From Cryomorphaceae bacterium (GTDB lineage Bacteria; Bacteroidota; Bacteroidia; Flavobacteriales_D; Parvicellaceae): a stretch of 64,000 nucleotides of DNA. Positions 1 to 64,000 of the stretch are shown here, one piece after another. The translations under genes were made by a program, and so were the position numbers. Position 1 is the stretch's first letter. Every line of letters starts with the position of its first letter. Under the pieces are notes generated by a model. The model worked only from the letters and a program-made list of their open reading frames with translations. It was not told the origin of the DNA and made no database searches. The DNA is taken from NCBI GenBank assembly GCA_905182525.1, contig CAJJBV010000002.1, positions 434,001 to 498,000 on the forward strand, given 5' to 3'.

Positions 1-828
1 ATTGGAATGTCAGGAGTTCAACTAGAAGCTAATTTTCATATCATCACTGGTCAAATGGCCGCAGCTAAAAATATATTTAAATGTGTTAATAAAGCTGGGT
101 TACAAGTTGCAGAATTAATTTTAGAACCCCTTGCTTCTTCATCCGCTGTTATTAGCAACGAAGAAAAGGAAGCTGGTATTGCTCTTGTAGATATAGGTGG
201 TGGAACAACTGATATTGCAATTTTTCACGATGGAATTATTAGACATACAGCCGTTATTCCATTTGGCGGAAATGTAATTACAGAAGATATTAAAGAAGGG
301 TGTACTATCATGCATCGACAAGCTGAACTTTTGAAAACAAAATTTGGAGCTGCTGTTACTCAGTCAAGTCAAGACAACGAAGTAGTATGTATTCCTGGGC
401 TAAGAGGTCGCGACCCAAAAGAAATATCAGTTATGAATTTAGCTAACATAATAAATGCTAGAATGTCTGAAATATTAGAACATATTTATTATGAAATTAA
501 AAACTCCGGATTTGAAAAAAAATTAATTGGTGGTATTGTAGTAACTGGTGGAGGTTCTCAACTTAAACATATGAACCAACTTATAGAGTTTACCACAGGG
601 ATGGACTCAAGAGTAGGTTATCCAAATGAACACCTAAGTTCAAATACTAATATTAATGTCACTTCACCTTTATTTGCAACTGGTGTTGGTCTGGTAGCTA
701 AAGGTTTTGAGCAATATGAGTTATTAAAATCAAGAAACGAAAAGATTAGTACAAGAATGCATTCTCAAAAAAATAAAGGAAGCTTTTTTGAAAAGATTAA
801 AACATTTTTTGACGAAAAAGTAGATTAA
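1..828 (+). CDS. ftsA: Cell division protein FtsA (5' end outside window)
   Basis: This is the C-terminal 275 residues of FtsA, the actin-like ATPase that anchors the FtsZ ring to the inner membrane. The frame is open from base 1, so the gene begins before the window. The second phosphate motif of the actin fold (DIGGGTTD, bases 190-213) and the adenosine motif (VVTGGGSQL, 538-564) are intact. The last residues (FFEKIKTFFDEK) form the amphipathic membrane-targeting helix typical of FtsA ends. ftsZ starts 17 bases downstream, the normal division-cluster order, so the two are probably co-transcribed. Nothing in the visible part looks defective. Confidence 0.96.
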   Translation: MGMSGVQLEANFHIITGQMAAAKNIFKCVNKAGLQVAELILEPLASSSAVISNEEKEAGIALVDIGGGTTDIAIFHDGIIRHTAVIPFGGNVITEDIKEGCTIMHRQAELLKTKFGAAVTQSSQDNEVVCIPGLRGRDPKEISVMNLANIINARMSEILEHIYYEIKNSGFEKKLIGGIVVTGGGSQLKHMNQLIEFTTGMDSRVGYPNEHLSSNTNINVTSPLFATGVGLVAKGFEQYELLKSRNEKISTRMHSQKNKGSFFEKIKTFFDEKVD

Positions 829-845
829 CAATTAAAAATAAAATC

Positions 846-2481
846 ATGATGAAATTTGATTTACCAAAAGAACAATCCTCTATTATTAAAGTAATAGGTG
901 TTGGAGGTGGTGGAAGTAATGCAGTAAACCACATGTATCGACTAGGAATAAAAGGGTGTGGATTTTGTAGTTTGTAATACAGATCACCAAGCATTAGACA
1001 CTAGTCCAGTACCAACAAAAATTCCTCTAGGTCAAAGTTTAACTGAAGGAAGAGGAGCTGGATCTATTCCAGATGTTGGCAAGAATGCAGCCATTGAAAA
1101 TTTAGATGACGTTATTGAAATACTAGCTAAGAACACAAAAATGATATTTGTTACCGCTGGAATGGGTGGAGGAACTGGAACCGGTGCTGCCCCAGTTATA
1201 GCACAAGCAGCTAGAGACATGGGTATTTTAACTGTAGGAATCATTACTGTTCCTTTTACTTTTGAGGGAAGAAAAAGAAGAACTCAGGCAGAAGAGGGTA
1301 TTGAGAAAATGAGAGAGGCCGTAGACACATTATTAGTGATTAATAATGATAAATTAAGAGAAATGTTTGGGAACCTTACTTTAGTTAATGCTTTTGAAAA
1401 TGCGGATGATGTTTTAGCTATAGCTGCAAAAGGTATTGCCGAAGTTATTTCAGTTACTGGACAAATCAACGTTGATTTTAATGATGTTAATACTGTAATG
1501 AAAGATAGTGGAGTAGCTATAATGGGCTCTGCTGAAGGTGAAGGTGAAAATAGAGCAGTAAATTGCGTAGAAAAAGCATTAAATTCTCCTTTATTAAATG
1601 ATAATAATATTGATGGTGCTAAATATGTTCTTCTAAATATAACATATGGAACACAAGCTGTTTTAATGGATGAGATTTCAGAAATTACAGATTACATTCA
1701 AGAAGAGGCTGGAAGTACAGCCGATGTTATTTGGGGTCATGGATATGACGAATCTTTAGGAGACAAGTTATGTGTAACTATTATTGCAACTGGCTTTAAC
1801 ACCACCCCTCATACTGGACTTTCTATGAAAGCTCCTAAGAAAAACATTATGAATTTAGAAGATGAATCTGTTGTTGAGGATTCCTCTATTTTAGAAAATG
1901 AGAATTCAACATTAATTGAAGAAACTAAAGAAGAGCAGATAGAGTATGATAATATTTCTGAAACTGCTACAAAAAGGTTTGTTCTTAATGAAGAAGACTC
2001 GGAACTAGAAAATGAAACTGAAAATAAGGATGAGCATTTAGTTTCTACAAATACTATTGTTGATCATGATGAAAGTTTGAATGATGATGGAAAAGTAAGA
2101 TTTTTATTAGAGGAAGATGAATCATCGAATACTGAATTAAAAAATCTAGAATCTCCACATATTGTTGAAGCTAATCCGTCTCAATTAAGCGAAGAACCAG
2201 TTAATGATAAAGAATTAAAAACTGTCGAGTCTAAAGCAATTTCTGATGAAAGATTAGAAAGAATTAGAAAAGCAACTGAAAAGTTAAGATCACCTTTAGG
2301 GCTTAATGAAATGGAAAGTGAGCCTGCTTATAAAAGAAGAAATGTTGATCTTAAAGATGTTCAATATTCTGATGAGCAATCTAGCTCTAGATATACTTTA
2401 TGGGAAAATATTAATGAGAATGGAGAAAAAGAAACTGGCTTAAGTGACAATAATAGTTTCCTGCACGATAATGTAGACTAA
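846..2481 (+). CDS. ftsZ: Cell division GTPase FtsZ, interrupted by a one-base frameshift
   Basis: FtsZ is the tubulin-like GTPase that polymerises into the division ring. Translation from the ATG at 846 gives the expected N terminus (KVIGVGGGGSNAVNHM) but reaches a stop after about 44 codons. Removing one G from the GGG run at 954-956 restores the frame into DFVVCNTD and a protein of about 544 residues. The tubulin signature GGGTGTG lies near 1165-1188 and the T7-loop motif NVDFNDV near 1470-1490. After the GTPase core comes a long acidic linker, then PAYKRR and the tail NNSFLHDNVD usual in flavobacterial FtsZ. Because the gene is essential, the break is most likely a sequencing error. From the sequence alone the intact stretch is 958-2481. 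Confidence 0.95.
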
Positions 2482-2482
2482 C

Positions 2483-2938
2483 ATGGATAATAGAATAGAA
2501 AATCAAATTCCTATTGATCTAAAAAATGCCATGCGGGCAAAAGATAAAGTAAAATTAGAGGCATTGAGAGCTGTGAAGTCTGTTTTTTTATTAGAAAAAA
2601 CTAAAGAAGGATCATCTGGAATTATTTCAAATGAGTTAGCGCAACAACTTATTTCTAAGTTGCACAAACAAAGAATGGATGCTTATAAAATCTATGTAGA
2701 ACAAAAAAGAGAAGACTTAGCTTCAGTAGAATTTTCTCAAGCAAAAGTTTTAGAAATCTATCTTCCTAAGCAACTAAATGTAGATGAGTTAACTAAAGAA
2801 TTACAAAAAATTATAGATTCTCTAGGTGCAACTTCAATGTCTGATATTGGCAAAGTAATGGGTAAAGCCATGGCCATGTTAAAAGGGAAAGCAGAAGGCA
2901 GTTTAATTTCCAAAATCATTAAAGATTTACTTAGATAA
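2483..2938 (+). CDS. GatB/YqeY domain protein
   Basis: A 151-residue protein of the YqeY family, a stand-alone version of the tRNA-binding tail of the GatB amidotransferase subunit. It is helical, with the family's N-terminal IPIDLKNAMRAKDKVKLEALR and the C-terminal half DIGKVMGKAMAMLKGKAEGS. The exact role of YqeY proteins is not settled. It starts one base after the ftsZ stop, so it is very probably the last gene of the ftsA-ftsZ operon, a common arrangement in Bacteroidota. Length is normal for the family. Confidence 0.9.
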   Translation: MDNRIENQIPIDLKNAMRAKDKVKLEALRAVKSVFLLEKTKEGSSGIISNELAQQLISKLHKQRMDAYKIYVEQKREDLASVEFSQAKVLEIYLPKQLNVDELTKELQKIIDSLGATSMSDIGKVMGKAMAMLKGKAEGSLISKIIKDLLR

Positions 2939-2940
2939 GT

Positions 2941-3582
2941 ATGGATTTCTTAGATCCTTTAATTAATCAGTATGCTCTAGACCATACTGAAAATGAATCT
3001 CCGCTATTAAATGAGCTTAATAGACAAACACATATAAATATACTTCAGCCAAGAATGCTTTCTGGTCATTTACAAGGTAGAATTCTTAGTGTTTTATCAA
3101 AATCTATTAGACCTAAAAATATTTTAGAGATAGGAACTTATACTGGTTACAGCGCTTTATGTATGGCTGAAGGATTAAGTAAAGACGGCAATTTATATAC
3201 TATTGATATAAATGAAGAAATAGCCCCATTTGCAGAAGAATTCTTTGATAAATCACAATATAAAAATCAAATTACAATGCTAATTGGAGATGCGTTAAAT
3301 ATTATACCAGAACTAAACGAAAATTGGGATCTAGTATTTATTGATGCAGATAAAGAAAACTATTCTAATTATTATGACGCTATTATTGAAAATGTAAACG
3401 TGGGAGGAATGATTATCGCAGATAATGTACTTTGGAGTGGTAAAGTAACTAATCCAACTTTAAAAAATGATTTCGAAACTGAAGCCTTAAAAAAATTCAA
3501 TACTAAAGTCCAAAATGATATTAGAGTTTCTAATACTCTAATGCCTGTTAGAGATGGCATGATGGTTATGATTAAGAACTAA
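2941..3582 (+). CDS. Class I SAM-dependent O-methyltransferase (CCoAOMT type)
   Basis: A 213-residue methyltransferase of the Methyltransf_3 family, whose members methylate catechol-like hydroxyl groups in a metal-dependent way. The SAM-binding motif I (ILEIGTYTGYSA, residues 61-72) is clear. The metal-binding acidic residues appear in DADKENY (135-141) and DN (161-162). The substrate cannot be inferred from sequence. It follows yqeY after two bases and probably belongs to the same transcript. Length is normal for bacterial members. Confidence 0.9.
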   Translation: MDFLDPLINQYALDHTENESPLLNELNRQTHINILQPRMLSGHLQGRILSVLSKSIRPKNILEIGTYTGYSALCMAEGLSKDGNLYTIDINEEIAPFAEEFFDKSQYKNQITMLIGDALNIIPELNENWDLVFIDADKENYSNYYDAIIENVNVGGMIIADNVLWSGKVTNPTLKNDFETEALKKFNTKVQNDIRVSNTLMPVRDGMMVMIKN

Positions 3583-3649
3583 TTATTTTGTAATAGATAA
3601 TTAATTTGTATTATTTTTAACTTTTATAATTCAAAACTAAACTCTAAAC

Positions 3650-5899
3650 ATGAAATATATTTTAAAATTCACTTTCACACTATTTATTTTAGTTAACTCT
3701 TTATTTGTAAAGGCAGATGAAGGAATGTGGCTCCCAATGCTTCTTGGTGAGGCTACTTATAAAAACATGGTTGAGTGTGGTATTAGATTAACTCCAGAAC
3801 AAATTTATAATGCCAACAGTTCTAGTTTAAAAGATGCTATAGTCGCACTAGGCGGTGGTTTTTGTACTGGTGAAATCATTTCTAAACAAGGTTTAATGAT
3901 GACTAATCACCACTGTGGTTTTGAAACTATCCAAGCAAATAGTAGTACAGAAAATGATTATTTAACTAATGGCTTTTGGGCAATGACAAAAGAACAAGAA
4001 ATTCCAGCTGATTTTGGAGTTTGGTTTTTAAATGAAATTACTGATGTGACTGATCAAGTTTTAGAGGGTGTTGAAGATGGAATGACTGAAGAAGAAAGAA
4101 TGTCAGTTATCAGAAAAAATAGAAATGCTTTGAAAAAGGCAGTTAATGAAGGAAAAAATTCAGAAGATTTTGCAGTACAAGTGAAGTCTTTTTATTATGG
4201 TAATTTTTACTACATGTTATCTTATAATATTTTCAATGATGTAAGGTTAGTCGGTGCTCCACCAAGTTCTATTGGCAAGTTTGGAGGAGATACAGACAAT
4301 TGGATGTGGCCTAGACATACTGGTGATTTTTCTATGTTTAGAGTTTATGCAGATCTAGAAAATAATCCGGCCTCTTATAACGAGAAAAACATTCCTTTAA
4401 AACCGAAACATTCGCTACCAGTTTCTATTGCAGGTGTTCAAGATGGAGACTATGCTATGATAATGGGTTATCCTGGAAGTACTGATAGATTTTTAACCTC
4501 TTGGGGTGTTAAAGAAGCTGCAGAAGTAGAGCAACCTGCAAGAGTTAAAATAAGAAGAATTAAGTTAGATATAATGGATGAACAAATGTCAAAAAGTCAA
4601 AAAGTCAGAATTCAATATGCCTCTAAATATGCTAGAGTTAGTAACTACTGGAAATATTTTATTGGCCAAAGTGAGCAATTGGTTAAAAATAAAGTATTCA
4701 ATAAAAAACAAAAAATTGAGGATTCATTTACTAAGTGGTACTTAAATAATAAACTTGAAGATCAATATTCCCAAGCACTACCATTAATTGAAAAATCTAT
4801 CGTTGGAAAATCAAATTTTAAAATTCCATCCGTTTACTTTCAAGAAGCAATTTATGGTTCTGAAATAATAAGATTCCTAGCTCGTAATGTAGGGGCAAGA
4901 TCATCATTATATACTTCTTTAGTAAGTGGGGAAGGAGTAAAAGAGGCAAAAGATGATTTAACAGAAAATGCAAAGGATTACTACAAGGATTATAACTCTA
5001 CAATAGATCAAAATACCTTAGCTGCTGTTTTAAATTTGTTTTACAATGATGTTCCGAAAGAATTTCATCCTGAATTATTTGCTCAAATGGGCAGTAAAAA
5101 TGGTGGAGATTTTACAAATTTTGCTTCAAAGTATTTTAGTAAGTCACCATTTACTTCATTTGAGAAATTTAATAATTGGTTAAATAATGATAAGCTATCT
5201 ACTAAACATATTGATAAAGACCCAGTCTTTCAATTAACAAAAGAATTTTTTGCAATGTATAGACAACAAATTATGATGCCTCAATCAAGTTTTTCTAGCG
5301 ATTATAATAAAGGAATGAGATTATTTGTTGATGGATTACAAAAAATGGGAATGAATAAAGCCTCGGATGCAAATTCAACAATGCGTTTTACTTACGGAAA
5401 TGTTCTTCCATATGATCCGGCTGATGCCATTCATTACGATTTTTATACCACTTTAGAGGGAGTAATGCAAAAAGAAGTAATTACTGATGATAAAAATCAC
5501 GAGTTTTATGTTCCTCAAAAATTGAAGGACTTATTCAATTCAAAAGATTTTGGTCCATATGCTAGAAAAGAAGATGGTAAATTACCTGTAGGTTTCTTAT
5601 CTAATAATGATATAACTGGTGGTAATTCTGGAAGTCCAGTTATTAATGCTCATGGCGAACTTATTGGAACTGCTTTTGATGGAAACTGGGAGGCAATGAG
5701 TGGTGATATTTATTTTGAACCTAATATCCAAAGAACAATTTCAGTTGATATTAGATATTCATTATTTATAATTGATAAATATGCTGGAGCAACACATTTA
5801 ATAAAGGAAATGAATATTGTTACAGAAAGGCATAACGAAGAAAGTTCAGAAATAAAGCAAGATGAAAATATCCCTGAGCCTGTTCCATCAATAAAATAG
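3650..5899 (+). CDS. S46 family dipeptidyl peptidase, DPP7-like
   Basis: A 749-residue secreted serine peptidase of family S46, periplasmic enzymes that release dipeptides from peptide N termini and feed peptide-using Bacteroidota. A signal peptide (about residues 1-22) precedes GMWLPMLL. The catalytic histidine lies in TNHHCG (about 85-90), the aspartate region in DTDNWMWPRHTGD, and the nucleophile is Ser660 in GGNSGSP. Eighteen residues after the serine, in AFDGN, stands Gly678, the position that is Arg673 in Porphyromonas DPP11 and Gly in DPP7. This suggests preference for hydrophobic rather than acidic P1 residues, an inference from one site. The stop abuts that of the convergent downstream gene. 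Confidence 0.93.
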   Translation: MKYILKFTFTLFILVNSLFVKADEGMWLPMLLGEATYKNMVECGIRLTPEQIYNANSSSLKDAIVALGGGFCTGEIISKQGLMMTNHHCGFETIQANSSTENDYLTNGFWAMTKEQEIPADFGVWFLNEITDVTDQVLEGVEDGMTEEERMSVIRKNRNALKKAVNEGKNSEDFAVQVKSFYYGNFYYMLSYNIFNDVRLVGAPPSSIGKFGGDTDNWMWPRHTGDFSMFRVYADLENNPASYNEKNIPLKPKHSLPVSIAGVQDGDYAMIMGYPGSTDRFLTSWGVKEAAEVEQPARVKIRRIKLDIMDEQMSKSQKVRIQYASKYARVSNYWKYFIGQSEQLVKNKVFNKKQKIEDSFTKWYLNNKLEDQYSQALPLIEKSIVGKSNFKIPSVYFQEAIYGSEIIRFLARNVGARSSLYTSLVSGEGVKEAKDDLTENAKDYYKDYNSTIDQNTLAAVLNLFYNDVPKEFHPELFAQMGSKNGGDFTNFASKYFSKSPFTSFEKFNNWLNNDKLSTKHIDKDPVFQLTKEFFAMYRQQIMMPQSSFSSDYNKGMRLFVDGLQKMGMNKASDANSTMRFTYGNVLPYDPADAIHYDFYTTLEGVMQKEVITDDKNHEFYVPQKLKDLFNSKDFGPYARKEDGKLPVGFLSNNDITGGNSGSPVINAHGELIGTAFDGNWEAMSGDIYFEPNIQRTISVDIRYSLFIIDKYAGATHLIKEMNIVTERHNEESSEIKQDENIPEPVPSIK

Positions 5900-6418
5900 C
5901 TATTTACTTACAGACCTTTGAAATTCTTTTACTATAGAATTCCTAGCACTTTCTGTTGGACTTATTTTATTTTTTCCTATATGTTCAAATATCTTTGCAC
6001 TAAGATCTATTCCTGATGATTCTTGCTTAAGATGATTAACTGACATATTTATTATTTGAATAGTTTCGTCTTTGGCGTTTAATAATGTTTTCCAAGATTC
6101 TTGATTGATATAAATCTGTTGTGACATGTTATGGGTATATTCTTCTCTGATTATTTTTAATAATTCTCTATGTAAATCACTTGCTTTCATTCCACTTTTA
6201 TGAGTTCTTATTATCATATTATTTGGGTCAATTCTTTCAAGAAATAAAATAGCCCTTTCATAGGCTTGTATCTTTAAAGGGAAAAATGTTTTAATTTTTT
6301 GAATGTTATTTTCTTTATCCTTTTCATTTACACTTTTATTATAAAAATGTTGAAGCATTAAATAAGTTATTAAAAGCATTCCTGCTAATGGTATTGATAA
6401 TATTAATACATCTTTCAT
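5900..6418 (-). CDS. Membrane-anchored protein of unknown function (possibly DUF7935)
   Basis: A 172-residue protein with one N-terminal transmembrane helix (about residues 4-24) followed by a helical, charged cytoplasmic part. I recognise it only as a type conserved in Flavobacteriia, perhaps DUF7935; that assignment is tentative. The soluble part has an FFPLKIQAYERAILFLERI segment and a conserved-looking TRNS/SARNSIVKEFQ ending. It is convergent with the S46 peptidase with no bases between the two stops. No function is proposed. Confidence 0.7.
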   Translation of the reverse strand: MKDVLILSIPLAGMLLITYLMLQHFYNKSVNEKDKENNIQKIKTFFPLKIQAYERAILFLERIDPNNMIIRTHKSGMKASDLHRELLKIIREEYTHNMSQQIYINQESWKTLLNAKDETIQIINMSVNHLKQESSGIDLSAKIFEHIGKNKISPTESARNSIVKEFQRSVSK

Positions 6419-6512
6419 ATATTTCTTTACGAATAAGTCTTCTAATTGTTACAAAAGTGAATAACGTGTTTATTTCTTTTTTAAAAATTAATTTATGAAT
6501 TCTACAAATCTT

Positions 6513-6520
6513 TAATTTTG
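6513..6520 (+). promoter_or_regulatory. Possible -7 element of the aminotransferase gene
   Basis: TAATTTTG matches the Bacteroidota -7 consensus TAnnTTTG and would place the start of transcription about 14 bases before the ATG at 6540. No clear TTTG -33 box is seen. A match this short is common by chance in AT-rich DNA. Confidence 0.35.
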
Positions 6521-6539
6521 AAGCATAAATATATAAATT

Positions 6540-7733
6540 ATGGAAAACATATCTGACAGAGTAAATAGACTTTCAGAATCTGCTACAATAGCAATGGCTC
6601 GAAAGGCAAGAGAGCTTAAATCTCAAGGTATAGACATTATTAGTTTAAGTTTGGGTGAGCCAGATTTTAATACTCCAGATTTTATAAAAGAAGCTGCTAA
6701 AGAAGGAATTGATCAAAATTATTCTAAATACATGCCCGTTAATGGCTATCAGGACCTAAGAGAAGCTATTTCTAATAAATTTAAAAGAGATAATAATATT
6801 GATTATACTACAGATCAAATTGTTGTTTCTACTGGTGCAAAACAATCTATTGCTAATGTGGTTCTTAGTTTAATTAATCCAGGAGATGAGGTTATTGTTC
6901 CAGCCCCGTTTTGGGTCAGTTATGAAGAAATCATTAAGATGGCAGAAGGTATTCCTGTATTTATTGAAACTTCAATAGAGAATGATTTTAAAATATCACC
7001 TCAACAATTAAGAAATGCTATCAGTTCTAAAACAAAAATGATGATTTACAGTTCCCCATGTAATCCATCTGGTAGTGTTTATTCTAAAGAAGAGCTCCGA
7101 TCCTTAGCAGATGTTTTAGTAAATCACTCCGAAATTACAGTTTTAAGTGACGAAATATATGAGCATATAAACTTCACGGGAAGCTATTTTTCTATGGCTG
7201 CATTTCCAGATATGTATAATCAGGTTGTTACTATTAATGGTGTATCAAAATCTTTTGCAATGACAGGCTGGAGACTAGGCTATATTGGCGCTCCACTTTG
7301 GATAGCTAAAGCTTGCACTAAAATCCAAGGCCAATTTACATCTGGAACCTCCGGAATTTCTCAAAGAGCATCACTAGCTGCAATTGCAGCTGATCCTGTT
7401 GTAGTTCATACCATGAGAGATGCTTTTTTAAAAAGAAGAGATTTTGTAATAGGGGAGTTAAAAAAAATAAATGGGATAAAAATTAATCAACCTCAGGGTG
7501 CTTTTTATGTTTTTCCAGATGTGAGTTTCTTTTTTAATAAATCTTACAATAACTATTCTATTAATAATGCAAATGATCTATCTCTTTATTTACTAGAAAC
7601 TGCCAAAGTAGCGTTGGTTACAGGCAATGCATTTGGATCTCCTAATTGTATAAGAATTTCCTACGCAGCTTCAATTGAAAATTTAAAAGAAGCAATGAGT
7701 AGAATAACAACATCTTTAAATAAACTTAATTAG
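6540..7733 (+). CDS. Pyridoxal-phosphate aminotransferase, class I (AspC-like)
   Basis: A 397-residue fold-type I aminotransferase, most like the aspartate/aromatic aminotransferases of the AAT I-beta/gamma group. The PLP-binding lysine is Lys237 in SKSFAMTGWRLGY. Other family landmarks are SLGEPDFNTP near the N terminus, STGAKQSI, YSSPCNPSG, LSDEIYEHI and the C-terminal arginine in NCIRISYAAS that binds the substrate carboxylate. It acts in the cytoplasm on amino-acid/2-oxo-acid pairs; the exact pair is not determinable. It stands alone on the plus strand, and its stop directly abuts the stop of the convergent permease gene. Confidence 0.92.
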   Translation: MENISDRVNRLSESATIAMARKARELKSQGIDIISLSLGEPDFNTPDFIKEAAKEGIDQNYSKYMPVNGYQDLREAISNKFKRDNNIDYTTDQIVVSTGAKQSIANVVLSLINPGDEVIVPAPFWVSYEEIIKMAEGIPVFIETSIENDFKISPQQLRNAISSKTKMMIYSSPCNPSGSVYSKEELRSLADVLVNHSEITVLSDEIYEHINFTGSYFSMAAFPDMYNQVVTINGVSKSFAMTGWRLGYIGAPLWIAKACTKIQGQFTSGTSGISQRASLAAIAADPVVVHTMRDAFLKRRDFVIGELKKINGIKINQPQGAFYVFPDVSFFFNKSYNNYSINNANDLSLYLLETAKVALVTGNAFGSPNCIRISYAASIENLKEAMSRITTSLNKLN

Positions 7734-9263
7734 CTATATATCTGAATTTATAGCTTTTACTGGACTTATTCTAGAGCTTATTAATGAAGGTAACATCATC
7801 GCTAAAAAACAAAATAAAAAAGTAAAGATATTTAATACAAGAATTGATAAAATTGGATATTCCATAGGAACTGTATCTAAATAATAATTTTCCTGAGATA
7901 ATTTTAAAAATTCAAATTGGTTTTGGAGTTTTATAATTATAATTGCTAAGATATTTCCTCCAATAAATCCAAACGATAGTAATAGTCCTCCATGGGTTGC
8001 AAATATTTTTATGAGTGAACTATTTTTTATACCTAGAGCTTTAAGAATTCCTATCATTTTAGTTTTTTCAACTATTAATACAAGTAAAGCACAGGACATA
8101 TTAATTATGGCAACTGCTATCATTAGTCCAAGTATTATATAAACATTTTTATAAATTAAATTTAGCCATGAAAATATCTCTTCATGTTGCTCATCAATTG
8201 TAGTGATTTTATATTCAGGACCAAATTTTAATTTTAGATCATCTTTTATTAAATGTCTTTCATCTATATTTTTTAAAAAAATTTCAATACCGCCTGAGTA
8301 ATATTGACCACTACCTGCAATATTTTCATATGTAATTGTTCTTTTATTTTTTGTAAATGAGATTAGTAGAGTATCAGGAATGGCAATTAATTTTTTTTCT
8401 AAAGCATTATTTAGCTCATATCCAATTAACGTTATTTGTGTATCTATTTCTGTACTTATTTTTATAGAATTTTCATCTGTTATTTCATTATTGCCCCAGT
8501 CGTAATAAATATTATTATTTTTTTTATTGACTGAAAAATTAATTATTGAAGAATCTTTATTGAAAAAATAGCTTGGATTAAGCTTTGTTCCCCAGTTATT
8601 TATTTTTTGTAAATATTTAAGATCAATAAAAGCAAATCTGGAATCAATTTTAGAAAGCCCAGTTTCATATATTCCACCAACAACTAAGTTTCTTTGTTTT
8701 GGTTTTCCGTTAGAAATAAAAAAAGCTGCTATTTTATTATTGAGTTGTAAATTTAATTTTTGACATTTTTCAAGTGAAAGAATTATGGTATCGTTAACTT
8801 CTGATGAAATTTCAGGAGCTTTACCCTTTATAATATACTTTTTTAAAAAAGAATTTTTTTGAAGACTTTCTAAACCTTTAAAAATAACTCCCTCAACTTC
8901 GTTGTTTTCTAGATTAAATTTATTTTTAGATTGAATTATTGCTGATTTATAAGCATATTTTTGAGCTTTATCTATGTATTTAGCATAATTAAGTTCGTCA
9001 AAAGAATTATTTAATGTGTTAATTGGACTTGTTTCATTATTATTACTTTGAAACATAGATTCTATTTGAATATGATTTCCAAAACTTAATAATTTACCCT
9101 TAATCTTATTTTGAAAACCTACTGCTACGCTTAAAGTAACTACCATAACAGAGACACCTAAAATCACTCCTAAAATTGAAATAATGACAATTGGCCTGGA
9201 AAATTTTTTAGAATGCTTTTTATTTTTCAGCATTCTTTTAGCTACATATAATTCAAAGTTCAA
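7734..9263 (-). CDS. ABC transporter permease, LolC/LolE or FtsX type
   Basis: A 509-residue inner-membrane permease of the MacB/LolE fold. One transmembrane helix near the N terminus (about 24-48, with ISILGVILGVSVMVVTLSVA) is followed by a large periplasmic domain of some 300 residues. Three C-terminal helices follow (about 374-396, 415-437 and 475-497). This is the layout of LolC/LolE, which extract lipoproteins from the inner membrane with LolD. No ATPase gene is adjacent, as is usual in Bacteroidota. The start lies only 24 bases from the divergent NamZ-like gene. Confidence 0.88.
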   Translation of the reverse strand: MNFELYVAKRMLKNKKHSKKFSRPIVIISILGVILGVSVMVVTLSVAVGFQNKIKGKLLSFGNHIQIESMFQSNNNETSPINTLNNSFDELNYAKYIDKAQKYAYKSAIIQSKNKFNLENNEVEGVIFKGLESLQKNSFLKKYIIKGKAPEISSEVNDTIILSLEKCQKLNLQLNNKIAAFFISNGKPKQRNLVVGGIYETGLSKIDSRFAFIDLKYLQKINNWGTKLNPSYFFNKDSSIINFSVNKKNNNIYYDWGNNEITDENSIKISTEIDTQITLIGYELNNALEKKLIAIPDTLLISFTKNKRTITYENIAGSGQYYSGGIEIFLKNIDERHLIKDDLKLKFGPEYKITTIDEQHEEIFSWLNLIYKNVYIILGLMIAVAIINMSCALLVLIVEKTKMIGILKALGIKNSSLIKIFATHGGLLLSFGFIGGNILAIIIIKLQNQFEFLKLSQENYYLDTVPMEYPILSILVLNIFTFLFCFLAMMLPSLISSRISPVKAINSDI

Positions 9264-9287
9264 TTTTTCGTTAATTTGTATAGATTA

Positions 9288-10511
9288 ATGGATACTACAT
9301 ACAAACATCAACATTTTAAAGAATATTTTGCATTAAGTAAGTGTTTTTTATTAGTTTTTTTATTCAGTGTTTTAAGCTTTACATCTCAAAATAAGGAAAT
9401 TATTGTAGGAGCTGAAAGAACCTTTTTATATCTAGAAAAACTAAAGGGCCGTCGAATAGGTTTAGTTGCAAATCAAACATCTAATATTAGGAATGAACAC
9501 TTAGTAGATGTTTTATTAAATGAAGGTGTAAATGTTGTAAAAGTTTTTTCTCCCGAACATGGGTTCCGTGGAAAGTCTGATGCTGGGGAAAAGGTAAGAG
9601 ATGAAATGGATCTTCAAACAGGCTTGCCTATTTATTCTCTATACGGTAAAAGTAAAAGAAAGCCATCAAAAGAAATTTTGAAAGATGTAGATATTATTTT
9701 ATTTGATTTACAAGATGTAGGGGTTAGGTTTTACACCTATATAAGTACTTTGCATTATGTAATGGAGGCTTGTGCAGAAAATAATATTGAGCTCATTGTT
9801 CTAGATAGACCCAATCCGAACGGCTTTTATATTGATGGTCCAATTTTAGATTTAAAATTTAAATCTTTTATAGGAATGCACAGAGTCCCAGTTGTACATG
9901 GAATGACTATTGGAGAATATTCCAAAATGATTAATGATGAAGGCTGGCTTAATTATGATGAAAAATGTTTATTGACTGTTATTCCCTGTTTAAATTATAA
10001 TCACTCCTCAAGATATATTCTTCCAATTCCACCTTCACCAAATCTCCCCAATATGAGAAGTGTTTATTTATACCCTTCACTATGTTTTTTTGAAGGTACT
10101 AATGTAAGTATTGGTAGAGGGACTGATTTCCCATTTCAGGTTTTCGGAGCTCCATATTTTGATAACAAGCTATTTAAGTTCACACCAAAAGCTACTTACG
10201 GAGCAAAAAATCCTAAGCATAAATCTATAGATTGTTATGGGAAAGATTTAAGAACTATTAGCTTAGATAGTTTAAAAAATATAAGCAGTTTAAATTTTAG
10301 TTGGCTTATAAAAAGTTACAATATTTCTAACGAGCCTATTAACTTTTTTAATAAAAATAATTTCTTCAATCTTCTTTCTGGTACTGACAAGCTAATGAAC
10401 TTAATCAAAGGAGGAGCTAATGATAGTCAAATTAAGGAAACTTATAAAGAAGACCTCATGAAATTTAAAACAACCCGAAAAAAGTACTTGTTGTACGAAG
10501 ATTTTGAGTAG
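9288..10511 (+). CDS. DUF1343 protein, NamZ-type exo-beta-N-acetylmuramidase
   Basis: A protein of about 407 residues of the DUF1343 family, whose characterised member NamZ removes terminal N-acetylmuramic acid from peptidoglycan fragments. A hydrophobic stretch (CFLLVFLFSVLSF, about residues 19-31) suggests export or membrane anchoring. Family landmarks follow in order: GLVANQTSN, VFSPEHGFRG, DLQDVGVRFYTYI, LDRPNPNG and VPVVHGMTIGE. I chose the ATG at 9288; an in-frame TTG at 9276 would add four residues. The muramidase activity is family knowledge, not visible here. The divergent start with the permease leaves no normal promoter space. Confidence 0.88.
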   Translation: MDTTYKHQHFKEYFALSKCFLLVFLFSVLSFTSQNKEIIVGAERTFLYLEKLKGRRIGLVANQTSNIRNEHLVDVLLNEGVNVVKVFSPEHGFRGKSDAGEKVRDEMDLQTGLPIYSLYGKSKRKPSKEILKDVDIILFDLQDVGVRFYTYISTLHYVMEACAENNIELIVLDRPNPNGFYIDGPILDLKFKSFIGMHRVPVVHGMTIGEYSKMINDEGWLNYDEKCLLTVIPCLNYNHSSRYILPIPPSPNLPNMRSVYLYPSLCFFEGTNVSIGRGTDFPFQVFGAPYFDNKLFKFTPKATYGAKNPKHKSIDCYGKDLRTISLDSLKNISSLNFSWLIKSYNISNEPINFFNKNNFFNLLSGTDKLMNLIKGGANDSQIKETYKEDLMKFKTTRKKYLLYEDFE

Positions 10512-10540
10512 TAATTTAATCATTAAAGATAGATTTTGAA

Positions 10541-11692
10541 ATGAAAAAGTATAAAAACATAGGAATTATTGGAGCTGGCTCTATGGGGATTGGAATTGCT
10601 CAAATTGCAGCTTCTGTAGATTGTAAAGTTTTGTTGTATGATCAAAATAAAAATGCTGCTAAATCCTCATTAATTAAGTTAGAAAAAATTTTAACAAGAC
10701 TTATTGAAAAAGACCGTATTAATACTTCTAAAAAAGATTCTATTTTGTCAAATATTATAATTCTTGATTCTTTACAAGAGATTCAAGAGTCGGATCTAAT
10801 TATTGAGGCAATTATTGAAGATTCTACAACTAAAAAAGAATTGTTTATAAAATTAGAATCCATAGTTAGTAAGGACTGTATTTTTGCATCAAACACCTCT
10901 TCAATTTCTATTACTAATTTGGCTTCATCGCTCAATAATCCAGATCGATTTATTGGAATACACTTTTTTAATCCAGCTCCACTTATGCCTTTGGTAGAGG
11001 TCGTCCCTGCACTCCAAACTAAAGAGAGTTTAGTTCAAGAAATTCATGATCTGCTATTAGATTGGAATAAGTCTCCTGTTGTTGCTAAAGATACCCCGGG
11101 TTTCATAGTTAATAGAATTGCCAGACCTTTTTACAGTGAAGCTCTTAGAATATATGAAGAGCAAATTGCAGATTTTGCAACAATTGATTTTGCAATGAAA
11201 GAAATTGGAGGATTTAAGATGGGACCATTTGAATTGATGGATTTTATAGGTAATGATGTGAATTATGCTGTTACAGAATCAGTTTTTAAATCATTTTATT
11301 ATGACCCTAGATACAAACCTTCATTTACCCAAAAACAGTATGCTGATGCAGGTTGGCATGGTAGAAAAACTAAAAGGGGATATTATGATTATACTGACAA
11401 TAAAAATTCTAGGATGCCATTGAAAGATACCAATTTGTTAAATCAAATTTTTGATAGAATTCTTGCAATGTTAATTAACGAAGCTATTGACGCATTATAT
11501 CTAGGAATTGCGACTAGAAATGATATTGAAATGTCTATGACTAAAGGAGTTAATTACCCAAAGGGACTAATTCAATGGGGTGAAGAAATTAATTTTTCTA
11601 AAGTTGTTAAAGTTATCGATGATCTTTATGATAAATATCACGAAGATAGATATAGATGCTCTCCACTTTTAAGAGAAAAGGCATCGAAGTAA
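10541..11692 (+). CDS. 3-hydroxyacyl-CoA dehydrogenase (PaaH/HbdA-like)
   Basis: A 383-residue NAD-dependent dehydrogenase that oxidises 3-hydroxyacyl-CoA in beta-oxidation or phenylacetate breakdown. The Rossmann fingerprint IGAGSMGIGIA lies near residues 9-19. The catalytic histidine and its surroundings are in IGIHFFNPAPLMPLVE. The helical dimerisation domain (DTPGFIVNRIARPFYSEALR) is followed by a second copy of the same domain, which explains the length above the usual 280-300. Other homologues of the same pathway (enoyl-CoA hydratase, thiolase, PaaY) lie elsewhere in the window, not in one operon. It starts 29 bases after the NamZ-like gene. Confidence 0.92.
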   Translation: MKKYKNIGIIGAGSMGIGIAQIAASVDCKVLLYDQNKNAAKSSLIKLEKILTRLIEKDRINTSKKDSILSNIIILDSLQEIQESDLIIEAIIEDSTTKKELFIKLESIVSKDCIFASNTSSISITNLASSLNNPDRFIGIHFFNPAPLMPLVEVVPALQTKESLVQEIHDLLLDWNKSPVVAKDTPGFIVNRIARPFYSEALRIYEEQIADFATIDFAMKEIGGFKMGPFELMDFIGNDVNYAVTESVFKSFYYDPRYKPSFTQKQYADAGWHGRKTKRGYYDYTDNKNSRMPLKDTNLLNQIFDRILAMLINEAIDALYLGIATRNDIEMSMTKGVNYPKGLIQWGEEINFSKVVKVIDDLYDKYHEDRYRCSPLLREKASK

Positions 11693-11702
11693 AATAATTT
11701 TT

Positions 11703-11933
11703 TTATTTTTTTGAGCAACATGATTTACCAGTAGAAATTTCTTTTTCAAATTTCACATTAGATTTTTGAGGCTTTTCACTCATTTTAGAACAACATGATT
11801 TGCTAGTAACAATAGTTGTCTTTTTATTTTCAGATGAGTTAGAATCTATTTTATTAAAAATATTAAGAGTAGAAGTTGTAGCTCCAATTCCAAAAGCAGC
11901 TATTAGAATAAATGAAAGTAAAATTTTTTTCAT
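11703..11933 (-). CDS. Small exported peptide with two KSCCSK motifs
   Basis: A 76-residue protein I do not recognise. Residues 1-20 form a hydrophobic export signal (ILLSFILIAAFGIGA). The rest is polar, Lys/Ser-rich and contains the motif KSCCSK twice, at about residues 45-50 and again at the C terminus (GKSCCSKK). Paired vicinal cysteines in a short exported peptide suggest metal binding or disulfide chemistry, but that is inference. It faces the hydroxyacyl-CoA dehydrogenase gene convergently, with ten bases between the stops, and is followed by psd on its own strand. Confidence 0.7.
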   Translation of the reverse strand: MKKILLSFILIAAFGIGATTSTLNIFNKIDSNSSENKKTTIVTSKSCCSKMSEKPQKSNVKFEKEISTGKSCCSKK

Positions 11934-11993
11934 AATTTATTAAAATCAAACGAATTTAATATTATTATTCAAATAGCTGGTCATGTAGCATAT

Positions 11994-12647
11994 TTAAATT
12001 TCTGCAAGGATAGTTTTTCCTCCTATGATAATGTCATTTAATGACACTTTAATTTTAGCTTTTTTTGGTATGAAAACATCTATTCTTGAACCAAATTTTA
12101 TAAAACCAGCTTCCATTTTTTGGTTGACTATTACTCCCTCTTTTGAATAATTACAAATTCTCCTAGCAACTGCCCCAGCAATTTGTCTAAATAATATTTT
12201 GTGGCTTTGCTCAGTCTCTACAACAATTGTTGACCTCTCGTTCTCTAAACTAGATTTTGGATGCCATGCCACTAAATATTTACCTTTATGGTTCTTACTG
12301 TAAATTATTTTTCCATTTACAGGATACCACTGTTTGTGAACATTTAATGGAGACATGAAAATACTTAATTGGGTGCAATCTTCTTTTAAAAATTCATTTT
12401 CAAAAACATCCTCAACCACAACAAGTTTACCATCACTTGGTGCTATTATATGTTTATTATTAATTTCGACATTTCTTAATGGATTTCTAAAAAAATGAAG
12501 AATTAGATAAAATAAAATTGTAGATGCTAACACGATTATTATCTGTAGAATTAGTAATGGAAAATATTTATAAACCAAAAAATTAATAATTGATAAAATT
12601 AATATTGCTAAAACTATTGTGGTATATCCTTCTTTGTGAATTTTCAT
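11994..12647 (-). CDS. psd: Phosphatidylserine decarboxylase family proenzyme
   Basis: A 217-residue phosphatidylserine decarboxylase of the short type, which makes phosphatidylethanolamine at the membrane. Two hydrophobic segments sit at the N terminus (about 10-45). The self-cleavage site is seen as FGSR near residue 190; in this family the serine becomes the pyruvoyl cofactor. Other landmarks are the APSDGKLVVVE segment and LNVHKQWYPVNG. Its ATG overlaps the cdsA stop as ATGA, so the two phospholipid genes are translationally coupled. Confidence 0.92.
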   Translation of the reverse strand: MKIHKEGYTTIVLAILILSIINFLVYKYFPLLILQIIIVLASTILFYLILHFFRNPLRNVEINNKHIIAPSDGKLVVVEDVFENEFLKEDCTQLSIFMSPLNVHKQWYPVNGKIIYSKNHKGKYLVAWHPKSSLENERSTIVVETEQSHKILFRQIAGAVARRICNYSKEGVIVNQKMEAGFIKFGSRIDVFIPKKAKIKVSLNDIIIGGKTILAEI

Positions 12648-13288
12648 TTAAAAATATTTAATAATATGTAAAGTGCAGGAATTGAAATCATTAGTGCATC
12701 CATTCTGTCTAAAAACCCGCCGTGTCCCGGAATTAAATTTCCTGAGTCTTTAACGCCAGCTTCTCTTTTAAAAAAGGATTCTATTAAATCACCTAATGTC
12801 GCTGTAAATGGGATTACAAAAGCTAATAATAATAAGAAATTAATAGAAAAAATATCAAAAAATTGTTTGATAAAATATACTGATAGCAATGTAAACGCCA
12901 TTCCACCAACAAATCCTTCCCATGACTTTTTTGGAGAAATTCGAGATATTATTTTGTGTCTTCCTAATTTTGATCCAATGATATATGCAAAGGTGTCAAA
13001 CACCCATGTGAGTATAAAAAGTATCAATATTGGTGATGGGTCAAAATTAGTATTGGAATAAAAAGAATTATTGAATACAAATAATTGTACTATAAAAAAA
13101 GGGATTGCTATATAAAGAAGTGGTATTAATTTAGACTTTCCTTTTCTTAATTTCAACATTTCGTAAAAACAAACCCCGCCAAGGCTTATAAATAATAATG
13201 TGAAGGAAGTTATAGAATAACTAGTTGCGCTCCACAGAACTAACACATAAATGAAACCTGATATTAATCTTTTTAAAACCTCGCTCAT
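12644..13288 (-). CDS. cdsA: Phosphatidate cytidylyltransferase CdsA
   Basis: An integral membrane enzyme that forms CDP-diacylglycerol from phosphatidate and CTP, the entry to phospholipid synthesis. The C-terminal signature is a near-perfect match: SFFKREAGVKDSGNLIPGHG followed by GFLDRMD. SPKKSWEGFVGG precedes it, and about six membrane helices are predictable. I start at the ATG at 13288 (MSEVLKRLISG, 214 residues) rather than an in-frame TTG at 13306, because a -7 promoter element overlaps the longer start. It is shorter than the E. coli enzyme, as is common in Bacteroidota. psd follows with a 4-base overlap. Confidence 0.94.
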   Translation of the reverse strand: MSEVLKRLISGFIYVLVLWSATSYSITSFTLLFISLGGVCFYEMLKLRKGKSKLIPLLYIAIPFFIVQLFVFNNSFYSNTNFDPSPILILFILTWVFDTFAYIIGSKLGRHKIISRISPKKSWEGFVGGMAFTLLSVYFIKQFFDIFSINFLLLLAFVIPFTATLGDLIESFFKREAGVKDSGNLIPGHGGFLDRMDALMISIPALYILLNIFK

Positions 13289-13303
13289 ATTTTTGGTAAA
13301 AAT

Positions 13304-13311
13304 CAAATTTA
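13304..13311 (-). promoter_or_regulatory. Possible -7 element of cdsA-psd
   Basis: On the minus strand this reads TAAATTTG, matching TAnnTTTG, and would start transcription about 9 bases before the cdsA ATG at 13288. It overlaps the alternative TTG start, which argues for the shorter CdsA. A -33 box is not evident. Confidence 0.38.
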
Positions 13312-13332
13312 GGAACTTTAGCCGAAATTAAA

Positions 13333-15360
13333 TTACGCAGATTTTTTAGAGGCTGATTTTTTAATTATCGTTTCTTTTTTTGGAGCTTTTTTAGTTGTTT
13401 TAGAAGAGACTTTAGTTTTAGTAACGATTTCTTCTTTCTCGAATGGTCTTTTACCAAAAATAACTTCTAAATCTTCTTTAAAAATAACTTCTGTCTCCAG
13501 TAGTTTATTTGCTAATTGATGAAGTTTATCTTCATGTTTTCTTAAGATTGATTTAGCCCTTTCATATTGAGTATCTATTATTTTTTTAATTTCCTGATCA
13601 ATTATTTTTGCTGTTTCTTCAGAATATGGTTTAGTGAAACCATAACCTTGATTCTGGGAATCATAATAAGAAACATTTCCAATTTTTTCGTCAAGTCCAT
13701 AAATTGTTACCATAGCCATTGCTTGCTTAGTTACTTTTTCTAAATCGCTTAAAGCTCCCGTAGAAATTTTATTAAAAATAACTGATTCAGCAGCTCTGCC
13801 TCCAAGTGCAGCACACATTTCATCTAAAATTTGTTCGGTAGTAGTCAAAGAACGTTCCTCTGGCAAATACCAGGCAGCTCCAAGGCTTCTTCCTCTTGGA
13901 ACAATAGTTACTTTTACTAATGGATTAGCATGCTCAAGCATCCAGCTTACAGTAGCATGTCCAGACTCATGGTATGCAATTGTTTTCTTTTCTTGTTTAG
14001 TAATTATTTTATTCTTTTTTTCTAAACCTCCTATGATTCTGTCAACTGCATCTAAAAAATCTTGCTTTTGCACACTGCTTTTCTTTTTTCTTGCTGCAAT
14101 AAGAGCCGCCTCGTTACAAATATTGGCTATATCTGCACCACTAAAGCCTGGTGTTTGTCTTGCAAGAAAATCCTTATCAAGTTTTTTCTCGAGTTTAATA
14201 GGTTTTAAATGAACATCAAATATTTCTTTTCTTTCGTTTAAATCTGGCATGTCAACATAAATTTGTCTGTCAAATCTTCCAGCTCTCATTAAGGCTCTAT
14301 CTAAAATATCGGCCCTATTAGTAGCAGCTAAAATAATAACTCCAGAATTAGTTCCGAATCCATCCATTTCTGTTAATAGTTGGTTTAAAGTATTTTCTCT
14401 CTCATCATTAGAACCCATATTAGGGTTTTTACCTCTTGCTCTTCCAATAGCATCTATTTCATCAATAAATATTATACAAGGCGCTTTTTCTTTAGCTTGT
14501 TTAAAAAGATCTCTTACTCTAGAAGCTCCAACTCCTACAAACATTTCGACAAAATCAGAACCTGAAAGTGAAAAGAAAGGGACTTTTGCTTCCCCTGCAA
14601 CTGCTTTTGCGATTAATGTTTTCCCAGTTCCAGGAGGACCTACCAAAAGAGCACCTTTAGGAATTTTAGCACCCAGGGCTGTATATTTTTTTGGTGTTTT
14701 TAAAAAATCTACAATTTCTTTAACTTCTTCTTTGGCTTCTTCTAAACCAGCAACATTGTCAAAAGTAACATTGGTAGATTTTCCTTGGCCAAACATTTGA
14801 GCTTTAGATTTGCCAATATTAAAAATTTGTCCACCAGCTCCGCCTCCGCCGCCTGAAACTCTTCTCATAATAAATGACCAGACAGCAATCATAATTCCAA
14901 AAAATATGATCCAGCCAAGAATATCTCTTCCAAAGTTGTCCTCTTCAACATAGTCATACATTAATGTTTTATTAACTCTAGAATATTCTTTTTGAGATTC
15001 TTCTAAATAAAGTGAAAAAGTTTCATTATTTGGTATGTTAAATATGTAATGAGGGCCATTATTAGGGCCTCCAAAAACACTATTTTTTGGGATGTTTTTA
15101 TCTTTATGTGGAAGTTGGTCTAATTGATCAGCGAAAATATAGACTCTAGCCTCTTTTTTATTGATTACTTCAATTTTTCTAACTTGTTTGTTTTCTACAA
15201 AGGATTTAAACTCAGAATAATTAGATTTTAATATTCCTGTATTGACAGGATTAAATAAATTAATAGAAATCAATATAACTGCTACTATCCCGTATACCCA
15301 GTAGAAATTAAATTTTGGTAATTTACCCTTGATTTTTTTATTGTTTTTGTTATTAGACAT
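13333..15360 (-). CDS. ftsH: ATP-dependent zinc metalloprotease FtsH
   Basis: A 675-residue membrane-bound AAA+ protease that degrades misassembled membrane proteins and some regulators. Two transmembrane helices (about 18-39 and 148-168) flank a periplasmic domain. A Gly-rich linker follows. The AAA module has Walker A GPPGTGKT (about 240-247), Walker B IIFIDEIDAIG and the second region of homology ending GRFDRQI. The M41 zinc site is HESGH (about 463-467). The C terminus is a Lys/Ser/Thr-rich tail (KKAPKKE...). rsfS lies 10 bases upstream on the same strand, a pairing conserved in Bacteroidota. Confidence 0.97.
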   Translation of the reverse strand: MSNNKNNKKIKGKLPKFNFYWVYGIVAVILISINLFNPVNTGILKSNYSEFKSFVENKQVRKIEVINKKEARVYIFADQLDQLPHKDKNIPKNSVFGGPNNGPHYIFNIPNNETFSLYLEESQKEYSRVNKTLMYDYVEEDNFGRDILGWIIFFGIMIAVWSFIMRRVSGGGGGAGGQIFNIGKSKAQMFGQGKSTNVTFDNVAGLEEAKEEVKEIVDFLKTPKKYTALGAKIPKGALLVGPPGTGKTLIAKAVAGEAKVPFFSLSGSDFVEMFVGVGASRVRDLFKQAKEKAPCIIFIDEIDAIGRARGKNPNMGSNDERENTLNQLLTEMDGFGTNSGVIILAATNRADILDRALMRAGRFDRQIYVDMPDLNERKEIFDVHLKPIKLEKKLDKDFLARQTPGFSGADIANICNEAALIAARKKKSSVQKQDFLDAVDRIIGGLEKKNKIITKQEKKTIAYHESGHATVSWMLEHANPLVKVTIVPRGRSLGAAWYLPEERSLTTTEQILDEMCAALGGRAAESVIFNKISTGALSDLEKVTKQAMAMVTIYGLDEKIGNVSYYDSQNQGYGFTKPYSEETAKIIDQEIKKIIDTQYERAKSILRKHEDKLHQLANKLLETEVIFKEDLEVIFGKRPFEKEEIVTKTKVSSKTTKKAPKKETIIKKSASKKSA

Positions 15361-15370
15361 CTATATTTAA

Positions 15371-15712
15371 TTAAGATTGATATTTTTCAATTGGAGCATC
15401 TCCCCACAAATCTTCAATATTGTAATTTGATCTTGTTTCTTTATAAAAAATGTGAGCAACTACATTTACATAATCCATAAGAATCCATTCACTATTTCCT
15501 TTACCTTCTTCTCTCCAAGGTTTTTCGTTTAAATCTTTAATACATCTTTTGTAAACAGATCTATTAATTCCTTCTATATGAGTTGCTGAATCACCATGAG
15601 CAATTACAAAATAATCGCAAACGGCCCCATCTACATTTCTTAAATCTAGACAAACAACATCATTTGCTTTTCCATCTTTAAAACCTTCAACTATTGAATC
15701 TTTAAGCACCAT
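15371..15712 (-). CDS. rsfS: Ribosomal silencing factor RsfS
   Basis: A 113-residue RsfS/YbeB/iojap protein that binds ribosomal protein uL14 and blocks subunit joining under nutrient limitation. Landmarks are DYFVIAHGDSATHIEGI near the middle, the conserved tryptophan in EKPWREEG and the DYVNVVAHIFYKETRSNYNIEDLWGDA ending, of which the VVAHIF and LWGDA parts are most diagnostic. Length is normal. It is upstream of ftsH with a 10-base gap and probably leads that transcript. Confidence 0.94.
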   Translation of the reverse strand: MVLKDSIVEGFKDGKANDVVCLDLRNVDGAVCDYFVIAHGDSATHIEGINRSVYKRCIKDLNEKPWREEGKGNSEWILMDYVNVVAHIFYKETRSNYNIEDLWGDAPIEKYQS

Positions 15713-15814
15713 TTGTCACATTTTGTTTTAAACTTATTTAAGTTACTTTGTAAAACTAGTTAATTATAGCTAATTCATTTGATTTGTTGAATTGTTTGTC
15801 GTTTATTTAATTAA

Positions 15815-16564
15815 ATGAAAAGCCAATCTTTTGGAAATCAAATTGTAAAGTTAAGTTCTGTTGATTCTACAAACAATTATACTGCCAAACTTGTTAATAA
15901 TTCAAAAATAAGCTTTGGAACTGTTATAATGGCAGATTTTCAAACTAAAGGCAAGGGTCAGAGGTCCTTGTTTTGGAATTCAGAGAAAGGACTCAATTTA
16001 CTTTTTAGTCTTTACCTAGACACTTCTTTTTTAAATGCTGAAAATATTTTTTCTTTAAGTAAAGCTGTTGCCCTAGGCTTAAGACAATGTGTTGAAAATA
16101 TTGTTGGTAAACAAGTCTTGATTAAATGGCCAAATGATATACTAATAAACGAAAAAAAGATTGCGGGTATTTTAATTGAGAACCAATGGAAAAGCAATAA
16201 AATTTCTTCTTCAATAATAGGTATTGGTCTTAATGTAAATCAATTAAAATTTCCAATTGAGTATAAAGCCACTAGTCTTTTTAATATAACATCTAAAAAA
16301 TACAATTTAGATTCAATAGTTAGTTTGCTTTGTTCATGTTTGCAATTTAGTATTGATCAATTAATACAAAGTAAAATAAATCTAATTGATAGAAATTATC
16401 ACAACTCCCTTTTAAACTTTAATAAATGGGCTCTTTATGAACATGAACAAAAAGTATTTAAAGGTAAAATCCTCGAAGTAGATAATATGGGACTACTTAA
16501 TCTAGAATTAAAAAACGGAGATTATAAAAAATTTAATTTAAAACAAATTAAACTGGTTAAATAG
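15815..16564 (+). CDS. birA: Biotin-[acetyl-CoA-carboxylase] ligase (BirA catalytic type)
   Basis: A 249-residue biotin protein ligase that activates biotin to biotinyl-AMP and attaches it to the carboxyl-carrier protein. The biotin-loop motif is a variant, GKGQRSLFWNS (about 48-58). The catalytic lysine motif is KWPNDILINEKKIAGILIE (about 106-124). A short SH3-like C-terminal domain ends the protein. It lacks the DNA-binding N-terminal domain of E. coli BirA, so it is an enzyme only, not a repressor. Its 3' end overlaps the convergent SRPBCC gene by 8 bases. It is divergent from rsfS. Confidence 0.92.
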   Translation: MKSQSFGNQIVKLSSVDSTNNYTAKLVNNSKISFGTVIMADFQTKGKGQRSLFWNSEKGLNLLFSLYLDTSFLNAENIFSLSKAVALGLRQCVENIVGKQVLIKWPNDILINEKKIAGILIENQWKSNKISSSIIGIGLNVNQLKFPIEYKATSLFNITSKKYNLDSIVSLLCSCLQFSIDQLIQSKINLIDRNYHNSLLNFNKWALYEHEQKVFKGKILEVDNMGLLNLELKNGDYKKFNLKQIKLVK

Positions 16565-16955
16565 CCTCTTCAATTTTTTTAGCCATGAAATTAAATAGTT
16601 CATTTAAAGGTTTTCCAATCATGACTTTTAGCATTGGATTTACTTTAGCATTACAAACTATTTGAGCGGAACATTCTTGAGAATTTTTTTCTTCAATTTC
16701 AATTTTTATTGAAAAAGAAAAGGGTGATTTAGCTCCACTAATTAAATTAATACTGTTTTTATCAATTTTATCTTTAATTATTTCTAATGTATATGCATTT
16801 TGAAGATTGAATATGCAAAAGTCTTTATCAGATTTCCAGTCCTTTATTTTGTCTTTTGGAAAAAGATTTTCAAAGTTATTTAAGTTAGATAAGTATTCTA
16901 AACAAGCTTCTAGTTTTCCATTCAAGGTTATTGTATCACTTTTTATTTCAAGCAT
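16557..16955 (-). CDS. SRPBCC-family (START-like) protein
   Basis: A 132-residue protein with the helix-grip layout of the SRPBCC superfamily: an N-terminal strand (IKSDTITLNGKLEACLEYL), a helix around LNNFENLFPKDKIKDW, several strands and a long C-terminal helix (KPLNELFNFMAKKIEEAI). Such proteins bind hydrophobic ligands, but no ligand can be inferred. It overlaps the pyrE stop by 8 bases and is probably co-translated with it, a neighbour relation repeatedly seen in Flavobacteriia. Confidence 0.78.
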   Translation of the reverse strand: MLEIKSDTITLNGKLEACLEYLSNLNNFENLFPKDKIKDWKSDKDFCIFNLQNAYTLEIIKDKIDKNSINLISGAKSPFSFSIKIEIEEKNSQECSAQIVCNAKVNPMLKVMIGKPLNELFNFMAKKIEEAI

Positions 16956-17592
16956 TGATTTTCCAATTTGAAGGAGATTCTCTCCATTTTAATATTGTAT
17001 TAAGCTCAGAGTCTGTAATATAATTATTTTTAAGAGCAGTTTCTAGTAATACTGAAAAATTAGATAATGTCTTGAAAGAACAAGATGCATTTTTAAAACC
17101 TTTTATTGATTCCTCAAATCCATATGTAAAAATTGCTCCAAGACCGATTATTTTCACACCAAATTCTCTTAAATCTTCAACTGCTTTTAAACTGCTCATA
17201 CCTGAGGAAATTAAATCTTCTATAACAAATACTTTGTCCTCTTTTTTTAAATCTCCTTCAATATTATTTTTCATTCCATGAGATTTTACGGACGATCTAA
17301 CATAGCAAAATGGCAGTCCTAATTCTTCTGCTATAAGGGCTCCAATAGCAATTCCACCAGTAGCAACACCAGCTATACAAGTAGGCGCTTCAAACTCTTT
17401 TATCAATTCTACAAATTCATTTTTGATGAACGACCTAATCTCTGGATAGGCTAAAATTTTTCTATTGTCACAGTAAATTGGAGAGTTCCAGCCAGATGCC
17501 CATTTGAAAGGTTTAGTGGGTTGAAGTTTTACAGCATTGATTTGTAAAAGAAATTCTGCTATTTTAGCAGCGTTATTATTGAAGTTATTCAT
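16948..17592 (-). CDS. pyrE: Orotate phosphoribosyltransferase PyrE
   Basis: A 214-residue enzyme that joins orotate and PRPP to give OMP in pyrimidine synthesis. The PRPP-binding signature is VFVIEDLISSGMSS (about 123-136). KPFKWASGWNSPIYCDNRK near the N terminus and VATGGIAIGALIA are further family landmarks. Its start codon at 17592 overlaps that of the divergent NUDIX gene in the palindrome CATG, so each promoter must lie inside the other gene or transcription must start very near the codon. The downstream SRPBCC gene overlaps by 8 bases. Confidence 0.95.
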   Translation of the reverse strand: MNNFNNNAAKIAEFLLQINAVKLQPTKPFKWASGWNSPIYCDNRKILAYPEIRSFIKNEFVELIKEFEAPTCIAGVATGGIAIGALIAEELGLPFCYVRSSVKSHGMKNNIEGDLKKEDKVFVIEDLISSGMSSLKAVEDLREFGVKIIGLGAIFTYGFEESIKGFKNASCSFKTLSNFSVLLETALKNNYITDSELNTILKWRESPSNWKINA

Positions 17593-18175
17593 GTTGCAAA
17601 TTTATAAAGTTTTTCATAGTAAAAGTGAGATCATCTTTTCTCAAAATAAAATTGATAATCAATCTATAATTATAGATGATTTCTCGGAAGTTTCGAAATA
17701 TAATTCCTTAAATAAATTTTTATTTACTTGCATTTCACCAGACCCAATTAAAGCTATTAAAAACTGGTTTCCAAATCATGATTTTATTCAAGCTGCTGGA
17801 GGTCTTGTTATGAAAGACCAACAATATTTATGGATTTACAGAAATGGTACCTGGGACCTTCCTAAAGGAAAGCTAGAAAAAGATGAAAATTTTAAAATAG
17901 CTGCTATAAGAGAAGTTCAGGAAGAGTGTGGTCTCGATTCAAATCTTGAAATAATTAAACTACTTTATATTTCATTTCATACTTATATTGAAAATTCAAA
18001 AAGTAGAATTAAAAGAACCAATTGGTATCTCATGAAATATTCTGGAAGTGATTATTTAAGTCCACAAAAAGAAGAAGGGATTGATAAAGTAAAATGGCTT
18101 TCGTTAGAAGAATCTATCTTGAAATCAAAAGAATCTTTCAAATCAATTGATGAAGTTTGGAAGACTTATAATTAG
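17591..18175 (+). CDS. NUDIX hydrolase
   Basis: A 194-residue NUDIX-fold pyrophosphohydrolase. The Nudix box GX5EX7REUXEEXGU is complete: GKLEKDENFKIAAI then REVQEECGL (about residues 96-118). An N-terminal region of about 60 residues precedes it. The substrate (for example nucleotide sugars or damaged NTPs) cannot be told. I start at the ATG at 17591, because the longer frame from 17537 lies wholly inside pyrE on the other strand. The stop shares the bases TTAG (18172-18175) with the stop of the convergent gene. Confidence 0.88.
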   Translation: MLQIYKVFHSKSEIIFSQNKIDNQSIIIDDFSEVSKYNSLNKFLFTCISPDPIKAIKNWFPNHDFIQAAGGLVMKDQQYLWIYRNGTWDLPKGKLEKDENFKIAAIREVQEECGLDSNLEIIKLLYISFHTYIENSKSRIKRTNWYLMKYSGSDYLSPQKEEGIDKVKWLSLEESILKSKESFKSIDEVWKTYN

Positions 18176-19638
18176 TAATTCTTTCTTCCAATGTTCATCT
18201 TTTCTTCAACTTTATTTTTTTTCTTAATATTAAAAAAAGTTTCATCAATAGTTGAACTTTGATATCCCTTTGAAAGAGGACTTGGGGGTAAAGCAGGGTA
18301 TTGAGAAATTAATCCTTTAGGGTCAATTAATAAGTGAGTTGGCAAATCGTCTATATGAAATTCAGAAATTAATTCTTGTTTGTTTTTTGGATATAATATT
18401 TGCCATTTATAATTAGAATTGTTGGCTAAGAATTTTTCAAAATCCGCTTTATTATTATCAAGATTTATAGAAATGAAGTTTATAAAACTATAATTCTCAT
18501 TGAACTTTTTAATGATTTCCATTTCTTTTAGGCTTTTATAATTCCAAGAAGCAAAAAAATTAATGTACGTGTAGTTTTTTTTAAGCTGATCAACTTTAAT
18601 TATGTTATTTTTTTTGTCTATCACTGTTATATTTGGACAAATTGCTCCAATACTAAATTTAGTTAGTTCAATTATACAATTATTGGCTAATTCTCTATGT
18701 GACTTCCATTTACTTTTTTTAGAAATATTATCTAGAAATAATAGAATATTTTGTGGGCTATATTGAGATAATGAATAAGAATCAAACAATCCTTTAATGA
18801 TGGCAAATTCAGAAATTTGATCAGATGAGAAATACTTAGAGTTTTTAATCATATCATTAAGTTTTTCAAAGTCATTGTTGTTAATTGCTAGTAGTATTTC
18901 TTTGTTTAATTGACTTCCTCCAATTTTGAAAACATCTTTGTAAAACTGATTAAAGAATTGCATATAGGCATCATTTGAATAATTTAATTCTTTGTTATTT
19001 ATATAATTTTCATACAAATATGCTTTATAAAATTCTCCCTTGCTTTGGTTAGCCAGTTGTTCTAAAACAGCGATTTCATATCTTATATAATTGTGTAAAT
19101 ATTTAATCATTTTATCTTTATAACGATTGCTTAAATAGATTTTAAAATTATTAAGAGCTTCTTGGAATTCTTTGTCATGCCGAACCATTCTGACTATTTT
19201 ACTAGTATCGCCATATAGAAAAAAGTCTAGTTCATAATTAAAATCTAATATTAAATTATTAATATCATTTTCTTTAAGATTTAAAAAAACAAGTTGAATT
19301 TCAGACTTTTTTAATGACGCTTGATCAATAATAGTGTCTTTTGGGAAATAAATATTGTATTGATTTGTTGCAGTGTCAATATAAATCAAACCATGTGATC
19401 TTCCAATTGAAATTTCTGTTAGTTCAATTTGTTTAAAATCATAATTTAACTTTCCGTATCCATTGGAATCAATTGTTGTATGGTCAATTTTTTCAAAGCT
19501 ATTTGTTATATAATCAATTTTTCTTTTCCATGATAAGGTTTGATTTTTATAATCAGGTGCTGTTATATTTACAATTGTACAGTAGGAGAAATTGCAATAA
19601 AGTAGTGAAATAATTATAATTAAGACCAATTGCCTCAT
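18172..19638 (-). CDS. Secreted thioredoxin-fold protein lacking the CxxC pair (TlpA/redoxin-like)
   Basis: A 488-residue exported protein with a signal peptide (about 1-20), a long helical middle region and a C-terminal thioredoxin-like domain (about 330-460). The middle resembles the N-terminal regions of Bacteroidota TlpA-like proteins. In the domain the sequence NFFASWNYKSLKEM stands where a WCxxC motif is expected, and no cysteine pair is present. DLPTHLLIDPKG supplies the cis-proline loop. It is therefore unlikely to be an oxidoreductase and may bind a partner. Its ATG overlaps the coaD stop (ATGA), so the two are coupled. Confidence 0.75.
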   Translation of the reverse strand: MRQLVLIIIISLLYCNFSYCTIVNITAPDYKNQTLSWKRKIDYITNSFEKIDHTTIDSNGYGKLNYDFKQIELTEISIGRSHGLIYIDTATNQYNIYFPKDTIIDQASLKKSEIQLVFLNLKENDINNLILDFNYELDFFLYGDTSKIVRMVRHDKEFQEALNNFKIYLSNRYKDKMIKYLHNYIRYEIAVLEQLANQSKGEFYKAYLYENYINNKELNYSNDAYMQFFNQFYKDVFKIGGSQLNKEILLAINNNDFEKLNDMIKNSKYFSSDQISEFAIIKGLFDSYSLSQYSPQNILLFLDNISKKSKWKSHRELANNCIIELTKFSIGAICPNITVIDKKNNIIKVDQLKKNYTYINFFASWNYKSLKEMEIIKKFNENYSFINFISINLDNNKADFEKFLANNSNYKWQILYPKNKQELISEFHIDDLPTHLLIDPKGLISQYPALPPSPLSKGYQSSTIDETFFNIKKKNKVEEKMNIGRKNY

Positions 19639-20105
19639 TGGTTAAGAATATCAACTGATTTTGGTAATAGTTTTGAAGCATCTCCATTATTTTTAATAAT
19701 TTCTCTAACTATAGAAGAGGAGATCATTCCATACTTTTTATCTGCAAGTAAAAATACTGTCTGTATTTCACTATTCATGATGTAATTTACATCGGCAATT
19801 TGTTTTTCATATTCGAAATCCAAAGAAGATCGTAATCCTCTAAATATAAAACTCGCATTTTCTTTTTTTGCAAAATCAATTGTCAAGCCATTATATTTTT
19901 TCACTATAATATTTAAGCTTTTATTAAAAGTTTTTTTTACCCATTCTTCTCTTTTTTCAATGGAAAATAAGTGCTTTTTTGTTGAGTTTTCACCTATAGC
20001 AACTATTAAAGTTTCAACTAACTCCGAGGCTTTAAGTATGACATTTTCGTGTCCAGAAGTTATTGGATCGAAAGACCCGGGAAATATTCCAATTTTATTT
20101 TTCAC
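19635..20105 (-). CDS. coaD: Pantetheine-phosphate adenylyltransferase CoaD
   Basis: A 156-residue nucleotidyltransferase that makes dephospho-CoA from phosphopantetheine and ATP. The T/HIGH-like motif is GSFDPITSGHENVI (about 10-23), and the second ATP motif is YGMISSSIVREI (about 123-134). FRGLRSSLDFEYE is the usual RGLR segment. Length is normal. It overlaps rsmD by 11 bases, a gene pair also common in other bacteria. Confidence 0.96.
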   Translation of the reverse strand: MKNKIGIFPGSFDPITSGHENVILKASELVETLIVAIGENSTKKHLFSIEKREEWVKKTFNKSLNIIVKKYNGLTIDFAKKENASFIFRGLRSSLDFEYEKQIADVNYIMNSEIQTVFLLADKKYGMISSSIVREIIKNNGDASKLLPKSVDILNQ

Positions 20106-20640
20106 TGTTTATTTTAAAAAAAGAAAAGTTAACATTACTATACGTTCTTTGTTCAATAAAGTTAGTGGTTTCTTGAAAATTTGTATTTCTGCTATGTTCT
20201 ACGATGAGTAGTCCGTTTTTTTTGAGAATTTCACTTTTGAAAATAAGTTCAGGTAAATCTTCAATATTACTTAGGTCATAAGGAGGGTCAGCAAAAACTA
20301 TATCAAAATTATTTTTTTCGCTTTTTTCTATATATTTAAATGCATTAGTGCGAAATGTCTTAATATTCATATCTAATTTTTTAGCTGTATTGATTATGAA
20401 TTTAATGCAGCTCATTTGCTTGTCAACACAAGTTACACGGGTCGCTCCTCTAGAAATAAATTCATATGCAATACTTCCTGTGCCAGCAAAAATATCGAGT
20501 ATATTTAAATCAGAAACAAGACCTCTGTTTTCTAATATATTAAAAAGGGCTTCTTTGGCTGTATTTGTAGTTGGTCTTGCTTTTATGTTTTTATTAAACG
20601 GTATATAAATTGATTTGTATTTTCCTGAAATAATTCTCAA
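20095..20640 (-). CDS. rsmD: 16S rRNA guanine-966 N2-methyltransferase RsmD
   Basis: A methyltransferase acting on G966 of 16S rRNA. The SAM motif ILDIFAGTGSIAYEFISRGA and the catalytic DPPY (FADPPYDL) are both intact. Most family members begin MRIISGKYK. Here the same sequence begins at a TTG codon at 20640, one base after the stop of the upstream DUF3822 gene, giving 181 residues. An ATG at 20700 is also in frame and would add 20 unconserved residues overlapping that gene by 59 bases, so I prefer the TTG. coaD follows with an 11-base overlap. Confidence 0.88.
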   Translation of the reverse strand: MRIISGKYKSIYIPFNKNIKARPTTNTAKEALFNILENRGLVSDLNILDIFAGTGSIAYEFISRGATRVTCVDKQMSCIKFIINTAKKLDMNIKTFRTNAFKYIEKSEKNNFDIVFADPPYDLSNIEDLPELIFKSEILKKNGLLIVEHSRNTNFQETTNFIEQRTYSNVNFSFFKINSEK

Positions 20641-20641
20641 A

Positions 20642-21311
20642 TCAAAAGTTTTTATAATTAGATTCTTTATTGTAATGAATGGTGTTGTTTGGGAATACAT
20701 CTTTTAATTTAGAAATCAAATTTTCATCATTTATTCCCCAATTTTCAATGTTGAAGTTTTGAGTTATAAATTTAGACTCTTTAATTACACTTAGTATGAA
20801 GTATAGTGAATCATCGGAATTTTCTATTTCATATCTATTAACTAAAACTAATTTCTTTTTATTAAATGATGAAATATAAATGCATTGTTCGCCGAGAAAA
20901 AAATTCAACTGCAAATCATGCTTGGAAAATAAAATTATTGATTCGCAAAAGTGTCTTATGTTGGAAGAGGGAAAGTTCTTTTTAATTTTTTCTAAAGTGC
21001 TTTTTTCTATACCCCAATATACTTGACTTTCGTATTTAGATATCCCGTAGCTTTAAAAATTTTAAATTATTTTGATCAGCTGCTATAAACGATTGCTTTT
21101 CGTTTTCGGGAATATGAGACCATAGTTCGTCTGGTATAATAGTAAAATTCTGATTGTCTACATAAATATTTTCTATTTCTAAATTCAGTACAGCATCAAG
21201 CTGAATGTTCTTCCAAATCCCAGAATCTAAAATTTTAAAGAATTTATTTTCAAATAAAAATATGTCTTTTGGTGTATAGGTCAATAGTGTGGGTTTATTT
21301 CCAATTCCCAC
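20642..21311 (-). CDS. DUF3822 family protein, split by a frameshift
   Basis: Two open pieces (21036-21311 and 20642-20914) together make one DUF3822 protein of about 222 residues. After LKLRDI at 21040 the first frame stops, but the shifted frame reads KYESQVYWGIEKSTLEKI and continues without a stop into the second piece (DLQLNFFLGEQCIYISSF). A one-base indel near 21040 explains the break. DUF3822 proteins resemble an ASKHA-like fold and sit just upstream of rsmD across Bacteroidota, as here; their function is unknown. The N terminus overlaps the preceding gene by 17 bases and may be truncated compared with usual members. Confidence 0.7.
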
Positions 21312-22758
21312 TTGTTTTAACTTCCGTTAATGAACCTGTCTTTAATGTGTCTCTTTCATTAAGAGGGTCATATGGAGAAGGATCAAATGCTGTGAAAACT
21401 GGAGTTCCTACTTTTGATAAAAGATAAAAATAATCTTCTGTATTCGTGTTGAAATTTGAATAATTGATTTTATCACCTTTGAAGAATTCAAATGATATCT
21501 TGTTGGTGTCTATAAGTCTACTTTCTATTAGATTTTTAAATTTAATTATTTCAAGATTTGGACTAGAGAACTCATCTTCTTTATTAGTTTGGTTTTTATT
21601 AATATGTAAGGGCTTAAACAATTTTGGGTTATAAAGTGGTGGTTGGAGGTTATAAGAAAAAACATCTTGTAAATCTATCCAGTATCCTGATGAAGGTTTT
21701 GTTACAATATCTTTTTGAGTAAGATTTAATGTGATTTCTTTATTGTTTCTAATTATTTTGAAATTAAGAGTATCTTTTTTCTTATCCTTAATTAAGTCTA
21801 AAACATCTTCGGATCTATTATAAGTTATTGAGTCTATAGATATAATATTATCTCCAAGAACTAACTGAGGGATTTGAGGAATTGAATCTTTGACAATTAA
21901 ACCTTTAATTTCTTTATTGTAGTAGGCTACATCGTTTCCGTTAAAATCTATAAGGTAAGTTGACACAAAATCATATTCATTATCATTTTTATACATCAAT
22001 ACATCAAAAGAAACATCATCATTAGACTCTAAAATTGTAGCGTACATGGTGAAGTGTTTATCTTTTGACATAGGCACTAGGTCTAAATTATTGTAATCAA
22101 ATTCATACAACCTAATATTGGCAGAATCCAAGTTTGTAGTAAAGAGTTTTTCTAAAACATTTTCCCAACTGGTATCTTTTGTTAATAAACCACATAACAA
22201 AGCTTCTTTTTCGTCGTAAGATTCTATTTGAATATAATCTTGGATTGGGTCATAACCTAAGATTTCAGCATGTTCAGGTGTTATTTTATAATCAGGTACA
22301 ATTCCTTTAGTACTTATTGAATAAACACTGTCTTGAACAAGAAACCTTTTTAATTCGTCAAAACTATCGCTGTACCAACCGTACTTTTTCTTGTATTCTA
22401 ACTGAACTATTTCAATATCTCTTAAGCCTTGCTTTATGTTGGCATCTGTTTCTTTTTTTAGTTCAATTTGAGCTATTGTGGTAGCTATAGATGAGTAGGT
22501 AGAATATCCTAGGATAAGACAGCTAACAAGCATAGTTATTAATATACTTAAGTGAGTGTTTTTAGTTATAACCTCTTTAATGTATAAAACTGTTACTACG
22601 CCCATTGACAAAACCACCATTGCTCCCATTAAAAAAGTCCAGGATTGGCTAATATTTCCACTGCCACTAAATAGGGCAGTGTTTAATAGAATTAATCCAA
22701 GTAAAATAATTAGACCAGGAAATATGTATTTTTTAATAAGAAGGCTGCGTTCTTCCAT
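21295..22758 (-). CDS. Membrane protein with three N-terminal helices and a PDZ-like region, function unknown
   Basis: A 487-residue protein I do not recognise. Three transmembrane helices lie near the N terminus (about 10-30, 38-58 and 70-92). A large soluble region follows, starting with a coiled helix (AQIELKKETDANIKQGL) that resembles pilin-like or sensor stalks. Around residues 300-350 the sequence VLGDNIISIDSITYNRSEDV and DTLNFKIIRNNKEITLNL has the strand pattern of a PDZ domain, but no protease motif is present. It is the first gene of the run ending with coaD, with short overlaps downstream. Confidence 0.65.
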   Translation of the reverse strand: MEERSLLIKKYIFPGLIILLGLILLNTALFSGSGNISQSWTFLMGAMVVLSMGVVTVLYIKEVITKNTHLSILITMLVSCLILGYSTYSSIATTIAQIELKKETDANIKQGLRDIEIVQLEYKKKYGWYSDSFDELKRFLVQDSVYSISTKGIVPDYKITPEHAEILGYDPIQDYIQIESYDEKEALLCGLLTKDTSWENVLEKLFTTNLDSANIRLYEFDYNNLDLVPMSKDKHFTMYATILESNDDVSFDVLMYKNDNEYDFVSTYLIDFNGNDVAYYNKEIKGLIVKDSIPQIPQLVLGDNIISIDSITYNRSEDVLDLIKDKKKDTLNFKIIRNNKEITLNLTQKDIVTKPSSGYWIDLQDVFSYNLQPPLYNPKLFKPLHINKNQTNKEDEFSSPNLEIIKFKNLIESRLIDTNKISFEFFKGDKINYSNFNTNTEDYFYLLSKVGTPVFTAFDPSPYDPLNERDTLKTGSLTEVKTSGNWK

Positions 22759-22776
22759 GAAATAAATTTTGATTTA

Positions 22777-22784
22777 CAAATCTA
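22777..22784 (-). promoter_or_regulatory. Possible -7 element upstream of the three-helix membrane protein gene
   Basis: The minus strand reads TAGATTTG, matching TAnnTTTG, about 18 bases before the ATG at 22758. The rest of the 226-base divergent gap (22759-22984) is very AT-rich, and I see no RNA gene or terminator in it. Confidence 0.36.
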
Positions 22785-22984
22785 ATATTTTTTTCAAATT
22801 TCACTTCTTATATTTACAACTAAATATGACTATAGACACACCCCTTATTAATGAAATTTAATTTTAAATTATGTTAAAAAACATAAAATTTATTTTATTT
22901 TTATTAAAATATAAGCAATATTATTTGTAAAATATTATTTTAATATGTTTATTATTTTAAATTGTATATTCGTATATATAAACC

Positions 22985-25033
22985 ATGGATAAAGATATTT
23001 TAAGAAAAGCATACAAACTCATAAGTCAATCTAGAGCCATGAGCGCTCTTTTTGAAAAAGAAAAGAGTATTACTTCAAAATATGTTCACGCTACATCTAA
23101 AGGTCATGAGATTATCCAAATTGCTGCTGGTATACAATTAAAAAACGATGATTTTTTATATCCTTACTATAGAGACGATTCCATGTTATTGTCCATTGGA
23201 TTGGAGCCGTATGATTTAATGCTTCAGTTATTGGCTAAATCTAAAGATCCATTTTCTGGTGGCAAAACATATTATGCTCACCCTAGCTTAAACGATCCTA
23301 ATTTCCCAAAAATTCCTCACCAATCTTCAGCTACAGGAATGCAGGCTATTCCGGCAACTGGAGCTGCTATGGGATTGAAATATAAAGAAGAAGTAGGATT
23401 GTCTAAAAAAGATAAAAACGCTCCTATTGTGGTTTGTTCTCTTGGAGATGCCTCTTGTACAGAAGGAGAAGTTTCTGAAGCTTTTCAAATGGCGGTATTA
23501 AAAAAACTACCTATTATTTATTTAGTTCAAGATAATGAATGGGATATTTCTGCAAAAGCTGAGGAAACAAGAGCTCAAGATATTTCTTATTTTTCTAAAG
23601 GTTTTAAAGGTTTAAAAGTCTTTTCTATTGATGGGACAGATTTTATAGAATCCTATAATACTTTTAATAAGGCTTTAGAAATTACTAGAAAAAGAGAAGG
23701 TCCTGTTCTTATTCATGCAAAAGTTCCTCTTTTAAATCACCATACTTCGGGAGTTAGAATGGAATGGTATAGAGACGATCTTGAGGATCATAATTTAAGA
23801 GATCCTTACCCGTTTTTGAAAGATTTATTATTAAAAAATGGATTTAATGAAAGTGATTTATCTGAAATCTCGGTAAACACAGATAAATTAGTCTTAGAAC
23901 AATATAAGAAAGCTTTAATTGAAAAAGATCCTGAACCTATAGAGCTAAATCAAAATATTTTTGCTCCAACAACAGTCAAAGAAGAAATTGGAAATAGAGC
24001 TCCAAATGATAAAGAACCCACTGTAATGGTGGATTCAGCTTTATTTGCAATTAGAGAAATTTTAGAAAAGGATCAAAAATGTTTATTGTATGGACAAGAT
24101 GTAGGAGGGAGGTTAGGTGGTGTTTTTAGAGAAGCAGCAACCTTAGCACAACAGTTTGGTGACCACAGAGTGTTTAATACTCCAATTCAAGAGGCTTTTA
24201 TTGTAGGAAGTACAGCAGGAATGTCTGCCGTAGGATTAAAACCAATTGTAGAAGTCCAATTTGCAGATTATATATGGCCTGGTTTGAACCAGTTATTTAC
24301 AGAAATAAGCAGATCCTACTACTTATCCAATGGGAAATGGCCAATAAGTATGATTCTTAGAGTACCAATTGGAGCTTATGGTTCTGGGGGGCCTTATCAT
24401 TCTTCAAGTATTGAATCAATAGTTACTAATATTATTGGTATAAAAGTTATTTATCCATCTAATGGAGCAGATTTAAAAGGATTGATGAAAGCTGCTTATT
24501 TAGATCCAAACCCTGTATTAATACTAGAACACAAAGGTCTTTACTGGTCTAAGATTCCTGGTACTGAAGGTGCTAAAACTATTGAACCAGATGAAGACTA
24601 TATTCTTCCAATTGGAAAAGCAAGGAAAGTAATAGAAACCGATCAATCAAATATAGATTCTGGCCAAACAATAGTAATTATTACTTATGGAAGAGGAGTT
24701 TATTGGTCTTTAGAAGCTTCAAAATCATTTCCTGGAAAAATTGAAATTTTAGACCTTAGATCACTATCTCCTTTAGATGAAGATCAAATTTTCGAGTCAG
24801 TTAAAAAACATGGTAAATCACTTATTGTAACTGAAGAACCTTCTTCGGCAAGTTTTTCACTTGGTTTAGCAGGAATAATTCAAGAAAACTGTTTTGAATA
24901 TTTAGATGCTCCAATAAAAATAGTAGGTTCTGAAAATACACCTGCAATTCCTTTGAATGAAAATTTAGAACTTGCATATCTTCCCAACGCATCTAAAGTT
25001 AAAGATGCATTATCTACCCTTTTAAAATATTGA
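22985..25033 (+). CDS. 2-oxoacid dehydrogenase E1, alpha and beta subunits fused
   Basis: A 682-residue thiamine-diphosphate enzyme in which the E1 alpha and beta subunits of a branched-chain 2-oxoacid (or pyruvate) dehydrogenase are one polypeptide. The alpha part (about 1-330) has the ThDP motif starting GDASCTEGEVSEAF and ending QDN. The beta part (about 340-682) starts DSALFAIREILEKDQKCLLY and contains GQDVGGRLGGVF and the FADYIWPGLNQL segment. It decarboxylates the oxoacid and passes the acyl group to an E2, which is not encoded nearby. The fusion is common in Bacteroidota. It is divergent from the 21295-22758 gene. Confidence 0.92.
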   Translation: MDKDILRKAYKLISQSRAMSALFEKEKSITSKYVHATSKGHEIIQIAAGIQLKNDDFLYPYYRDDSMLLSIGLEPYDLMLQLLAKSKDPFSGGKTYYAHPSLNDPNFPKIPHQSSATGMQAIPATGAAMGLKYKEEVGLSKKDKNAPIVVCSLGDASCTEGEVSEAFQMAVLKKLPIIYLVQDNEWDISAKAEETRAQDISYFSKGFKGLKVFSIDGTDFIESYNTFNKALEITRKREGPVLIHAKVPLLNHHTSGVRMEWYRDDLEDHNLRDPYPFLKDLLLKNGFNESDLSEISVNTDKLVLEQYKKALIEKDPEPIELNQNIFAPTTVKEEIGNRAPNDKEPTVMVDSALFAIREILEKDQKCLLYGQDVGGRLGGVFREAATLAQQFGDHRVFNTPIQEAFIVGSTAGMSAVGLKPIVEVQFADYIWPGLNQLFTEISRSYYLSNGKWPISMILRVPIGAYGSGGPYHSSSIESIVTNIIGIKVIYPSNGADLKGLMKAAYLDPNPVLILEHKGLYWSKIPGTEGAKTIEPDEDYILPIGKARKVIETDQSNIDSGQTIVIITYGRGVYWSLEASKSFPGKIEILDLRSLSPLDEDQIFESVKKHGKSLIVTEEPSSASFSLGLAGIIQENCFEYLDAPIKIVGSENTPAIPLNENLELAYLPNASKVKDALSTLLKY

Positions 25034-25039
25034 TAGTTA

Positions 25040-25066
25040 TTGTTTAAATTTTATGTAATAGATTTG
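25040..25066 (+). promoter_or_regulatory. Possible promoter of the MscS gene
   Basis: TTG at 25040-25042 and TAGATTTG at 25059-25066 are separated by 16 bases, close to the Bacteroidota -33/-7 pattern, and would start transcription about 11 bases before the ATG at 25084. A 6-base inverted repeat (ATAGAT, then ATCTAT) overlaps the -7 element. Confidence 0.42.
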
Positions 25067-25083
25067 TTATCTATTTTAAGATT

Positions 25084-26139
25084 ATGGAATATTTAAATTA
25101 TGAACTTTTTGGCAATTCTATCCATCATTGGGTTATTGCTTTAGGAGTATTAGTAGGGTCTTTTGTATTAGTTAAAATTATTTATTGGGTTTTCTCTTCT
25201 GTTTTTAAAAATTTAACCAATAAAACTAAAACCAATTTAGATGATATATTAGTAAAGAACTTGCAAAAGCCACTTACAAATTTAGTGCTCATTGGCGCTT
25301 ATTATTTTGCAGTGAGTTATTTAAGTTTTGAAAAAAACGTTGAGGGAGTTTTATTAAATATTGCCTATTTGTTATTTACAATTAGCATTACATCAATTAT
25401 TTCTAAAATAGTCGATGCACTTATCTCAGAGGTGATTTTGCCAATTTCGAAAAAAACCGAATCAAGTTTTGACGCTCACCTAATTCCAGTAATTCAAAAA
25501 GCAGTTAGAGCAATAATATGGTCTTTAGGAATTGTAATTGGACTTGACAATATTGGATTTGATATTACTGCCATGATTGCAGGACTTGGAATTGGTGGGC
25601 TTGCTCTTGCTTTGGCTGCACAAGATTCTGTTAAGAATATTTTTGCTGGAATCATGATATTTCTAGACAAGCCTTTTAAAATAAATGACAGAATAAAAAT
25701 AGATGGTCACGATGGAACTGTAGAAGATGTTGGGCTTAGAAGTACTAGAATAAGGACATTGGAAGGAAGAATTGTCACCATTCCAAATTGTACTTTTACC
25801 GATAATAGTGTGATAAATGTTACATCTCAACCTGCTCTTAAGGTAAAAATAAACCTAGGCTTAACCTATGATACTAATGAAGATTCTATGCAAAAAGCAA
25901 TAGATATACTAGTTGACATTGTTAAAAACCAAGATTCTATTACCAATGATTACGCAGCAGGGTTTAATGGTTTTGGAGATTTTTCTTTAAATATTTTATT
26001 TATGTATTATGTAAAACCAGATTCTCATTGGCTAAATACACAAACCCTAGTAAATAAAGAAATTCTAAAAAGATTTAATAAAGAAGGGTTAGAGTTTGCA
26101 TTTCCAACCCAAACTATATTCAAAAAAGAAATTAGTTAA
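25084..26139 (+). CDS. Small-conductance mechanosensitive ion channel, MscS family
   Basis: A 351-residue channel that opens under membrane tension to release solutes during osmotic downshock. Three to four transmembrane helices occupy about residues 14-175. The pore-lining helix is the typical Gly/Ala-rich GLGIGGLALALAAQDSVKN (about 169-187). The beta domain (DKPFKINDRIKIDGHDGTVE) and the C-terminal alpha/beta domain follow. Its last 8 bases overlap the end of the convergent FKBP gene. Confidence 0.93.
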   Translation: MEYLNYELFGNSIHHWVIALGVLVGSFVLVKIIYWVFSSVFKNLTNKTKTNLDDILVKNLQKPLTNLVLIGAYYFAVSYLSFEKNVEGVLLNIAYLLFTISITSIISKIVDALISEVILPISKKTESSFDAHLIPVIQKAVRAIIWSLGIVIGLDNIGFDITAMIAGLGIGGLALALAAQDSVKNIFAGIMIFLDKPFKINDRIKIDGHDGTVEDVGLRSTRIRTLEGRIVTIPNCTFTDNSVINVTSQPALKVKINLGLTYDTNEDSMQKAIDILVDIVKNQDSITNDYAAGFNGFGDFSLNILFMYYVKPDSHWLNTQTLVNKEILKRFNKEGLEFAFPTQTIFKKEIS

Positions 26140-26806
26140 TACTAATTAATTCTACTTCAAAAACTAATGTTGAATATGGTCCAATTTGTGGTCCTGCACC
26201 TCTTTCTCCGTAAGCTAAATCGTAAGGTACATAAAGCTTCCACTTAGAACCAACAGACATTAATTGTAATGCTTCTGTCCAACCTTTGATAACTCCATTT
26301 ACAGGAAAACTAGCTGGTTCACCTCTATCTACAGAGCTGTCAAAAACAGTTCCATCCATTAATGTCCCATGGTAATGAGTTGTTACTTTGTCTTCTAGTT
26401 TAGGCATATTAATACCATCACCCTCGGCAAGTACTTCATACTGCAATCCGCTTTCTAAAACAGTAATGCCTTCTTTTGATGCATTTGCTTGTAAAAACTT
26501 TTTTCCTTCTTCAATCATTGATTCACTTTCTTGGCCTTGCTTTTTGGTAAAGTATCCTTGAATAATTGCTGTAGCCTGTTCGCCACTAATTTTAGGATCT
26601 TTCTCATTATCTAAAACCTCTTTCATTCCAGCTTTAAAGTTATCTAAACTGATATCTTCAAATTGATTTTTAATATTTTCTCCAATATTAACTCCTAGAC
26701 TATAACTAACAGAATCAAGTTCATTTTCTAAATTAGCTTCTTTAGGTGCTTCGGTTTTACAAGCAACAACTGCAAGTAAGGATGATATTATTATTACGTT
26801 TTTCAT
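26132..26806 (-). CDS. FKBP-type peptidyl-prolyl isomerase, lipoprotein
   Basis: A 224-residue Mip/FkpA-like isomerase that catalyses proline isomerisation outside the cytoplasm. A lipoprotein signal ends in the lipobox LAVVAC (Cys16). The helical dimerisation domain (DSVSYSLGVNIGENIK onward) and the C-terminal FKBP domain (about 125-224) follow. That domain has YHGTLMDGTVFDSS and VIKGWTEALQLM of the active site. It lies one base downstream of a paralogue of identical length and is clearly a tandem duplicate. The two differ mainly at the N terminus. Confidence 0.94.
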   Translation of the reverse strand: MKNVIIISSLLAVVACKTEAPKEANLENELDSVSYSLGVNIGENIKNQFEDISLDNFKAGMKEVLDNEKDPKISGEQATAIIQGYFTKKQGQESESMIEEGKKFLQANASKEGITVLESGLQYEVLAEGDGINMPKLEDKVTTHYHGTLMDGTVFDSSVDRGEPASFPVNGVIKGWTEALQLMSVGSKWKLYVPYDLAYGERGAGPQIGPYSTLVFEVELISIN

Positions 26807-26807
26807 T

Positions 26808-27482
26808 TTAATTTATACTTATAAGTTCAACTTCAAAAATTAATGTTGTGTATGGACCTATTTGTGGGCCGGTTCCTCTTTCTCCATAGGCTAAATCATA
26901 AGGCACAAAAAGTTTCCATTTTGAACCTACAGGCATTAGTTGTAATGCTTCTGTCCAACCTTTAATAACTCCATTTACAGGAAAGCTTGCTGGTTCACCT
27001 CTATCAACAGAACTGTCAAAAACTGTTCCATCAATTAATGTTCCATGATAATGCGTAGTTACTTTATCTTCTAAAGTAGGTTTTGGACCTTCTCCAGTTT
27101 TCATGATTTCATACTGCAATCCACTCTCAAGGGTAATCACGTTTTCTCTTTTAGAGTTATCTGCAAGGAATTTTTTCCCGACTTCCATAACAGACTCACT
27201 AGCTTTAGCTTGTATTTTTGTAAAATAATCTTGAATTAGTTTTTGAGCATCTGCATTAGAAATTTTAGGTTCTTTGCTTTCGTCTAAAACATCTTTTATG
27301 GCAGCTTCAAAATTATCCAAGTCTATATCTGGAAATTGTTTTTTAATATTTTCTCCAATATTTACTCCAAGACTGTAGCTTACAGAGTCAATTTCATTAT
27401 TCATTTTTTGTCCTGACATATTTAAATTTATAGATAGGTTTACAATAGTTATTATTAAGGTGAGAAATGTGTATTTTTTCAT
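26808..27482 (-). CDS. FKBP-type peptidyl-prolyl isomerase, non-lipidated paralogue
   Basis: A 224-residue sister of the downstream lipoprotein isomerase, with the same helical domain and an almost identical FKBP domain (YHGTLIDGTVFDSSVDRG, VIKGWTEALQLMPVGSKW). The N terminus is a plain hydrophobic signal (YTFLTLIITIVNLSI) with no lipobox cysteine, so it is probably soluble in the periplasm while its sister is membrane-attached. It is separated from the sister by one base and probably co-transcribed. Confidence 0.93.
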   Translation of the reverse strand: MKKYTFLTLIITIVNLSINLNMSGQKMNNEIDSVSYSLGVNIGENIKKQFPDIDLDNFEAAIKDVLDESKEPKISNADAQKLIQDYFTKIQAKASESVMEVGKKFLADNSKRENVITLESGLQYEIMKTGEGPKPTLEDKVTTHYHGTLIDGTVFDSSVDRGEPASFPVNGVIKGWTEALQLMPVGSKWKLFVPYDLAYGERGTGPQIGPYTTLIFEVELISIN

Positions 27483-27522
27483 AGTCTAAATTATAATGTA
27501 GTTTTTAAGATAAAATCAATTA

Positions 27523-28062
27523 TCAACCGCTTTTCTTTTGTGGTGTTTGAATTTTTTTGGGAATTTGTTTTCTAATTGCTGTATTACTTTTTTTTGTAAT
27601 TTGTTTTTTAGGCTTTTTCTCGGTTTTTTCTACTTTATCTCCTGCTTTAGTTTCCTTAGAATCTTCTTTTTTAGATTCTTTAAGTTTTAACTTTTTAGTT
27701 TTGTGTAGTATGTTATACCATTGGAAAAGCTTTTTAATATCAGAATTATAGACCTGTTCTTTGTCAAAGTTGGGAACATATTCTTCTAGTTTTGCTCTAA
27801 CCTTTTTTATATCTTCTGTGTGATCTATAGTAGGTTTGCCATCGTTAGATTCATATATTTTTCTAAATATATCAGAGAGAAGAACCTCCTCATCATAAGT
27901 GTAAATGCTTATATCTGAGAGTGCACTGATTTTATTAGTATTAAAAATTGGAAATCTTTTTTTATCAATAATTGATTCTACAATCACATTATTTTTGGAT
28001 TTTCCAACAGTGCTGAATAACCCAGATTTTCCAGAAATTGATATGATATCTTTTAAATCCAT
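27523..28062 (-). CDS. DUF5606 domain protein with a lysine-rich tail
   Basis: A 179-residue protein. Residues 1-135 match the DUF5606 type common in Bacteroidota: MDLKDIISISGKSGLF at the start, a beta-rich segment, SIYTYDEEVLLSDIFRKIYE, and DIKKLFQWYNILHK. Residues 137-179 are a low-complexity Lys/Glu/Thr tail (KKPKKQITKKSN), perhaps a nucleic-acid or membrane contact. The function of the family is not established as far as I know. It lies upstream of the FKBP pair on the same strand. Confidence 0.82.
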   Translation of the reverse strand: MDLKDIISISGKSGLFSTVGKSKNNVIVESIIDKKRFPIFNTNKISALSDISIYTYDEEVLLSDIFRKIYESNDGKPTIDHTEDIKKVRAKLEEYVPNFDKEQVYNSDIKKLFQWYNILHKTKKLKLKESKKEDSKETKAGDKVEKTEKKPKKQITKKSNTAIRKQIPKKIQTPQKKSG

Positions 28063-28077
28063 AATTTATTTATGGCG

Positions 28078-28085
28078 CAAATCTA
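28078..28085 (-). promoter_or_regulatory. Possible -7 element of the DUF5606 gene
   Basis: The minus strand reads TAGATTTG, about 15 bases before the ATG at 28062 and just after the adhesin stop at 28090. It would allow the DUF5606 gene to be transcribed independently of the giant gene upstream. Confidence 0.36.
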
Positions 28086-28089
28086 ATAA

Positions 28090-28384
28090 TTATTCTTTTA
28101 TAAGCTTAATTGGTTTTAAATTTGATTGATTTTTTATTACTAACCAGTATATACCACGGCTTGTAGAAATGTCATCAATTGTAATTTCATTACTTATTGT
28201 GGTTATGGTTTTAACTATTCTACCGCTAAGATCAAATAGCTCTAAAGTATGTGGACCATCAATGTTTTGAATTTTAACAGTTGTACTTTCATTGAAAGGG
28301 TTTGGATAAACAGTTAATTCAGGTTGTAAATCTTGACCCCCAATTACATTGGTAACAACAGATTGATCTACAAAAAAGCTATAA
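28090..28384 (-). CDS. Adhesin segment: T9SS C-terminal sorting domain
   Basis: Without a start codon of its own, this stretch continues the adhesin in the frame after the break near 28435. It reads YSFFVDQSVVTNVIGG, then VYPNPFNESTTVKIQNIDG, DLSGRIVKTITT and the end LKPIKLIKE. This is a type A sorting domain that directs export through the T9SS and is normally removed on secretion. The ending is closely similar to that of the second giant at 38078. Confidence 0.65.
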
Positions 28385-28882
28385 TCAATTAAAAATCCAA
28401 AGTTTCCTTGTCCTTGTCCAATTACTAATATTATTGAAATCTTTAATTAGCCAACTTCCATCTAATCCTCCCCAAAAAGAACCACCTAAACCATCACCAT
28501 AAACATCACCTAATTCAAAAGTATAGCACTCATTAGGGGCTAAGTTCATATTTTGAATAATAGTAGTATTTGCCTGTGGACCTCCTCCACCAGCATTACA
28601 ATTATAATTTTGACCACTATATATAACAGTATCCCTACTGTCTTTAACATTCCAGAATGTTTCTAAACAATAATCGTCTAGTAATAATTCTAGAGTAATA
28701 GGAGAAGTAATTCCACCATTTATGGTTAATACTAAAGAAATAATACTGTCACAACCTAGTGAAGAGGTTAAGGTATCTGTATATACGCCAGAAGTTGTGT
28801 ATTGAACACCATTAAATGTGTATGTACTACAAGAAGAAACGCTGTCTACAAAAAAGTAACTTTCAGAAATTATAAGTGACAA
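28385..28882 (-). CDS. Adhesin segment: last two-cysteine repeats and pre-sorting domain
   Basis: An open segment of 165 codons near the 3' end of the adhesin locus. It carries one and a half two-cysteine repeats (SCSTYTFNGVQYTTSG, GCDSIISLVLTING). Then comes the domain starting TSPITLELLLDDYCLETFWN, which also stands before the sorting signal of the second giant. Its own last residues (NWTRTRKLWIFN) are a frameshift artefact: the sister gene shows that GQGQGDFGF should follow. The true ending continues in another frame to 28090. Confidence 0.6.
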   Translation of the reverse strand: MSLIISESYFFVDSVSSCSTYTFNGVQYTTSGVYTDTLTSSLGCDSIISLVLTINGGITSPITLELLLDDYCLETFWNVKDSRDTVIYSGQNYNCNAGGGGPQANTTIIQNMNLAPNECYTFELGDVYGDGLGGSFWGGLDGSWLIKDFNNISNWTRTRKLWIFN

Positions 28883-30200
28883 ATTAATAATACTGTCACA
28901 ACCACTAGCTGAGCTGAGAGTATCTGTATAGACTCCACTTTGAGAATATATATTCCCATTCCAAGAATAACTGTTACAAGCTATGGCAGAATCAATAGTT
29001 GAAAAGGAATTGTTTATTGTAAGGTTTAATGTAACAATACTATCACATCCAGATAAAGTAGACTAAGGTATCTATAAATATTCCACTTGATAAGTAAGTA
29101 TTACCGTTCCAAGAGTAAGTAGTCACATGCAGAAATATTTAGAGTATTGTTACTAGAATTATTAATTATTAAGTTAAGAGTTTCAACACTGTCACAGCCG
29201 CTAGCGGTTTGTAAACTATCGTAATATGTTCCAGATTGACTATAAGTAGTTCCATTCCATAAGTAGTTACTACAAGAAGTAATACTTTCTACTGATGAGT
29301 AAGAATTATTAATAACAAGATTTAAAGTAACAATACTATCACAACCAGCACTAGTAGATAAAGTGTCATCTACTATAAGTTTCCAGTATGCAGCATGTAT
29401 AAGTATTGTCCATTCCAAGAGTAAGTAATCAGCAAGCATGTAACATTTACTTGGCTCACAACAGCAGAATCTATAGTAAGATTTAGATTGTAGCAGTACT
29501 ATCACAACCTACCGAGTTGGTAGTAATGAAATTATAAATTCCCGTTGCTGACGTAAGTTGATCCATTCCAGTTAACAGCATCGCAAGAAGATAAACTTGA
29601 TATAGAAGAACTGGAATTATTTATAGTTAAGTTTAAAGTATCTACACAAGTACCGAAGAGTTGGTATAAGTTCCGCTAGTAGTATAACTATTTCCATTCC
29701 AAGCAAAAGAATCGCAAGCTACTTCATTACTTACATGTAGGGTTGGTGGTAATGGTTAAATCTAAAGAATCATATTGTGGACAACCTGCAGCATTCACGT
29801 TAGTGTCTACATATATTCCAGAAGCTAATAGCGTTTGTCCATTCCAAGTATAAGACTATACAGGAAGATTCGGTTACTAAACTAGTAGAAGAACTAGTTT
29901 ACAGTTAAATCTAATTTGTACTAAACTATCACAACCATTTGAGCTTTGTAAGTGTAAGTGGCGGTATTGTTACTAGCAAAATAAGTAATACCATTTAACC
30001 AAGTTAAGCTATCGCATTGGGTGAGTGAGTCAGTTGTATTTGAGCTTTGGTTAAAAGTTAAATTTAGAGTTATTATACTATCACAACCAGCTGTATTTAT
30101 TAGTGAATCGTAGTAAGTTCCAGAACTTGTAAGACTAGTTCCTCCCCACTGAATAGCATTACAAACTGTAGAATCGATTGTTATTAAATCTTTTTGATTT
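28720..30200 (-). repeat. Array of about ten two-cysteine repeats in adhesin 1
   Basis: Units of roughly 46-49 codons, each with a cysteine followed by W-N-G-x-T-Y, a G-T-Y-x-D-S stretch and G-C-D-S before a TLNLTIN strand. Copies are diverged from one another, unlike the near-identical block in the second giant. Several small indels shift the frame within the array. Confidence 0.7.
29101..29505 (-). CDS. Adhesin segment: two-cysteine repeats
   Basis: An open fragment of 134 codons inside the repeat array of the first giant. It reads two to three copies of the CDS-type repeat (GCDSIVTLNLVINNSYS, YLWNGTTYSQSGTYYDSL). The surrounding stretches 28883-29100 and 29506-29920 carry further copies of the same repeat in other frames, each broken by small indels. 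It should be seen as part of the 28090-37374 gene, not as an independent gene. Confidence 0.5.
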   Translation of the reverse strand: MIVLLQSKSYYRFCCCEPSKCYMLADYLLLEWTILIHAAYWKLIVDDTLSTSAGCDSIVTLNLVINNSYSSVESITSCSNYLWNGTTYSQSGTYYDSLQTASGCDSVETLNLIINNSSNNTLNISACDYLLLER

Positions 30201-31777
30201 ACTATTATTACTACGGTGTCTGACATTATACATCCAATGGAATTAATTGCTGTAGCAATATAAGTAGTAGTTGAAGCGGGCACAAAAGAAACTCCGTTTA
30301 CAACATTATTGTCCCAAGCTAAACTATCTGTTGTGCTAGCAGATAAGGTAATACTACTTCCCTCACAAATACTTTGGTCTAGACCAGCATTAACAGTAGG
30401 ACTAGCATTAACCGTAATAAAACCAGTTTTGGTTTCGCTGTCGCTTCCACCACTTGCAGTAGCTGTAAGAGAAACATCGTATGTTCCAGAAGCAGTATAT
30501 GTGTGAGTTGGGTTTTGTAAATTAGAAGTAGTACCATCGCCAAAGTCCCAGTTCCAAGAAATGGCATTTCCAGCGCTACTGTCTGTAAAGCTTATAGAAG
30601 AACCTACGCAAGTGGAGTTGGTATCTACTACAAAATCGGCTATAATAGCACTAATAAATATATTGGTTACTATAATAGAATCGCAGCCATTAATGGTTGT
30701 AAAATTCTCTACTACTTGAGCCGGAGAAGTATAAATAGTTCCGTTATAGGTAACACTAGGGCTGCCGCTTATGGCAGTAGTATCAAAATAAGTTGGGTAA
30801 ATATCTATATTTTGAATACTGGTGTCTTTACAAGTGCTTCCATTGGTAGTGGCAACAAGCCTAACATTATAATTCCCAGGATTTAAGTAATTATAACTAG
30901 GGTTTTGTAAAGTTGTATTTCCGCCATTTCCAAAATCCCATTCATAGGTAGCAGTACCTGAAGAAATGGTGGTATTGTTGGTAAAAATAGTAGTGTCTTG
31001 AGCACAATTATTAGAAATGCTAAAGGAAGCATTAGGAGTTATTTCTACTACTACATTTTGAGTAATGTTTCCATAACAACCCACATTGCTATACGCTCTT
31101 AATTCAACACTATAAGTACCGGAAGTATCGTATAGGTGAAGAGGATTTTGTAGGGTAGAGGTATCGCCATCGGCAAATAGCCACTCGTAAGAATCAATAG
31201 TACCAGTAGATACCGATCCACTTCCTGTAAAAGAAGTTTGTTCGTTGGCACATGCAGAAAGATAGGTAAAGCTGGCCGTTGGTACATTGTCTCTATAAAT
31301 GGTTTTTGTAAGGGTATCGTTATTTATGTTTTCATCGGAAGTATTTACCAGCCACGCTTTAAAAACATAATTGCCAATAGCGCTTAAATCTTCTGTAGTG
31401 GTGAAGGTATAATCGATGTCGCTAAAGGTAGTTCCAGTAATAGTTTCGGTAGTAATGGCCCCGCCATTTACTTGGTAGGCTATTTGTAAATCTATAAATG
31501 CAGCATCGCCATATTGTACTACTCTAAACTCTACTGCTTCACTGTTGGTATGGAAACAGTTTAGGGTAGGTTGCAATAAATCTAGTATGCCAAAGTCTAC
31601 TGTAAATTCTTGTGCGCCTATGTCGGGAGCAGATGCATTTCTTACTTCGTTGTCTATATCTACATTACAGCCAGGAACATAAATACCAGCACCGTTTAGT
31701 TGTCGCTGGCTTACCATTAAGTTCGTATTAGATACGAAGAAGGGGTTTACCTTAAGGGAGTTGGCATCGCTGCCCAT
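29921..31777 (-). CDS. Adhesin segment: end of beta-helix unit 3, three PKD domains, first repeats
   Basis: An open segment of 618 codons of the first giant. It starts with the end of the third beta-helix unit (SLKVNPFFVSNTNL, DIGAQEF). A CARDB-like domain (VVQYGDAAFIDLQIAYQVNG) follows. Then come three PKD domains, recognised by YEWLFADGDTS, YEWDFGNGGNTT and WNWDFGDGTTSNLQNPTHTY, and an Ig-like stretch (NAGLDQSICEGSSITL). Two of the two-cysteine repeats end the segment. The break before it, near 31778-31790, is one extra base relative to sister units. Confidence 0.65.
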   Translation of the reverse strand: MGSDANSLKVNPFFVSNTNLMVSQRQLNGAGIYVPGCNVDIDNEVRNASAPDIGAQEFTVDFGILDLLQPTLNCFHTNSEAVEFRVVQYGDAAFIDLQIAYQVNGGAITTETITGTTFSDIDYTFTTTEDLSAIGNYVFKAWLVNTSDENINNDTLTKTIYRDNVPTASFTYLSACANEQTSFTGSGSVSTGTIDSYEWLFADGDTSTLQNPLHLYDTSGTYSVELRAYSNVGCYGNITQNVVVEITPNASFSISNNCAQDTTIFTNNTTISSGTATYEWDFGNGGNTTLQNPSYNYLNPGNYNVRLVATTNGSTCKDTSIQNIDIYPTYFDTTAISGSPSVTYNGTIYTSPAQVVENFTTINGCDSIIVTNIFISAIIADFVVDTNSTCVGSSISFTDSSAGNAISWNWDFGDGTTSNLQNPTHTYTASGTYDVSLTATASGGSDSETKTGFITVNASPTVNAGLDQSICEGSSITLSASTTDSLAWDNNVVNGVSFVPASTTTYIATAINSIGCIMSDTVVIIVNQKDLITIDSTVCNAIQWGGTSLTSSGTYYDSLINTAGCDSIITLNLTFNQSSNTTDSLTQCDSLTWLNGITYFASNNTATYTYKAQMVVIV

Positions 31778-31964
31778 GGCGCGCCTAATGCGCTTACGCT
31801 GCTATAGTTATTAGTTGTTAAAGTTGGCAATAGAGTTGCCTGTGGTGTAGTAACAGTTGTAGTCCCAGTCTGGGATTGGTTAAGGTCTTGCTACAAATAA
31901 TGGAGTACCACCGCCGATGGTAGAGAAGATATTATTTTTAACGTAATGTTACTAACATCGCCAG

Positions 31965-32291
31965 CTAAGTAGAGGCCGTAGCTAGAGGCACTGCTGTACC
32001 AGAGTTTTCTATACTGTTGTGAGCAATTACAGTACCGCTTAAAGAGCTATTAGAGCTTAGATAGATGGCTTTACTTTCTAGCTGGCCTTTTGTATGAATG
32101 TAGTTATTGGCTATGAATGTATTACCATCAGTTATTGTAATAGCACTTTTATTTTCAACATTTAAAATTTGATTGCCTACAATACTGTCTACATATCTTA
32201 CATATTCAAAATAATTGTCGTTGTTAAAAATATTTTCTTTTACTACTACATAGTCTTGATCGCCGCAATATAAAGCTGTTTCTACCACCAT
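31965..32291 (-). CDS. Adhesin segment: middle of beta-helix unit 3
   Basis: A 108-codon open fragment reading the helical-turn pattern of the third, diverged beta-helix unit (IFNNDNYFEYVRYVDSI, KSAITITDGNTFIANNYIH, AHNSIENSG). The flanking bases 31778-31964 and 32292-32422 carry the same unit in other frames, for example the counterpart of DWDYNCYYN near 31865. It is part of the 28090-37374 gene. Confidence 0.5.
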   Translation of the reverse strand: MVVETALYCGDQDYVVVKENIFNNDNYFEYVRYVDSIVGNQILNVENKSAITITDGNTFIANNYIHTKGQLESKAIYLSSNSSLSGTVIAHNSIENSGTAVPLATAST

Positions 32292-32422
32292 CTATGGAGT
32301 TTCCTGTTATTAAAAGAGTATCGTTACTATTATTATTACTTATATCATTTATATATAGAGATTTATAACATCCATTTATGTTGTTGTTTTTAATTATAAA
32401 CTTTCCACCTAAGTCATCATTG

Positions 32423-33199
32423 TTATTCTATTATATATATCCCATTGTCACCTTTTATGTTGTTATTTCCTGTAATGTTTACGGTGTTATATATAGTGGT
32501 GCTACTGGCTATTAACCTTATACAGGCGCTGTAAGAAAAGTCGTTGTTGGTAATGTTACAACCTGTGGAATTTTCGATTATTAGTTTATCTGCATGGTTA
32601 TAACTAGAACTAATGGTAGGGTCATAACTTTCGAATCTACAGTTGGTAACATTTACAGAGTCGCAGTTGGTGATTAAAAAAGGATTCGTGACTACACTAG
32701 AATTATTATCAAAAGTCATGTCTTTTAGGGTAATGCCTTTAATATTGTTAAGTGAGAAAAGTAAGTGAGTAGCAGTGTTGGCATGCTCTAAAGTAACTAA
32801 GCTACTGTCGCCACTTTCGCCTTTTATGGTAATGGTATTGGTAAAGCTATTTCCAGGAATGTTGCTAATAATAAGTTGATCGTCGTACACACCGTCACGA
32901 ACGTTGATGGTTACTGGGCAAGTTATACCAGCGTTATTTAAAATAGTAGAAAGTTCGCTAAAGCTGGTAAAGTCCGGATTAGTACCCCCCAACGTATACG
33001 TGCCGCATAGGGAAGTTACCAAGTTGTTTAGCTGTATAGTATCGTTGTAAGCGTTGCAGTCGGTAACTCCATTTGGGTTTTCTACCCAAGTTTGTAAGTT
33101 GTATATGCTGGCTCCAGAAAAGGTGTAGTTACTGGCAATAGTTACTGGTACTGTAGCTTTACTAGCTAAGTTTCCTGTCCAAGTAAAAGGGGTTTGCAC
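32423..33199 (-). CDS. Adhesin segment: CARDB-like domain and start of beta-helix unit 3
   Basis: A 258-codon open segment. It starts in a CARDB-like domain (TPFTWTGNLASKATVPVTI), then reads the unit start GTYTLGGTNPDFTSFSELST and the first rungs of the third beta helix (NVRDGVYDDQLIIS, TIKGESGDSSLVTL). It matches the other two units at protein level but is clearly diverged in its rungs. The break to the upstream segment is an extra C at about 33292, seen by comparison with the sister sequence near 35029. Confidence 0.62.
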   Translation of the reverse strand: MQTPFTWTGNLASKATVPVTIASNYTFSGASIYNLQTWVENPNGVTDCNAYNDTIQLNNLVTSLCGTYTLGGTNPDFTSFSELSTILNNAGITCPVTINVRDGVYDDQLIISNIPGNSFTNTITIKGESGDSSLVTLEHANTATHLLFSLNNIKGITLKDMTFDNNSSVVTNPFLITNCDSVNVTNCRFESYDPTISSSYNHADKLIIENSTGCNITNNDFSYSACIRLIASSTTIYNTVNITGNNNIKGDNGIYIIE

Positions 33200-33287
33200 T
33201 GCTCCGTTTACCGACCAAGCAATACTAACTGATGTAAGTGGGTTACTGCCTTGGTTGGAAAGTAGTACTTCAATATTGTTGGTATTG

Positions 33288-36200
33288 CTAGCTTAGTGGT
33301 GCAGTAGGGTTTACAATACTATTAATACCAGCATCGTTATTACAAAACACAAATTCTTTAGCGCCCATGGTAGTAGGGCTGGTTCTACTAGTGCCGTTAA
33401 TATCTAAAGGAGCGGAAGCCAACAGCGTGCCTGTTTGTAACTGCGATTGGTTTACAGTTAAGTTCGTGTTAGATACGAAGAAGGGGTTTACCTTAAGGGA
33501 GTTGGCATCGCTACCTAGGACGGTACCTAGTGCACTTACGCTGGAGTAGTTATTACCGTTGTAACTAGCTAGCGTGTTTCCAACGTTGTTGTAATAGCAG
33601 TTGTAGTCCCAGTCTACGTTGGATTGTGTTACAGCTTTTAGGGGAATACCACCACCGCTGGTGTATAGGATATTATTTTTCACTTTTAGTCCAGCAGAAA
33701 TATCACTTTCTACATACATGGCACTACCAGAAAAAGCAGTGTGGTTAATACTGTTGTGCGCTACAGTTATGGGGGAATAATTTTGATTTATATATAAGCC
33801 ATAAATATCGTCACTTCCGCTAGAGGATACGTCTATATAATTGTTGGCAAAATAACCTTTTCTGTAAAGTCGAATACCATAGTTACTTGTGTGTATATTG
33901 ACAAAACGGTTAGAAATAATACTGTCACATTCATAAAACTGGATAGAAACTCCTTGAAGATCATTATTTTTAAAAATGATATAATCTCTATTAGTGTTAC
34001 CCGGAGTCCCATCAATATAAAAAGACCCGGTGTAAGAGTCGTTGAAATAGATAGATTTATTATTGGAGACAATAAGAGTATCACTATAACCATTACTGCT
34101 ATATAAATTTGACGATACCCCCCCGGCTTGTGAGAAGATATTGTTATCTATTAAAACTTTAAAGCTATTGGAATAGCCTTTAGTTATCTGTATATACCCA
34201 CGATTAGTTGATGTTGAGTCCCCTATAACATTATTGGTAATGTTAATAGAAAGCTGCTCGTTATTGTTTGCATTATCATTAAAAACAACTGAAGGATATC
34301 CATAATTATTTTTAAAGTAATTATTTTTTAGAGAAACTCCAGTAGAAGAATTAAATTGTAATTGAAACTGATCCAAAATACAGTTGGTGAATAAGACCGA
34401 ATCACAATCAGTGATGTTAGAAAAATTATATTCATTATTATGTCTTAGGTGTAAATCTTTAATAGTAATGCCTTTTATGTTAGAGAAGGAAATAACGTTA
34501 TTGTCAAAATTATTAGACGCCCAATAAATTTGAGCCAAGCTACTGTCGCCGCTTTCGCCTTGAATGGTAATGGTATTGGCAAAGCTATTTCCAGTAACAT
34601 TACTTAATATAAATTGTTCGTTGTAAATACCGTCTCTAACGTTAATAGTTACTGGGCAAGTCATACCAGCGTTATTTAAAATAGTAGAAAGTTCGCTAAA
34701 GCTGGCAAAGTCCGGATTAGTACCCCCCAATGTATACGTGCCGCAGAGGGAAACTACCAAGTTGTTTAAACTGGTAGTGTCGTTATAAGCATTGCAGTCG
34801 GTAACTGAGTTGGGGTTTTCTACCCAAGTTTGTAAGTTGTAAATACTTGCTCCAGAAAAGGTGTAGTTACTGGCAATGGTTACTGGTACTGTAGCTTTAC
34901 TAGCTAAGTTACCTGTCCAAGTAAAAGGGGTTTGCACTGCTCCGTTTACCGACCAAGCAATACTAACTGATGTAAGTGGGTTACTGCCTTGGTTGGAAAG
35001 TAGTACTTCAATATTGTTGGTATTGCTAGTTAGCGGCGTAGAGGGACTTATAAAGCTAATAATACCAGCATCGTTATTACAAAACACAAATTCTTTAGCG
35101 CCCATGGTAGTAGGGCTGGTTCTACTAGTGCCGTTAATATCTAAAGGAGCGGAAGACAATAAAGTGCCTTCTTGCAATAGTGCTTGGTTTATGGTTAAGT
35201 TAGTATCAGAGATGAAGAAGGGGTTTAAGTTAAGTGAGTTGGCATCGCTACCTAGGACGGTACCTAGTGCACTTACGCTGGAGTAGTTATTACCGTTGTA
35301 ACTAGCTAGCGTGTTTCCAACGTTGTTGTAATAGCAGTTGTAGTCCCAGTCTACGTTGGATTGTGTTACAGCTTTTAGGGGAATACCACCACCGCTGGTG
35401 TATAGGATATTATTTTTCACTTTTAGTCCAGCAGAAATATCACTTTCTACATACATGGCACTACCAGAAAAAGCAGTGTGGTTAATACTGTTGTGCGCTA
35501 CAGTTATGGGGGAATAATTTTGATTTATATATAAGCCATAAATATCGTCACTTCCGCTAGAGGATACGTCTATATAATTGTTGGCAAAATAACCTTTTCT
35601 GTAAAGTCGAATACCATAGTTACTTGTGTGTATATTGACAAAACGGTTAGAAATAATACTGTCACATTCATAAAACTGGATAGAAACTCCTTGAAGATCA
35701 TTATTTTTAAAAATGATATAATCTCTATTAGTGTTACCCGGAGTCCCATCAATATAAAAAGACCCGGTGTAAGAGTCGTTGAAATAGATAGATTTATTAT
35801 TGGAGACAATAAGAGTATCACTATAACCATTACTGCTATATAAATTTGACGATACCCCCCCGGCTTGTGAGAAGATATTGTTATCTATTAAAACTTTAAA
35901 GCTATTGGAATAGCCTTTAGTTATCTGTATATACCCACGATTAGTTGATGTTGAGTCCCCTATAACATTGTTGGTAATGTTAATAGAAAGCTGCTCGTTA
36001 TTGTTTGCATTATCATTAAAAACAACTGAAGGATATCCATAATTATTTTTAAAGTAATTATTTTTTAGAGAAACTCCAGTAGAAGAATTAAATTGTAATT
36101 GAAACTGATCCAAAATACAGTTGGTGAATAAGACCGAATCACAATCAGTGATGTTAGAAAAATTATATTCATTATTATGTCTTAGGTGTAAATCTTTAAT

Positions 36201-36767
36201 AGTAATGCCTTTTATGTTAGAGAAGGAAATAACGTTATTGTCAAAATTATTAGACGCCCAATAAATTTGAGCCAAGCTACTGTCGCCGCTTTCGCCTTGA
36301 ATGGTAATGGTATTGGCAAAGCTATTTCCAGTAACATTACTTAATATAAATTGTTCGTTGTAAATACCGTCTCTAACGTTAATAGTTACTGGGCAAGTCA
36401 TACCAGCGTTATTTAAAATAGTAGAAAGTTCGCTAAAGCTGGCAAAGTCCGGATTAGTACCCCCCAATGTATACGTGCCGCAGAGGGAAGCCGAAACATC
36501 TTCAGAAATATCGTCGTTGGCACTATTTAAGTCTGTTCCGCCATTGGGGTTTTCTACCCAAATTCTTAAAGTTTGTATTATTCCAGGTGAAAAATTATAA
36601 TTGCCTATTACAATATTACTTTCTGTACCACCCACTGCTAAACTGCCGCTCCAAGAATAGCTAGATTGCAATACCCCATCTAAACTCCATTTTATAGTGG
36701 CACTAGTTAATACCGAACCACCAGTATTGGATAAACTTGCTTCAATATTTTGACTTGCCCGCAGCAA
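33288..36767 (-). CDS. Adhesin segment: two near-identical CARDB plus beta-helix units
   Basis: The longest open stretch of the first giant, 1,159 codons. It holds a CARDB-like domain (NIEASLSNTGG, IKWSLDGVLQSSYSW), then beta-helix unit 1, a second CARDB-like domain (LLSNQGSNPLTSVSI) and beta-helix unit 2. The two helix units are identical or nearly so in protein and DNA. Each unit begins LCGTYTLGGTNPDFASFSEL and ends near VLGSDANSL. Right-handed beta helices in secreted proteins often bind or cleave polysaccharide; no catalytic residues are recognised here. Confidence 0.68.
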   Translation of the reverse strand: MLRASQNIEASLSNTGGSVLTSATIKWSLDGVLQSSYSWSGSLAVGGTESNIVIGNYNFSPGIIQTLRIWVENPNGGTDLNSANDDISEDVSASLCGTYTLGGTNPDFASFSELSTILNNAGMTCPVTINVRDGIYNEQFILSNVTGNSFANTITIQGESGDSSLAQIYWASNNFDNNVISFSNIKGITIKDLHLRHNNEYNFSNITDCDSVLFTNCILDQFQLQFNSSTGVSLKNNYFKNNYGYPSVVFNDNANNNEQLSINITNNVIGDSTSTNRGYIQITKGYSNSFKVLIDNNIFSQAGGVSSNLYSSNGYSDTLIVSNNKSIYFNDSYTGSFYIDGTPGNTNRDYIIFKNNDLQGVSIQFYECDSIISNRFVNIHTSNYGIRLYRKGYFANNYIDVSSSGSDDIYGLYINQNYSPITVAHNSINHTAFSGSAMYVESDISAGLKVKNNILYTSGGGIPLKAVTQSNVDWDYNCYYNNVGNTLASYNGNNYSSVSALGTVLGSDANSLNLNPFFISDTNLTINQALLQEGTLLSSAPLDINGTSRTSPTTMGAKEFVFCNNDAGIISFISPSTPLTSNTNNIEVLLSNQGSNPLTSVSIAWSVNGAVQTPFTWTGNLASKATVPVTIASNYTFSGASIYNLQTWVENPNSVTDCNAYNDTTSLNNLVVSLCGTYTLGGTNPDFASFSELSTILNNAGMTCPVTINVRDGIYNEQFILSNVTGNSFANTITIQGESGDSSLAQIYWASNNFDNNVISFSNIKGITIKDLHLRHNNEYNFSNITDCDSVLFTNCILDQFQLQFNSSTGVSLKNNYFKNNYGYPSVVFNDNANNNEQLSINITNNVIGDSTSTNRGYIQITKGYSNSFKVLIDNNIFSQAGGVSSNLYSSNGYSDTLIVSNNKSIYFNDSYTGSFYIDGTPGNTNRDYIIFKNNDLQGVSIQFYECDSIISNRFVNIHTSNYGIRLYRKGYFANNYIDVSSSGSDDIYGLYINQNYSPITVAHNSINHTAFSGSAMYVESDISAGLKVKNNILYTSGGGIPLKAVTQSNVDWDYNCYYNNVGNTLASYNGNNYSSVSALGTVLGSDANSLKVNPFFVSNTNLTVNQSQLQTGTLLASAPLDINGTSRTSPTTMGAKEFVFCNNDAGINSIVNPTAPLS
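33499..34752 (-). repeat. 1,254-base direct repeat, copy A
   Basis: Matches 35236-36489 at an offset of 1,737 bases. The one difference I found is A at 34233 against G at 35970. The repeat spans one complete beta-helix unit. Sequence outside both ends diverges quickly. Confidence 0.88.
35236..36489 (-). repeat. 1,254-base direct repeat, copy B
   Basis: Partner of 33499-34752. The sharp edges fall at the beta-helix unit boundaries, so it looks like a recent in-frame unit duplication or gene conversion rather than a transposon. Confidence 0.88.
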
Positions 36768-37374
36768 ATGGCATAACTGGATTGTCTATTGCCGAAATAG
36801 AGGCGTCCAAAGCTAGTGGAGCATATACCTGTATATTGTCTACCGCCCAAAAATTGTTTTGATTGCCACTCCAAACAAATTTTATTTTGGCGTTGCTTAC
36901 AGTAGCTGCCCATTGAGAAATATTTACCAATTTACTTTCTACACCATTGGTACTATCTGTATAAGTAGCAGCAACATTCCAATTGGTACCATCAAAAACT
37001 TGTAATGTTCCACTAGGCCCATTAGACCCAGCAAAATAATGATCGAAATATAAAAGTACGTTGTTTGTACCAGAACAATCTAAGGTTTTAGAAACCAGTT
37101 CTGCCGATTCTGCACCCGAATTGGAAGAATAGTTTTCACTATCGAAAATGGCAAATGTTCCAATAATAGGAAAGCCAATGGTTCTACTTCCAGGATTGTC
37201 GAAACGCCATAAGTCACTAGCAGTACCAGTAATGGTATTGTTGCTCCAAGCAGTAGGTGGGGTAGTGCCACTAGCCGAAGAAAAATCTTCGTTTAGTATA
37301 TAGCTTTGAGCATTAGAAACTACCCAAATATTAACTAAAAAAATAAGAGCTGAAAACCTTAAAAAACTGTTCAT
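36742..37374 (-). CDS. Adhesin segment: signal peptide and cleaved-adhesin-like domain
   Basis: The N-terminal 200 or so codons of the first giant. A signal peptide (MNSFLRFSALIFLVNIWVVS, ending NAQ) is followed by a jelly-roll domain typical of secreted Bacteroidota proteins (LNEDFSSASGTTPPTAW, ESAELVSKTLDCSG, FAGSNGPSGTLQVFDGTNW, KIKFVWSGNQNNFWAVDNIQ). The frame ends in KSKY because of one extra base in the CCC run at 36758-36760; the next frame continues ASQNIEASLSNTGG. Confidence 0.68.
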   Translation of the reverse strand: MNSFLRFSALIFLVNIWVVSNAQSYILNEDFSSASGTTPPTAWSNNTITGTASDLWRFDNPGSRTIGFPIIGTFAIFDSENYSSNSGAESAELVSKTLDCSGTNNVLLYFDHYFAGSNGPSGTLQVFDGTNWNVAATYTDSTNGVESKLVNISQWAATVSNAKIKFVWSGNQNNFWAVDNIQVYAPLALDASISAIDNPVMPFAAGKSKY

Positions 37375-37425
37375 AAAATTAATTTTTCTATAAAATAGAA
37401 ACTTATTTTTAAATAAGCTAAAAAT

Positions 37426-37443
37426 ATTAGGTGCTATTAGGTG
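37426..37443. repeat. Two ATTAGGTG direct repeats in the adhesin leader
   Basis: ATTAGGTG occurs at 37426-37433 and 37436-37443, one helical turn apart, and the second copy starts a small inverted repeat (TAGGT...ACCTA, 37438-37453). They lie between the predicted adhesin promoter and its start codon and could be a regulator site or leader hairpin. Confidence 0.35.
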
Positions 37444-37474
37444 AGTTTACCTATTTCTAGATTAAATTATTAAG

Positions 37475-37506
37475 CAAATATAAAATATGAATGTGTTTTT
37501 AGCAAA
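37475..37506 (-). promoter_or_regulatory. Promoter of adhesin 1 with -33 and -7 boxes
   Basis: On the minus strand TTTG (37503-37506) is followed after exactly 20 bases by TATATTTG (37475-37482), a full match to the Bacteroidota sigma-A pattern TTTG-N17-23-TAnnTTTG. Transcription would start near 37468, giving a leader of about 95 bases before the ATG at 37374. This is the best promoter match found in the window. Confidence 0.6.
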
Positions 37507-37525
37507 TTCCTAAAATTGGAAAATG

Positions 37526-38059
37526 CTACTTAAACTTTTTAACTGGAATTTTTTTTAGTTTTTTTAAAAAAATAGCATCGTATAGCAATAAATATCCGCC
37601 TTGTAACATGATAGAATTTCCAAATCCTTGGTTTTGAGAAGTATTAGATTTACTGTTTTTTATAATAAGCCCAGAAACTATATAGGCAACGTCTAGCCCC
37701 ATATTTATTAAAAGACTTGTTTGTGTTTTTTTCTTTTTAGCTAAAAGCCCGTTAATATCCCATGGTTTTTTACTGTCTTTATGAACCAAGAAATGTCCCA
37801 AACCAACAATGCCAGCATTTAGTAAATTCCAGTTAAAGTTCATTTCATGAAAATATTCATTACTAGTACTAGAGGAATATAATTTTTTACTTAAAATTGG
37901 ACTAATTACAAGATTTGCAGCCGACCAACTAGAAAGTAATAGTAGCGACTGTTGCTGTTTTTTGTAAAAAGAATCGTGAAAATTTAAACTGTCTTGAGCT
38001 GAAACAATTCCAATTGTAAACAAACCAATTAATAGCAATACATACTTAGAATTTTTCAT
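37526..38059 (-). CDS. Small membrane protein between the two giants (possibly DUF6992)
   Basis: A 177-residue protein with an N-terminal signal (VLLLIGLFTIGIVSAQ) and about four further hydrophobic segments (around 40-60, 75-92, 112-131 and 148-166). The loop contains KKPWDINGLLAKKKK. It resembles small Bacteroidota membrane proteins sometimes named DUF6992, but I am not certain. It lies 18 bases downstream of the second giant and upstream of the adhesin promoter, so it is probably transcribed with the second giant. Confidence 0.65.
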   Translation of the reverse strand: MKNSKYVLLLIGLFTIGIVSAQDSLNFHDSFYKKQQQSLLLLSSWSAANLVISPILSKKLYSSSTSNEYFHEMNFNWNLLNAGIVGLGHFLVHKDSKKPWDINGLLAKKKKTQTSLLINMGLDVAYIVSGLIIKNSKSNTSQNQGFGNSIMLQGGYLLLYDAIFLKKLKKIPVKKFK

Positions 38060-38077
38060 TTTATTAACTTTTAAAAA

Positions 38078-39265
38078 TTACTCAATTATTAATTTCACAG
38101 GTTTTAAACTAGACTGGTTTTTCACAACTAACCAATATACGCCGCCACTTGAAGAAATATTTTCAAGGGTAAATTCATTGCTATTGGTAGTTAAAGATTT
38201 AACTATTCTTCCGCTTATATCGAAAACCTCTATGATATGCGGGCCATCAATATTTTGAATTTTTACGGTTGTACTTTCATTAAAAGGATTCGGATAAACT
38301 GCAATACCAGCATTCGAAAATTGATTTTCTATAACACTAGTAACAACAGATTGCCCTACTAAAAAACTGTACTCAACAATAAATCCAAAATCTCCTTGAC
38401 CTTGTCCAATTACAATATTATTCAAGTCTTTAATAATCCAATTGCCATCAGTACCATTCCAAAAAGAAGCTCCTAATCCATCTCCATAGTAATCGTTTAA
38501 TTCAAAAGTGTAACAATCGTTAGGATCTAAGAACATAATTTCGGTAATAGTGGTATTTGCTTGAGCTCCCCCGCCACTTGGATTACAGTTGTAATTTTGA
38601 CCGCTGTACCACACAGAATCTTGACTGTCTTTTACACTCCAAAAAGTTTCTAAACAATAGTCATCGAGTAGTAGCTCTAAAGTAATTGGTGAAGTTACAT
38701 CGTCGTTGATGGTTAAATATAATGTTTGAATACTGTCACATGTTACACTAGATAATACAGTATCTATATAAACTCCAGAAGAGTCGTACTGATTCCCATT
38801 CCAAATATAGCTTTGGCAAGCCGCAACAGTATCGACAGTAAAAATATTTCCAGAAATTATTAGCGATAATATATTTACACTATCGCAGCCACTTAAACTA
38901 GATAAACTGTCGTAGTATATTCCACTTTGAGTGTAGGTATTTCCATTCCAAGAATAGCTGTTACAAGAATTTACCGTATCAATATTAGAGTAAGTATTAT
39001 TTATAGTAAGATTTAAGGTAACAATACTGTCACATCCCAAGCTGCTAGTAGAAGAATCTACATATGTTCCACTTTGAGTATATGTAACTCCATTCCAAGA
39101 GTAGGAATTACAAGCAATAATTGGTATATTATTATTTGTTGATTGATTAATAGTTAAGCTAAGTATTGTAACGCTATCGCAACCAAAAGTATTAAGTAAA
39201 CTATCATAATAAGTTCCGCTTTGGTTGTAAGTAACTCCATTCCAAGAATAAGAGTCCGCAAGCAC
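38078..39265 (-). CDS. Chimera segment: last repeats, pre-sorting domain and T9SS sorting domain
   Basis: The C-terminal 395 codons of the second giant. Four to five two-cysteine repeats (SYSWNGVTYNQSGTYYDSL) are followed by the domain TSPITLELLLDDYCLETFWS to IIKDLNNIVIGQGQGDFGF, then the sorting domain IAVYPNPFNESTTVKIQ to LKPVKLIIE. The frame is intact through the stop, so this end gives the model for repairing the same region of adhesin 1. Confidence 0.72.
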   Translation of the reverse strand: MLADSYSWNGVTYNQSGTYYDSLLNTFGCDSVTILSLTINQSTNNNIPIIACNSYSWNGVTYTQSGTYVDSSTSSLGCDSIVTLNLTINNTYSNIDTVNSCNSYSWNGNTYTQSGIYYDSLSSLSGCDSVNILSLIISGNIFTVDTVAACQSYIWNGNQYDSSGVYIDTVLSSVTCDSIQTLYLTINDDVTSPITLELLLDDYCLETFWSVKDSQDSVWYSGQNYNCNPSGGGAQANTTITEIMFLDPNDCYTFELNDYYGDGLGASFWNGTDGNWIIKDLNNIVIGQGQGDFGFIVEYSFLVGQSVVTSVIENQFSNAGIAVYPNPFNESTTVKIQNIDGPHIIEVFDISGRIVKSLTTNSNEFTLENISSSGGVYWLVVKNQSSLKPVKLIIE

Positions 39266-39833
39266 TTATGCTTACATTATTTGTACTTGATGAATTTATA
39301 GTTAGGATAAGTGTTGAAACACTATCGCAACCACCAGCAGTTAAAGAACTGTCTAAGTAAGTTCCACTTTGGCTGTAAGTATTGCCATTCCAAGAATAAG
39401 AGTTACAAGCGGAAATATTCTGAGATGTAATAATAACCGAATCAATAGTTAAGTTAAGGGTAGAAATGCTATCGCAACCAGAAGCAGTTAAAGAACTGTC
39501 ATAGTAAGTTCCACTTTGGTTGTAAGTAACTCCATTCCAAGAATAAGAGTTACAAGCGGAAATATTCTGAGATGTAATAATAACCGAATCAATAGTTAAG
39601 TTAAGGGTAGAAATACTATCGCAACCAGCAGCAGTTAAAGAACTGTCGTAGTAAGTTCCACTTTGGTTGTAAGTATTGCCATTCCAAGAATAAGAGTTAC
39701 AAGCGGAAATATTCTGAGATGTAATAATAACCGAATCAATAGTTAAGTTAAGGGTAGAAATACTATCGCAACCAGCAGCAGTTAAAGAACTGTCTAGTAA
39801 GTTCCACTTTGGTTGTAAGTATTGCCATTCCAA
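39204..39833 (-). CDS. Chimera segment: near-identical 49-residue repeats
   Basis: An open segment of 209 codons reading about four copies of ACNSYSWNGNTYNQSGTYYD and AAGCDSISTLNLTIDSVII. The frame is lost upstream by a missing G at about 39794: the sequence there reads TGTCTAGTAA, while sister copies read TGTCGTAGTAA. It is part of the second giant. Confidence 0.6.
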   Translation of the reverse strand: MEWQYLQPKWNLLDSSLTAAGCDSISTLNLTIDSVIITSQNISACNSYSWNGNTYNQSGTYYDSSLTAAGCDSISTLNLTIDSVIITSQNISACNSYSWNGVTYNQSGTYYDSSLTASGCDSISTLNLTIDSVIITSQNISACNSYSWNGNTYSQSGTYLDSSLTAGGCDSVSTLILTINSSSTNNVSISACGLLFLEWSYLQPKRNLL

Positions 39834-39995
39834 GAATAAGAGTTACATGCGGAAATATTCTGAGATGTAATAATAACCGAATCAATAGTTAAGTTAAGGG
39901 TAGAAATACTATCGCAACCAGCAGCAGTTAAAGAACTGTCGTAGTAAGTTCCACTTTGGTTGTAAGTATTTCCATTCCAAGAATAAGAGTTGCAG
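39350..39995 (-). repeat. Near-identical 147-base tandem repeats
   Basis: The word TGAGATGTAATAATAACCGA recurs at 39421, 39568, 39715 and 39861, giving spacings of 147, 147 and 146 bases. Each unit encodes 49 residues. The 146-base unit lacks one base and causes the frameshift at about 39794. Confidence 0.88.
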
Positions 39996-40474
39996 GCAGT
40001 TATATTTTCCGAACTACTTATTGTAGAATTAATAGTTAAGTTTAAAGTAATAATACTATCACAACCAGCAGCAGTTTGTAATGTGTAAGTAGCAGAGTTA
40101 TTGCTGGAAGTGTAAGTAATTCCATCAATCCAGTTGATGCTATCACAAGTAGAAATCACATCAGTTTCGCCTTTTGTTTGGTTAATAACAAGAATTAGAG
40201 TAGCTGTACTATCACAACCATTTGAGTTGGTAGTTAAGAAGTTATAACTTCCGGAGTTTGAGTAGTTAATGCCATTCCAAAGTAAAGAATCACATGATGT
40301 AACATTTGAAATTGAAGAATTAGAATTATTTATTGTTAAAAATAAGCTATCTACACAACTACTACCTGTAGTGTAATAAGTTCCACTTGTTGTATAAGTT
40401 GTGCCATTCCAAATTAAAGAATCGCAACTAATTTCTGTAGTTAAATTAGGAGTATTATTAATTATTAAATTCAA
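39794..40474 (-). CDS. Chimera segment: mixed two-cysteine repeats
   Basis: An open segment of 226 codons with WNG-type repeats (SLIWNGTTYTTSGTYY) and one WIDG-type repeat (SINWIDGITYTSSNNSATY), ending in the near-identical copies. The stretch 40475-40942 upstream holds further repeats in other frames (for example TWIDGIKYLSSNN near 40850). It is part of the second giant. Confidence 0.58.
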   Translation of the reverse strand: MNLIINNTPNLTTEISCDSLIWNGTTYTTSGTYYTTGSSCVDSLFLTINNSNSSISNVTSCDSLLWNGINYSNSGSYNFLTTNSNGCDSTATLILVINQTKGETDVISTCDSINWIDGITYTSSNNSATYTLQTAAGCDSIITLNLTINSTISSSENITACNSYSWNGNTYNQSGTYYDSSLTAAGCDSISTLNLTIDSVIITSQNISACNSYSWNGNTYNQSGTY

Positions 40475-40942
40475 AGAATCTATTAATGTGACAACCCACT
40501 GCGTTTGTTAAAGTATCTACATAAATTCCAGTAGCAGTAAGAGTTTGTCCATTCCAAATATAACTACTACAAGATATTGTTGCTAAATAAGTTAGATGAA
40601 GAAGAATTTATTGTTAAATCTAGATTAACTAAGCTATCGCAGTTTAAAGAATTTTGTAAAGTATAAGTAGCAGTGTTGTTGCTAGAAGAATAAGTAATAC
40701 CATCTATCCAAGTAATGCTATCGCAAGAAGTAAGAACATCTGTTCCAGTAGAGCTTTGGTTAACTGTTAAATTAAGCGTTACTAAACTATCGCAACCAGC
40801 TGAATTTGTCTAATTGTAAGTAGCGCTATTATTACTTGATAAATATTTGATTCCATCAATCCAAGTAAGACTATCGCAAGCAGAAATAACATCTGTTCCA
40901 ATTGAACTTTGGCTTACTGTTAAGTTAAGGGCAACTACACTA

Positions 40943-42223
40943 TCACAACCCGCAGAACTTTGCAATGTGTATGTAGCAGCTATTATTATTTGAAGTGTAG
41001 GTGATTCCATCTATCCAAGTAAGACTATCGCATGAACTTTGAGTGTCTATTGAAGAATTCGAAGTTGAGTCTTGTTGGTAAACTCTTATAAAATCAAGTA
41101 CCATTTCACTTTGAGTAAATGAAGGGTCAATAGAACTTTCAAGGGCTATATTTAACAATAGATATTGGTCTTCAGTAAACGGCCAATTATTTGGATCTTT
41201 TGGGTTGGGAGCATAAGAATAATATTCTACTCCATCTAAACTAAATGAAATTTTGTTTGGACTCCATTCCATAGCATATAAATGATAGGTATTGGATACA
41301 TCATTAGACATTATTCCTCCAACATTTACTGTACTTCCAAAAGAAGAAGGTGTATGTAAAGCACTTTTAATATAATTTTGGTTGTTTCCCCAATGTTCCA
41401 TTATATCAATTTCTCCGCAGGCAGGCCAATTGGTAGTTCCAAAACCTTGCGTTTGCCAGTAAGCACCAGTTTCATTTATATTTTTACCAAGAGTCCATAT
41501 AGCTGGCCAAGTACCAATACCAAAAGGTAATTTTGCTCTTGCTTCAACTCTACCATAGGTAAATGCATATTTAGAATTAAGTCTAGCAGAAGTGTAATTT
41601 TTAGTAATTCCTTGAACAGAATCGGTAAATGTTTCGCTTTTAGCAACTATATGTAAGTTTCCGTTTTGCACATATGAATTATCACTACGATCCGTGTAAT
41701 GTTGCACCTCTCCATTGTACCAACCTGTTCCATTTGGTATGAAAGTTTGGTGATACCACTTTGAATTGTCAATAGCTCCATTACCACTAAACTCATCTGA
41801 CCAAACAAGACTCCAGCTTGAAATAGTAAGATTTAGGGTAATAATACTATCGCATCCATTAGCGTTTATAAGTGTATCTGTAGCATAATTGTTATTGGAA
41901 TAATATGTATTTCCATCTATCCAAACTAAGGAATCACAAGCAGTAATTACATCTACACCAAAAGTAGCTTGGTTAATGGTTAAATTAAGAGTAACCACAC
42001 TATCACAACCAGCTGAATTAGCAAAGTTGTAAGTAGCAGTATTGTTACTAGAGTAATAAGTGTTTCCATCTATCCAAGTAATGCTATCGCAAGAAGAAAT
42101 AACATCAATCGATGAGCTACTTTGGTTAATCGTTAGATTAAGTGTAATTACACTATCACAGCCACTTAGAATTTGTGAGCGTATAAGTAGCCGAGTTATT
42201 ACTTGAGTTATAAGTAATTCCAT
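40943..42223 (-). CDS. Chimera segment: GH16 glycoside hydrolase flanked by repeats
   Basis: A 426-codon open segment. After three WIDG-type repeats a GH16 domain of about 250 residues begins at SWSLVWSDEFSGNGAIDN (about 41818) and ends at DFIRVYQQDS (about 41065). The catalytic motif ExDxxE is complete in GEIDIMEHWG (about 41390-41420). GRVEARAKLPFGIGTWPAIW and YHLYAMEWSPNKISFSLDG are typical of laminarinases and related beta-glucanases. Another repeat (SLTWIDGITYTSNNNS) follows directly. The exact polysaccharide is not determinable. Confidence 0.82.
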   Translation of the reverse strand: MELLITQVITRLLIRSQILSGCDSVITLNLTINQSSSSIDVISSCDSITWIDGNTYYSSNNTATYNFANSAGCDSVVTLNLTINQATFGVDVITACDSLVWIDGNTYYSNNNYATDTLINANGCDSIITLNLTISSWSLVWSDEFSGNGAIDNSKWYHQTFIPNGTGWYNGEVQHYTDRSDNSYVQNGNLHIVAKSETFTDSVQGITKNYTSARLNSKYAFTYGRVEARAKLPFGIGTWPAIWTLGKNINETGAYWQTQGFGTTNWPACGEIDIMEHWGNNQNYIKSALHTPSSFGSTVNVGGIMSNDVSNTYHLYAMEWSPNKISFSLDGVEYYSYAPNPKDPNNWPFTEDQYLLLNIALESSIDPSFTQSEMVLDFIRVYQQDSTSNSSIDTQSSCDSLTWIDGITYTSNNNSCYIHIAKFCGL

Positions 42224-42683
42224 CGATCCAAGTAATGCTATCGCAAGAAGAAATAAATCTGTTCCAGTATGAACACTTTGATTAATGGTTAAATTTAGGT
42301 TAACTACACTGTCGCAGCCATTAGCTGTTTGAGTGGCGTATGTTGCAGTGTTATTACTTGAGTTATAAGTAATTCCATCGATCCAAGTAATGCTGTCACA
42401 AGAAGAAATAACATCTGTTCCAGTTTGACTTTGATTTATTGTTAAATTAAGGGTAATAAGACTATCGCAGCCATTAGCTGATTGAATAGTATATGTAGAA
42501 GAATTATTGCTAGAAGTATATGTAATTCCGTCTATCCAAGTAATGCTATCGCAAGAAGAAATAACATCTGTTCCAGTTAAAGTTTGATTAATCGTTAAAT
42601 TTAGGGTAACTACACTATCGCAACCAGCTGAATTAGTAAGGGTGTAAGTAGCAGAATTATTGGTAGCTGTGTAAGTAAGCCCA

Positions 42684-43154
42684 TCAATCCAAGTATAAGT
42701 ACCACATGCAGTAACGAAACTCTGTTCCAGTAGTATTTGCCAATAAATTCACTGTAACATTATCCGTTGCAAAACAACCATTTCCGTCTGTTCCAGTAAC
42801 TGTATAAGTATTTGTAGATGATGGGTTAAAAGCGACTCCGTTAGTAACACTGTTATCCCAAGTATAGTTTACATTACTACTTCCAACAGTAATGGTTCCA
42901 ACCATTCCCCCATGAAATTCACATATATAATAATAGGTTCCAGCAGAAGTTGGTGACCAACTTATTATCCCCGAAGAAGTCCCATTATTGGTAACAGCAA
43001 CTGAATTGGCAGTACCAGTTGTAGCAGTAGTTTTTATTAAAAATGGATGACCAGGTGAATTCACATTAAAAGTAAGGGTATCTCCAAGAGAAATATTTAT
43101 TGCAGGGTCGTTTCCAGAAAATGCACCAGAAAGAATATAATTTGAAGCATTCAC
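42684..43154 (-). CDS. Chimera segment: cupredoxin-like domain
   Basis: An open segment of 156 codons. Residues 20-95 form a plastocyanin/amicyanin-like domain: SLGDTLTFNVNSPGHPFLI offers the first histidine ligand, and YYICEFHGGMVGTITV offers Cys, His and Met in the spacing C-x2-H-x2-M of amicyanin. An Ig-like stretch (YTVTGTDGNGCFATDNVTV) follows. The stretch 42224-42683 downstream holds more WIDG-type repeats in other frames. Electron transfer in a surface protein is an inference only. Confidence 0.68.
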   Translation of the reverse strand: MNASNYILSGAFSGNDPAINISLGDTLTFNVNSPGHPFLIKTTATTGTANSVAVTNNGTSSGIISWSPTSAGTYYYICEFHGGMVGTITVGSSNVNYTWDNSVTNGVAFNPSSTNTYTVTGTDGNGCFATDNVTVNLLANTTGTEFRYCMWYLYLD

Positions 43155-43242
43155 TGCTGTTACGCCAACTTATAAGTTTTGCCCACTAGTTGCATTTAAT
43201 GTTACACTATCTCCACTACAAATAGTTTGGTCTATTCCAGCA

Positions 43243-43857
43243 TTAATATTTGGATTTGGAGTTTATTGTAATAAAACCAGTTTTAGTCTCAGTAATAGTA
43301 TTTGTCCAGAGCTTGCAGTTAAAGAAACATCGTAAGTTCCAGCTGCTGCATAAGTATGAGTAGGGTTTTGCAATATAGATGTATGTACCATCGCCAAAGT
43401 CCCATAAATAGGCATTTGCTCCAGTTGATAAATTAGTAAATGAAACTGAGATTCCTGGGCAAATAGTAGAATCACTTGCAGAGAAATCGGAAGTTAAATT
43501 TAAAACTAACTCGTTAATAATTATAGTGTAGTCTTCTACTTGCCCACGTTGAGGAGCTTCACATGCGTTTGCAACATTACCAATATCAGAATTTAATCTT
43601 AATCTAAGTTTATTTCCGCTGATTATTGTGCTGCCATTAACACTAGGAATTGTTATATTTATGGTTGAAGTACTTATATAATTGCCACTAAAATTATCAG
43701 TAGTATTTAAGTCAAAAATTTGTTCGTTGGCATCTATAAAATCACCGTCATTATTAAAATCTATATATCCTTTTATATTATTTGCATTGTAAAGAGTTGA
43801 AACCTTAAAACTATAGGTGCTATCCTCAAAAACATTAATTACTTTTTGGCAATTCAA
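43243..43857 (-). CDS. Chimera segment: GEVED and PKD domains
   Basis: An open segment of 204 codons that matches the region after the protease in the stand-alone M43 paralogue: CQKVINVFEDSTYSFKVSTL, GYIDFNNDGDFIDANEQIF and QRGQVEDYTIIINE of the GEVED domain. A PKD-like domain begins with DFSASDSTICPGISVSFTNL. Its later part continues in the neighbouring frame (NPTHTYAAAGTYDVSLTA, about 43300-43380), showing another small indel. Confidence 0.65.
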   Translation of the reverse strand: MNCQKVINVFEDSTYSFKVSTLYNANNIKGYIDFNNDGDFIDANEQIFDLNTTDNFSGNYISTSTINITIPSVNGSTIISGNKLRLRLNSDIGNVANACEAPQRGQVEDYTIIINELVLNLTSDFSASDSTICPGISVSFTNLSTGANAYLWDFGDGTYIYIAKPYSYLCSSWNLRCFFNCKLWTNTITETKTGFITINSKSKY

Positions 43858-44110
43858 AGTATTGTCAACATATCCACCATCAGTTTCTGACCAAGAAGAA
43901 GTATTCGTAAATATGCCATCTATAGTAAAGTTTTTAATTCCTGTATAAAATCCACTAAGTCCTACAGAATCAGTTTGAGGAGAACAACTCGCATTAGCTA
44001 TGTAGTAGAATAATTTATTGGAGCTTCGTCTCCTTTTGAATAAATTAAACTAATTCCAGTAGTTTCTAACATTGCTCTAGATCTTGTTTTTTGATCGTTG
44101 GTAAGTCTAT

Positions 44111-45091
44111 CTACACAAGATGCATAAGACATATAATTTTTGGCAGTATTGTCTCCAAATTGGCTCCAGTACAATCGTTTAATTGTCCAGATTTACAATC
44201 GCTGGTATATCTTTTATGAACTTCTGTATCTGCACATCCGTCACTATCTACTCCAACCGTAAGATCTGCTGCACAAGAATCACCTATACCATCTTGATCT
44301 GCATCTCCATCGCCCTTAAAAGTGTGGTGTAAGTGAAGGTAATGACCAAATTCATGAACAACTGTAGAGTTGTCCCTAGGTAAGTTTAAATTAAATGAAG
44401 GTTGGTTGTTGTTTGGGTCGAACCCAAAAACACTAGCCATCATTACAGATCCTTCATAAGCTGAACCTGAGAAAAAATTGGCATAACCTTGAATCCCGCT
44501 CCCCCCATTGTTATCTTCAATTTCACTAACTATCCAAATATTAAAATACTCTGTTTCAGGCCATCTACTTAAATTTTTAAGTGTGTTTTCATCTGCTTCT
44601 CCACCATCTTCATAATAATCTACTCCCCCTATTGAATAGTTGGGTACAAAACTTGCATCAATTCTATTAATTCCAGAATGTGCATTACAATTAGAGTCTT
44701 GCTGAGCCAAAGAAAATTGTATTTCAAAATCTATTGGACTGTTGGCAGTATTTCCACGATATACGTCGTTCAAATTTGTAATTGCACTTTGTATTTGAGA
44801 ATCAGAAATATTGGTTCCAGTTCCCACAGCTTCACCCAAGTGAAGTACATGAACAACTACAGGAATATTATAGACAGAACCCAAGGTTCTTGATTGAGGA
44901 AGGCCTAGTTGCTGAGCAATTTTAAACTCAGATTCTATTTCTAATTTCAAATAATTAGAATCTTGTAATTGAATATTTCTTTTGTAATCAAACCCACATT
45001 CTTTAAGTAAAATATTTTGACCAAATGAAGTTAAAGACATTATAAAAGTCAAAGAAAGACTTATAATAAAAGTAGTATTGTAATTTTTCAT
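44111..45091 (-). CDS. Chimera segment: signal peptide and M43 metalloprotease domain
   Basis: The N-terminal 326 codons of the second giant. A signal peptide (about 1-25) is followed by the prepart YNIPVVVHVLHLGEA and the zinc site HEFGHYLHLHHTF (about 44332-44365), with the HExxHxxxxxH spacing of the metzincin clan. The aspartate-rich DGDADQDGIGDSC segment follows. The frame is lost near 44160. In the shifted frame the Met-turn reads NTAKNYMSYASC, as in the paralogue. Confidence 0.8.
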   Translation of the reverse strand: MKNYNTTFIISLSLTFIMSLTSFGQNILLKECGFDYKRNIQLQDSNYLKLEIESEFKIAQQLGLPQSRTLGSVYNIPVVVHVLHLGEAVGTGTNISDSQIQSAITNLNDVYRGNTANSPIDFEIQFSLAQQDSNCNAHSGINRIDASFVPNYSIGGVDYYEDGGEADENTLKNLSRWPETEYFNIWIVSEIEDNNGGSGIQGYANFFSGSAYEGSVMMASVFGFDPNNNQPSFNLNLPRDNSTVVHEFGHYLHLHHTFKGDGDADQDGIGDSCAADLTVGVDSDGCADTEVHKRYTSDCKSGQLNDCTGANLETILPKIICLMHLV

Positions 45092-45219
45092 ATTATGAGT
45101 AAATTTTTATAAAAATAAGAATAAAAAATTATAGTTTATCAAATGATATAACGTAGCTAGTTATTTAATATTTAAACAAAACCTAGAATAGATTATTAAG
45201 GATTTTGAAACAATAATAG

Positions 45220-47415
45220 TTATTTTTTTATAACTCTAATAGTTGAGGTCTTTTCCTGAACTTTCACAGACAAAAAATAAATTCCATTTTTAAATGGTTT
45301 TAAACTTATTTCTCTTTCATTAGTAGAAAGCAACTTTTTTCCGAATAAGTCGAAAACACTAGTATTTATTATTCCACTAAAATTAGCTGCACTTATTGTT
45401 AATAAATTTTTGGTTGGGTTTGGGTAAATAGAAATATTATTATCCCAATTTTTATTACCATTGCTACCGACAAATATCACATCAAAAAATACAGTATCTC
45501 CAGTACAGTTATCCGAATCTGTCACCAAGGCCCAAAAGTTACTATTAAAAGCAGGAACTATACTAGTTGTAGTTTCACCTGTACTCCAAAGGACAGTGTA
45601 TGAACCAGAGCCACCAGTTGAAGAAACATCAATATTATTTCCGTTTTGTATAATGTTGGAAACAATGTCAGAATTAATATTTAATGATAAAATTAGAATA
45701 CTGTCTGCTCCAGAATTTGCTTGACCTACGAGTGTATCGTAATAGGTCCCAGAACTTGTTAAAGTTGTTCCATTAAAATTATAGCTTTCACCATTGCAAA
45801 TATTAGCTGATATTCTATTGATTTCATTTGAATTAATATTAATAATTAAAGCATAATCTTCAACTTGACCATACAATGGTGTGTGACATGGACCAATTAC
45901 GTTGCCAATATCAGCATTAAGTCTTAATCTTAATTTAACACCACTTTTAACAGTAGTTCCGTTTACTGTAGGTACTGTGAAATTTATATATGCGGTAGAA
46001 GTGTAAGGGCTAACGTTGTTACTTACAGTATTTAAGTTTAATATTTCTTCATTGGCATCTAAAAAATCCCCATCACTATTAAAATCTACGTATCCTTTTA
46101 TGTTATTTCCATTATAAAGAGTTGTAATTTCAATATTATAGGTGCTGTCTTCAAAAACATCAATTATTTTTTGACAGTTTCCAGTATGATCTACATATCC
46201 TCCATCATCGTCTGCCCATGAAGAGCTTAAGGCAAAAACACTGGGAATTACAAGACTTTTTATCCCAGTATAATGTCCGGCGAGTCCATCATTTGAAGTT
46301 TGAGGTGTGCAATTTGGATTTGAAACAGATGAATTAATCGATGATGGGTACTGATCACCACTAGAATAAATTAAACTTATTCCAATACTTTCAAGCATGG
46401 CTCTTGATCTTGATTTTTGATTTGCAGTTAAAATAGTTTTGCAACTAGCATAAGACATATAGTTTTTAGCAGTATTATCTCCATATGTTTGGTTAGAACA
46501 ATCATTTAATTGACCAGATAAACATTGGCTAGTATGTCTTTTATGAGGCTCTGTATCTGAACAACCATCACTATCTACTCCAATAGTAACGTCTCCCGGG
46601 CAATTGTCTCCAATAGCATCTTGATCTGCATCACCGTCTCCCTGAAAAGTGTGATAAAGATGAAGGTAGTGGCCAAATTCATGAACTACAGTAGAATTAT
46701 TTCTAGCTCCTTTTAAAGAAAAATTTGGCTCATTATTGTTTGGGTCATATCCAAAAACATTGTACATCATTATTGAACCTTCATTATTATTGCCATAAAA
46801 GTAATTTGCATAACCTTGTATTCCACTTCCCCCATCATTATCTTCTATTTCGTTAACTATCCAAATATTAAAATACTCTGTTTCTGGCCATTTGCTTAAA
46901 GCTTTTAAATCATCCTCATCTGCCTGACCACCATCTCCAAAGTAATCTACTCCACCAGTAGAATAATTTGGAACTGCACTAGCATCGATTCTTAAAATTC
47001 CACTTGTTGAATCACAATTTGGATCTTGTTTTGCTAAAGAAAAATCAATTTTAAAATCTACTGGACTATTAGCCGATTGGCCCCTATAAACTTCGTTAAG
47101 ACGAGTTATTGCACTTTGTATTTGAGCATCAGAAATATTATAAGAAGTTCCTATTGGTTGCCCTGTATGAAGTACATGAACAACTACTGGAATTGTGTAA
47201 ATACTATGAGATGATCTTGATTGGTTTTGAGATAAATATTGTGCTATTTTCATCTCTGATTCAATTTCTAACTTTAAGTAATTAGGGTCTTTCAATAGTA
47301 GAACTCTTTTATAATCAAACCCACATTCTTCCAATACCTGACTCTGAGCAATTAAATTTTGAAATGTAAACAGTAAACAAAAAGTTGAGATAATAATTGA
47401 TATGAAATTTTTCAT
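45220..47415 (-). CDS. Secreted M43 (pappalysin-type) metalloprotease with T9SS sorting domain
   Basis: An intact 731-residue secreted zinc protease. Domains: signal peptide (1-23), M43 catalytic domain with HEFGHYLHLYH (about 244-254) and Met-turn KNYMSYASC (about 317-325), a GEVED domain ending QVEDYALII (about 510), one two-cysteine-like repeat (NICNGESYNFNGTTLTSSG), and a T9SS sorting domain (SIYPNPTKNLLTISAANF to STIRVIKK). The glycine usual at position 8 of HExxHxxGxxH is histidine here and in its paralogue. It lies just upstream of the giant chimera, whose first 700 residues are homologous, so the two arose by tandem duplication. Confidence 0.93.
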   Translation of the reverse strand: MKNFISIIISTFCLLFTFQNLIAQSQVLEECGFDYKRVLLLKDPNYLKLEIESEMKIAQYLSQNQSRSSHSIYTIPVVVHVLHTGQPIGTSYNISDAQIQSAITRLNEVYRGQSANSPVDFKIDFSLAKQDPNCDSTSGILRIDASAVPNYSTGGVDYFGDGGQADEDDLKALSKWPETEYFNIWIVNEIEDNDGGSGIQGYANYFYGNNNEGSIMMYNVFGYDPNNNEPNFSLKGARNNSTVVHEFGHYLHLYHTFQGDGDADQDAIGDNCPGDVTIGVDSDGCSDTEPHKRHTSQCLSGQLNDCSNQTYGDNTAKNYMSYASCKTILTANQKSRSRAMLESIGISLIYSSGDQYPSSINSSVSNPNCTPQTSNDGLAGHYTGIKSLVIPSVFALSSSWADDDGGYVDHTGNCQKIIDVFEDSTYNIEITTLYNGNNIKGYVDFNSDGDFLDANEEILNLNTVSNNVSPYTSTAYINFTVPTVNGTTVKSGVKLRLRLNADIGNVIGPCHTPLYGQVEDYALIININSNEINRISANICNGESYNFNGTTLTSSGTYYDTLVGQANSGADSILILSLNINSDIVSNIIQNGNNIDVSSTGGSGSYTVLWSTGETTTSIVPAFNSNFWALVTDSDNCTGDTVFFDVIFVGSNGNKNWDNNISIYPNPTKNLLTISAANFSGIINTSVFDLFGKKLLSTNEREISLKPFKNGIYFLSVKVQEKTSTIRVIKK

Positions 47416-47438
47416 TTTAATTTTAATATATGTGTAAC

Positions 47439-47484
47439 TACTGTAAAACTACTCACATTAAACTTAAAATTAAATTTTACAGTA
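47439..47484. repeat. Inverted repeat upstream of the M43 gene
   Basis: TACTGTAAAA (47439-47448) and TTTTACAGTA (47475-47484) are perfect 10-base inverted arms with a 26-base spacer. It lies between the HSDR_N gene and the M43 start codon. No T-run follows, so an operator is as likely as a weak terminator. Confidence 0.4.
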
Positions 47485-47523
47485 ATTACTTTTAACATAA
47501 AATAGTTAAAAAGAAACTTGTTC

Positions 47524-47964
47524 TCAATGGTTTTCTTGAAAAACTGGAATCTCTTTAATGTAGCTTGCTTTTTTTAAATTTAGATCAACTTTAATGCAAT
47601 ATGTTTTTTCTCCGTTAGTTAGTATAACAAAATTGGCTTCTATTTTATTTTGATATGTAAGTGCTTGATCCAATGTGCTTTGGTCTATTTTAACTTTTGG
47701 AGATTTACATTCAACGATAATATTAGGATTTCCTTGACTATCAAATATTAGTATGTCAAATCTTTTATTTAATCCATTAATTTCAATTTTTTTTTCAATT
47801 GCAATTAAACTCATTGGATATTTCTTTTCTATATTTAAATATTTCCAAAATTTTTGCCTTACTAATTCTTCAGGAGTTGACATTATCCATTTTTTTCTAA
47901 GCTCATCAAATAGATATTCTTTTGATTTAACTAACTTAGTTTTAATAGAAAAAGAATTGTTCAT
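47524..47964 (-). CDS. Stand-alone HSDR_N (type I restriction R N-terminal) domain protein
   Basis: A 146-residue protein matching only the N-terminal nuclease-like domain of type I restriction R subunits. The PD-(D/E)xK core is visible as KRFDILIFDSQ and IIVECKSPKVK (about 70-95). No helicase, S or M subunit is nearby, so it is not a restriction system. Similar orphan proteins sit next to holA in many Flavobacteriia, here divergently with an 18-base gap. Its role is unknown; a link to DNA replication or repair is suggested only by position. Confidence 0.8.
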   Translation of the reverse strand: MNNSFSIKTKLVKSKEYLFDELRKKWIMSTPEELVRQKFWKYLNIEKKYPMSLIAIEKKIEINGLNKRFDILIFDSQGNPNIIVECKSPKVKIDQSTLDQALTYQNKIEANFVILTNGEKTYCIKVDLNLKKASYIKEIPVFQENH

Positions 47965-47982
47965 ATTTTATAAAAATAAAAA

Positions 47983-48987
47983 TTGAATTTTAAAGAAATA
48001 ATAAAATCTATAGAAAATAGAAATTTTCTACCAATTTACTTTCTAAATGGTGAAAACACCTACTTTATTGACAAGATTTCAGAAAAAATATTGGATTCTG
48101 TTTTAGAAGAATCGGAAAAAGATTTTAATCAAACTATTTTCTATGGTAAAGATACTAGCGTTGACAGTATCTTAGATGCATCAAAAAGATATCCTGTAAT
48201 GGCTTCTGTCCAATTAATAGTCGTTAAAGAAGCACAGCATCTTTCCAGAAACCTAAATCAGTTTGAACAATATTTTAAAAAACCAGTTCCTACAACTATT
48301 TTAGTTTTTTGCTTTAAAGGAAAGAAATTAGATAAAAGAAAAGCTATTGGAAAATTATTATCTAAATCTAATTTTTTATTTGATTTTGACTTAGTAAAAG
48401 ATTACCAATTACCAGATTGGATTTTAAGTTGCGCCAAAACTAATAACCTGATTTTAGACTCTAAAGCAGTAGTATTGCTTTCTGAATTTTTGGGGAATGA
48501 CTTATCAGAAATAGAAAAAAACATTCAAAAATTAAAGTTACTTGTAGTTGAAGGACAAACTGTAGATATAGAAATGGTTCAAAAGCATATTGGTTTTTCT
48601 AAAGACTTCAACCTTTTTGAATTAACAGATGCAATTGCAGCTATGAATGTTCAAAAAGCAGGCTTTATTGCTTATCATTTTGGAAAAAATAGTAAAAACC
48701 ATCCCCTTGTATTAACCATTGGACATTTATATGGCTTTTTCACAAAACTTATGAAGTTTCACTTTTATGTGGATAAATTAGGAGATAATCAACTAGCAGG
48801 AAAAATAGGTGTTCATCCATTTTTTTTAAAACAATACAAACAAGCGTCTAAATTTTATTCAAAATCTAAACTGGCTCAAAATTTGTCCTTTTTAAGACAT
48901 TATGATTTAATGAGTAAAGGTGTTTTTTCACAAACAACCTCACAAGATGAAATACTAAAAGAAATGATTTTTAAAATAATGCACTAA
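47983..48987 (+). CDS. holA: DNA polymerase III subunit delta HolA
   Basis: A 334-residue clamp-loader subunit that opens the sliding clamp and loads it on DNA. The start NFKEIIKSIENRNFLPIYFL followed by NGENTYFIDKI is typical. The middle ATPase-like domain has no Walker motif, as expected, and the C-terminal collar domain (LTDAIAAMNVQKAGFIAYH) follows. I accept the TTG at 47983 as the start because the conserved residues begin there. The threonine aldolase gene follows after 4 bases. Confidence 0.9.
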   Translation: MNFKEIIKSIENRNFLPIYFLNGENTYFIDKISEKILDSVLEESEKDFNQTIFYGKDTSVDSILDASKRYPVMASVQLIVVKEAQHLSRNLNQFEQYFKKPVPTTILVFCFKGKKLDKRKAIGKLLSKSNFLFDFDLVKDYQLPDWILSCAKTNNLILDSKAVVLLSEFLGNDLSEIEKNIQKLKLLVVEGQTVDIEMVQKHIGFSKDFNLFELTDAIAAMNVQKAGFIAYHFGKNSKNHPLVLTIGHLYGFFTKLMKFHFYVDKLGDNQLAGKIGVHPFFLKQYKQASKFYSKSKLAQNLSFLRHYDLMSKGVFSQTTSQDEILKEMIFKIMH

Positions 48988-48991
48988 AGAA

Positions 48992-50017
48992 ATGAAATTA
49001 AAAAATAATATTGATTTACGAAGTGATACCGTTACTAAACCTTCAATTCAAATGAAGGCCTATATGATGGATGCTGAGCTAGGTGATGATGTATTTGAAG
49101 ACGACCCTACAGTAAAAAAATTCGAAGAAAAAACGGCCCAAATGTTTGGTAAAGAAGCAGGTCTTTTTTGTTCCTCAGGTACTATGACTAACCAAATTGC
49201 ATTAATGGTTTATCTTAAACCCGGAGACGAAGTTATTTGTAGCAGAGAAGCACATATTTACAATTACGAAGGCGGTGGTATTGCAAGAAATTCAGGAGCT
49301 TCCGTAAGATTAATAAATCGAAGTAGTGGAATTATTTATTTAGAAGAGATAATTGACAATATTAACCCTAATGATATTCACTATCCAGTAACTAGTTTAG
49401 TTTCCTTAGAAAACACCATTAATAGAGGAGGCGGGGTGTGTTATCCGATTAAAGAGATCGAGAGAATTTCAAATTATTGTAAAACTGAAAACATCCCTTT
49501 ACATCTAGACGGAGCAAGACTTTTTAATGCATTGGTTAAAACTGGAGTTAAAGCAAATCATATTGGACCATTATTTGATTCAATTTCACTATGTTTTTCT
49601 AAAGGATTAGGAACCCCAGTAGGATCTGTTTTAATTGGTTCAAAAGATTTTATTCAAAAAGCCCGTAGAGTAAGGAAAGTTATAGGTGGAGGAATGAGAC
49701 AAGTGGGTATGCTGGCAGCAGCGGGAATTTATGCACTTGAAAATAATATTGATAGGCTTTCTATAGATCATTATCATGCAGAGTTATTAGCAAATGCTTT
49801 ATCCAACTGTTCTTGGATAGAAAAAGTAATGAATGTAGAAACTAATATTGTAGTAGGTTACTTGAAGGAGAATTATCAAACTGAAGAATTTATAGACAGA
49901 TTAAAAAATGATGGAATTTTGGCAATTCCCTTTGGTAAGGGAAGAGTAAGAATGGTTACTCATTTAGATGTTTCTAAAGAAGATGTCGAAAAAGTAATTT
50001 CCTCACTTAAATTTTAA
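48992..50017 (+). CDS. ltaE: Low-specificity L-threonine aldolase
   Basis: A 341-residue PLP enzyme that splits threonine or allo-threonine into glycine and acetaldehyde. Landmarks are LRSDTVTKPS at the start, FCSSGTMTNQIA, HLDGARLFNA and the PLP lysine in SLCFSKGLGTPVGSVL. GGGMRQVGMLAAAG is also typical. It follows holA by 4 bases. Its last 15 bases overlap the end of the convergent SDR gene. Confidence 0.92.
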   Translation: MKLKNNIDLRSDTVTKPSIQMKAYMMDAELGDDVFEDDPTVKKFEEKTAQMFGKEAGLFCSSGTMTNQIALMVYLKPGDEVICSREAHIYNYEGGGIARNSGASVRLINRSSGIIYLEEIIDNINPNDIHYPVTSLVSLENTINRGGGVCYPIKEIERISNYCKTENIPLHLDGARLFNALVKTGVKANHIGPLFDSISLCFSKGLGTPVGSVLIGSKDFIQKARRVRKVIGGGMRQVGMLAAAGIYALENNIDRLSIDHYHAELLANALSNCSWIEKVMNVETNIVVGYLKENYQTEEFIDRLKNDGILAIPFGKGRVRMVTHLDVSKEDVEKVISSLKF

Positions 50018-51004
50018 TAAGTATTTCGATGTGTTTTCTATAGCATCAACGATAGAGTTGAATTTAAACCCAATTTGTTTTATTATTTTTTCATTATTGT
50101 AATGATTGTTTTGAGAGGAGGTTCTGGCAGTTTCTTTTGTAAGTTGAGGATTTTTTCTAGTTATAAAACACTTAATAAATTCCAATCTCCAGGCCAAATT
50201 CATTAATTTTTTAGAAGCAATTTTTAATGGTGGTGTTACATTTAAACTTTTTGCAACAGTTTGAAATACATTTTTATATGATACATTTTCACCAACGACA
50301 ATATATCTTTCTGCAGAAATTTTAGAATTCATTAATTCAACAATAGATTTAGAAACATCTCGAACATCTACAAACCCGTTACTTCCAGTAGGATAATGGG
50401 AAAGTCCAGAATATATTTTTTTAAATATGGTAGTACTTGATCTATTCCATGTTGATGGCCCCAATATTATTCCTGGATTTATAATGACAGCTTGCAGTCC
50501 TTCTTGAATTCCCCTCCAAACCTCATTCTCAGCCTTATTTTTAGAGATTGCATAAAAACTATTGTCTTTGCCATCTTTCCATTTGTTTGATTCAGAATAA
50601 ATCCCATCTCCTTTTCTTCCAATTGCTGCCACAGAACTTACATATCCTAACTTTTTAATATTATTTTCTAAACATGCATTTACAATATTTGCAGTTCCAT
50701 TTATATTAATGCTCGATATTTTTAATTGTTCTTTTTTAATAAAACTAACTATTGCAGCACAGTGATAAACATGATCGATGTCTTTAACAACATCATAAAC
50801 TTGAATTACATCATCAACATTCATTTCTACCCACTCAATCTTTTTAAAAAATGACGATTTTCCATAAAAATCAAATAATTTTTTGACGTTTTCTAGTCTA
50901 GAATTTTTAGTGAAAGTTGCTTTAACAGATTCTTTTTTTGTTAAAAGATCTAACATTACATGCATTCCAACCAATCCAGTAGCCCCAGTAACTAGGTTTT
51001 TCAT
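50003..51004 (-). CDS. NAD-dependent epimerase/dehydratase (extended SDR)
   Basis: A 333-residue extended short-chain dehydrogenase of the dihydroflavonol reductase/3-beta-HSD-like group. The nucleotide motif TGATGLVGMHVMLDLL is at residues 5-20 (TGxxGxxG), and the YxxxK catalytic pair appears as YAISKNKAE. NPGIILGPSTWNRSS is typical of the family. The substrate is unknown. It is divergent from tyrS, with which it shares a palindromic promoter-like element. Confidence 0.87.
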   Translation of the reverse strand: MKNLVTGATGLVGMHVMLDLLTKKESVKATFTKNSRLENVKKLFDFYGKSSFFKKIEWVEMNVDDVIQVYDVVKDIDHVYHCAAIVSFIKKEQLKISSININGTANIVNACLENNIKKLGYVSSVAAIGRKGDGIYSESNKWKDGKDNSFYAISKNKAENEVWRGIQEGLQAVIINPGIILGPSTWNRSSTTIFKKIYSGLSHYPTGSNGFVDVRDVSKSIVELMNSKISAERYIVVGENVSYKNVFQTVAKSLNVTPPLKIASKKLMNLAWRLEFIKCFITRKNPQLTKETARTSSQNNHYNNEKIIKQIGFKFNSIVDAIENTSKYLLKFK

Positions 51005-51070
51005 ATTATTATGTAATTTTTAAAATGTTTCAATATTAAATTCAATATTTAGATTTTAATTTATGTGAAA

Positions 51071-51082
51071 CAAATATATTTG
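51071..51082. promoter_or_regulatory. Palindromic CAAATATATTTG: overlapping divergent -7 elements
   Basis: The 12-base palindrome carries TATATTTG on the plus strand (51075-51082, toward tyrS) and on the minus strand (51071-51078, toward the SDR gene). Both fit TAnnTTTG. Predicted leaders are about 20 bases for tyrS and 60 for the SDR gene. No clear -33 box is seen on either side. Confidence 0.45.
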
Positions 51083-51108
51083 TTAATTATCAATAATAAG
51101 AACTGAAA

Positions 51109-52389
51109 GTGAATTTTGTAGAAGAGTTGAAATTTAGGGGCATGATCCACGACATTATGCCAAAAACGGAAGACTATTTAAATAATAATAAAGTATCTGG
51201 CTACATTGGTTTTGATCCAACCTCAGATTCTTTACATATTGGTAGCTTAGTTCAAATAATGACCCTTGTTCATTTTCAAAGACATGGCCATAAACCATAT
51301 GTACTATTAGGTGGTGCCACAGGAATGGTCGGAGATCCTTCAGGCAAATCAAAAGAGAGAAATTTACTCGACTCAAAAGAGTTAGATAAAAATATTAGTT
51401 CCATAAAAAAACAATTATCTAGATTTTTAAAATTTGATTCTTCAGAAAATGAAGCTGTTATTGTAAATAATAAGGATTGGTTCGAAAATTTTAATTTCTT
51501 AGACTTTATAAGAGATGTAGGTAAGCATATTACAGTAAATTATATGATGTCTAAAGATTCGGTTAAAAAACGTTTAGAAACCGGAATTTCTTTTACCGAA
51601 TTTACTTATCAACTTGTTCAAGGATATGACTTTTATTGGCTTTATAAGAACCATAACTGCTTAGTGCAATTAGGTGGTTCAGATCAGTGGGGAAATATAG
51701 TTACTGGAACAGAACTTATAAGAAGAATGGATGGGGGATCTGCCTATGCAATAACTACTCCTTTAGTACAAAAAGCCGACGGCACAAAATTTGGCAAAAC
51801 AGAATCAGGTAATATATGGTTAGATCCCGTAAAAACATCTCCCTATAAGTTTTACCAATATTGGATTAACTCCAGTGATATTGACGCAGAAAACTATATT
51901 AAAATATTTACACTTCACGATAAAAATAAAATTGAAGACTTAATAGCTCAACATAAAGAAAACCCTGGTCTTAGACTACTTCAAAATGAACTTGGAAAAT
52001 ATATTACTTCCATGATCCACGGTGAAGAACAATATTTAATGGCAAAAGAAGCTTCTTCAATACTATTTATGAAAGGTGATGAAGCCGTTTCCGCTTTGAA
52101 ATCTTTATCTACGGATCTTTTTTTAGATATTTTTGAAGGTGTTCCTAAAACTGAAATTAGTAAAGAAGAAATTTTTAACGGAATTCCAATAATTGATGCC
52201 CTTGTAGAAAAATCGGGTTTTTTAAAATCTAATGGTGAAGCAAGAAGAGCGATAAATGAAAATTCAATTTCTTTAAATAAATCTAAAGTCAAATTAGATA
52301 CCATAATAAATACTAAAGATTTAATTGATGGAAAGTATCTTCTTTTACAAAGGGGAAAGAAAAATTATTTTGTAATTCTAGTTGCTTAA
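51109..52389 (+). CDS. tyrS: Tyrosyl-tRNA synthetase TyrS
   Basis: A 426-residue class I aminoacyl-tRNA synthetase charging tRNA-Tyr. The HIGH motif is HIGSLVQ (about 45-51), the KMSKS motif is KFGKTESGN (about 226-234), and the tyrosine pocket QLGGSDQWGNIVTG lies between. A C-terminal S4 RNA-binding domain (about 355-426) has GEARRAINENSISLNKSKV. Translation begins at GTG 51109, since the conserved residues start just after it. The stop shares TTAA (52386-52389) with the convergent LuxE-like gene. Confidence 0.96.
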   Translation: MNFVEELKFRGMIHDIMPKTEDYLNNNKVSGYIGFDPTSDSLHIGSLVQIMTLVHFQRHGHKPYVLLGGATGMVGDPSGKSKERNLLDSKELDKNISSIKKQLSRFLKFDSSENEAVIVNNKDWFENFNFLDFIRDVGKHITVNYMMSKDSVKKRLETGISFTEFTYQLVQGYDFYWLYKNHNCLVQLGGSDQWGNIVTGTELIRRMDGGSAYAITTPLVQKADGTKFGKTESGNIWLDPVKTSPYKFYQYWINSSDIDAENYIKIFTLHDKNKIEDLIAQHKENPGLRLLQNELGKYITSMIHGEEQYLMAKEASSILFMKGDEAVSALKSLSTDLFLDIFEGVPKTEISKEEIFNGIPIIDALVEKSGFLKSNGEARRAINENSISLNKSKVKLDTIINTKDLIDGKYLLLQRGKKNYFVILVA

Positions 52390-53360
52390 AAAGATAGTAA
52401 ATTACATCCTCTTACTTCAGATTGATCAAACCTCCCTAATATTTCTATTTTTCCTTTTGTTACTTCTCTTCCTATATCTTGTGTTTCAATGAAGGAGCAG
52501 CTGTAAATGTTAGCTAAATCGATAATATTAATTCCTCCAGAATTATTGATTTTTGCAATCGAATACGGATCTTCAAAATCTCTAACTATTAATTTCATCC
52601 ATGGTGGAGTTTGAAATAATCCATTTTTTTTTGAATATGCTTGAGAAAGTAATTCTGTCATCCCATATTCACTGTGTATATAATCTACATTAAATGCAGT
52701 TTTTAGTTTTTCATGTAATTCTTCTCTCACAATTTCCTTTCTTCTACCTTTCATTCCTCCAGTTTCCATTATTATCCAATTACTTAAATCAAATGAATCT
52801 AATTCTGACAATTCTAAAAGCGCGTAACTAACTCCGATTAAAAGAACTTTCTTATTCTTCAACTCCTTCGCCAGATTTTTAAAAGTATTCAGATCTAATT
52901 TTATGTAATTACTATCAGAACTTTTGCTGTTTTGAATAAAATCATTTACCATATAGATTAAAGAGCTATCTCCTTGTTCGAGATAAGATGGTAAAAGAGC
53001 TAGAACTGTCCATTCATTAGGATTACCATAAAAATACTCGAAGCCAAGATTAAAGGATTTTTTATATAGTTTGATACTGTGAACTAGATGCTTGCTTCTA
53101 TTTTTTTGAGTGGTTCCACTGCTTAAAAATGTTTTTTCTACAGTTAGGTTATTTGAAATCACATTATGCTCTTTAAAAAATTGAACTGGAAGAAATGGAA
53201 TTTCTCTATAGTTTGATATCTTATCTTTTTCTAATTTCAATAAATCGACATAAGATTTATAAATAGGGATATTTTTGTACTGAAACTGGAATACTTCTAA
53301 TGCTACAGAATTAAATTCATCTTCATTACTGATATTAAATATTTTTTTAGACAGACTCAA
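52386..53360 (-). CDS. LuxE-like acyl-protein synthetase/acyltransferase
   Basis: A 324-residue protein of the LuxE/PaaK-like adenylation family. The nucleotide loop is LSSGTTQKNRSKH (about 80-92), and MTELLSQAY and FIETQDIGREV are further family landmarks. LuxE activates fatty acids for the luminescence reductase, but no lux genes are present. Stand-alone relatives in Bacteroidota probably activate some other acid. The stop overlaps that of tyrS by four bases. Confidence 0.82.
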   Translation of the reverse strand: MSLSKKIFNISNEDEFNSVALEVFQFQYKNIPIYKSYVDLLKLEKDKISNYREIPFLPVQFFKEHNVISNNLTVEKTFLSSGTTQKNRSKHLVHSIKLYKKSFNLGFEYFYGNPNEWTVLALLPSYLEQGDSSLIYMVNDFIQNSKSSDSNYIKLDLNTFKNLAKELKNKKVLLIGVSYALLELSELDSFDLSNWIIMETGGMKGRRKEIVREELHEKLKTAFNVDYIHSEYGMTELLSQAYSKKNGLFQTPPWMKLIVRDFEDPYSIAKINNSGGINIIDLANIYSCSFIETQDIGREVTKGKIEILGRFDQSEVRGCNLLSF

Positions 53361-53389
53361 AATAAAACTAAATAGCGTAAATTTATAAC

Positions 53390-53908
53390 GTGATAAAATC
53401 GAAAGTAAAAATAGTTATTGTTTTCTTATCAATGTGTTTAATCTCTTGTATTAAAACAGTAACATTTCCAAATGAACCATTTATTGAATATTTGAGTTTT
53501 GAAAGTTTATCAGATTCTGGAAAGCTTACTTTTAGTTTTACAGATGGGGATGGAGATATAGGATTAGATCAAAATTTTTCATCACCTCCTTATAATACTG
53601 GCAGCTTTTATTATTACAATTTATATATTAATTATTATGAGTTAATGGATGGTCAATGGGTTCGAGGAAGAGCAGACCCCAATGGAGAAAATTTTTTCGG
53701 AGACTCGATAACATATCCTTTTAGAATTGAAAACATTACACCAAATGGTCAAAACCTTGCTATTCAAGGTGACATTGAAATAGTTTTAGAACCTTTCTAC
53801 TTTAATTTTAATTCCAATCATGCAGATAGTATAAGATTTTCAATTTTATTAATTGATAGGTCTTTAAATCATAGTAATATAATATTTTCTCCCACTATAG
53901 TTCCTTGA
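53390..53908 (+). CDS. Putative lipoprotein of unknown function
   Basis: A 172-residue protein beginning at GTG 53390. A lipoprotein signal ends in the lipobox LISC (Cys20). The mature part is beta-rich, with a DGDGDIGLDQNF calcium-loop-like stretch (about 50-61) and no recognisable enzyme motif. DGDGDIGL segments occur in many small Bacteroidota lipoproteins. It precedes the GWxTD lipoprotein gene by 10 bases and is probably in its operon. Confidence 0.7.
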   Translation: MIKSKVKIVIVFLSMCLISCIKTVTFPNEPFIEYLSFESLSDSGKLTFSFTDGDGDIGLDQNFSSPPYNTGSFYYYNLYINYYELMDGQWVRGRADPNGENFFGDSITYPFRIENITPNGQNLAIQGDIEIVLEPFYFNFNSNHADSIRFSILLIDRSLNHSNIIFSPTIVP

Positions 53909-53918
53909 TTTAAATTTT

Positions 53919-55166
53919 ATGAAATTAAATATTTATTTATCGATTTTCATTACATTAAATCTCGCTTCTTGTTCTATTTCTAAGCCTGTAAATTATTCTA
54001 TTGAAGATAGTAAGAACTCTTTACATCCTCAGTTTTTAATTTATCATAATAATGAGTCTACATCTCAATTGTTTTTTCAAGTAGCTACTGAAGATGTTCT
54101 TTATTCAAGGTCAACGATTAACCAACCATTTAGCGCAAAAATTTTACTTGAATATATAGTTTTTCAAAAAGATCATAAAGAAATAATTGATTCTGGATCT
54201 ATATTAATTACAGATCAATATTTGAAAAATAAAAAAGCAAGAATTGATACTAATTTTATTTTTAATTTTTCTAAATCTGAAGAAGGTTTTCTCGATCTAA
54301 GAATAAGTGACATAAACAGGTCTAGAGAATTTAGAAAAACACTTTCTATTGATAAATTTAGTGAGTCAAGCAGACAGTTTTATATGATTACAGATACAAG
54401 TAATCAAATATTATTTGACGACTTTTTTTTCGAGGGCCAATCTATTTTAATTAAAAGTCATTTTAATAATGACAAACTTTATGCAACAAAAAACAAAACG
54501 GTTTTTCCACTTTCCCCACCACCTTTTACTAAATCTGCTCAACCGTCTTTTCCTGACAATATTTCGTTCACCGAAGAATTAAACTTTAACTCCAAAAACA
54601 TTATTTTCTATGATTTGCCAAATGAAGGTTTTGTTTTTTTTCAATTGGATACATTAAATGATTTGGGATTTACATTATTTAATTTTCACAACGATTATCC
54701 ACTTTTAAAAAGTGCTGAGCAATTAATACCCCCCTTAAGATATTTAACTACTAAAGATGAATTTGATTTATTAGTTTCTTCTATTAATCCTAAGGTTGCA
54801 GTAGACAAATACTGGCTTTCAAACGCAACTTCAAAAGAAAGAGCTAGAACACTTATTAGAGTATTTTATTCAAGAGTAGAATTTGCCAACAAACTTTTTT
54901 CTTGTCATCTAGAAGGTTGGAAAACAGACAGAGGAATGATAAGTATTATTTTCGGAACTCCTTCATATACTTCATTGGTGAGAAATTCGGAAGTTTGGAT
55001 TTATGGCGATGAAAATAATATACATTCTTTAAAATTTGTTTTTGATCAAAAACCTAATCCATTTTCGTCTAATGATTACGTGTTAAGTAGAAATTATTCC
55101 TATAAAAACCCATGGTATAGAGCTGTGGAAAGCTGGAGAAACGGTAAAGTATATTTATTAAAATGA
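53919..55166 (+). CDS. GWxTD domain lipoprotein
   Basis: A 415-residue exported protein with a lipobox-like LASC (about residue 18) and the diagnostic GWKTDRGMISIIFGTP near residues 336-351, followed by VWIYGD. GWxTD domains occur in Bacteroidota and Acidobacteria; their function is not established. The first 250 residues are beta-rich and not assigned. Its last four bases overlap the rlmB start (ATGA). Confidence 0.86.
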   Translation: MKLNIYLSIFITLNLASCSISKPVNYSIEDSKNSLHPQFLIYHNNESTSQLFFQVATEDVLYSRSTINQPFSAKILLEYIVFQKDHKEIIDSGSILITDQYLKNKKARIDTNFIFNFSKSEEGFLDLRISDINRSREFRKTLSIDKFSESSRQFYMITDTSNQILFDDFFFEGQSILIKSHFNNDKLYATKNKTVFPLSPPPFTKSAQPSFPDNISFTEELNFNSKNIIFYDLPNEGFVFFQLDTLNDLGFTLFNFHNDYPLLKSAEQLIPPLRYLTTKDEFDLLVSSINPKVAVDKYWLSNATSKERARTLIRVFYSRVEFANKLFSCHLEGWKTDRGMISIIFGTPSYTSLVRNSEVWIYGDENNIHSLKFVFDQKPNPFSSNDYVLSRNYSYKNPWYRAVESWRNGKVYLLK

Positions 55167-55900
55167 ACAAAACAAATACAGAAGATTTAGTTTTTGGTAT
55201 TCGATCTGTTATTGAAGCTATAAACGAAGGTAAGACTATAAATAAAATTTATTTACAAAAGGGTCTAACAGGCGATTTAATTAAAGAATTAGTAATTCTA
55301 ATTCATAAAGAAAAGATTCTTGTTCAAAAAGTTCCTGTACAGAAGCTGAATCACTTGGTTAAGAAAAATCATCAGGGAGTAATTGCGATGATTTCTCCAG
55401 TGCCTTATCACCAGTTGGAGTGGTTGGTTCAAGCTATATATGAAAAAGGGGAAGATCCATTTATTTTGATTTTAGACAGGGTAAAAGATGTAAGGAATTT
55501 TGGTGCAATATCTAGAACTGCAGAGTGTCTTGGAGTTCATGCAATTGTTCTTCCAAATAAAGATTCTGCTTTAATTACCAACGATGCTATTAAAACATCC
55601 GCTGGGGCATTATTTAAAATTCCAGTTTGCAAAGTAAATAGTTTGTCATCATCCATTGACTTTTTGAAGGGATACGGACTTAAAATATTTGCATGTACAG
55701 AAAAATCTGATATTTTAATAAATAAAATTGATGGTGCTGGACCTAAAGCATTAATTATTGGAAGTGAAGAGGATGGAGTAGATTCACAATTGTTAAAAAT
55801 TTCGGATGTAAGTTTTAAAATTCCAATGACAGGAACAATTGCTTCTTTAAATGTTTCCGTTGCTAGTGGTATAGCTATTCATCAATTATTAAGCAATTAA
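55163..55900 (+). CDS. rlmB: 23S rRNA guanosine-2251 2'-O-methyltransferase RlmB
   Basis: A 245-residue SPOUT methyltransferase (TrmH/SpoU family). An N-terminal substrate-binding domain (LVFGIRSVIEAINEGKTI) precedes the knotted catalytic domain with its three motifs: NFGAISRTAECLG, ALIIGSEEDGV and KIPMTGTIASLNVSVA. It methylates G2251 in the peptidyl-transferase P loop; the precise position is inferred from family. The stop shares TTAA (55897-55900) with the convergent aroA. Confidence 0.93.
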   Translation: MNKTNTEDLVFGIRSVIEAINEGKTINKIYLQKGLTGDLIKELVILIHKEKILVQKVPVQKLNHLVKKNHQGVIAMISPVPYHQLEWLVQAIYEKGEDPFILILDRVKDVRNFGAISRTAECLGVHAIVLPNKDSALITNDAIKTSAGALFKIPVCKVNSLSSSIDFLKGYGLKIFACTEKSDILINKIDGAGPKALIIGSEEDGVDSQLLKISDVSFKIPMTGTIASLNVSVASGIAIHQLLSN

Positions 55901-57123
55901 CTATTTATACAACTAATTCCTGCTATTTCTAGGTCTTTCCAAAAATCAGGATAAGATTTATTGACTACATTTTTATTCTCAAATGAAATAGAATTGATTT
56001 TCATAGATAGTGGAGCAATACTCATAGAAATTCTATGATCGTTGTGACAATCAATAATTGAGTTGGGTTGCTCTATTTTTTGATTTTCCTTAATACTAAT
56101 AGAAGAATTATCTATTTGAGTATTTATATTAAATTTTTTTAATTCTTTTTGAATAACTTCTAGTCTTTTAGACTCTTTAATTTGTAGGTTTTTTAAACCT
56201 TTTAAATGTGCTTTTATTCCAAGCCCAGAACAAGTTACTATTAAAGGCAATCCCAGATCAGGATAATTGGATAAATCTAAATTAAGTTCTTTGACTAATT
56301 TGCTATTTCTTGAAAGAATGATAGAGTTCTTTTTAAATGATGTTTTAACACCTAGATTACTAAATATTTCACTTAGTATAGAATCCCCCTGTATTGACGA
56401 TTTATTCAATTTGGGAATCTCAATTTTACCAGTTTTACTAAGCGCTACAAAACTGTACCAAAATGACGCAGCTGACCAATCATTTTCCACCATCATTTTT
56501 TTTCCAATATAACTTTGCTTTTCTATTTTTATTAAATTATTTTTCCAACTATAGTTAATCCCAAATTCACTCATCAGCTCAAGTGTCATCTTAATATATG
56601 GTTTGGATAAAACTTTAGAAACAATTTCTAAGTGTATGCCATTCTCTAGTTTTGGAGCAATCATTAATAAGGCAGATATAAATTGACTACTTATATTACC
56701 TTTTATAATTAGTTTTTTACTTTTTAATTCCCCCCCTTTTATTTCAATAGGAGGGAAGCCATTTTTATTCAAATATTTAAGCTCAGTGCCCAGCTCTAAA
56801 AGACAATCTATAAGTGGTTTAATAGGTCTTTCATGCATTCTTTTAGACCCTGAAACTACCCAATTCCCATCTTTAGTTGCAAGAAAAGCTAGTGAAAATC
56901 TTAGTGCTGTACCAGCATCTTCACAATCAATATCTTTTTGTGATTTAAAATCGTTTAATATTTTAGTTAGTATTCTTGTGTCTTTGGCATTGCTTAAGTT
57001 TTCAATATTAAATTTATTATCGCATAATTCTCTTATAATTAAAAGCCTGTTACTTATACTCTTAGAAGCTTCTAAATTAATAGAACCGGAAATGGTTTTA
57101 CTCTTAGCGGAGATTTTAATCAT
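55897..57123 (-). CDS. aroA: 3-phosphoshikimate 1-carboxyvinyltransferase AroA
   Basis: A 408-residue EPSP synthase joining shikimate 3-phosphate with phosphoenolpyruvate in aromatic amino-acid synthesis. Landmarks are SKSISNRLLI, DAGTALRFSL, SGSKRMHERPI, NDWSAASFWYS and DHRISMSIAP. It is slightly shorter than the E. coli enzyme (427), as usual in Bacteroidota. It overlaps aroB by 8 bases, so two shikimate genes are coupled. Confidence 0.95.
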   Translation of the reverse strand: MIKISAKSKTISGSINLEASKSISNRLLIIRELCDNKFNIENLSNAKDTRILTKILNDFKSQKDIDCEDAGTALRFSLAFLATKDGNWVVSGSKRMHERPIKPLIDCLLELGTELKYLNKNGFPPIEIKGGELKSKKLIIKGNISSQFISALLMIAPKLENGIHLEIVSKVLSKPYIKMTLELMSEFGINYSWKNNLIKIEKQSYIGKKMMVENDWSAASFWYSFVALSKTGKIEIPKLNKSSIQGDSILSEIFSNLGVKTSFKKNSIILSRNSKLVKELNLDLSNYPDLGLPLIVTCSGLGIKAHLKGLKNLQIKESKRLEVIQKELKKFNINTQIDNSSISIKENQKIEQPNSIIDCHNDHRISMSIAPLSMKINSISFENKNVVNKSYPDFWKDLEIAGISCINS

Positions 57124-58174
57124 TTATGAAAAATTCTAATAAGTAAGATTCCAATTTTTTAAACTCTATTTCATGATTAATAGTAACCTCTCCAATTCTT
57201 GTAGGCAGTGAAAAATTAATAGAATCTTTAGTATTTTTTTTATCCGAAAGCATTAGTTTCAAAATTGCTTTTGGTTCAATTTTAAAATTTAAATAGGCTT
57301 TGAATTTCTCATTCAAAACAGTTTTTATTTCATTGAATGAAACTTCATTTAGGAGATTTTCTTTTTTTGCAATGAAGGACTCAATAATCATCCCTTTTGC
57401 AATTGCAAAACCATGTAAGGTAGGTTGGTTAATATTTAACAAATAACTTTCAATCGAATGCCCAACAGTATGTCCAAAGTTCAATTTTTTTCTAATATTT
57501 TTTTCATAAGGATCTATGTTTACAATCTCTAATTTTAAATTGGAAGAAGTTTTTACTAAGTAATCGTAATTTAATTGGTTTGAGTTTTCATTCAGATAAT
57601 TCCAAAGATTTAGATCTGTAATTATACTATGCTTGTAAATTTCAGCTAATCCAGAATACATCTCTTTTTCAGGAAGCGATTCTAAAAATGTTGTGTCAAA
57701 AAAAATAGCTTTTGGATTAGTGAATGTTCCTATATTATTTTTTAAATAATCATAATTAAATCCATTTTTGCCTCCAATAGAGGCATCAGCCATAGCTAAT
57801 AGAGTTGTTGGAAATAAAACAAACTCTATTCCTCTATTATAAGTAGAGGCTGCAAAACCAGCTAAATCACTGACCATTCCTCCACCTAAAATAAATAATG
57901 TATCATTTCTTTTTAATTTATTTTTTTTAAAAAAATCCCAAACTTTGGAAACGTTCTCTAAAGTTTTATTTCTTTCACCGTGAGGAAGTACTAAATGAAT
58001 AATGTTTTTAGAAATACTTTTACTTATATAATCTATATACTCAACTGTATTTTGATCTACAATTAAAAACATGCTATTGTCACCTAAATAACTATTAATA
58101 TTTTTTTTAAAATCATTGATTAATCCAAAATTGGTTTCCACAATATTATTTTTTTTGAATTTTTTGAATTGCAT
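57116..58174 (-). CDS. aroB: 3-dehydroquinate synthase AroB
   Basis: A 352-residue NAD- and zinc-dependent enzyme that converts DAHP to 3-dehydroquinate. Landmarks are HGERNKTLENV, the NAD loop GGGMVSDLAGF, PTTLLAMADASIGGK and the zinc ligands in LNFGHTVGHSIE and LHGFAIAKGM. It overlaps the upstream enoyl-CoA hydratase gene by 29 bases. A start at a later codon is possible, but no better ATG lies near the conserved part. Confidence 0.95.
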   Translation of the reverse strand: MQFKKFKKNNIVETNFGLINDFKKNINSYLGDNSMFLIVDQNTVEYIDYISKSISKNIIHLVLPHGERNKTLENVSKVWDFFKKNKLKRNDTLFILGGGMVSDLAGFAASTYNRGIEFVLFPTTLLAMADASIGGKNGFNYDYLKNNIGTFTNPKAIFFDTTFLESLPEKEMYSGLAEIYKHSIITDLNLWNYLNENSNQLNYDYLVKTSSNLKLEIVNIDPYEKNIRKKLNFGHTVGHSIESYLLNINQPTLHGFAIAKGMIIESFIAKKENLLNEVSFNEIKTVLNEKFKAYLNFKIEPKAILKLMLSDKKNTKDSINFSLPTRIGEVTINHEIEFKKLESYLLEFFIND

Positions 58175-58913
58175 TTTTAGAGAAATCTGAGAGAATCAAT
58201 TTGCCAGAAATTTCAGCTCTCTTAGAGAGTAATTTATCCCAGTGTTCTGTGCCACTCCAAAAAATTTCTTTTAATTTTACAGTAGCATCTACATGAGATT
58301 TTGAAATTATCCCAGCTAATTCTTCAATTGCATTATCCATTTGATCGTTATCTTCAAAAACTTCTGAGTAAAGTCCCTTTTGGAGAGCCCATTCAGAACT
58401 AAACCATTTTTCTGCATTAATCGCAAGTCCACTCATTGCTGATAATCCTATTTTTCTTTCAACTGCTGGTCCAACAACAAAAGGACCAATTCCTAAAGCT
58501 AATTCACTAAGTTTTATTGATGAGTGTTTAGTTGCAAAACAGTAGTCTACAGAGCTTGCAATACCAACTCCCCCTCCAACTGCTTTTCCTTGAACTCTTC
58601 CAATAATTATTTTTTTACATTTTCTGCAAGCATTTATAACATTTGCAAATCCTGAGAAAAAATCAATTCCTTCCTTTAAATTTTTGATTTCAATTAATTC
58701 TTGAAAACTTGCTCCAGCACAAAATGTTCTATCACCAGCAGACTTAAGTACAATTACTCTAACTTCATTTTTTTCGCTTGCTAGTGTAATTGTTGTTGCT
58801 AGTTTATTCAATAATTCACCAGGTAAAGAATTACTTTGAGGATGATAAAATTCAATTGTACCAATTCCCGCTTTGTCAGTTTTTAAATTGACATAACCAT
58901 TCTTTTTTGTCAT
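58146..58913 (-). CDS. Enoyl-CoA hydratase/isomerase family protein
   Basis: A 255-residue crotonase-fold enzyme hydrating or isomerising enoyl-CoA. The CoA/oxyanion segments are FCAGASFQELIEIK and GRVQGKAVGGGVGIASSVDY, with the SSIKLSELALGIGPFVVGPA segment after. One of the two glutamates expected in true hydratases is not clear, so isomerase activity is possible. The fatty-acid or phenylacetate role is an inference. It lies directly upstream of aroB with an overlap. Confidence 0.88.
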   Translation of the reverse strand: MTKKNGYVNLKTDKAGIGTIEFYHPQSNSLPGELLNKLATTITLASEKNEVRVIVLKSAGDRTFCAGASFQELIEIKNLKEGIDFFSGFANVINACRKCKKIIIGRVQGKAVGGGVGIASSVDYCFATKHSSIKLSELALGIGPFVVGPAVERKIGLSAMSGLAINAEKWFSSEWALQKGLYSEVFEDNDQMDNAIEELAGIISKSHVDATVKLKEIFWSGTEHWDKLLSKRAEISGKLILSDFSKNAIQKIQKK

Positions 58914-58932
58914 AAAAAATATATTTTTCTTA

Positions 58933-58940
58933 CAAAACTA
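58933..58940 (-). promoter_or_regulatory. Possible -7 element of the enoyl-CoA hydratase-aroB-aroA run
   Basis: The minus strand reads TAGTTTTG (TAnnTTTG) about 20 bases before the ATG at 58913. It would drive the three-gene minus-strand operon. No -33 box is evident. Confidence 0.36.
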
Positions 58941-59000
58941 AGCATTACTTCTTTTAGAGCCTATTTGCAGCTTGAAAATTAAAAACTATTTAAATTGATG

Positions 59001-59008
59001 TATATTTG
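59001..59008 (+). promoter_or_regulatory. Possible -7 element of the barrel/SPOR gene
   Basis: TATATTTG matches TAnnTTTG. TTG at 58972-58974 is 26 bases upstream, slightly farther than the usual 17-23. The predicted leader to the ATG at 59050 is about 35 bases. Confidence 0.4.
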
Positions 59009-59049
59009 AGTAACTTATTTAATCTTGTTTGCGTATAGAGGTTTGCTTT

Positions 59050-61468
59050 ATGGTAAGAAAACATTTAATAATCTTCTTAAATTTAACTCTTTTAACTTTC
59101 TGTGTTAATGCTCAGGTTGCAGATTCTTCTATAATTATTTTAGGCTCTAACGACACCATTATAGTTAATAAAAATACGAATTACGATACTAATCCAACGA
59201 TTCCTCCCAGATAATTATTGATTCTAATGATACTAGAGATAAAAAAAACTCACTAGAAGATTCTAATTCATCTGACACATCTCTAATAATTTTAGATACA
59301 AAAGATACCATTATTGGAAATAAAAATTCAAGAAGTTTAATTAACCCAAAAAATCTAGAAATAAGACAAAAAAAATATTGGGAAGATGTAATTGATACTT
59401 CAAATGAAATTGAGGAAGAATCTAATCAAGAAAAGTTATTTAAGCCAATGGTTTCTATTGGAATTGGAAGCTTGTCTTTCTTAGGTGATATAGGTGATTC
59501 TAGTAGATGGGAAATTAAAGAGATATCCGTTTCAATCTTTAGTTCCTACATATACTTTAAGATTGGTAAACCCCATTAATGAATTTTTAGATTTATCTTT
59601 TTACGTAATGTTTGGAAGAACATCTATTAAAGAAAATAATCCTCGACCTCTAATATCTAATCCCTTAATTTTTAATACTGAGATTAGATCTGGTGGAGTT
59701 ACTGTTAATTATAATTTCAGTCAACTTTTGAAAAAAGGTCATATTGTTGAACCGTACATTCATCTTGGTTTAGAATCAATAGAATACTTATCTACCATAG
59801 ATACCGTTACAACTAGTGGTAAACCAAATTTCACTGCAGATATAGATTTTTTATCACCTGATGACACAAAAAATAAAGTTGCCTTTGGAATTCCCTTAGA
59901 GATTGGAGCTCACGTACATGTTGGTAATAGAATAAAATTTAGAGTAGGAACTGCGATGCATTTTACGTCCTCAAATCTTATTGACGGAATTAATGAAAAT
60001 GGAACTAATTATGTTGGTTCAAAAAGAAATGATAATTTACTTTTTACTCATATTGCAATTGTCTATGACTTTAATTCAGAAAAGAAGAAACCATATGACC
60101 CAATGATGGATGATGTTGCTATGAATTTACTTTTACAAGATACTATAGATTCTGATGAGGATGGAATTGTTGACCATGTAGATTTCTGTGCAAAAACTCC
60201 TCCAAATACAATGGTTGATCATATGGCTGTCCGTTAGATGATGATCTTGATGGTGTTACTAATTCTTTCGATCTAGAGCTTTTAAGTATGGAGGGTGCCA
60301 TAGTTAATGATCAAGGTTCTACTATGAATGATGAGGACTTCTTACTAGCTTATAAAATTTATAGAGATTCTATCGGAGAATATTCAGAATGGGACACTAT
60401 TTATAATAAATCTTTTAATGGTCCTATGAAATTTGATGAAGTCATTTCTAAAAAAGAAAAAGTTGAACTGAAAACAAACCTAAAAAAGATCTTTTCGTAG
60501 TTGTTGGATCAGATGAAGAAGGAGTTTCATCTGAAGAACTTTGGGAAAAACTTTCAGATAAAGATTTTCAAGTTAAAGAATCAGGTGACTCAACAGTATA
60601 TGTTTTGGGTGGGTATAATGAAGAAGAGTTGTCAAATAAAATAAAAGAGTTAGAGCAAGATAGTGTTGATATCCAAGGCGTAGTTGAAATTTCAGAAAAT
60701 CAAGAAATTGTAACAATTCAAGAAGAAGAAGTTAATGAGATTATTAATTCAAACTCAAAAGAAGTTAATGAGATTGTTAATTCAGAGTCAAAAGAAGTTA
60801 AGAAAACTAAACCTAAGAATAATAACAAAAACATTTCTCAAGATGTAGTTCCATTAATTACACCACCTAACGTTGACTCTCCAGTTTTAAGAGTTCAAAT
60901 AGGTGCATTTAATAGAAGAATGAAAAAATCAGTTTTCAATGGAATGCCTAATGTTGTAGGAATTAAAGGTGATGATGGATTATACAGGTTTTACTCTGGA
61001 TCTTTTACTGATAAGTTCAAAGCTGCTCAACACAAGGTAGAACTTACACTTTCTGGATATAACGATGCTTTTATAGTTGCATTCCAAAAGGGTAAAAGAA
61101 TATCTTTAAAAGAAGCAGGTTTTGACGTGAAGAAAAACTTTACTGAAAATTTAGAAGTTTCCTCAACCCTTTCTGGTAATCAAATTAATCCTGAAAAAGT
61201 TAGATTCAAAATTCAAGTTGGTGCTTTTAAAGAAAAAATTTCTGAGTCTATTTTAGAGAGTTACAGAAAGTTAGGTAATGTAAAAGCTGTTTCAAACCTT
61301 CAACAAGGATATACTAAATACTATATGGGTGATTTCATGGATTATGAAAATGCTTTAAAATATAGAAAAATACTAGTTGAAAATGGTCTTATAGATTGCT
61401 TTATAGTCGGAGAATTCCAAAGTAATATTATAACCTCTAAACAAGCTCGTGACTTATTAGGATTATAA
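59050..61468 (+). CDS. Outer-membrane beta-barrel protein with calcium loops and two SPOR domains, frameshifted
   Basis: One gene of about 805 codons with frame changes near 59210, 59510, 60220 and 60490. Repairing them gives a continuous protein: signal peptide (ending VNAQ), a Ser/Asp/Asn-rich linker with DTIIV-type repeats, a beta-barrel-like region (about 59470-60110), and thrombospondin-type-3 calcium loops (DSDEDGIVDHVDFC, DDDLDGV). An acidic stretch with the repeat EVNEIINSNSKEV follows, then two C-terminal SPOR domains (VLRVQIGAFNRRM, VRFKIQVGAFKEKI). SPOR domains bind denuded peptidoglycan, so the protein could link outer membrane and wall. At 60219-60224 a missing T is visible: CATATGGC should read CATTATGGC to give DHYGCPLDDD. 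I start at ATG 59050 rather than TTG 59029. Confidence 0.72.
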
Positions 61469-61616
61469 TTCTTATTAAGTATATTTTATATCATTTTTTT
61501 ATTTTTCTGACATTATTATTTCATAAATAATTTTTATTTAGATTGAAGTTTTTAAGTTCTTTGAAAATTGGAATCTAATAGGTAATATTCTTTAAATATT
61601 TTGTTCCTTTACAATC

Positions 61617-61624
61617 TAATTTTG
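61617..61624 (+). promoter_or_regulatory. Possible -7 element of the cysteine synthase gene
   Basis: TAATTTTG lies only 6 bases before the ATG at 61631. If real, the transcript would be almost leaderless. The remaining gap 61469-61616 is AT-rich with no RNA gene or clear terminator. Confidence 0.33.
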
Positions 61625-61630
61625 GACACA

Positions 61631-62609
61631 ATGCAATACGCTAAAAATATTTTGGAAACAATTGGAAATACTCCACTTGTAAAACTTAATAAAATCACAA
61701 ATGAAGTTGACGCTACAGTTCTGGCTAAAGTTGAGTTTTTTAATCCAGGAAGTTCTATTAAAGACCGAATGGCAGTTAAGATGGTAGAAGACGCTGAGTT
61801 AGATGGCAGATTAAAACCTGGCGGTACTATTGTGGAAGGTACTTCTGGAAATACGGGAATGGGACTTGCACTTGCAGCAATTGTAAAAGGATATAAGCTT
61901 ATTTGTGTTTCTACAGATAAACAATCTAAAGAAAAATTTGATATTCTTCGTGCTGTTGGTGCTGAGGTAATAGTTTGTCCTACAAATGTGGCACCTGAGG
62001 ATCCCCAATCTTACTATTCAACATCAAAGACGAATTGCTGAAGAAACACCTAATTCATGGTATGTTAATCAATATGATAATCCATCAAACACAATTGCTC
62101 ATTATGAGCAGACTGGTCCTGAAATTTGGAAACAAACTGATGGAAAAATAACACATTTTATTGTTGGTGTAGGGACTGGAGGAACTATTTCTGGAGTTGG
62201 CAAATATTTAAAAGAAAAAAATCCAAAAATTAAAATTTGGGGAATTGATACTTATGGTTCGGTTTTTAAGAAATATCATGAAACGGGTATTTTTGATGAG
62301 AATGAGATTTATCCGTATATAACTGAAGGAATAGGAGAGGATATTTTACCTGAAAATGTTGATTTTTCTGTTATTGATGGTTTTACAAAAGTAACCGATA
62401 AAGATGCTGCTGTATTCACTAGGAAAATTGCACGTGAAGAAGGTATTTTTGCTGGGAATTCATGTGGCGCAGCTGTTAAAGGAGTTATTCAGTTAAAAAA
62501 ACATTTCTCAAAAGATGACATAGTAGTAGTCCTTCTTCATGATTCTGGAAGTAGATATGTTGGTAAAATGTATAATGATCAATGGATGAAAGACAATAAT
62601 TTCTTGTAG
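61631..62609 (+). CDS. PLP-dependent cysteine synthase / cystathionine beta-synthase-like enzyme, one-base frameshift
   Basis: A fold-type II PLP enzyme of about 325 residues forming cysteine or cystathionine. The PLP lysine is in PGSSIKDRMA, the phosphate loop is VGTGGTISGVG, and EGTSGNTGMGLALAA binds substrate. The frame breaks at about 62026-62028, where one A too many turns SRRIAEE into SKTNC and stop; after it the sequence continues normally to DNNFL. No CBS regulatory domains are present. I start at ATG 61631, since the conserved MQYAKNILETIGNTPLVKL begins there. A sequencing error is the simplest explanation. Confidence 0.9.
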
Positions 62610-62625
62610 CAGAATATTTAAATAA

Positions 62626-63219
62626 TTAATTATTAGTTTTTTTCCAGGTTTTATAATTACTTATTTTTTTATCATCAATTTCTGAAAATTCATTTAAGGG
62701 CTTTGTTTCCTTCAATGTATTATGACAATCTTTTGGAAGTTGTTGATATATTTTTGTTCCTTCAGTTTTCCAAGTAATCATTTCTTCACTAACATCTTTA
62801 ATAATTTTTGCAGGATTTCCAACAACTACTTTTCTATTTGGAATAATCATTTCACTTTTTACTAATGTTAAAGCTCCTATTATACATTCGTCTCCAATTT
62901 TTGCATCGTCCAAAATAACTGCATTCATGCCAATCATGGAGTTAACACCAATAGTTGCTCCATGGACTATACAACCGTGTCCTAGATGTGCTCCTTTATG
63001 AATATTTACAGTTACACCTGGAAACATATGAATTGTGCAATTTTCTTGAACATTGGCTCCATCTTGAATAATAATCTTACCCCAATCAGCTCTTATAGAT
63101 GCTCCTGGTCCAATGTAAACATTTTTGCCTATTATGACATCTCCTGTAACGCTTGCTTGAGGGTGCACAAATGAACTTGGATCAATTACAGGTTTAATTC
63201 CTTTAAACTCAAAAATCAT
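62626..63219 (-). CDS. Gamma-carbonic anhydrase-like hexapeptide protein (PaaY type)
   Basis: A 197-residue left-handed beta-helix protein of hexapeptide repeats (GDVIIGKNVYIGPGASIRA). The zinc ligands of gamma-carbonic anhydrases are present as histidines in IHMFPG and LGHGCIVHGATIG. PaaY proteins of this type are thioesterases or zinc proteins linked to phenylacetate breakdown. It lies 3 bases downstream of the thiolase gene, supporting the PaaY reading, but a general carbonic anhydrase-like role is also possible. Confidence 0.88.
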   Translation of the reverse strand: MIFEFKGIKPVIDPSSFVHPQASVTGDVIIGKNVYIGPGASIRADWGKIIIQDGANVQENCTIHMFPGVTVNIHKGAHLGHGCIVHGATIGVNSMIGMNAVILDDAKIGDECIIGALTLVKSEMIIPNRKVVVGNPAKIIKDVSEEMITWKTEGTKIYQQLPKDCHNTLKETKPLNEFSEIDDKKISNYKTWKKTNN

Positions 63220-63222
63220 TAT

Positions 63223-64000
63223 TTACGGTTTTTCAATAATAGTAGCATATCCTTGGCCAACTCCAATACACATTGTTACTAATGCATATTTTTTATTTTT
63301 ATTTTGAAGTTCAATTGCAGCAGTTTGTAATAATCTTGCACCAGTCATTCCTAGCGGATGTCCAATTGCAATTGCTCCACCGTTTGGATTAATTCTCGGA
63401 TCATTATCATCAAGTTTTAATTCTCTTATACAAGCTAAACTTTGAGCTGAAAATGCTTCATTAATTTCAATTACATCCATTTGGTCAAGTGATAGGCCAG
63501 TTCTCTTAAGTACTTTTTTAGTAGCTTCAACTGGTCCAATCCCCATTACTCTTGGTTCAACTCCTGCAACTGCAGCACCAACAATTCTAGCCATTGGTTC
63601 CAAATGATTTTTTATAGCTGATTTCTCATTGCCTATTATTAAAGCAGCAGCACCATCATTTAGTCCAGATGAATTTCCAGCAGTAACTGAACCATTTTCT
63701 TTTTTAAAAGCGGGTCTTAATGTTTTTAATTTTTCAAGCGTTGTATGAGGCTTAATAAATTGATCGGTCTCAAAAATTAAATCATCCTTTTTTCTTTGAG
63801 GAATATTAACACTACAAATTTCTTTATTAAGCCTACCACTTTTAATTGCCTTGGAAGCTTTCATTTGTGAATTGAATGCAAATAAGTCTTGGTCTTCTCT
63901 CGAGATTTTGTAAAGGGAAACTAAATTTTCAGCAGTTTGGCCCATTCCTTCGGTTCCATAAAGCTCAACCATTTTTGGGTTAATAAATCTCCATCCAAAA
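63223..64000 (-). CDS. Acetyl-CoA C-acyltransferase / 3-oxoadipyl-CoA thiolase (5' end outside window)
   Basis: The C-terminal two thirds of a thiolase, open through base 64000 (reading GWRFINPKMVELYGTEGM), so the start lies outside. The active-site histidine is in GGAIAIGHPLGMTGARLL, the second cysteine in MCIGVGQGYA, and SGLNDGAAALIIG and EINEAFSAQ are typical. GWRFINP resembles the PaaJ/PcaF group. It cleaves 3-oxoacyl-CoA in beta-oxidation or the phenylacetate pathway and is followed by the PaaY-like gene after 3 bases. Confidence 0.9.
   Translation of the reverse strand, partial: FGWRFINPKMVELYGTEGMGQTAENLVSLYKISREDQDLFAFNSQMKASKAIKSGRLNKEICSVNIPQRKKDDLIFETDQFIKPHTTLEKLKTLRPAFKKENGSVTAGNSSGLNDGAAALIIGNEKSAIKNHLEPMARIVGAAVAGVEPRVMGIGPVEATKKVLKRTGLSLDQMDVIEINEAFSAQSLACIRELKLDDNDPRINPNGGAIAIGHPLGMTGARLLQTAAIELQNKNKKYALVTMCIGVGQGYATIIEKP

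Follow-up and report, generated by a model that had tools for sequence, protein, structure and literature searches.

The locus at 38078-45091 on the minus strand probably encodes one very large exoenzyme secreted through the type IX system (T9SS), an ancestral pappalysin that would have gained domains via repeat arrays and become a cell-surface protease/laminarinase; coordinates refer to the window, that is, the whole 64,000-nucleotide stretch of Cryomorphaceae bacterium DNA analysed here. Pfam and motif searches confirmed the zinc protease, GEVED domain, copper loop, GH16 hydrolase and T9SS sorting domain that the original prediction had named in this region. Read from 45091 down to 38078, the order is a likely signal peptide, a Cys-Gly prosegment, the M43 pappalysin protease, GEVED, PKD, a cupredoxin nested in a PKD-like unit, 51-aa repeats, GH16, further repeats, a C-terminal segment and the T9SS C-terminal domain (CTD):

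38078..45091, minus strand: whole gene, with broken frame, for a T9SS multi-domain protein (Pfam, NCBIfam, syntenic intact orthologues in the genus relatives G003 and G006)
45017..45091, minus strand: signal peptide by eye (MKNYNTTFIISLSLTFIMSLTSFGQ; direct reading of the translation)
44978..45001, minus strand: prosegment Cys-Gly (ECGFDYKR), a putative cysteine switch (motif, orthologue alignment)
44001..44879, minus strand: M43 (pappalysin) catalytic domain, limits approximate (Pfam, motifs, PDB relatives of the G006 orthologue)
43522..43776, minus strand: GEVED domain (Pfam PF20009, 2.6e-13, piece 43387-43995)
43265..43500, minus strand: PKD domain, limits approximate, with a frame switch inside near 43388 (WDFGDG at 43387-43404; PKD_4 in G003 and G006)
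42772..43244, minus strand: PKD-like unit (NAGIDQTICSG ... NYTWDN ... DGNGC) with the cupredoxin inserted mid-unit (window reading, G003 protein)
42885..43130, minus strand: cupredoxin (PF00127, ligand columns, PDB relatives)
41819..42717, minus strand: upstream array of 51-aa CDSxxWIDG repeats, 153-bp period (repeat analysis)
41072..41818, minus strand: GH16 laminarinase domain, uninterrupted (Pfam, alignment, AlphaFold2 model, PDB match)
40600..41071, minus strand: downstream CDSxxWIDG repeats, units at 41032, 40878 and 40725 (repeat analysis)
38700..40599, minus strand: YxWNG-type repeat array, 147-bp period in most part, one WIDG unit at 40147 (repeat analysis)
38300..38700, minus strand: conserved C-terminal segment (LLLDDYCLETFW...), orthologous to the end of the G003 protein
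38081..38299, minus strand: T9SS type A sorting domain (PF18962 3.4e-9, TIGR04183 3.9e-10)
45220..47415, minus strand: tandem paralogue, intact, 731 aa, M43-GEVED-T9SS (open frame, Pfam)

The N-terminal piece (44166-45091) matched Peptidase_M43 (PF05572) at 3.9e-7, with 30.6 bits against a cut-off of 23, and the orthologues of G003 and G006 reached 54.2 and 50.7 bits. The zinc motif HEFGHYLHLHH (44324-44356) keeps the three His and the Glu of HExxHxxGxxH and has His for the usual Gly, a position held by Asp in mirolysin (Asp231, PMC6949598). The Met-turn NYMSY (44124-44138), read in another frame after a switch near 44158, has the M-x-Y spacing given for Met284/Tyr286 of cytophagalysin in PMC11674741. 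In the G006 orthologue, the CG lines up with that of ulilysin chain 8cd8_A; the role of the Cys-Gly motif is set out in PMC6949598. The PDB relatives of this orthologue are ulilysin, mirolysin and pappalysin-1; mirolysin (Tannerella forsythia) and ulilysin (Methanosarcina acetivorans) share the Cys-Gly prosegment, extended zinc motif and Met-turn with the window protein (PMC6949598), but are shorter chains. Cytophagalysin CPL1 (Cytophaga sp. L43-1), a bacterial pappalysin-family metallopeptidase, is comparable in having a signal peptide, a prosegment with a putative cysteine switch, a ulilysin-like M43 domain, an Ig-like tail and a C-terminal domain resembling a T9SS CTD; it differs in its tail, made of eight Ig-like domains rather than WIDG/YxWNG repeats, and in the domain list of its abstract, where no copper domain or glycoside hydrolase appears (PMC11674741). 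Candidate Asp residues for the calcium sites and Cys residues for the two disulfides are also visible in the sequence. The tandem paralogue, which sits between the window gene and holA, gave no cupredoxin or GH16 match in Pfam; in the M43 tree it falls together with the window gene (94/93, slightly below the tool's star threshold).

The PKD domain of the original prediction was called by PKD_4 in the same place of the intact G003 and G006 orthologues, but not on the window's own pieces, because the frame breaks inside it. The following PKD-like unit has one in-frame stop in its window copy; in the intact G003 protein, all five uninterrupted units scored 101-141 against shuffle maxima of 45-54. 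Nested in this unit, the cupredoxin passed Copper-bind (PF00127) only barely (1.1e-4, 23.0 bits vs a cut-off of 21.2; piece 42700-43169). Its copper ligands are present, with His in HPFLIKT (43029-43049) and Cys, His and Met in CEFHGGM (42903-42923); across the 12 rows of alignment A2, C83, H86 and M89 are invariant and H41 nearly so. A single-sequence structure model of the domain was unusable (pLDDT 41.6). Plastocyanin, pseudoazurin and amicyanin, its PDB relatives, have the same His...Cys-x2-His-xn-Met ligand set; the window domain differs in lying within a PKD-like unit, inside a very large secreted protein. Amicyanin has this short C-x2-H-x2-M spacing; the NCBIfam amicyanin score is far under its cut-off (16.3 vs 110.2). 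The domain may act as an electron or copper carrier or buffer, or be purely structural.

The beta-glucanase originally predicted could be narrowed, by sequence and predicted structure, to a probable laminarinase of the ZgLamA type. Glyco_hydro_16 (PF00722) matched piece 40980-42712 at 9e-20 (71.3 bits vs a cut-off of 22), and in the catalytic GEIDIMEH (41393-41416) residues G135, E136, D138 and E141 are invariant over the 13 rows of alignment A1. The AlphaFold2 model (pLDDT 94.8) had ZgLamA as each of its first four PDB matches, the best being 4bpz_B (TM 0.90, 43% identity). ZgLamA, a GH16 endo-1,3-beta-glucanase of Zobellia galactanivorans (PDB 4bow, 4bpz, 4bq1), has the same catalytic EIDxxE and also the stretch NETGxY...WPACGEIDI, which is gapped in the GH16 row L041. 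ZgLamA is not known to come with a protease; the window GH16 is an internal domain of a protease polypeptide. An additional GH16 loop, whose residues are named in PMC5595797, is said to favour beta-1,3-linked substrate; an extra stretch of the window GH16, possibly the counterpart of this loop, can be aligned to ZgLamA but has no equivalent in L041. Since laminarin is a storage glucan (PMC11345257), protein-rich algal debris would be a better guess as substrate than the wall matrix, which modifies the earlier idea of mixed algal protein/polysaccharide matrices. The same genome carries a laminarin-type locus on contig 1 (SusD, TonB plug, GH16, GH3). In the GH16 tree, a separate supported clade is made up of G001, G006 and G007; the rows nearest by path to the window GH16 are G016 and G023, joined through no supported node, and the tree does not single out a source for the domain. 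Frames of "1133 aa" in G016 and G023 were rejected, each being two frames of 364 and 768 aa.

At the C-terminal end, window 39250-38081 is 56% identical to residues 1256-1645 of the G003 protein, and piece 38081-39265 carries Por_Secre_tail (3.4e-9, Pfam), with TIGR04183 at 39.6 bits against a cut-off of 23 (NCBIfam). The genome also encodes the T9SS translocon protein SprA (SprA_N 4.2e-158, 2472-codon frame), with a profile that was silent in 14 control genomes.

Orthologues of the window gene lie in the same slot of the chromosome, with holA on one side and a DUF5606 gene on the other. holA was found in 9 of 10 genus relatives, each time next to the start of an M43 gene; in six of these nine the contig stops within that gene (in G009 before the zinc motif), so that only the orthologues of G003, G005 and G006 read through. 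Each is one frame (G003, L019:5261-10195, 1645 aa, and G006, L144:1081-4914, 1278 aa, both uninterrupted; G005, 1237 aa, last residues unresolved), which bears out one T9SS-secreted chain running from the protease to the sorting domain. G005 and G006 have protease, PKD and repeats, their array being made of YxWNG-type units (nine YxWNG and no WIDG in each). G003, alone among the three in having the cupredoxin, shows the architecture of the window gene minus GH16 (M43-GEVED-PKD-nested cupredoxin-repeats-C-terminal segment-T9SS domain), with fewer WIDG repeats (3 WIDG and 10 YxWNG, vs 9 and 11 over the three frames of the window gene) and without a second, tandem M43 gene in the slot. A laminarinase in this slot's protein is, as far as seen, limited to the window's species. 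Counted from the GH16 side, M43 or cupredoxin occurred in 0 of the 120 distinct GH16 frames from elsewhere that were compared. The original prediction named relatives with always separate genes as a refuting case; for GH16 this case does apply as far as looked, and G003 has protease and cupredoxin joined without it, which indicates a fusion private to one species rather than the absence of a fusion. A title/abstract search of one paper library with a limited term set returned neither such a fusion nor a cupredoxin/plastocyanin with T9SS; PMC12016528 contains both "cupredoxin" and "type IX secretion", but for unrelated genes.

The deposited sequence offers no uninterrupted frame for the window gene. 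A codon-usage frame model placed nine switches in it and none in the 13 syntenic genes of the flanks (12,750 bp; 5 of them also in its training set), the tandem paralogue, rpoB and the G003 and G006 orthologues. In a separate run of the model, the window gene also had two to three in-frame stops in addition to its terminal stop, the number varying with the penalty. It is very improbable that the present frames give rise to separate protease, cupredoxin and GH16 proteins, even though no frame exceeds 601 codons: GH16 sits inside the longest, 601-codon frame with 51-aa repeats on both sides and so is without a signal peptide of its own, the M43-to-CTD chain is in one frame in orthologues, and the sorting domain is on the last piece only and the signal peptide (by eye) on the first only. 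More serious, yet still unlikely in our judgement, is that the fusion is real DNA and the gene a decaying pseudogene, in a strain losing several secreted-protein or carbohydrate genes through genuine breaks. Besides the window gene, breaks cluster in a repeat-rich neighbour gene (28093-31777, ten) and in the contig-1 sugar locus (six in GH3/GH16, two in SusC), and a contig-5 gene for a metallo-beta-lactamase-like protein is likewise split in two. In this assembly rpoB, dnaE and sprA read without a break, so the breaks are unevenly spread, which leaves room for recent decay. Against this, M43, cupredoxin and GH16 are under purifying selection with a constraint like that of holA (pN/pS 0.15/0.71 for M43 vs G003, 0.20/0.70 for GH16 vs G016, 0.10/0.52 for cupredoxin vs G003 and 0.15/0.73 for holA, dS being saturated or nearly so for most pairs), the catalytic and ligand motifs have been preserved, no break falls within the GH16 domain and the paralogue next door is intact. 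Taken with the similar breaks elsewhere in the assembly, the constraint on the domains suggests sequence error as the cause of the breaks.

The junctions themselves might be artefacts: the assembly could have bridged repeats wrongly and so attached to the protease gene a laminarinase that in truth belongs to a separate GH16-repeat protein. Such proteins exist in G022 and G028 (680 and 715 aa frames, L025 and L026), where a close GH16 (70%) is followed by CDSxxWIDG-type repeats, with no M43 or cupredoxin match, unlike the window protein. The shared repeats, the lack of the fusion in the other GH16 frames and the contig ends inside the M43 gene of relatives, where assemblers evidently stumble, all speak for this account, but we consider it improbable. 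The repeats flanking GH16 are 65-81% alike over at least 89 nt (64-90% in a 69-nt family), and the two sides share no exact match longer than 31 bp, which makes an assembly collapse unlikely; the longest exact repeat in the gene (122 bp, at 39556 and 39849) belongs to the other, YxWNG array. Moreover, the contig measures 526 kb in a 6-contig assembly, and a chimera would need two junctions, both with repeats kept in frame. The GH16-then-repeats proteins of G022 and G028 are, from their sequences, a possible donor architecture.

We favour the single exoenzyme, with a frame that would be intact in the living cell. Domains and their order, synteny, the architecture series, the catalytic and ligand residues, the T9SS tag and the SprA gene can be read from the sequence, while localisation, substrates, cooperation between the parts and the role of copper are deduced. 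Its backbone would be the M43 pappalysin gene, which has stayed in one slot wherever this could be located, namely in nine genus relatives. A first gain, common to G003, would have added the type-1 copper domain in a PKD-like unit together with CDSxxWIDG repeats; a second, in this species only as far as seen and known from one genome, would have inserted the ZgLamA-type laminarinase between two CDSxxWIDG repeats, gain rather than loss being the direction that we infer. The protein would cross the outer membrane by T9SS and then either stay on the cell surface or be set free; the zinc protease would become active once the Cys-Gly prosegment is lost and would cut protein in algal debris, and GH16 would endo-hydrolyse beta-1,3-glucan to oligosaccharides, whose uptake by the genome's SusC/D-GH16-GH3 locus is possible. 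The repeats would act as spacers. A bolder reading, which we hold only tentatively and think doubtful, is that arrays of 49-51 aa repeats are insertion-tolerant sockets for catalytic or redox modules, turning a fixed-slot protease into a single-chain protease/laminarinase/copper machine in which the copper domain aids catalysis (e.g., by donating electrons or copper to an oxidative partner).

All enzyme classes here are known ones; it is the architecture that is new. If confirmed, protease and laminarinase would be united in a single T9SS polypeptide, an arrangement that the 120 GH16 frames compared do not show, and such fusions may be under-counted given the contig ends in six of nine relatives and the breaks in this genome. 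One slot within one genus presents an ordered series, from protease to protease with cupredoxin to protease with cupredoxin and laminarinase, which makes the role of repeat arrays as docking sites for new domains directly testable.

On the minus strand from 45091 to 38078 we found a single long coding region, in pieces of differing frame. A per-piece Pfam search placed Peptidase_M43, GEVED, Copper-bind, Glyco_hydro_16 and the T9SS sorting domain above cut-off, NCBIfam also matched the T9SS type A domain, and a motif search located the protease, copper and GH16 motifs where the original prediction had put them. Three neighbouring genes are relevant:

45220-47415, minus strand, tandem neighbour: intact 731-aa M43-GEVED-T9SS protein
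33288-36767, minus strand, repeat-rich gene: 1159-codon frame, two near-identical long copies of one segment
28093-31777, minus strand, repeat-rich gene: three PKD_4 stretches, 10 frame switches in a codon-usage frame model

The 33288-36767 gene contains 734 bp repeated exactly in direct orientation, at positions 33499 and 35236, and matched no Pfam family above cut-off; the C-terminal end of the 28093-31777 gene is homologous to the M43 protein of the genus relative G003.

Genus relatives house the M43 orthologue in a slot beside holA. The latter was found in 9/10 relatives, and in all nine the M43 protein begins next to it; in six of these slots a contig end falls inside the M43 gene (in G009 ahead of the zinc motif), and three read through. 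The orthologues of G006 (1278 aa) and G003 (1645 aa) are each one intact frame with the sorting domain at the end, and that of G005 (1237 aa) is one frame with, by reading, identical domain order and unresolved bases at its end. On the far side of the slot these three genomes have a DUF5606-type and two FKBP-type genes, whose window counterparts lie at 26132-28062; the window slot also holds the tandem M43 copy and about 10 kb of additional genes, most of them rich in repeats. In the M43 tree both window copies cluster together (support 94/93).

Since the slot orthologues read as single frames, the chain from protease to sorting domain is one protein in relatives. M43, GEVED and cupredoxin were found in none of 120 distinct GH16 frames outside the window's genome (92 from 80 named loci, of 592 confirmed stretches, and 28 from other relatives' stretches; 6/120 reach an end of their stretch). 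The single T9SS-secreted polypeptide originally proposed is supported for the protease-to-sorting-domain chain; for its GH16 part there was no parallel among the frames compared.

The GH16 domain itself (249 aa) is uninterrupted, with in-frame repeats on either side; the same repeat type follows GH16 in 2/120 frames (G022, G028). That a misassembly joined it to the protease gene is unlikely, because the flanking repeats are 65-81% alike over at least 89 nt (64-90% in the 69-nt family) and the longest exact match across the flanks is 31 bp. Its best solved relative is the laminarinase ZgLamA of Zobellia galactanivorans, both by sequence (5.7e-60) and by predicted structure (pLDDT 94.8; TM 0.90, 43% identity); ZgLamA has an additional loop connected with beta-1,3-linked substrate, according to PMC5595797. 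GH16 of this type occurs in 224/399 genomes of the order (E 1e-30, window's own counted). Close relatives (63-71%, 100 genomes) have frames of 368-715 codons, except that of G010, which has internal stops, and among the matches listed in the wider order search GH16 frames reach at most 734 codons. The GH16 tree did not single out a source for the window domain; judging by the named neighbours of its same-order rows, the order is probably Flavobacteriales. In the sister species G007, G001 and G006 the close GH16 has a gene to itself, next to a metallo-beta-lactamase-like gene, which we take to be PqqB-like; this gene also occurs in the window's genome (contig 5, two frames) and in G003 (contig 45), both with GH16 matches on other contigs.

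The cupredoxin subfamily is uncommon (10/399 genomes of the order at E 1e-15, window's own counted), and all four predicted copper ligands are present in the alignment. Among the frames compared, a fusion of it to M43 occurs in G003 alone, plus, by synteny, in the window. When the G003 segment was set against PKD-like units without interruption from L007 and L008 (loci of G029 and G011), a complete unit was restored on both cupredoxin flanks, and all five units of the nested-unit alignment scored 101-141 (shuffle maxima 45-54); as aligned, the cupredoxin is nested inside a PKD-like unit. L007 and L008 encode large proteins with, by eye, a further insertion ahead of the cupredoxin within the same unit, which suggests that nested insertion is recurrent. 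In L020 (G010:C8:180000-197980), three cupredoxin copies of this subfamily (11525-12337, 14685-15305, 17169-17879) sit among repeat-rich frames, apparently broken as well, and repeated proteins there resemble the 33288-36767 gene.

The orthologues form a series. In G005 and G006, M43-GEVED-PKD is followed by nine YxWNG repeats, then by a conserved C-terminal segment and a T9SS domain (by Pfam in G006); G003 has, in addition, a cupredoxin and three CDSxxWIDG repeats between PKD and the YxWNG array; relative to G003, the window gene has additional WIDG repeats and GH16. The simplest reading of these sequences is gain in the order protease, then cupredoxin and WIDG repeats, then GH16, and the best explanation of the window architecture is that a conserved surface protease received domain insertions step by step. 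The closest described protein, cytophagalysin, is a pappalysin that also carries Ig-like domains and finishes in a CTD-like stretch; the copper and sugar-cutting parts are absent from the domains listed for it in the abstract of PMC11674741. The window protein consists of known domains in an order unseen among the relatives compared. Its interest lies in the evolutionary series and in a possible single-chain protease-laminarinase, within the limits set by a single genome and a broken frame.

We counted frame switches with the codon-usage frame model (15 training genes, terminal stops removed beforehand). The window gene has nine, and a contig-1 sugar locus has six in its GH3/GH16 stretch and two in its SusC stretch; none was found in the tandem neighbour, rpoB, two orthologues or 13 syntenic flank genes (12,750 bp; 5/13 also in the training set), and dnaE and sprA are open too, so the breaks are patchy. 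With synonymous changes saturated or nearly so in most pairs, pN and pS were 0.152 and 0.705 for M43 (vs G003), 0.104 and 0.520 for the cupredoxin (vs G003), and 0.196 and 0.696 for GH16 (vs G016); holA, for comparison, gave 0.147 and 0.728. These values argue for selection on the protein up to very recent times. Genuine recent decay is a possible origin of the breaks; residual sequence error in repetitive or weakly covered patches is favoured.

A signal peptide (by eye), the T9SS domain and SprA in the genome indicate that the protein would be exported across the outer membrane. A Cys-Gly prosegment, whose Cys-Gly in the G006 orthologue aligns with that of ulilysin, suggests that the protease may be kept latent as a zymogen, as described for mirolysin and ulilysin in PMC6949598 and PMC11674741. 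The protease would open up protein-rich algal debris and the laminarinase set free beta-1,3-gluco-oligosaccharides, whose uptake the contig-1 locus of the same genome (L021, G000:C1:250000-266000) could perform. This SusC/SusD/GH16/GH3 locus, which contains several frame switches, probably serves laminarin.
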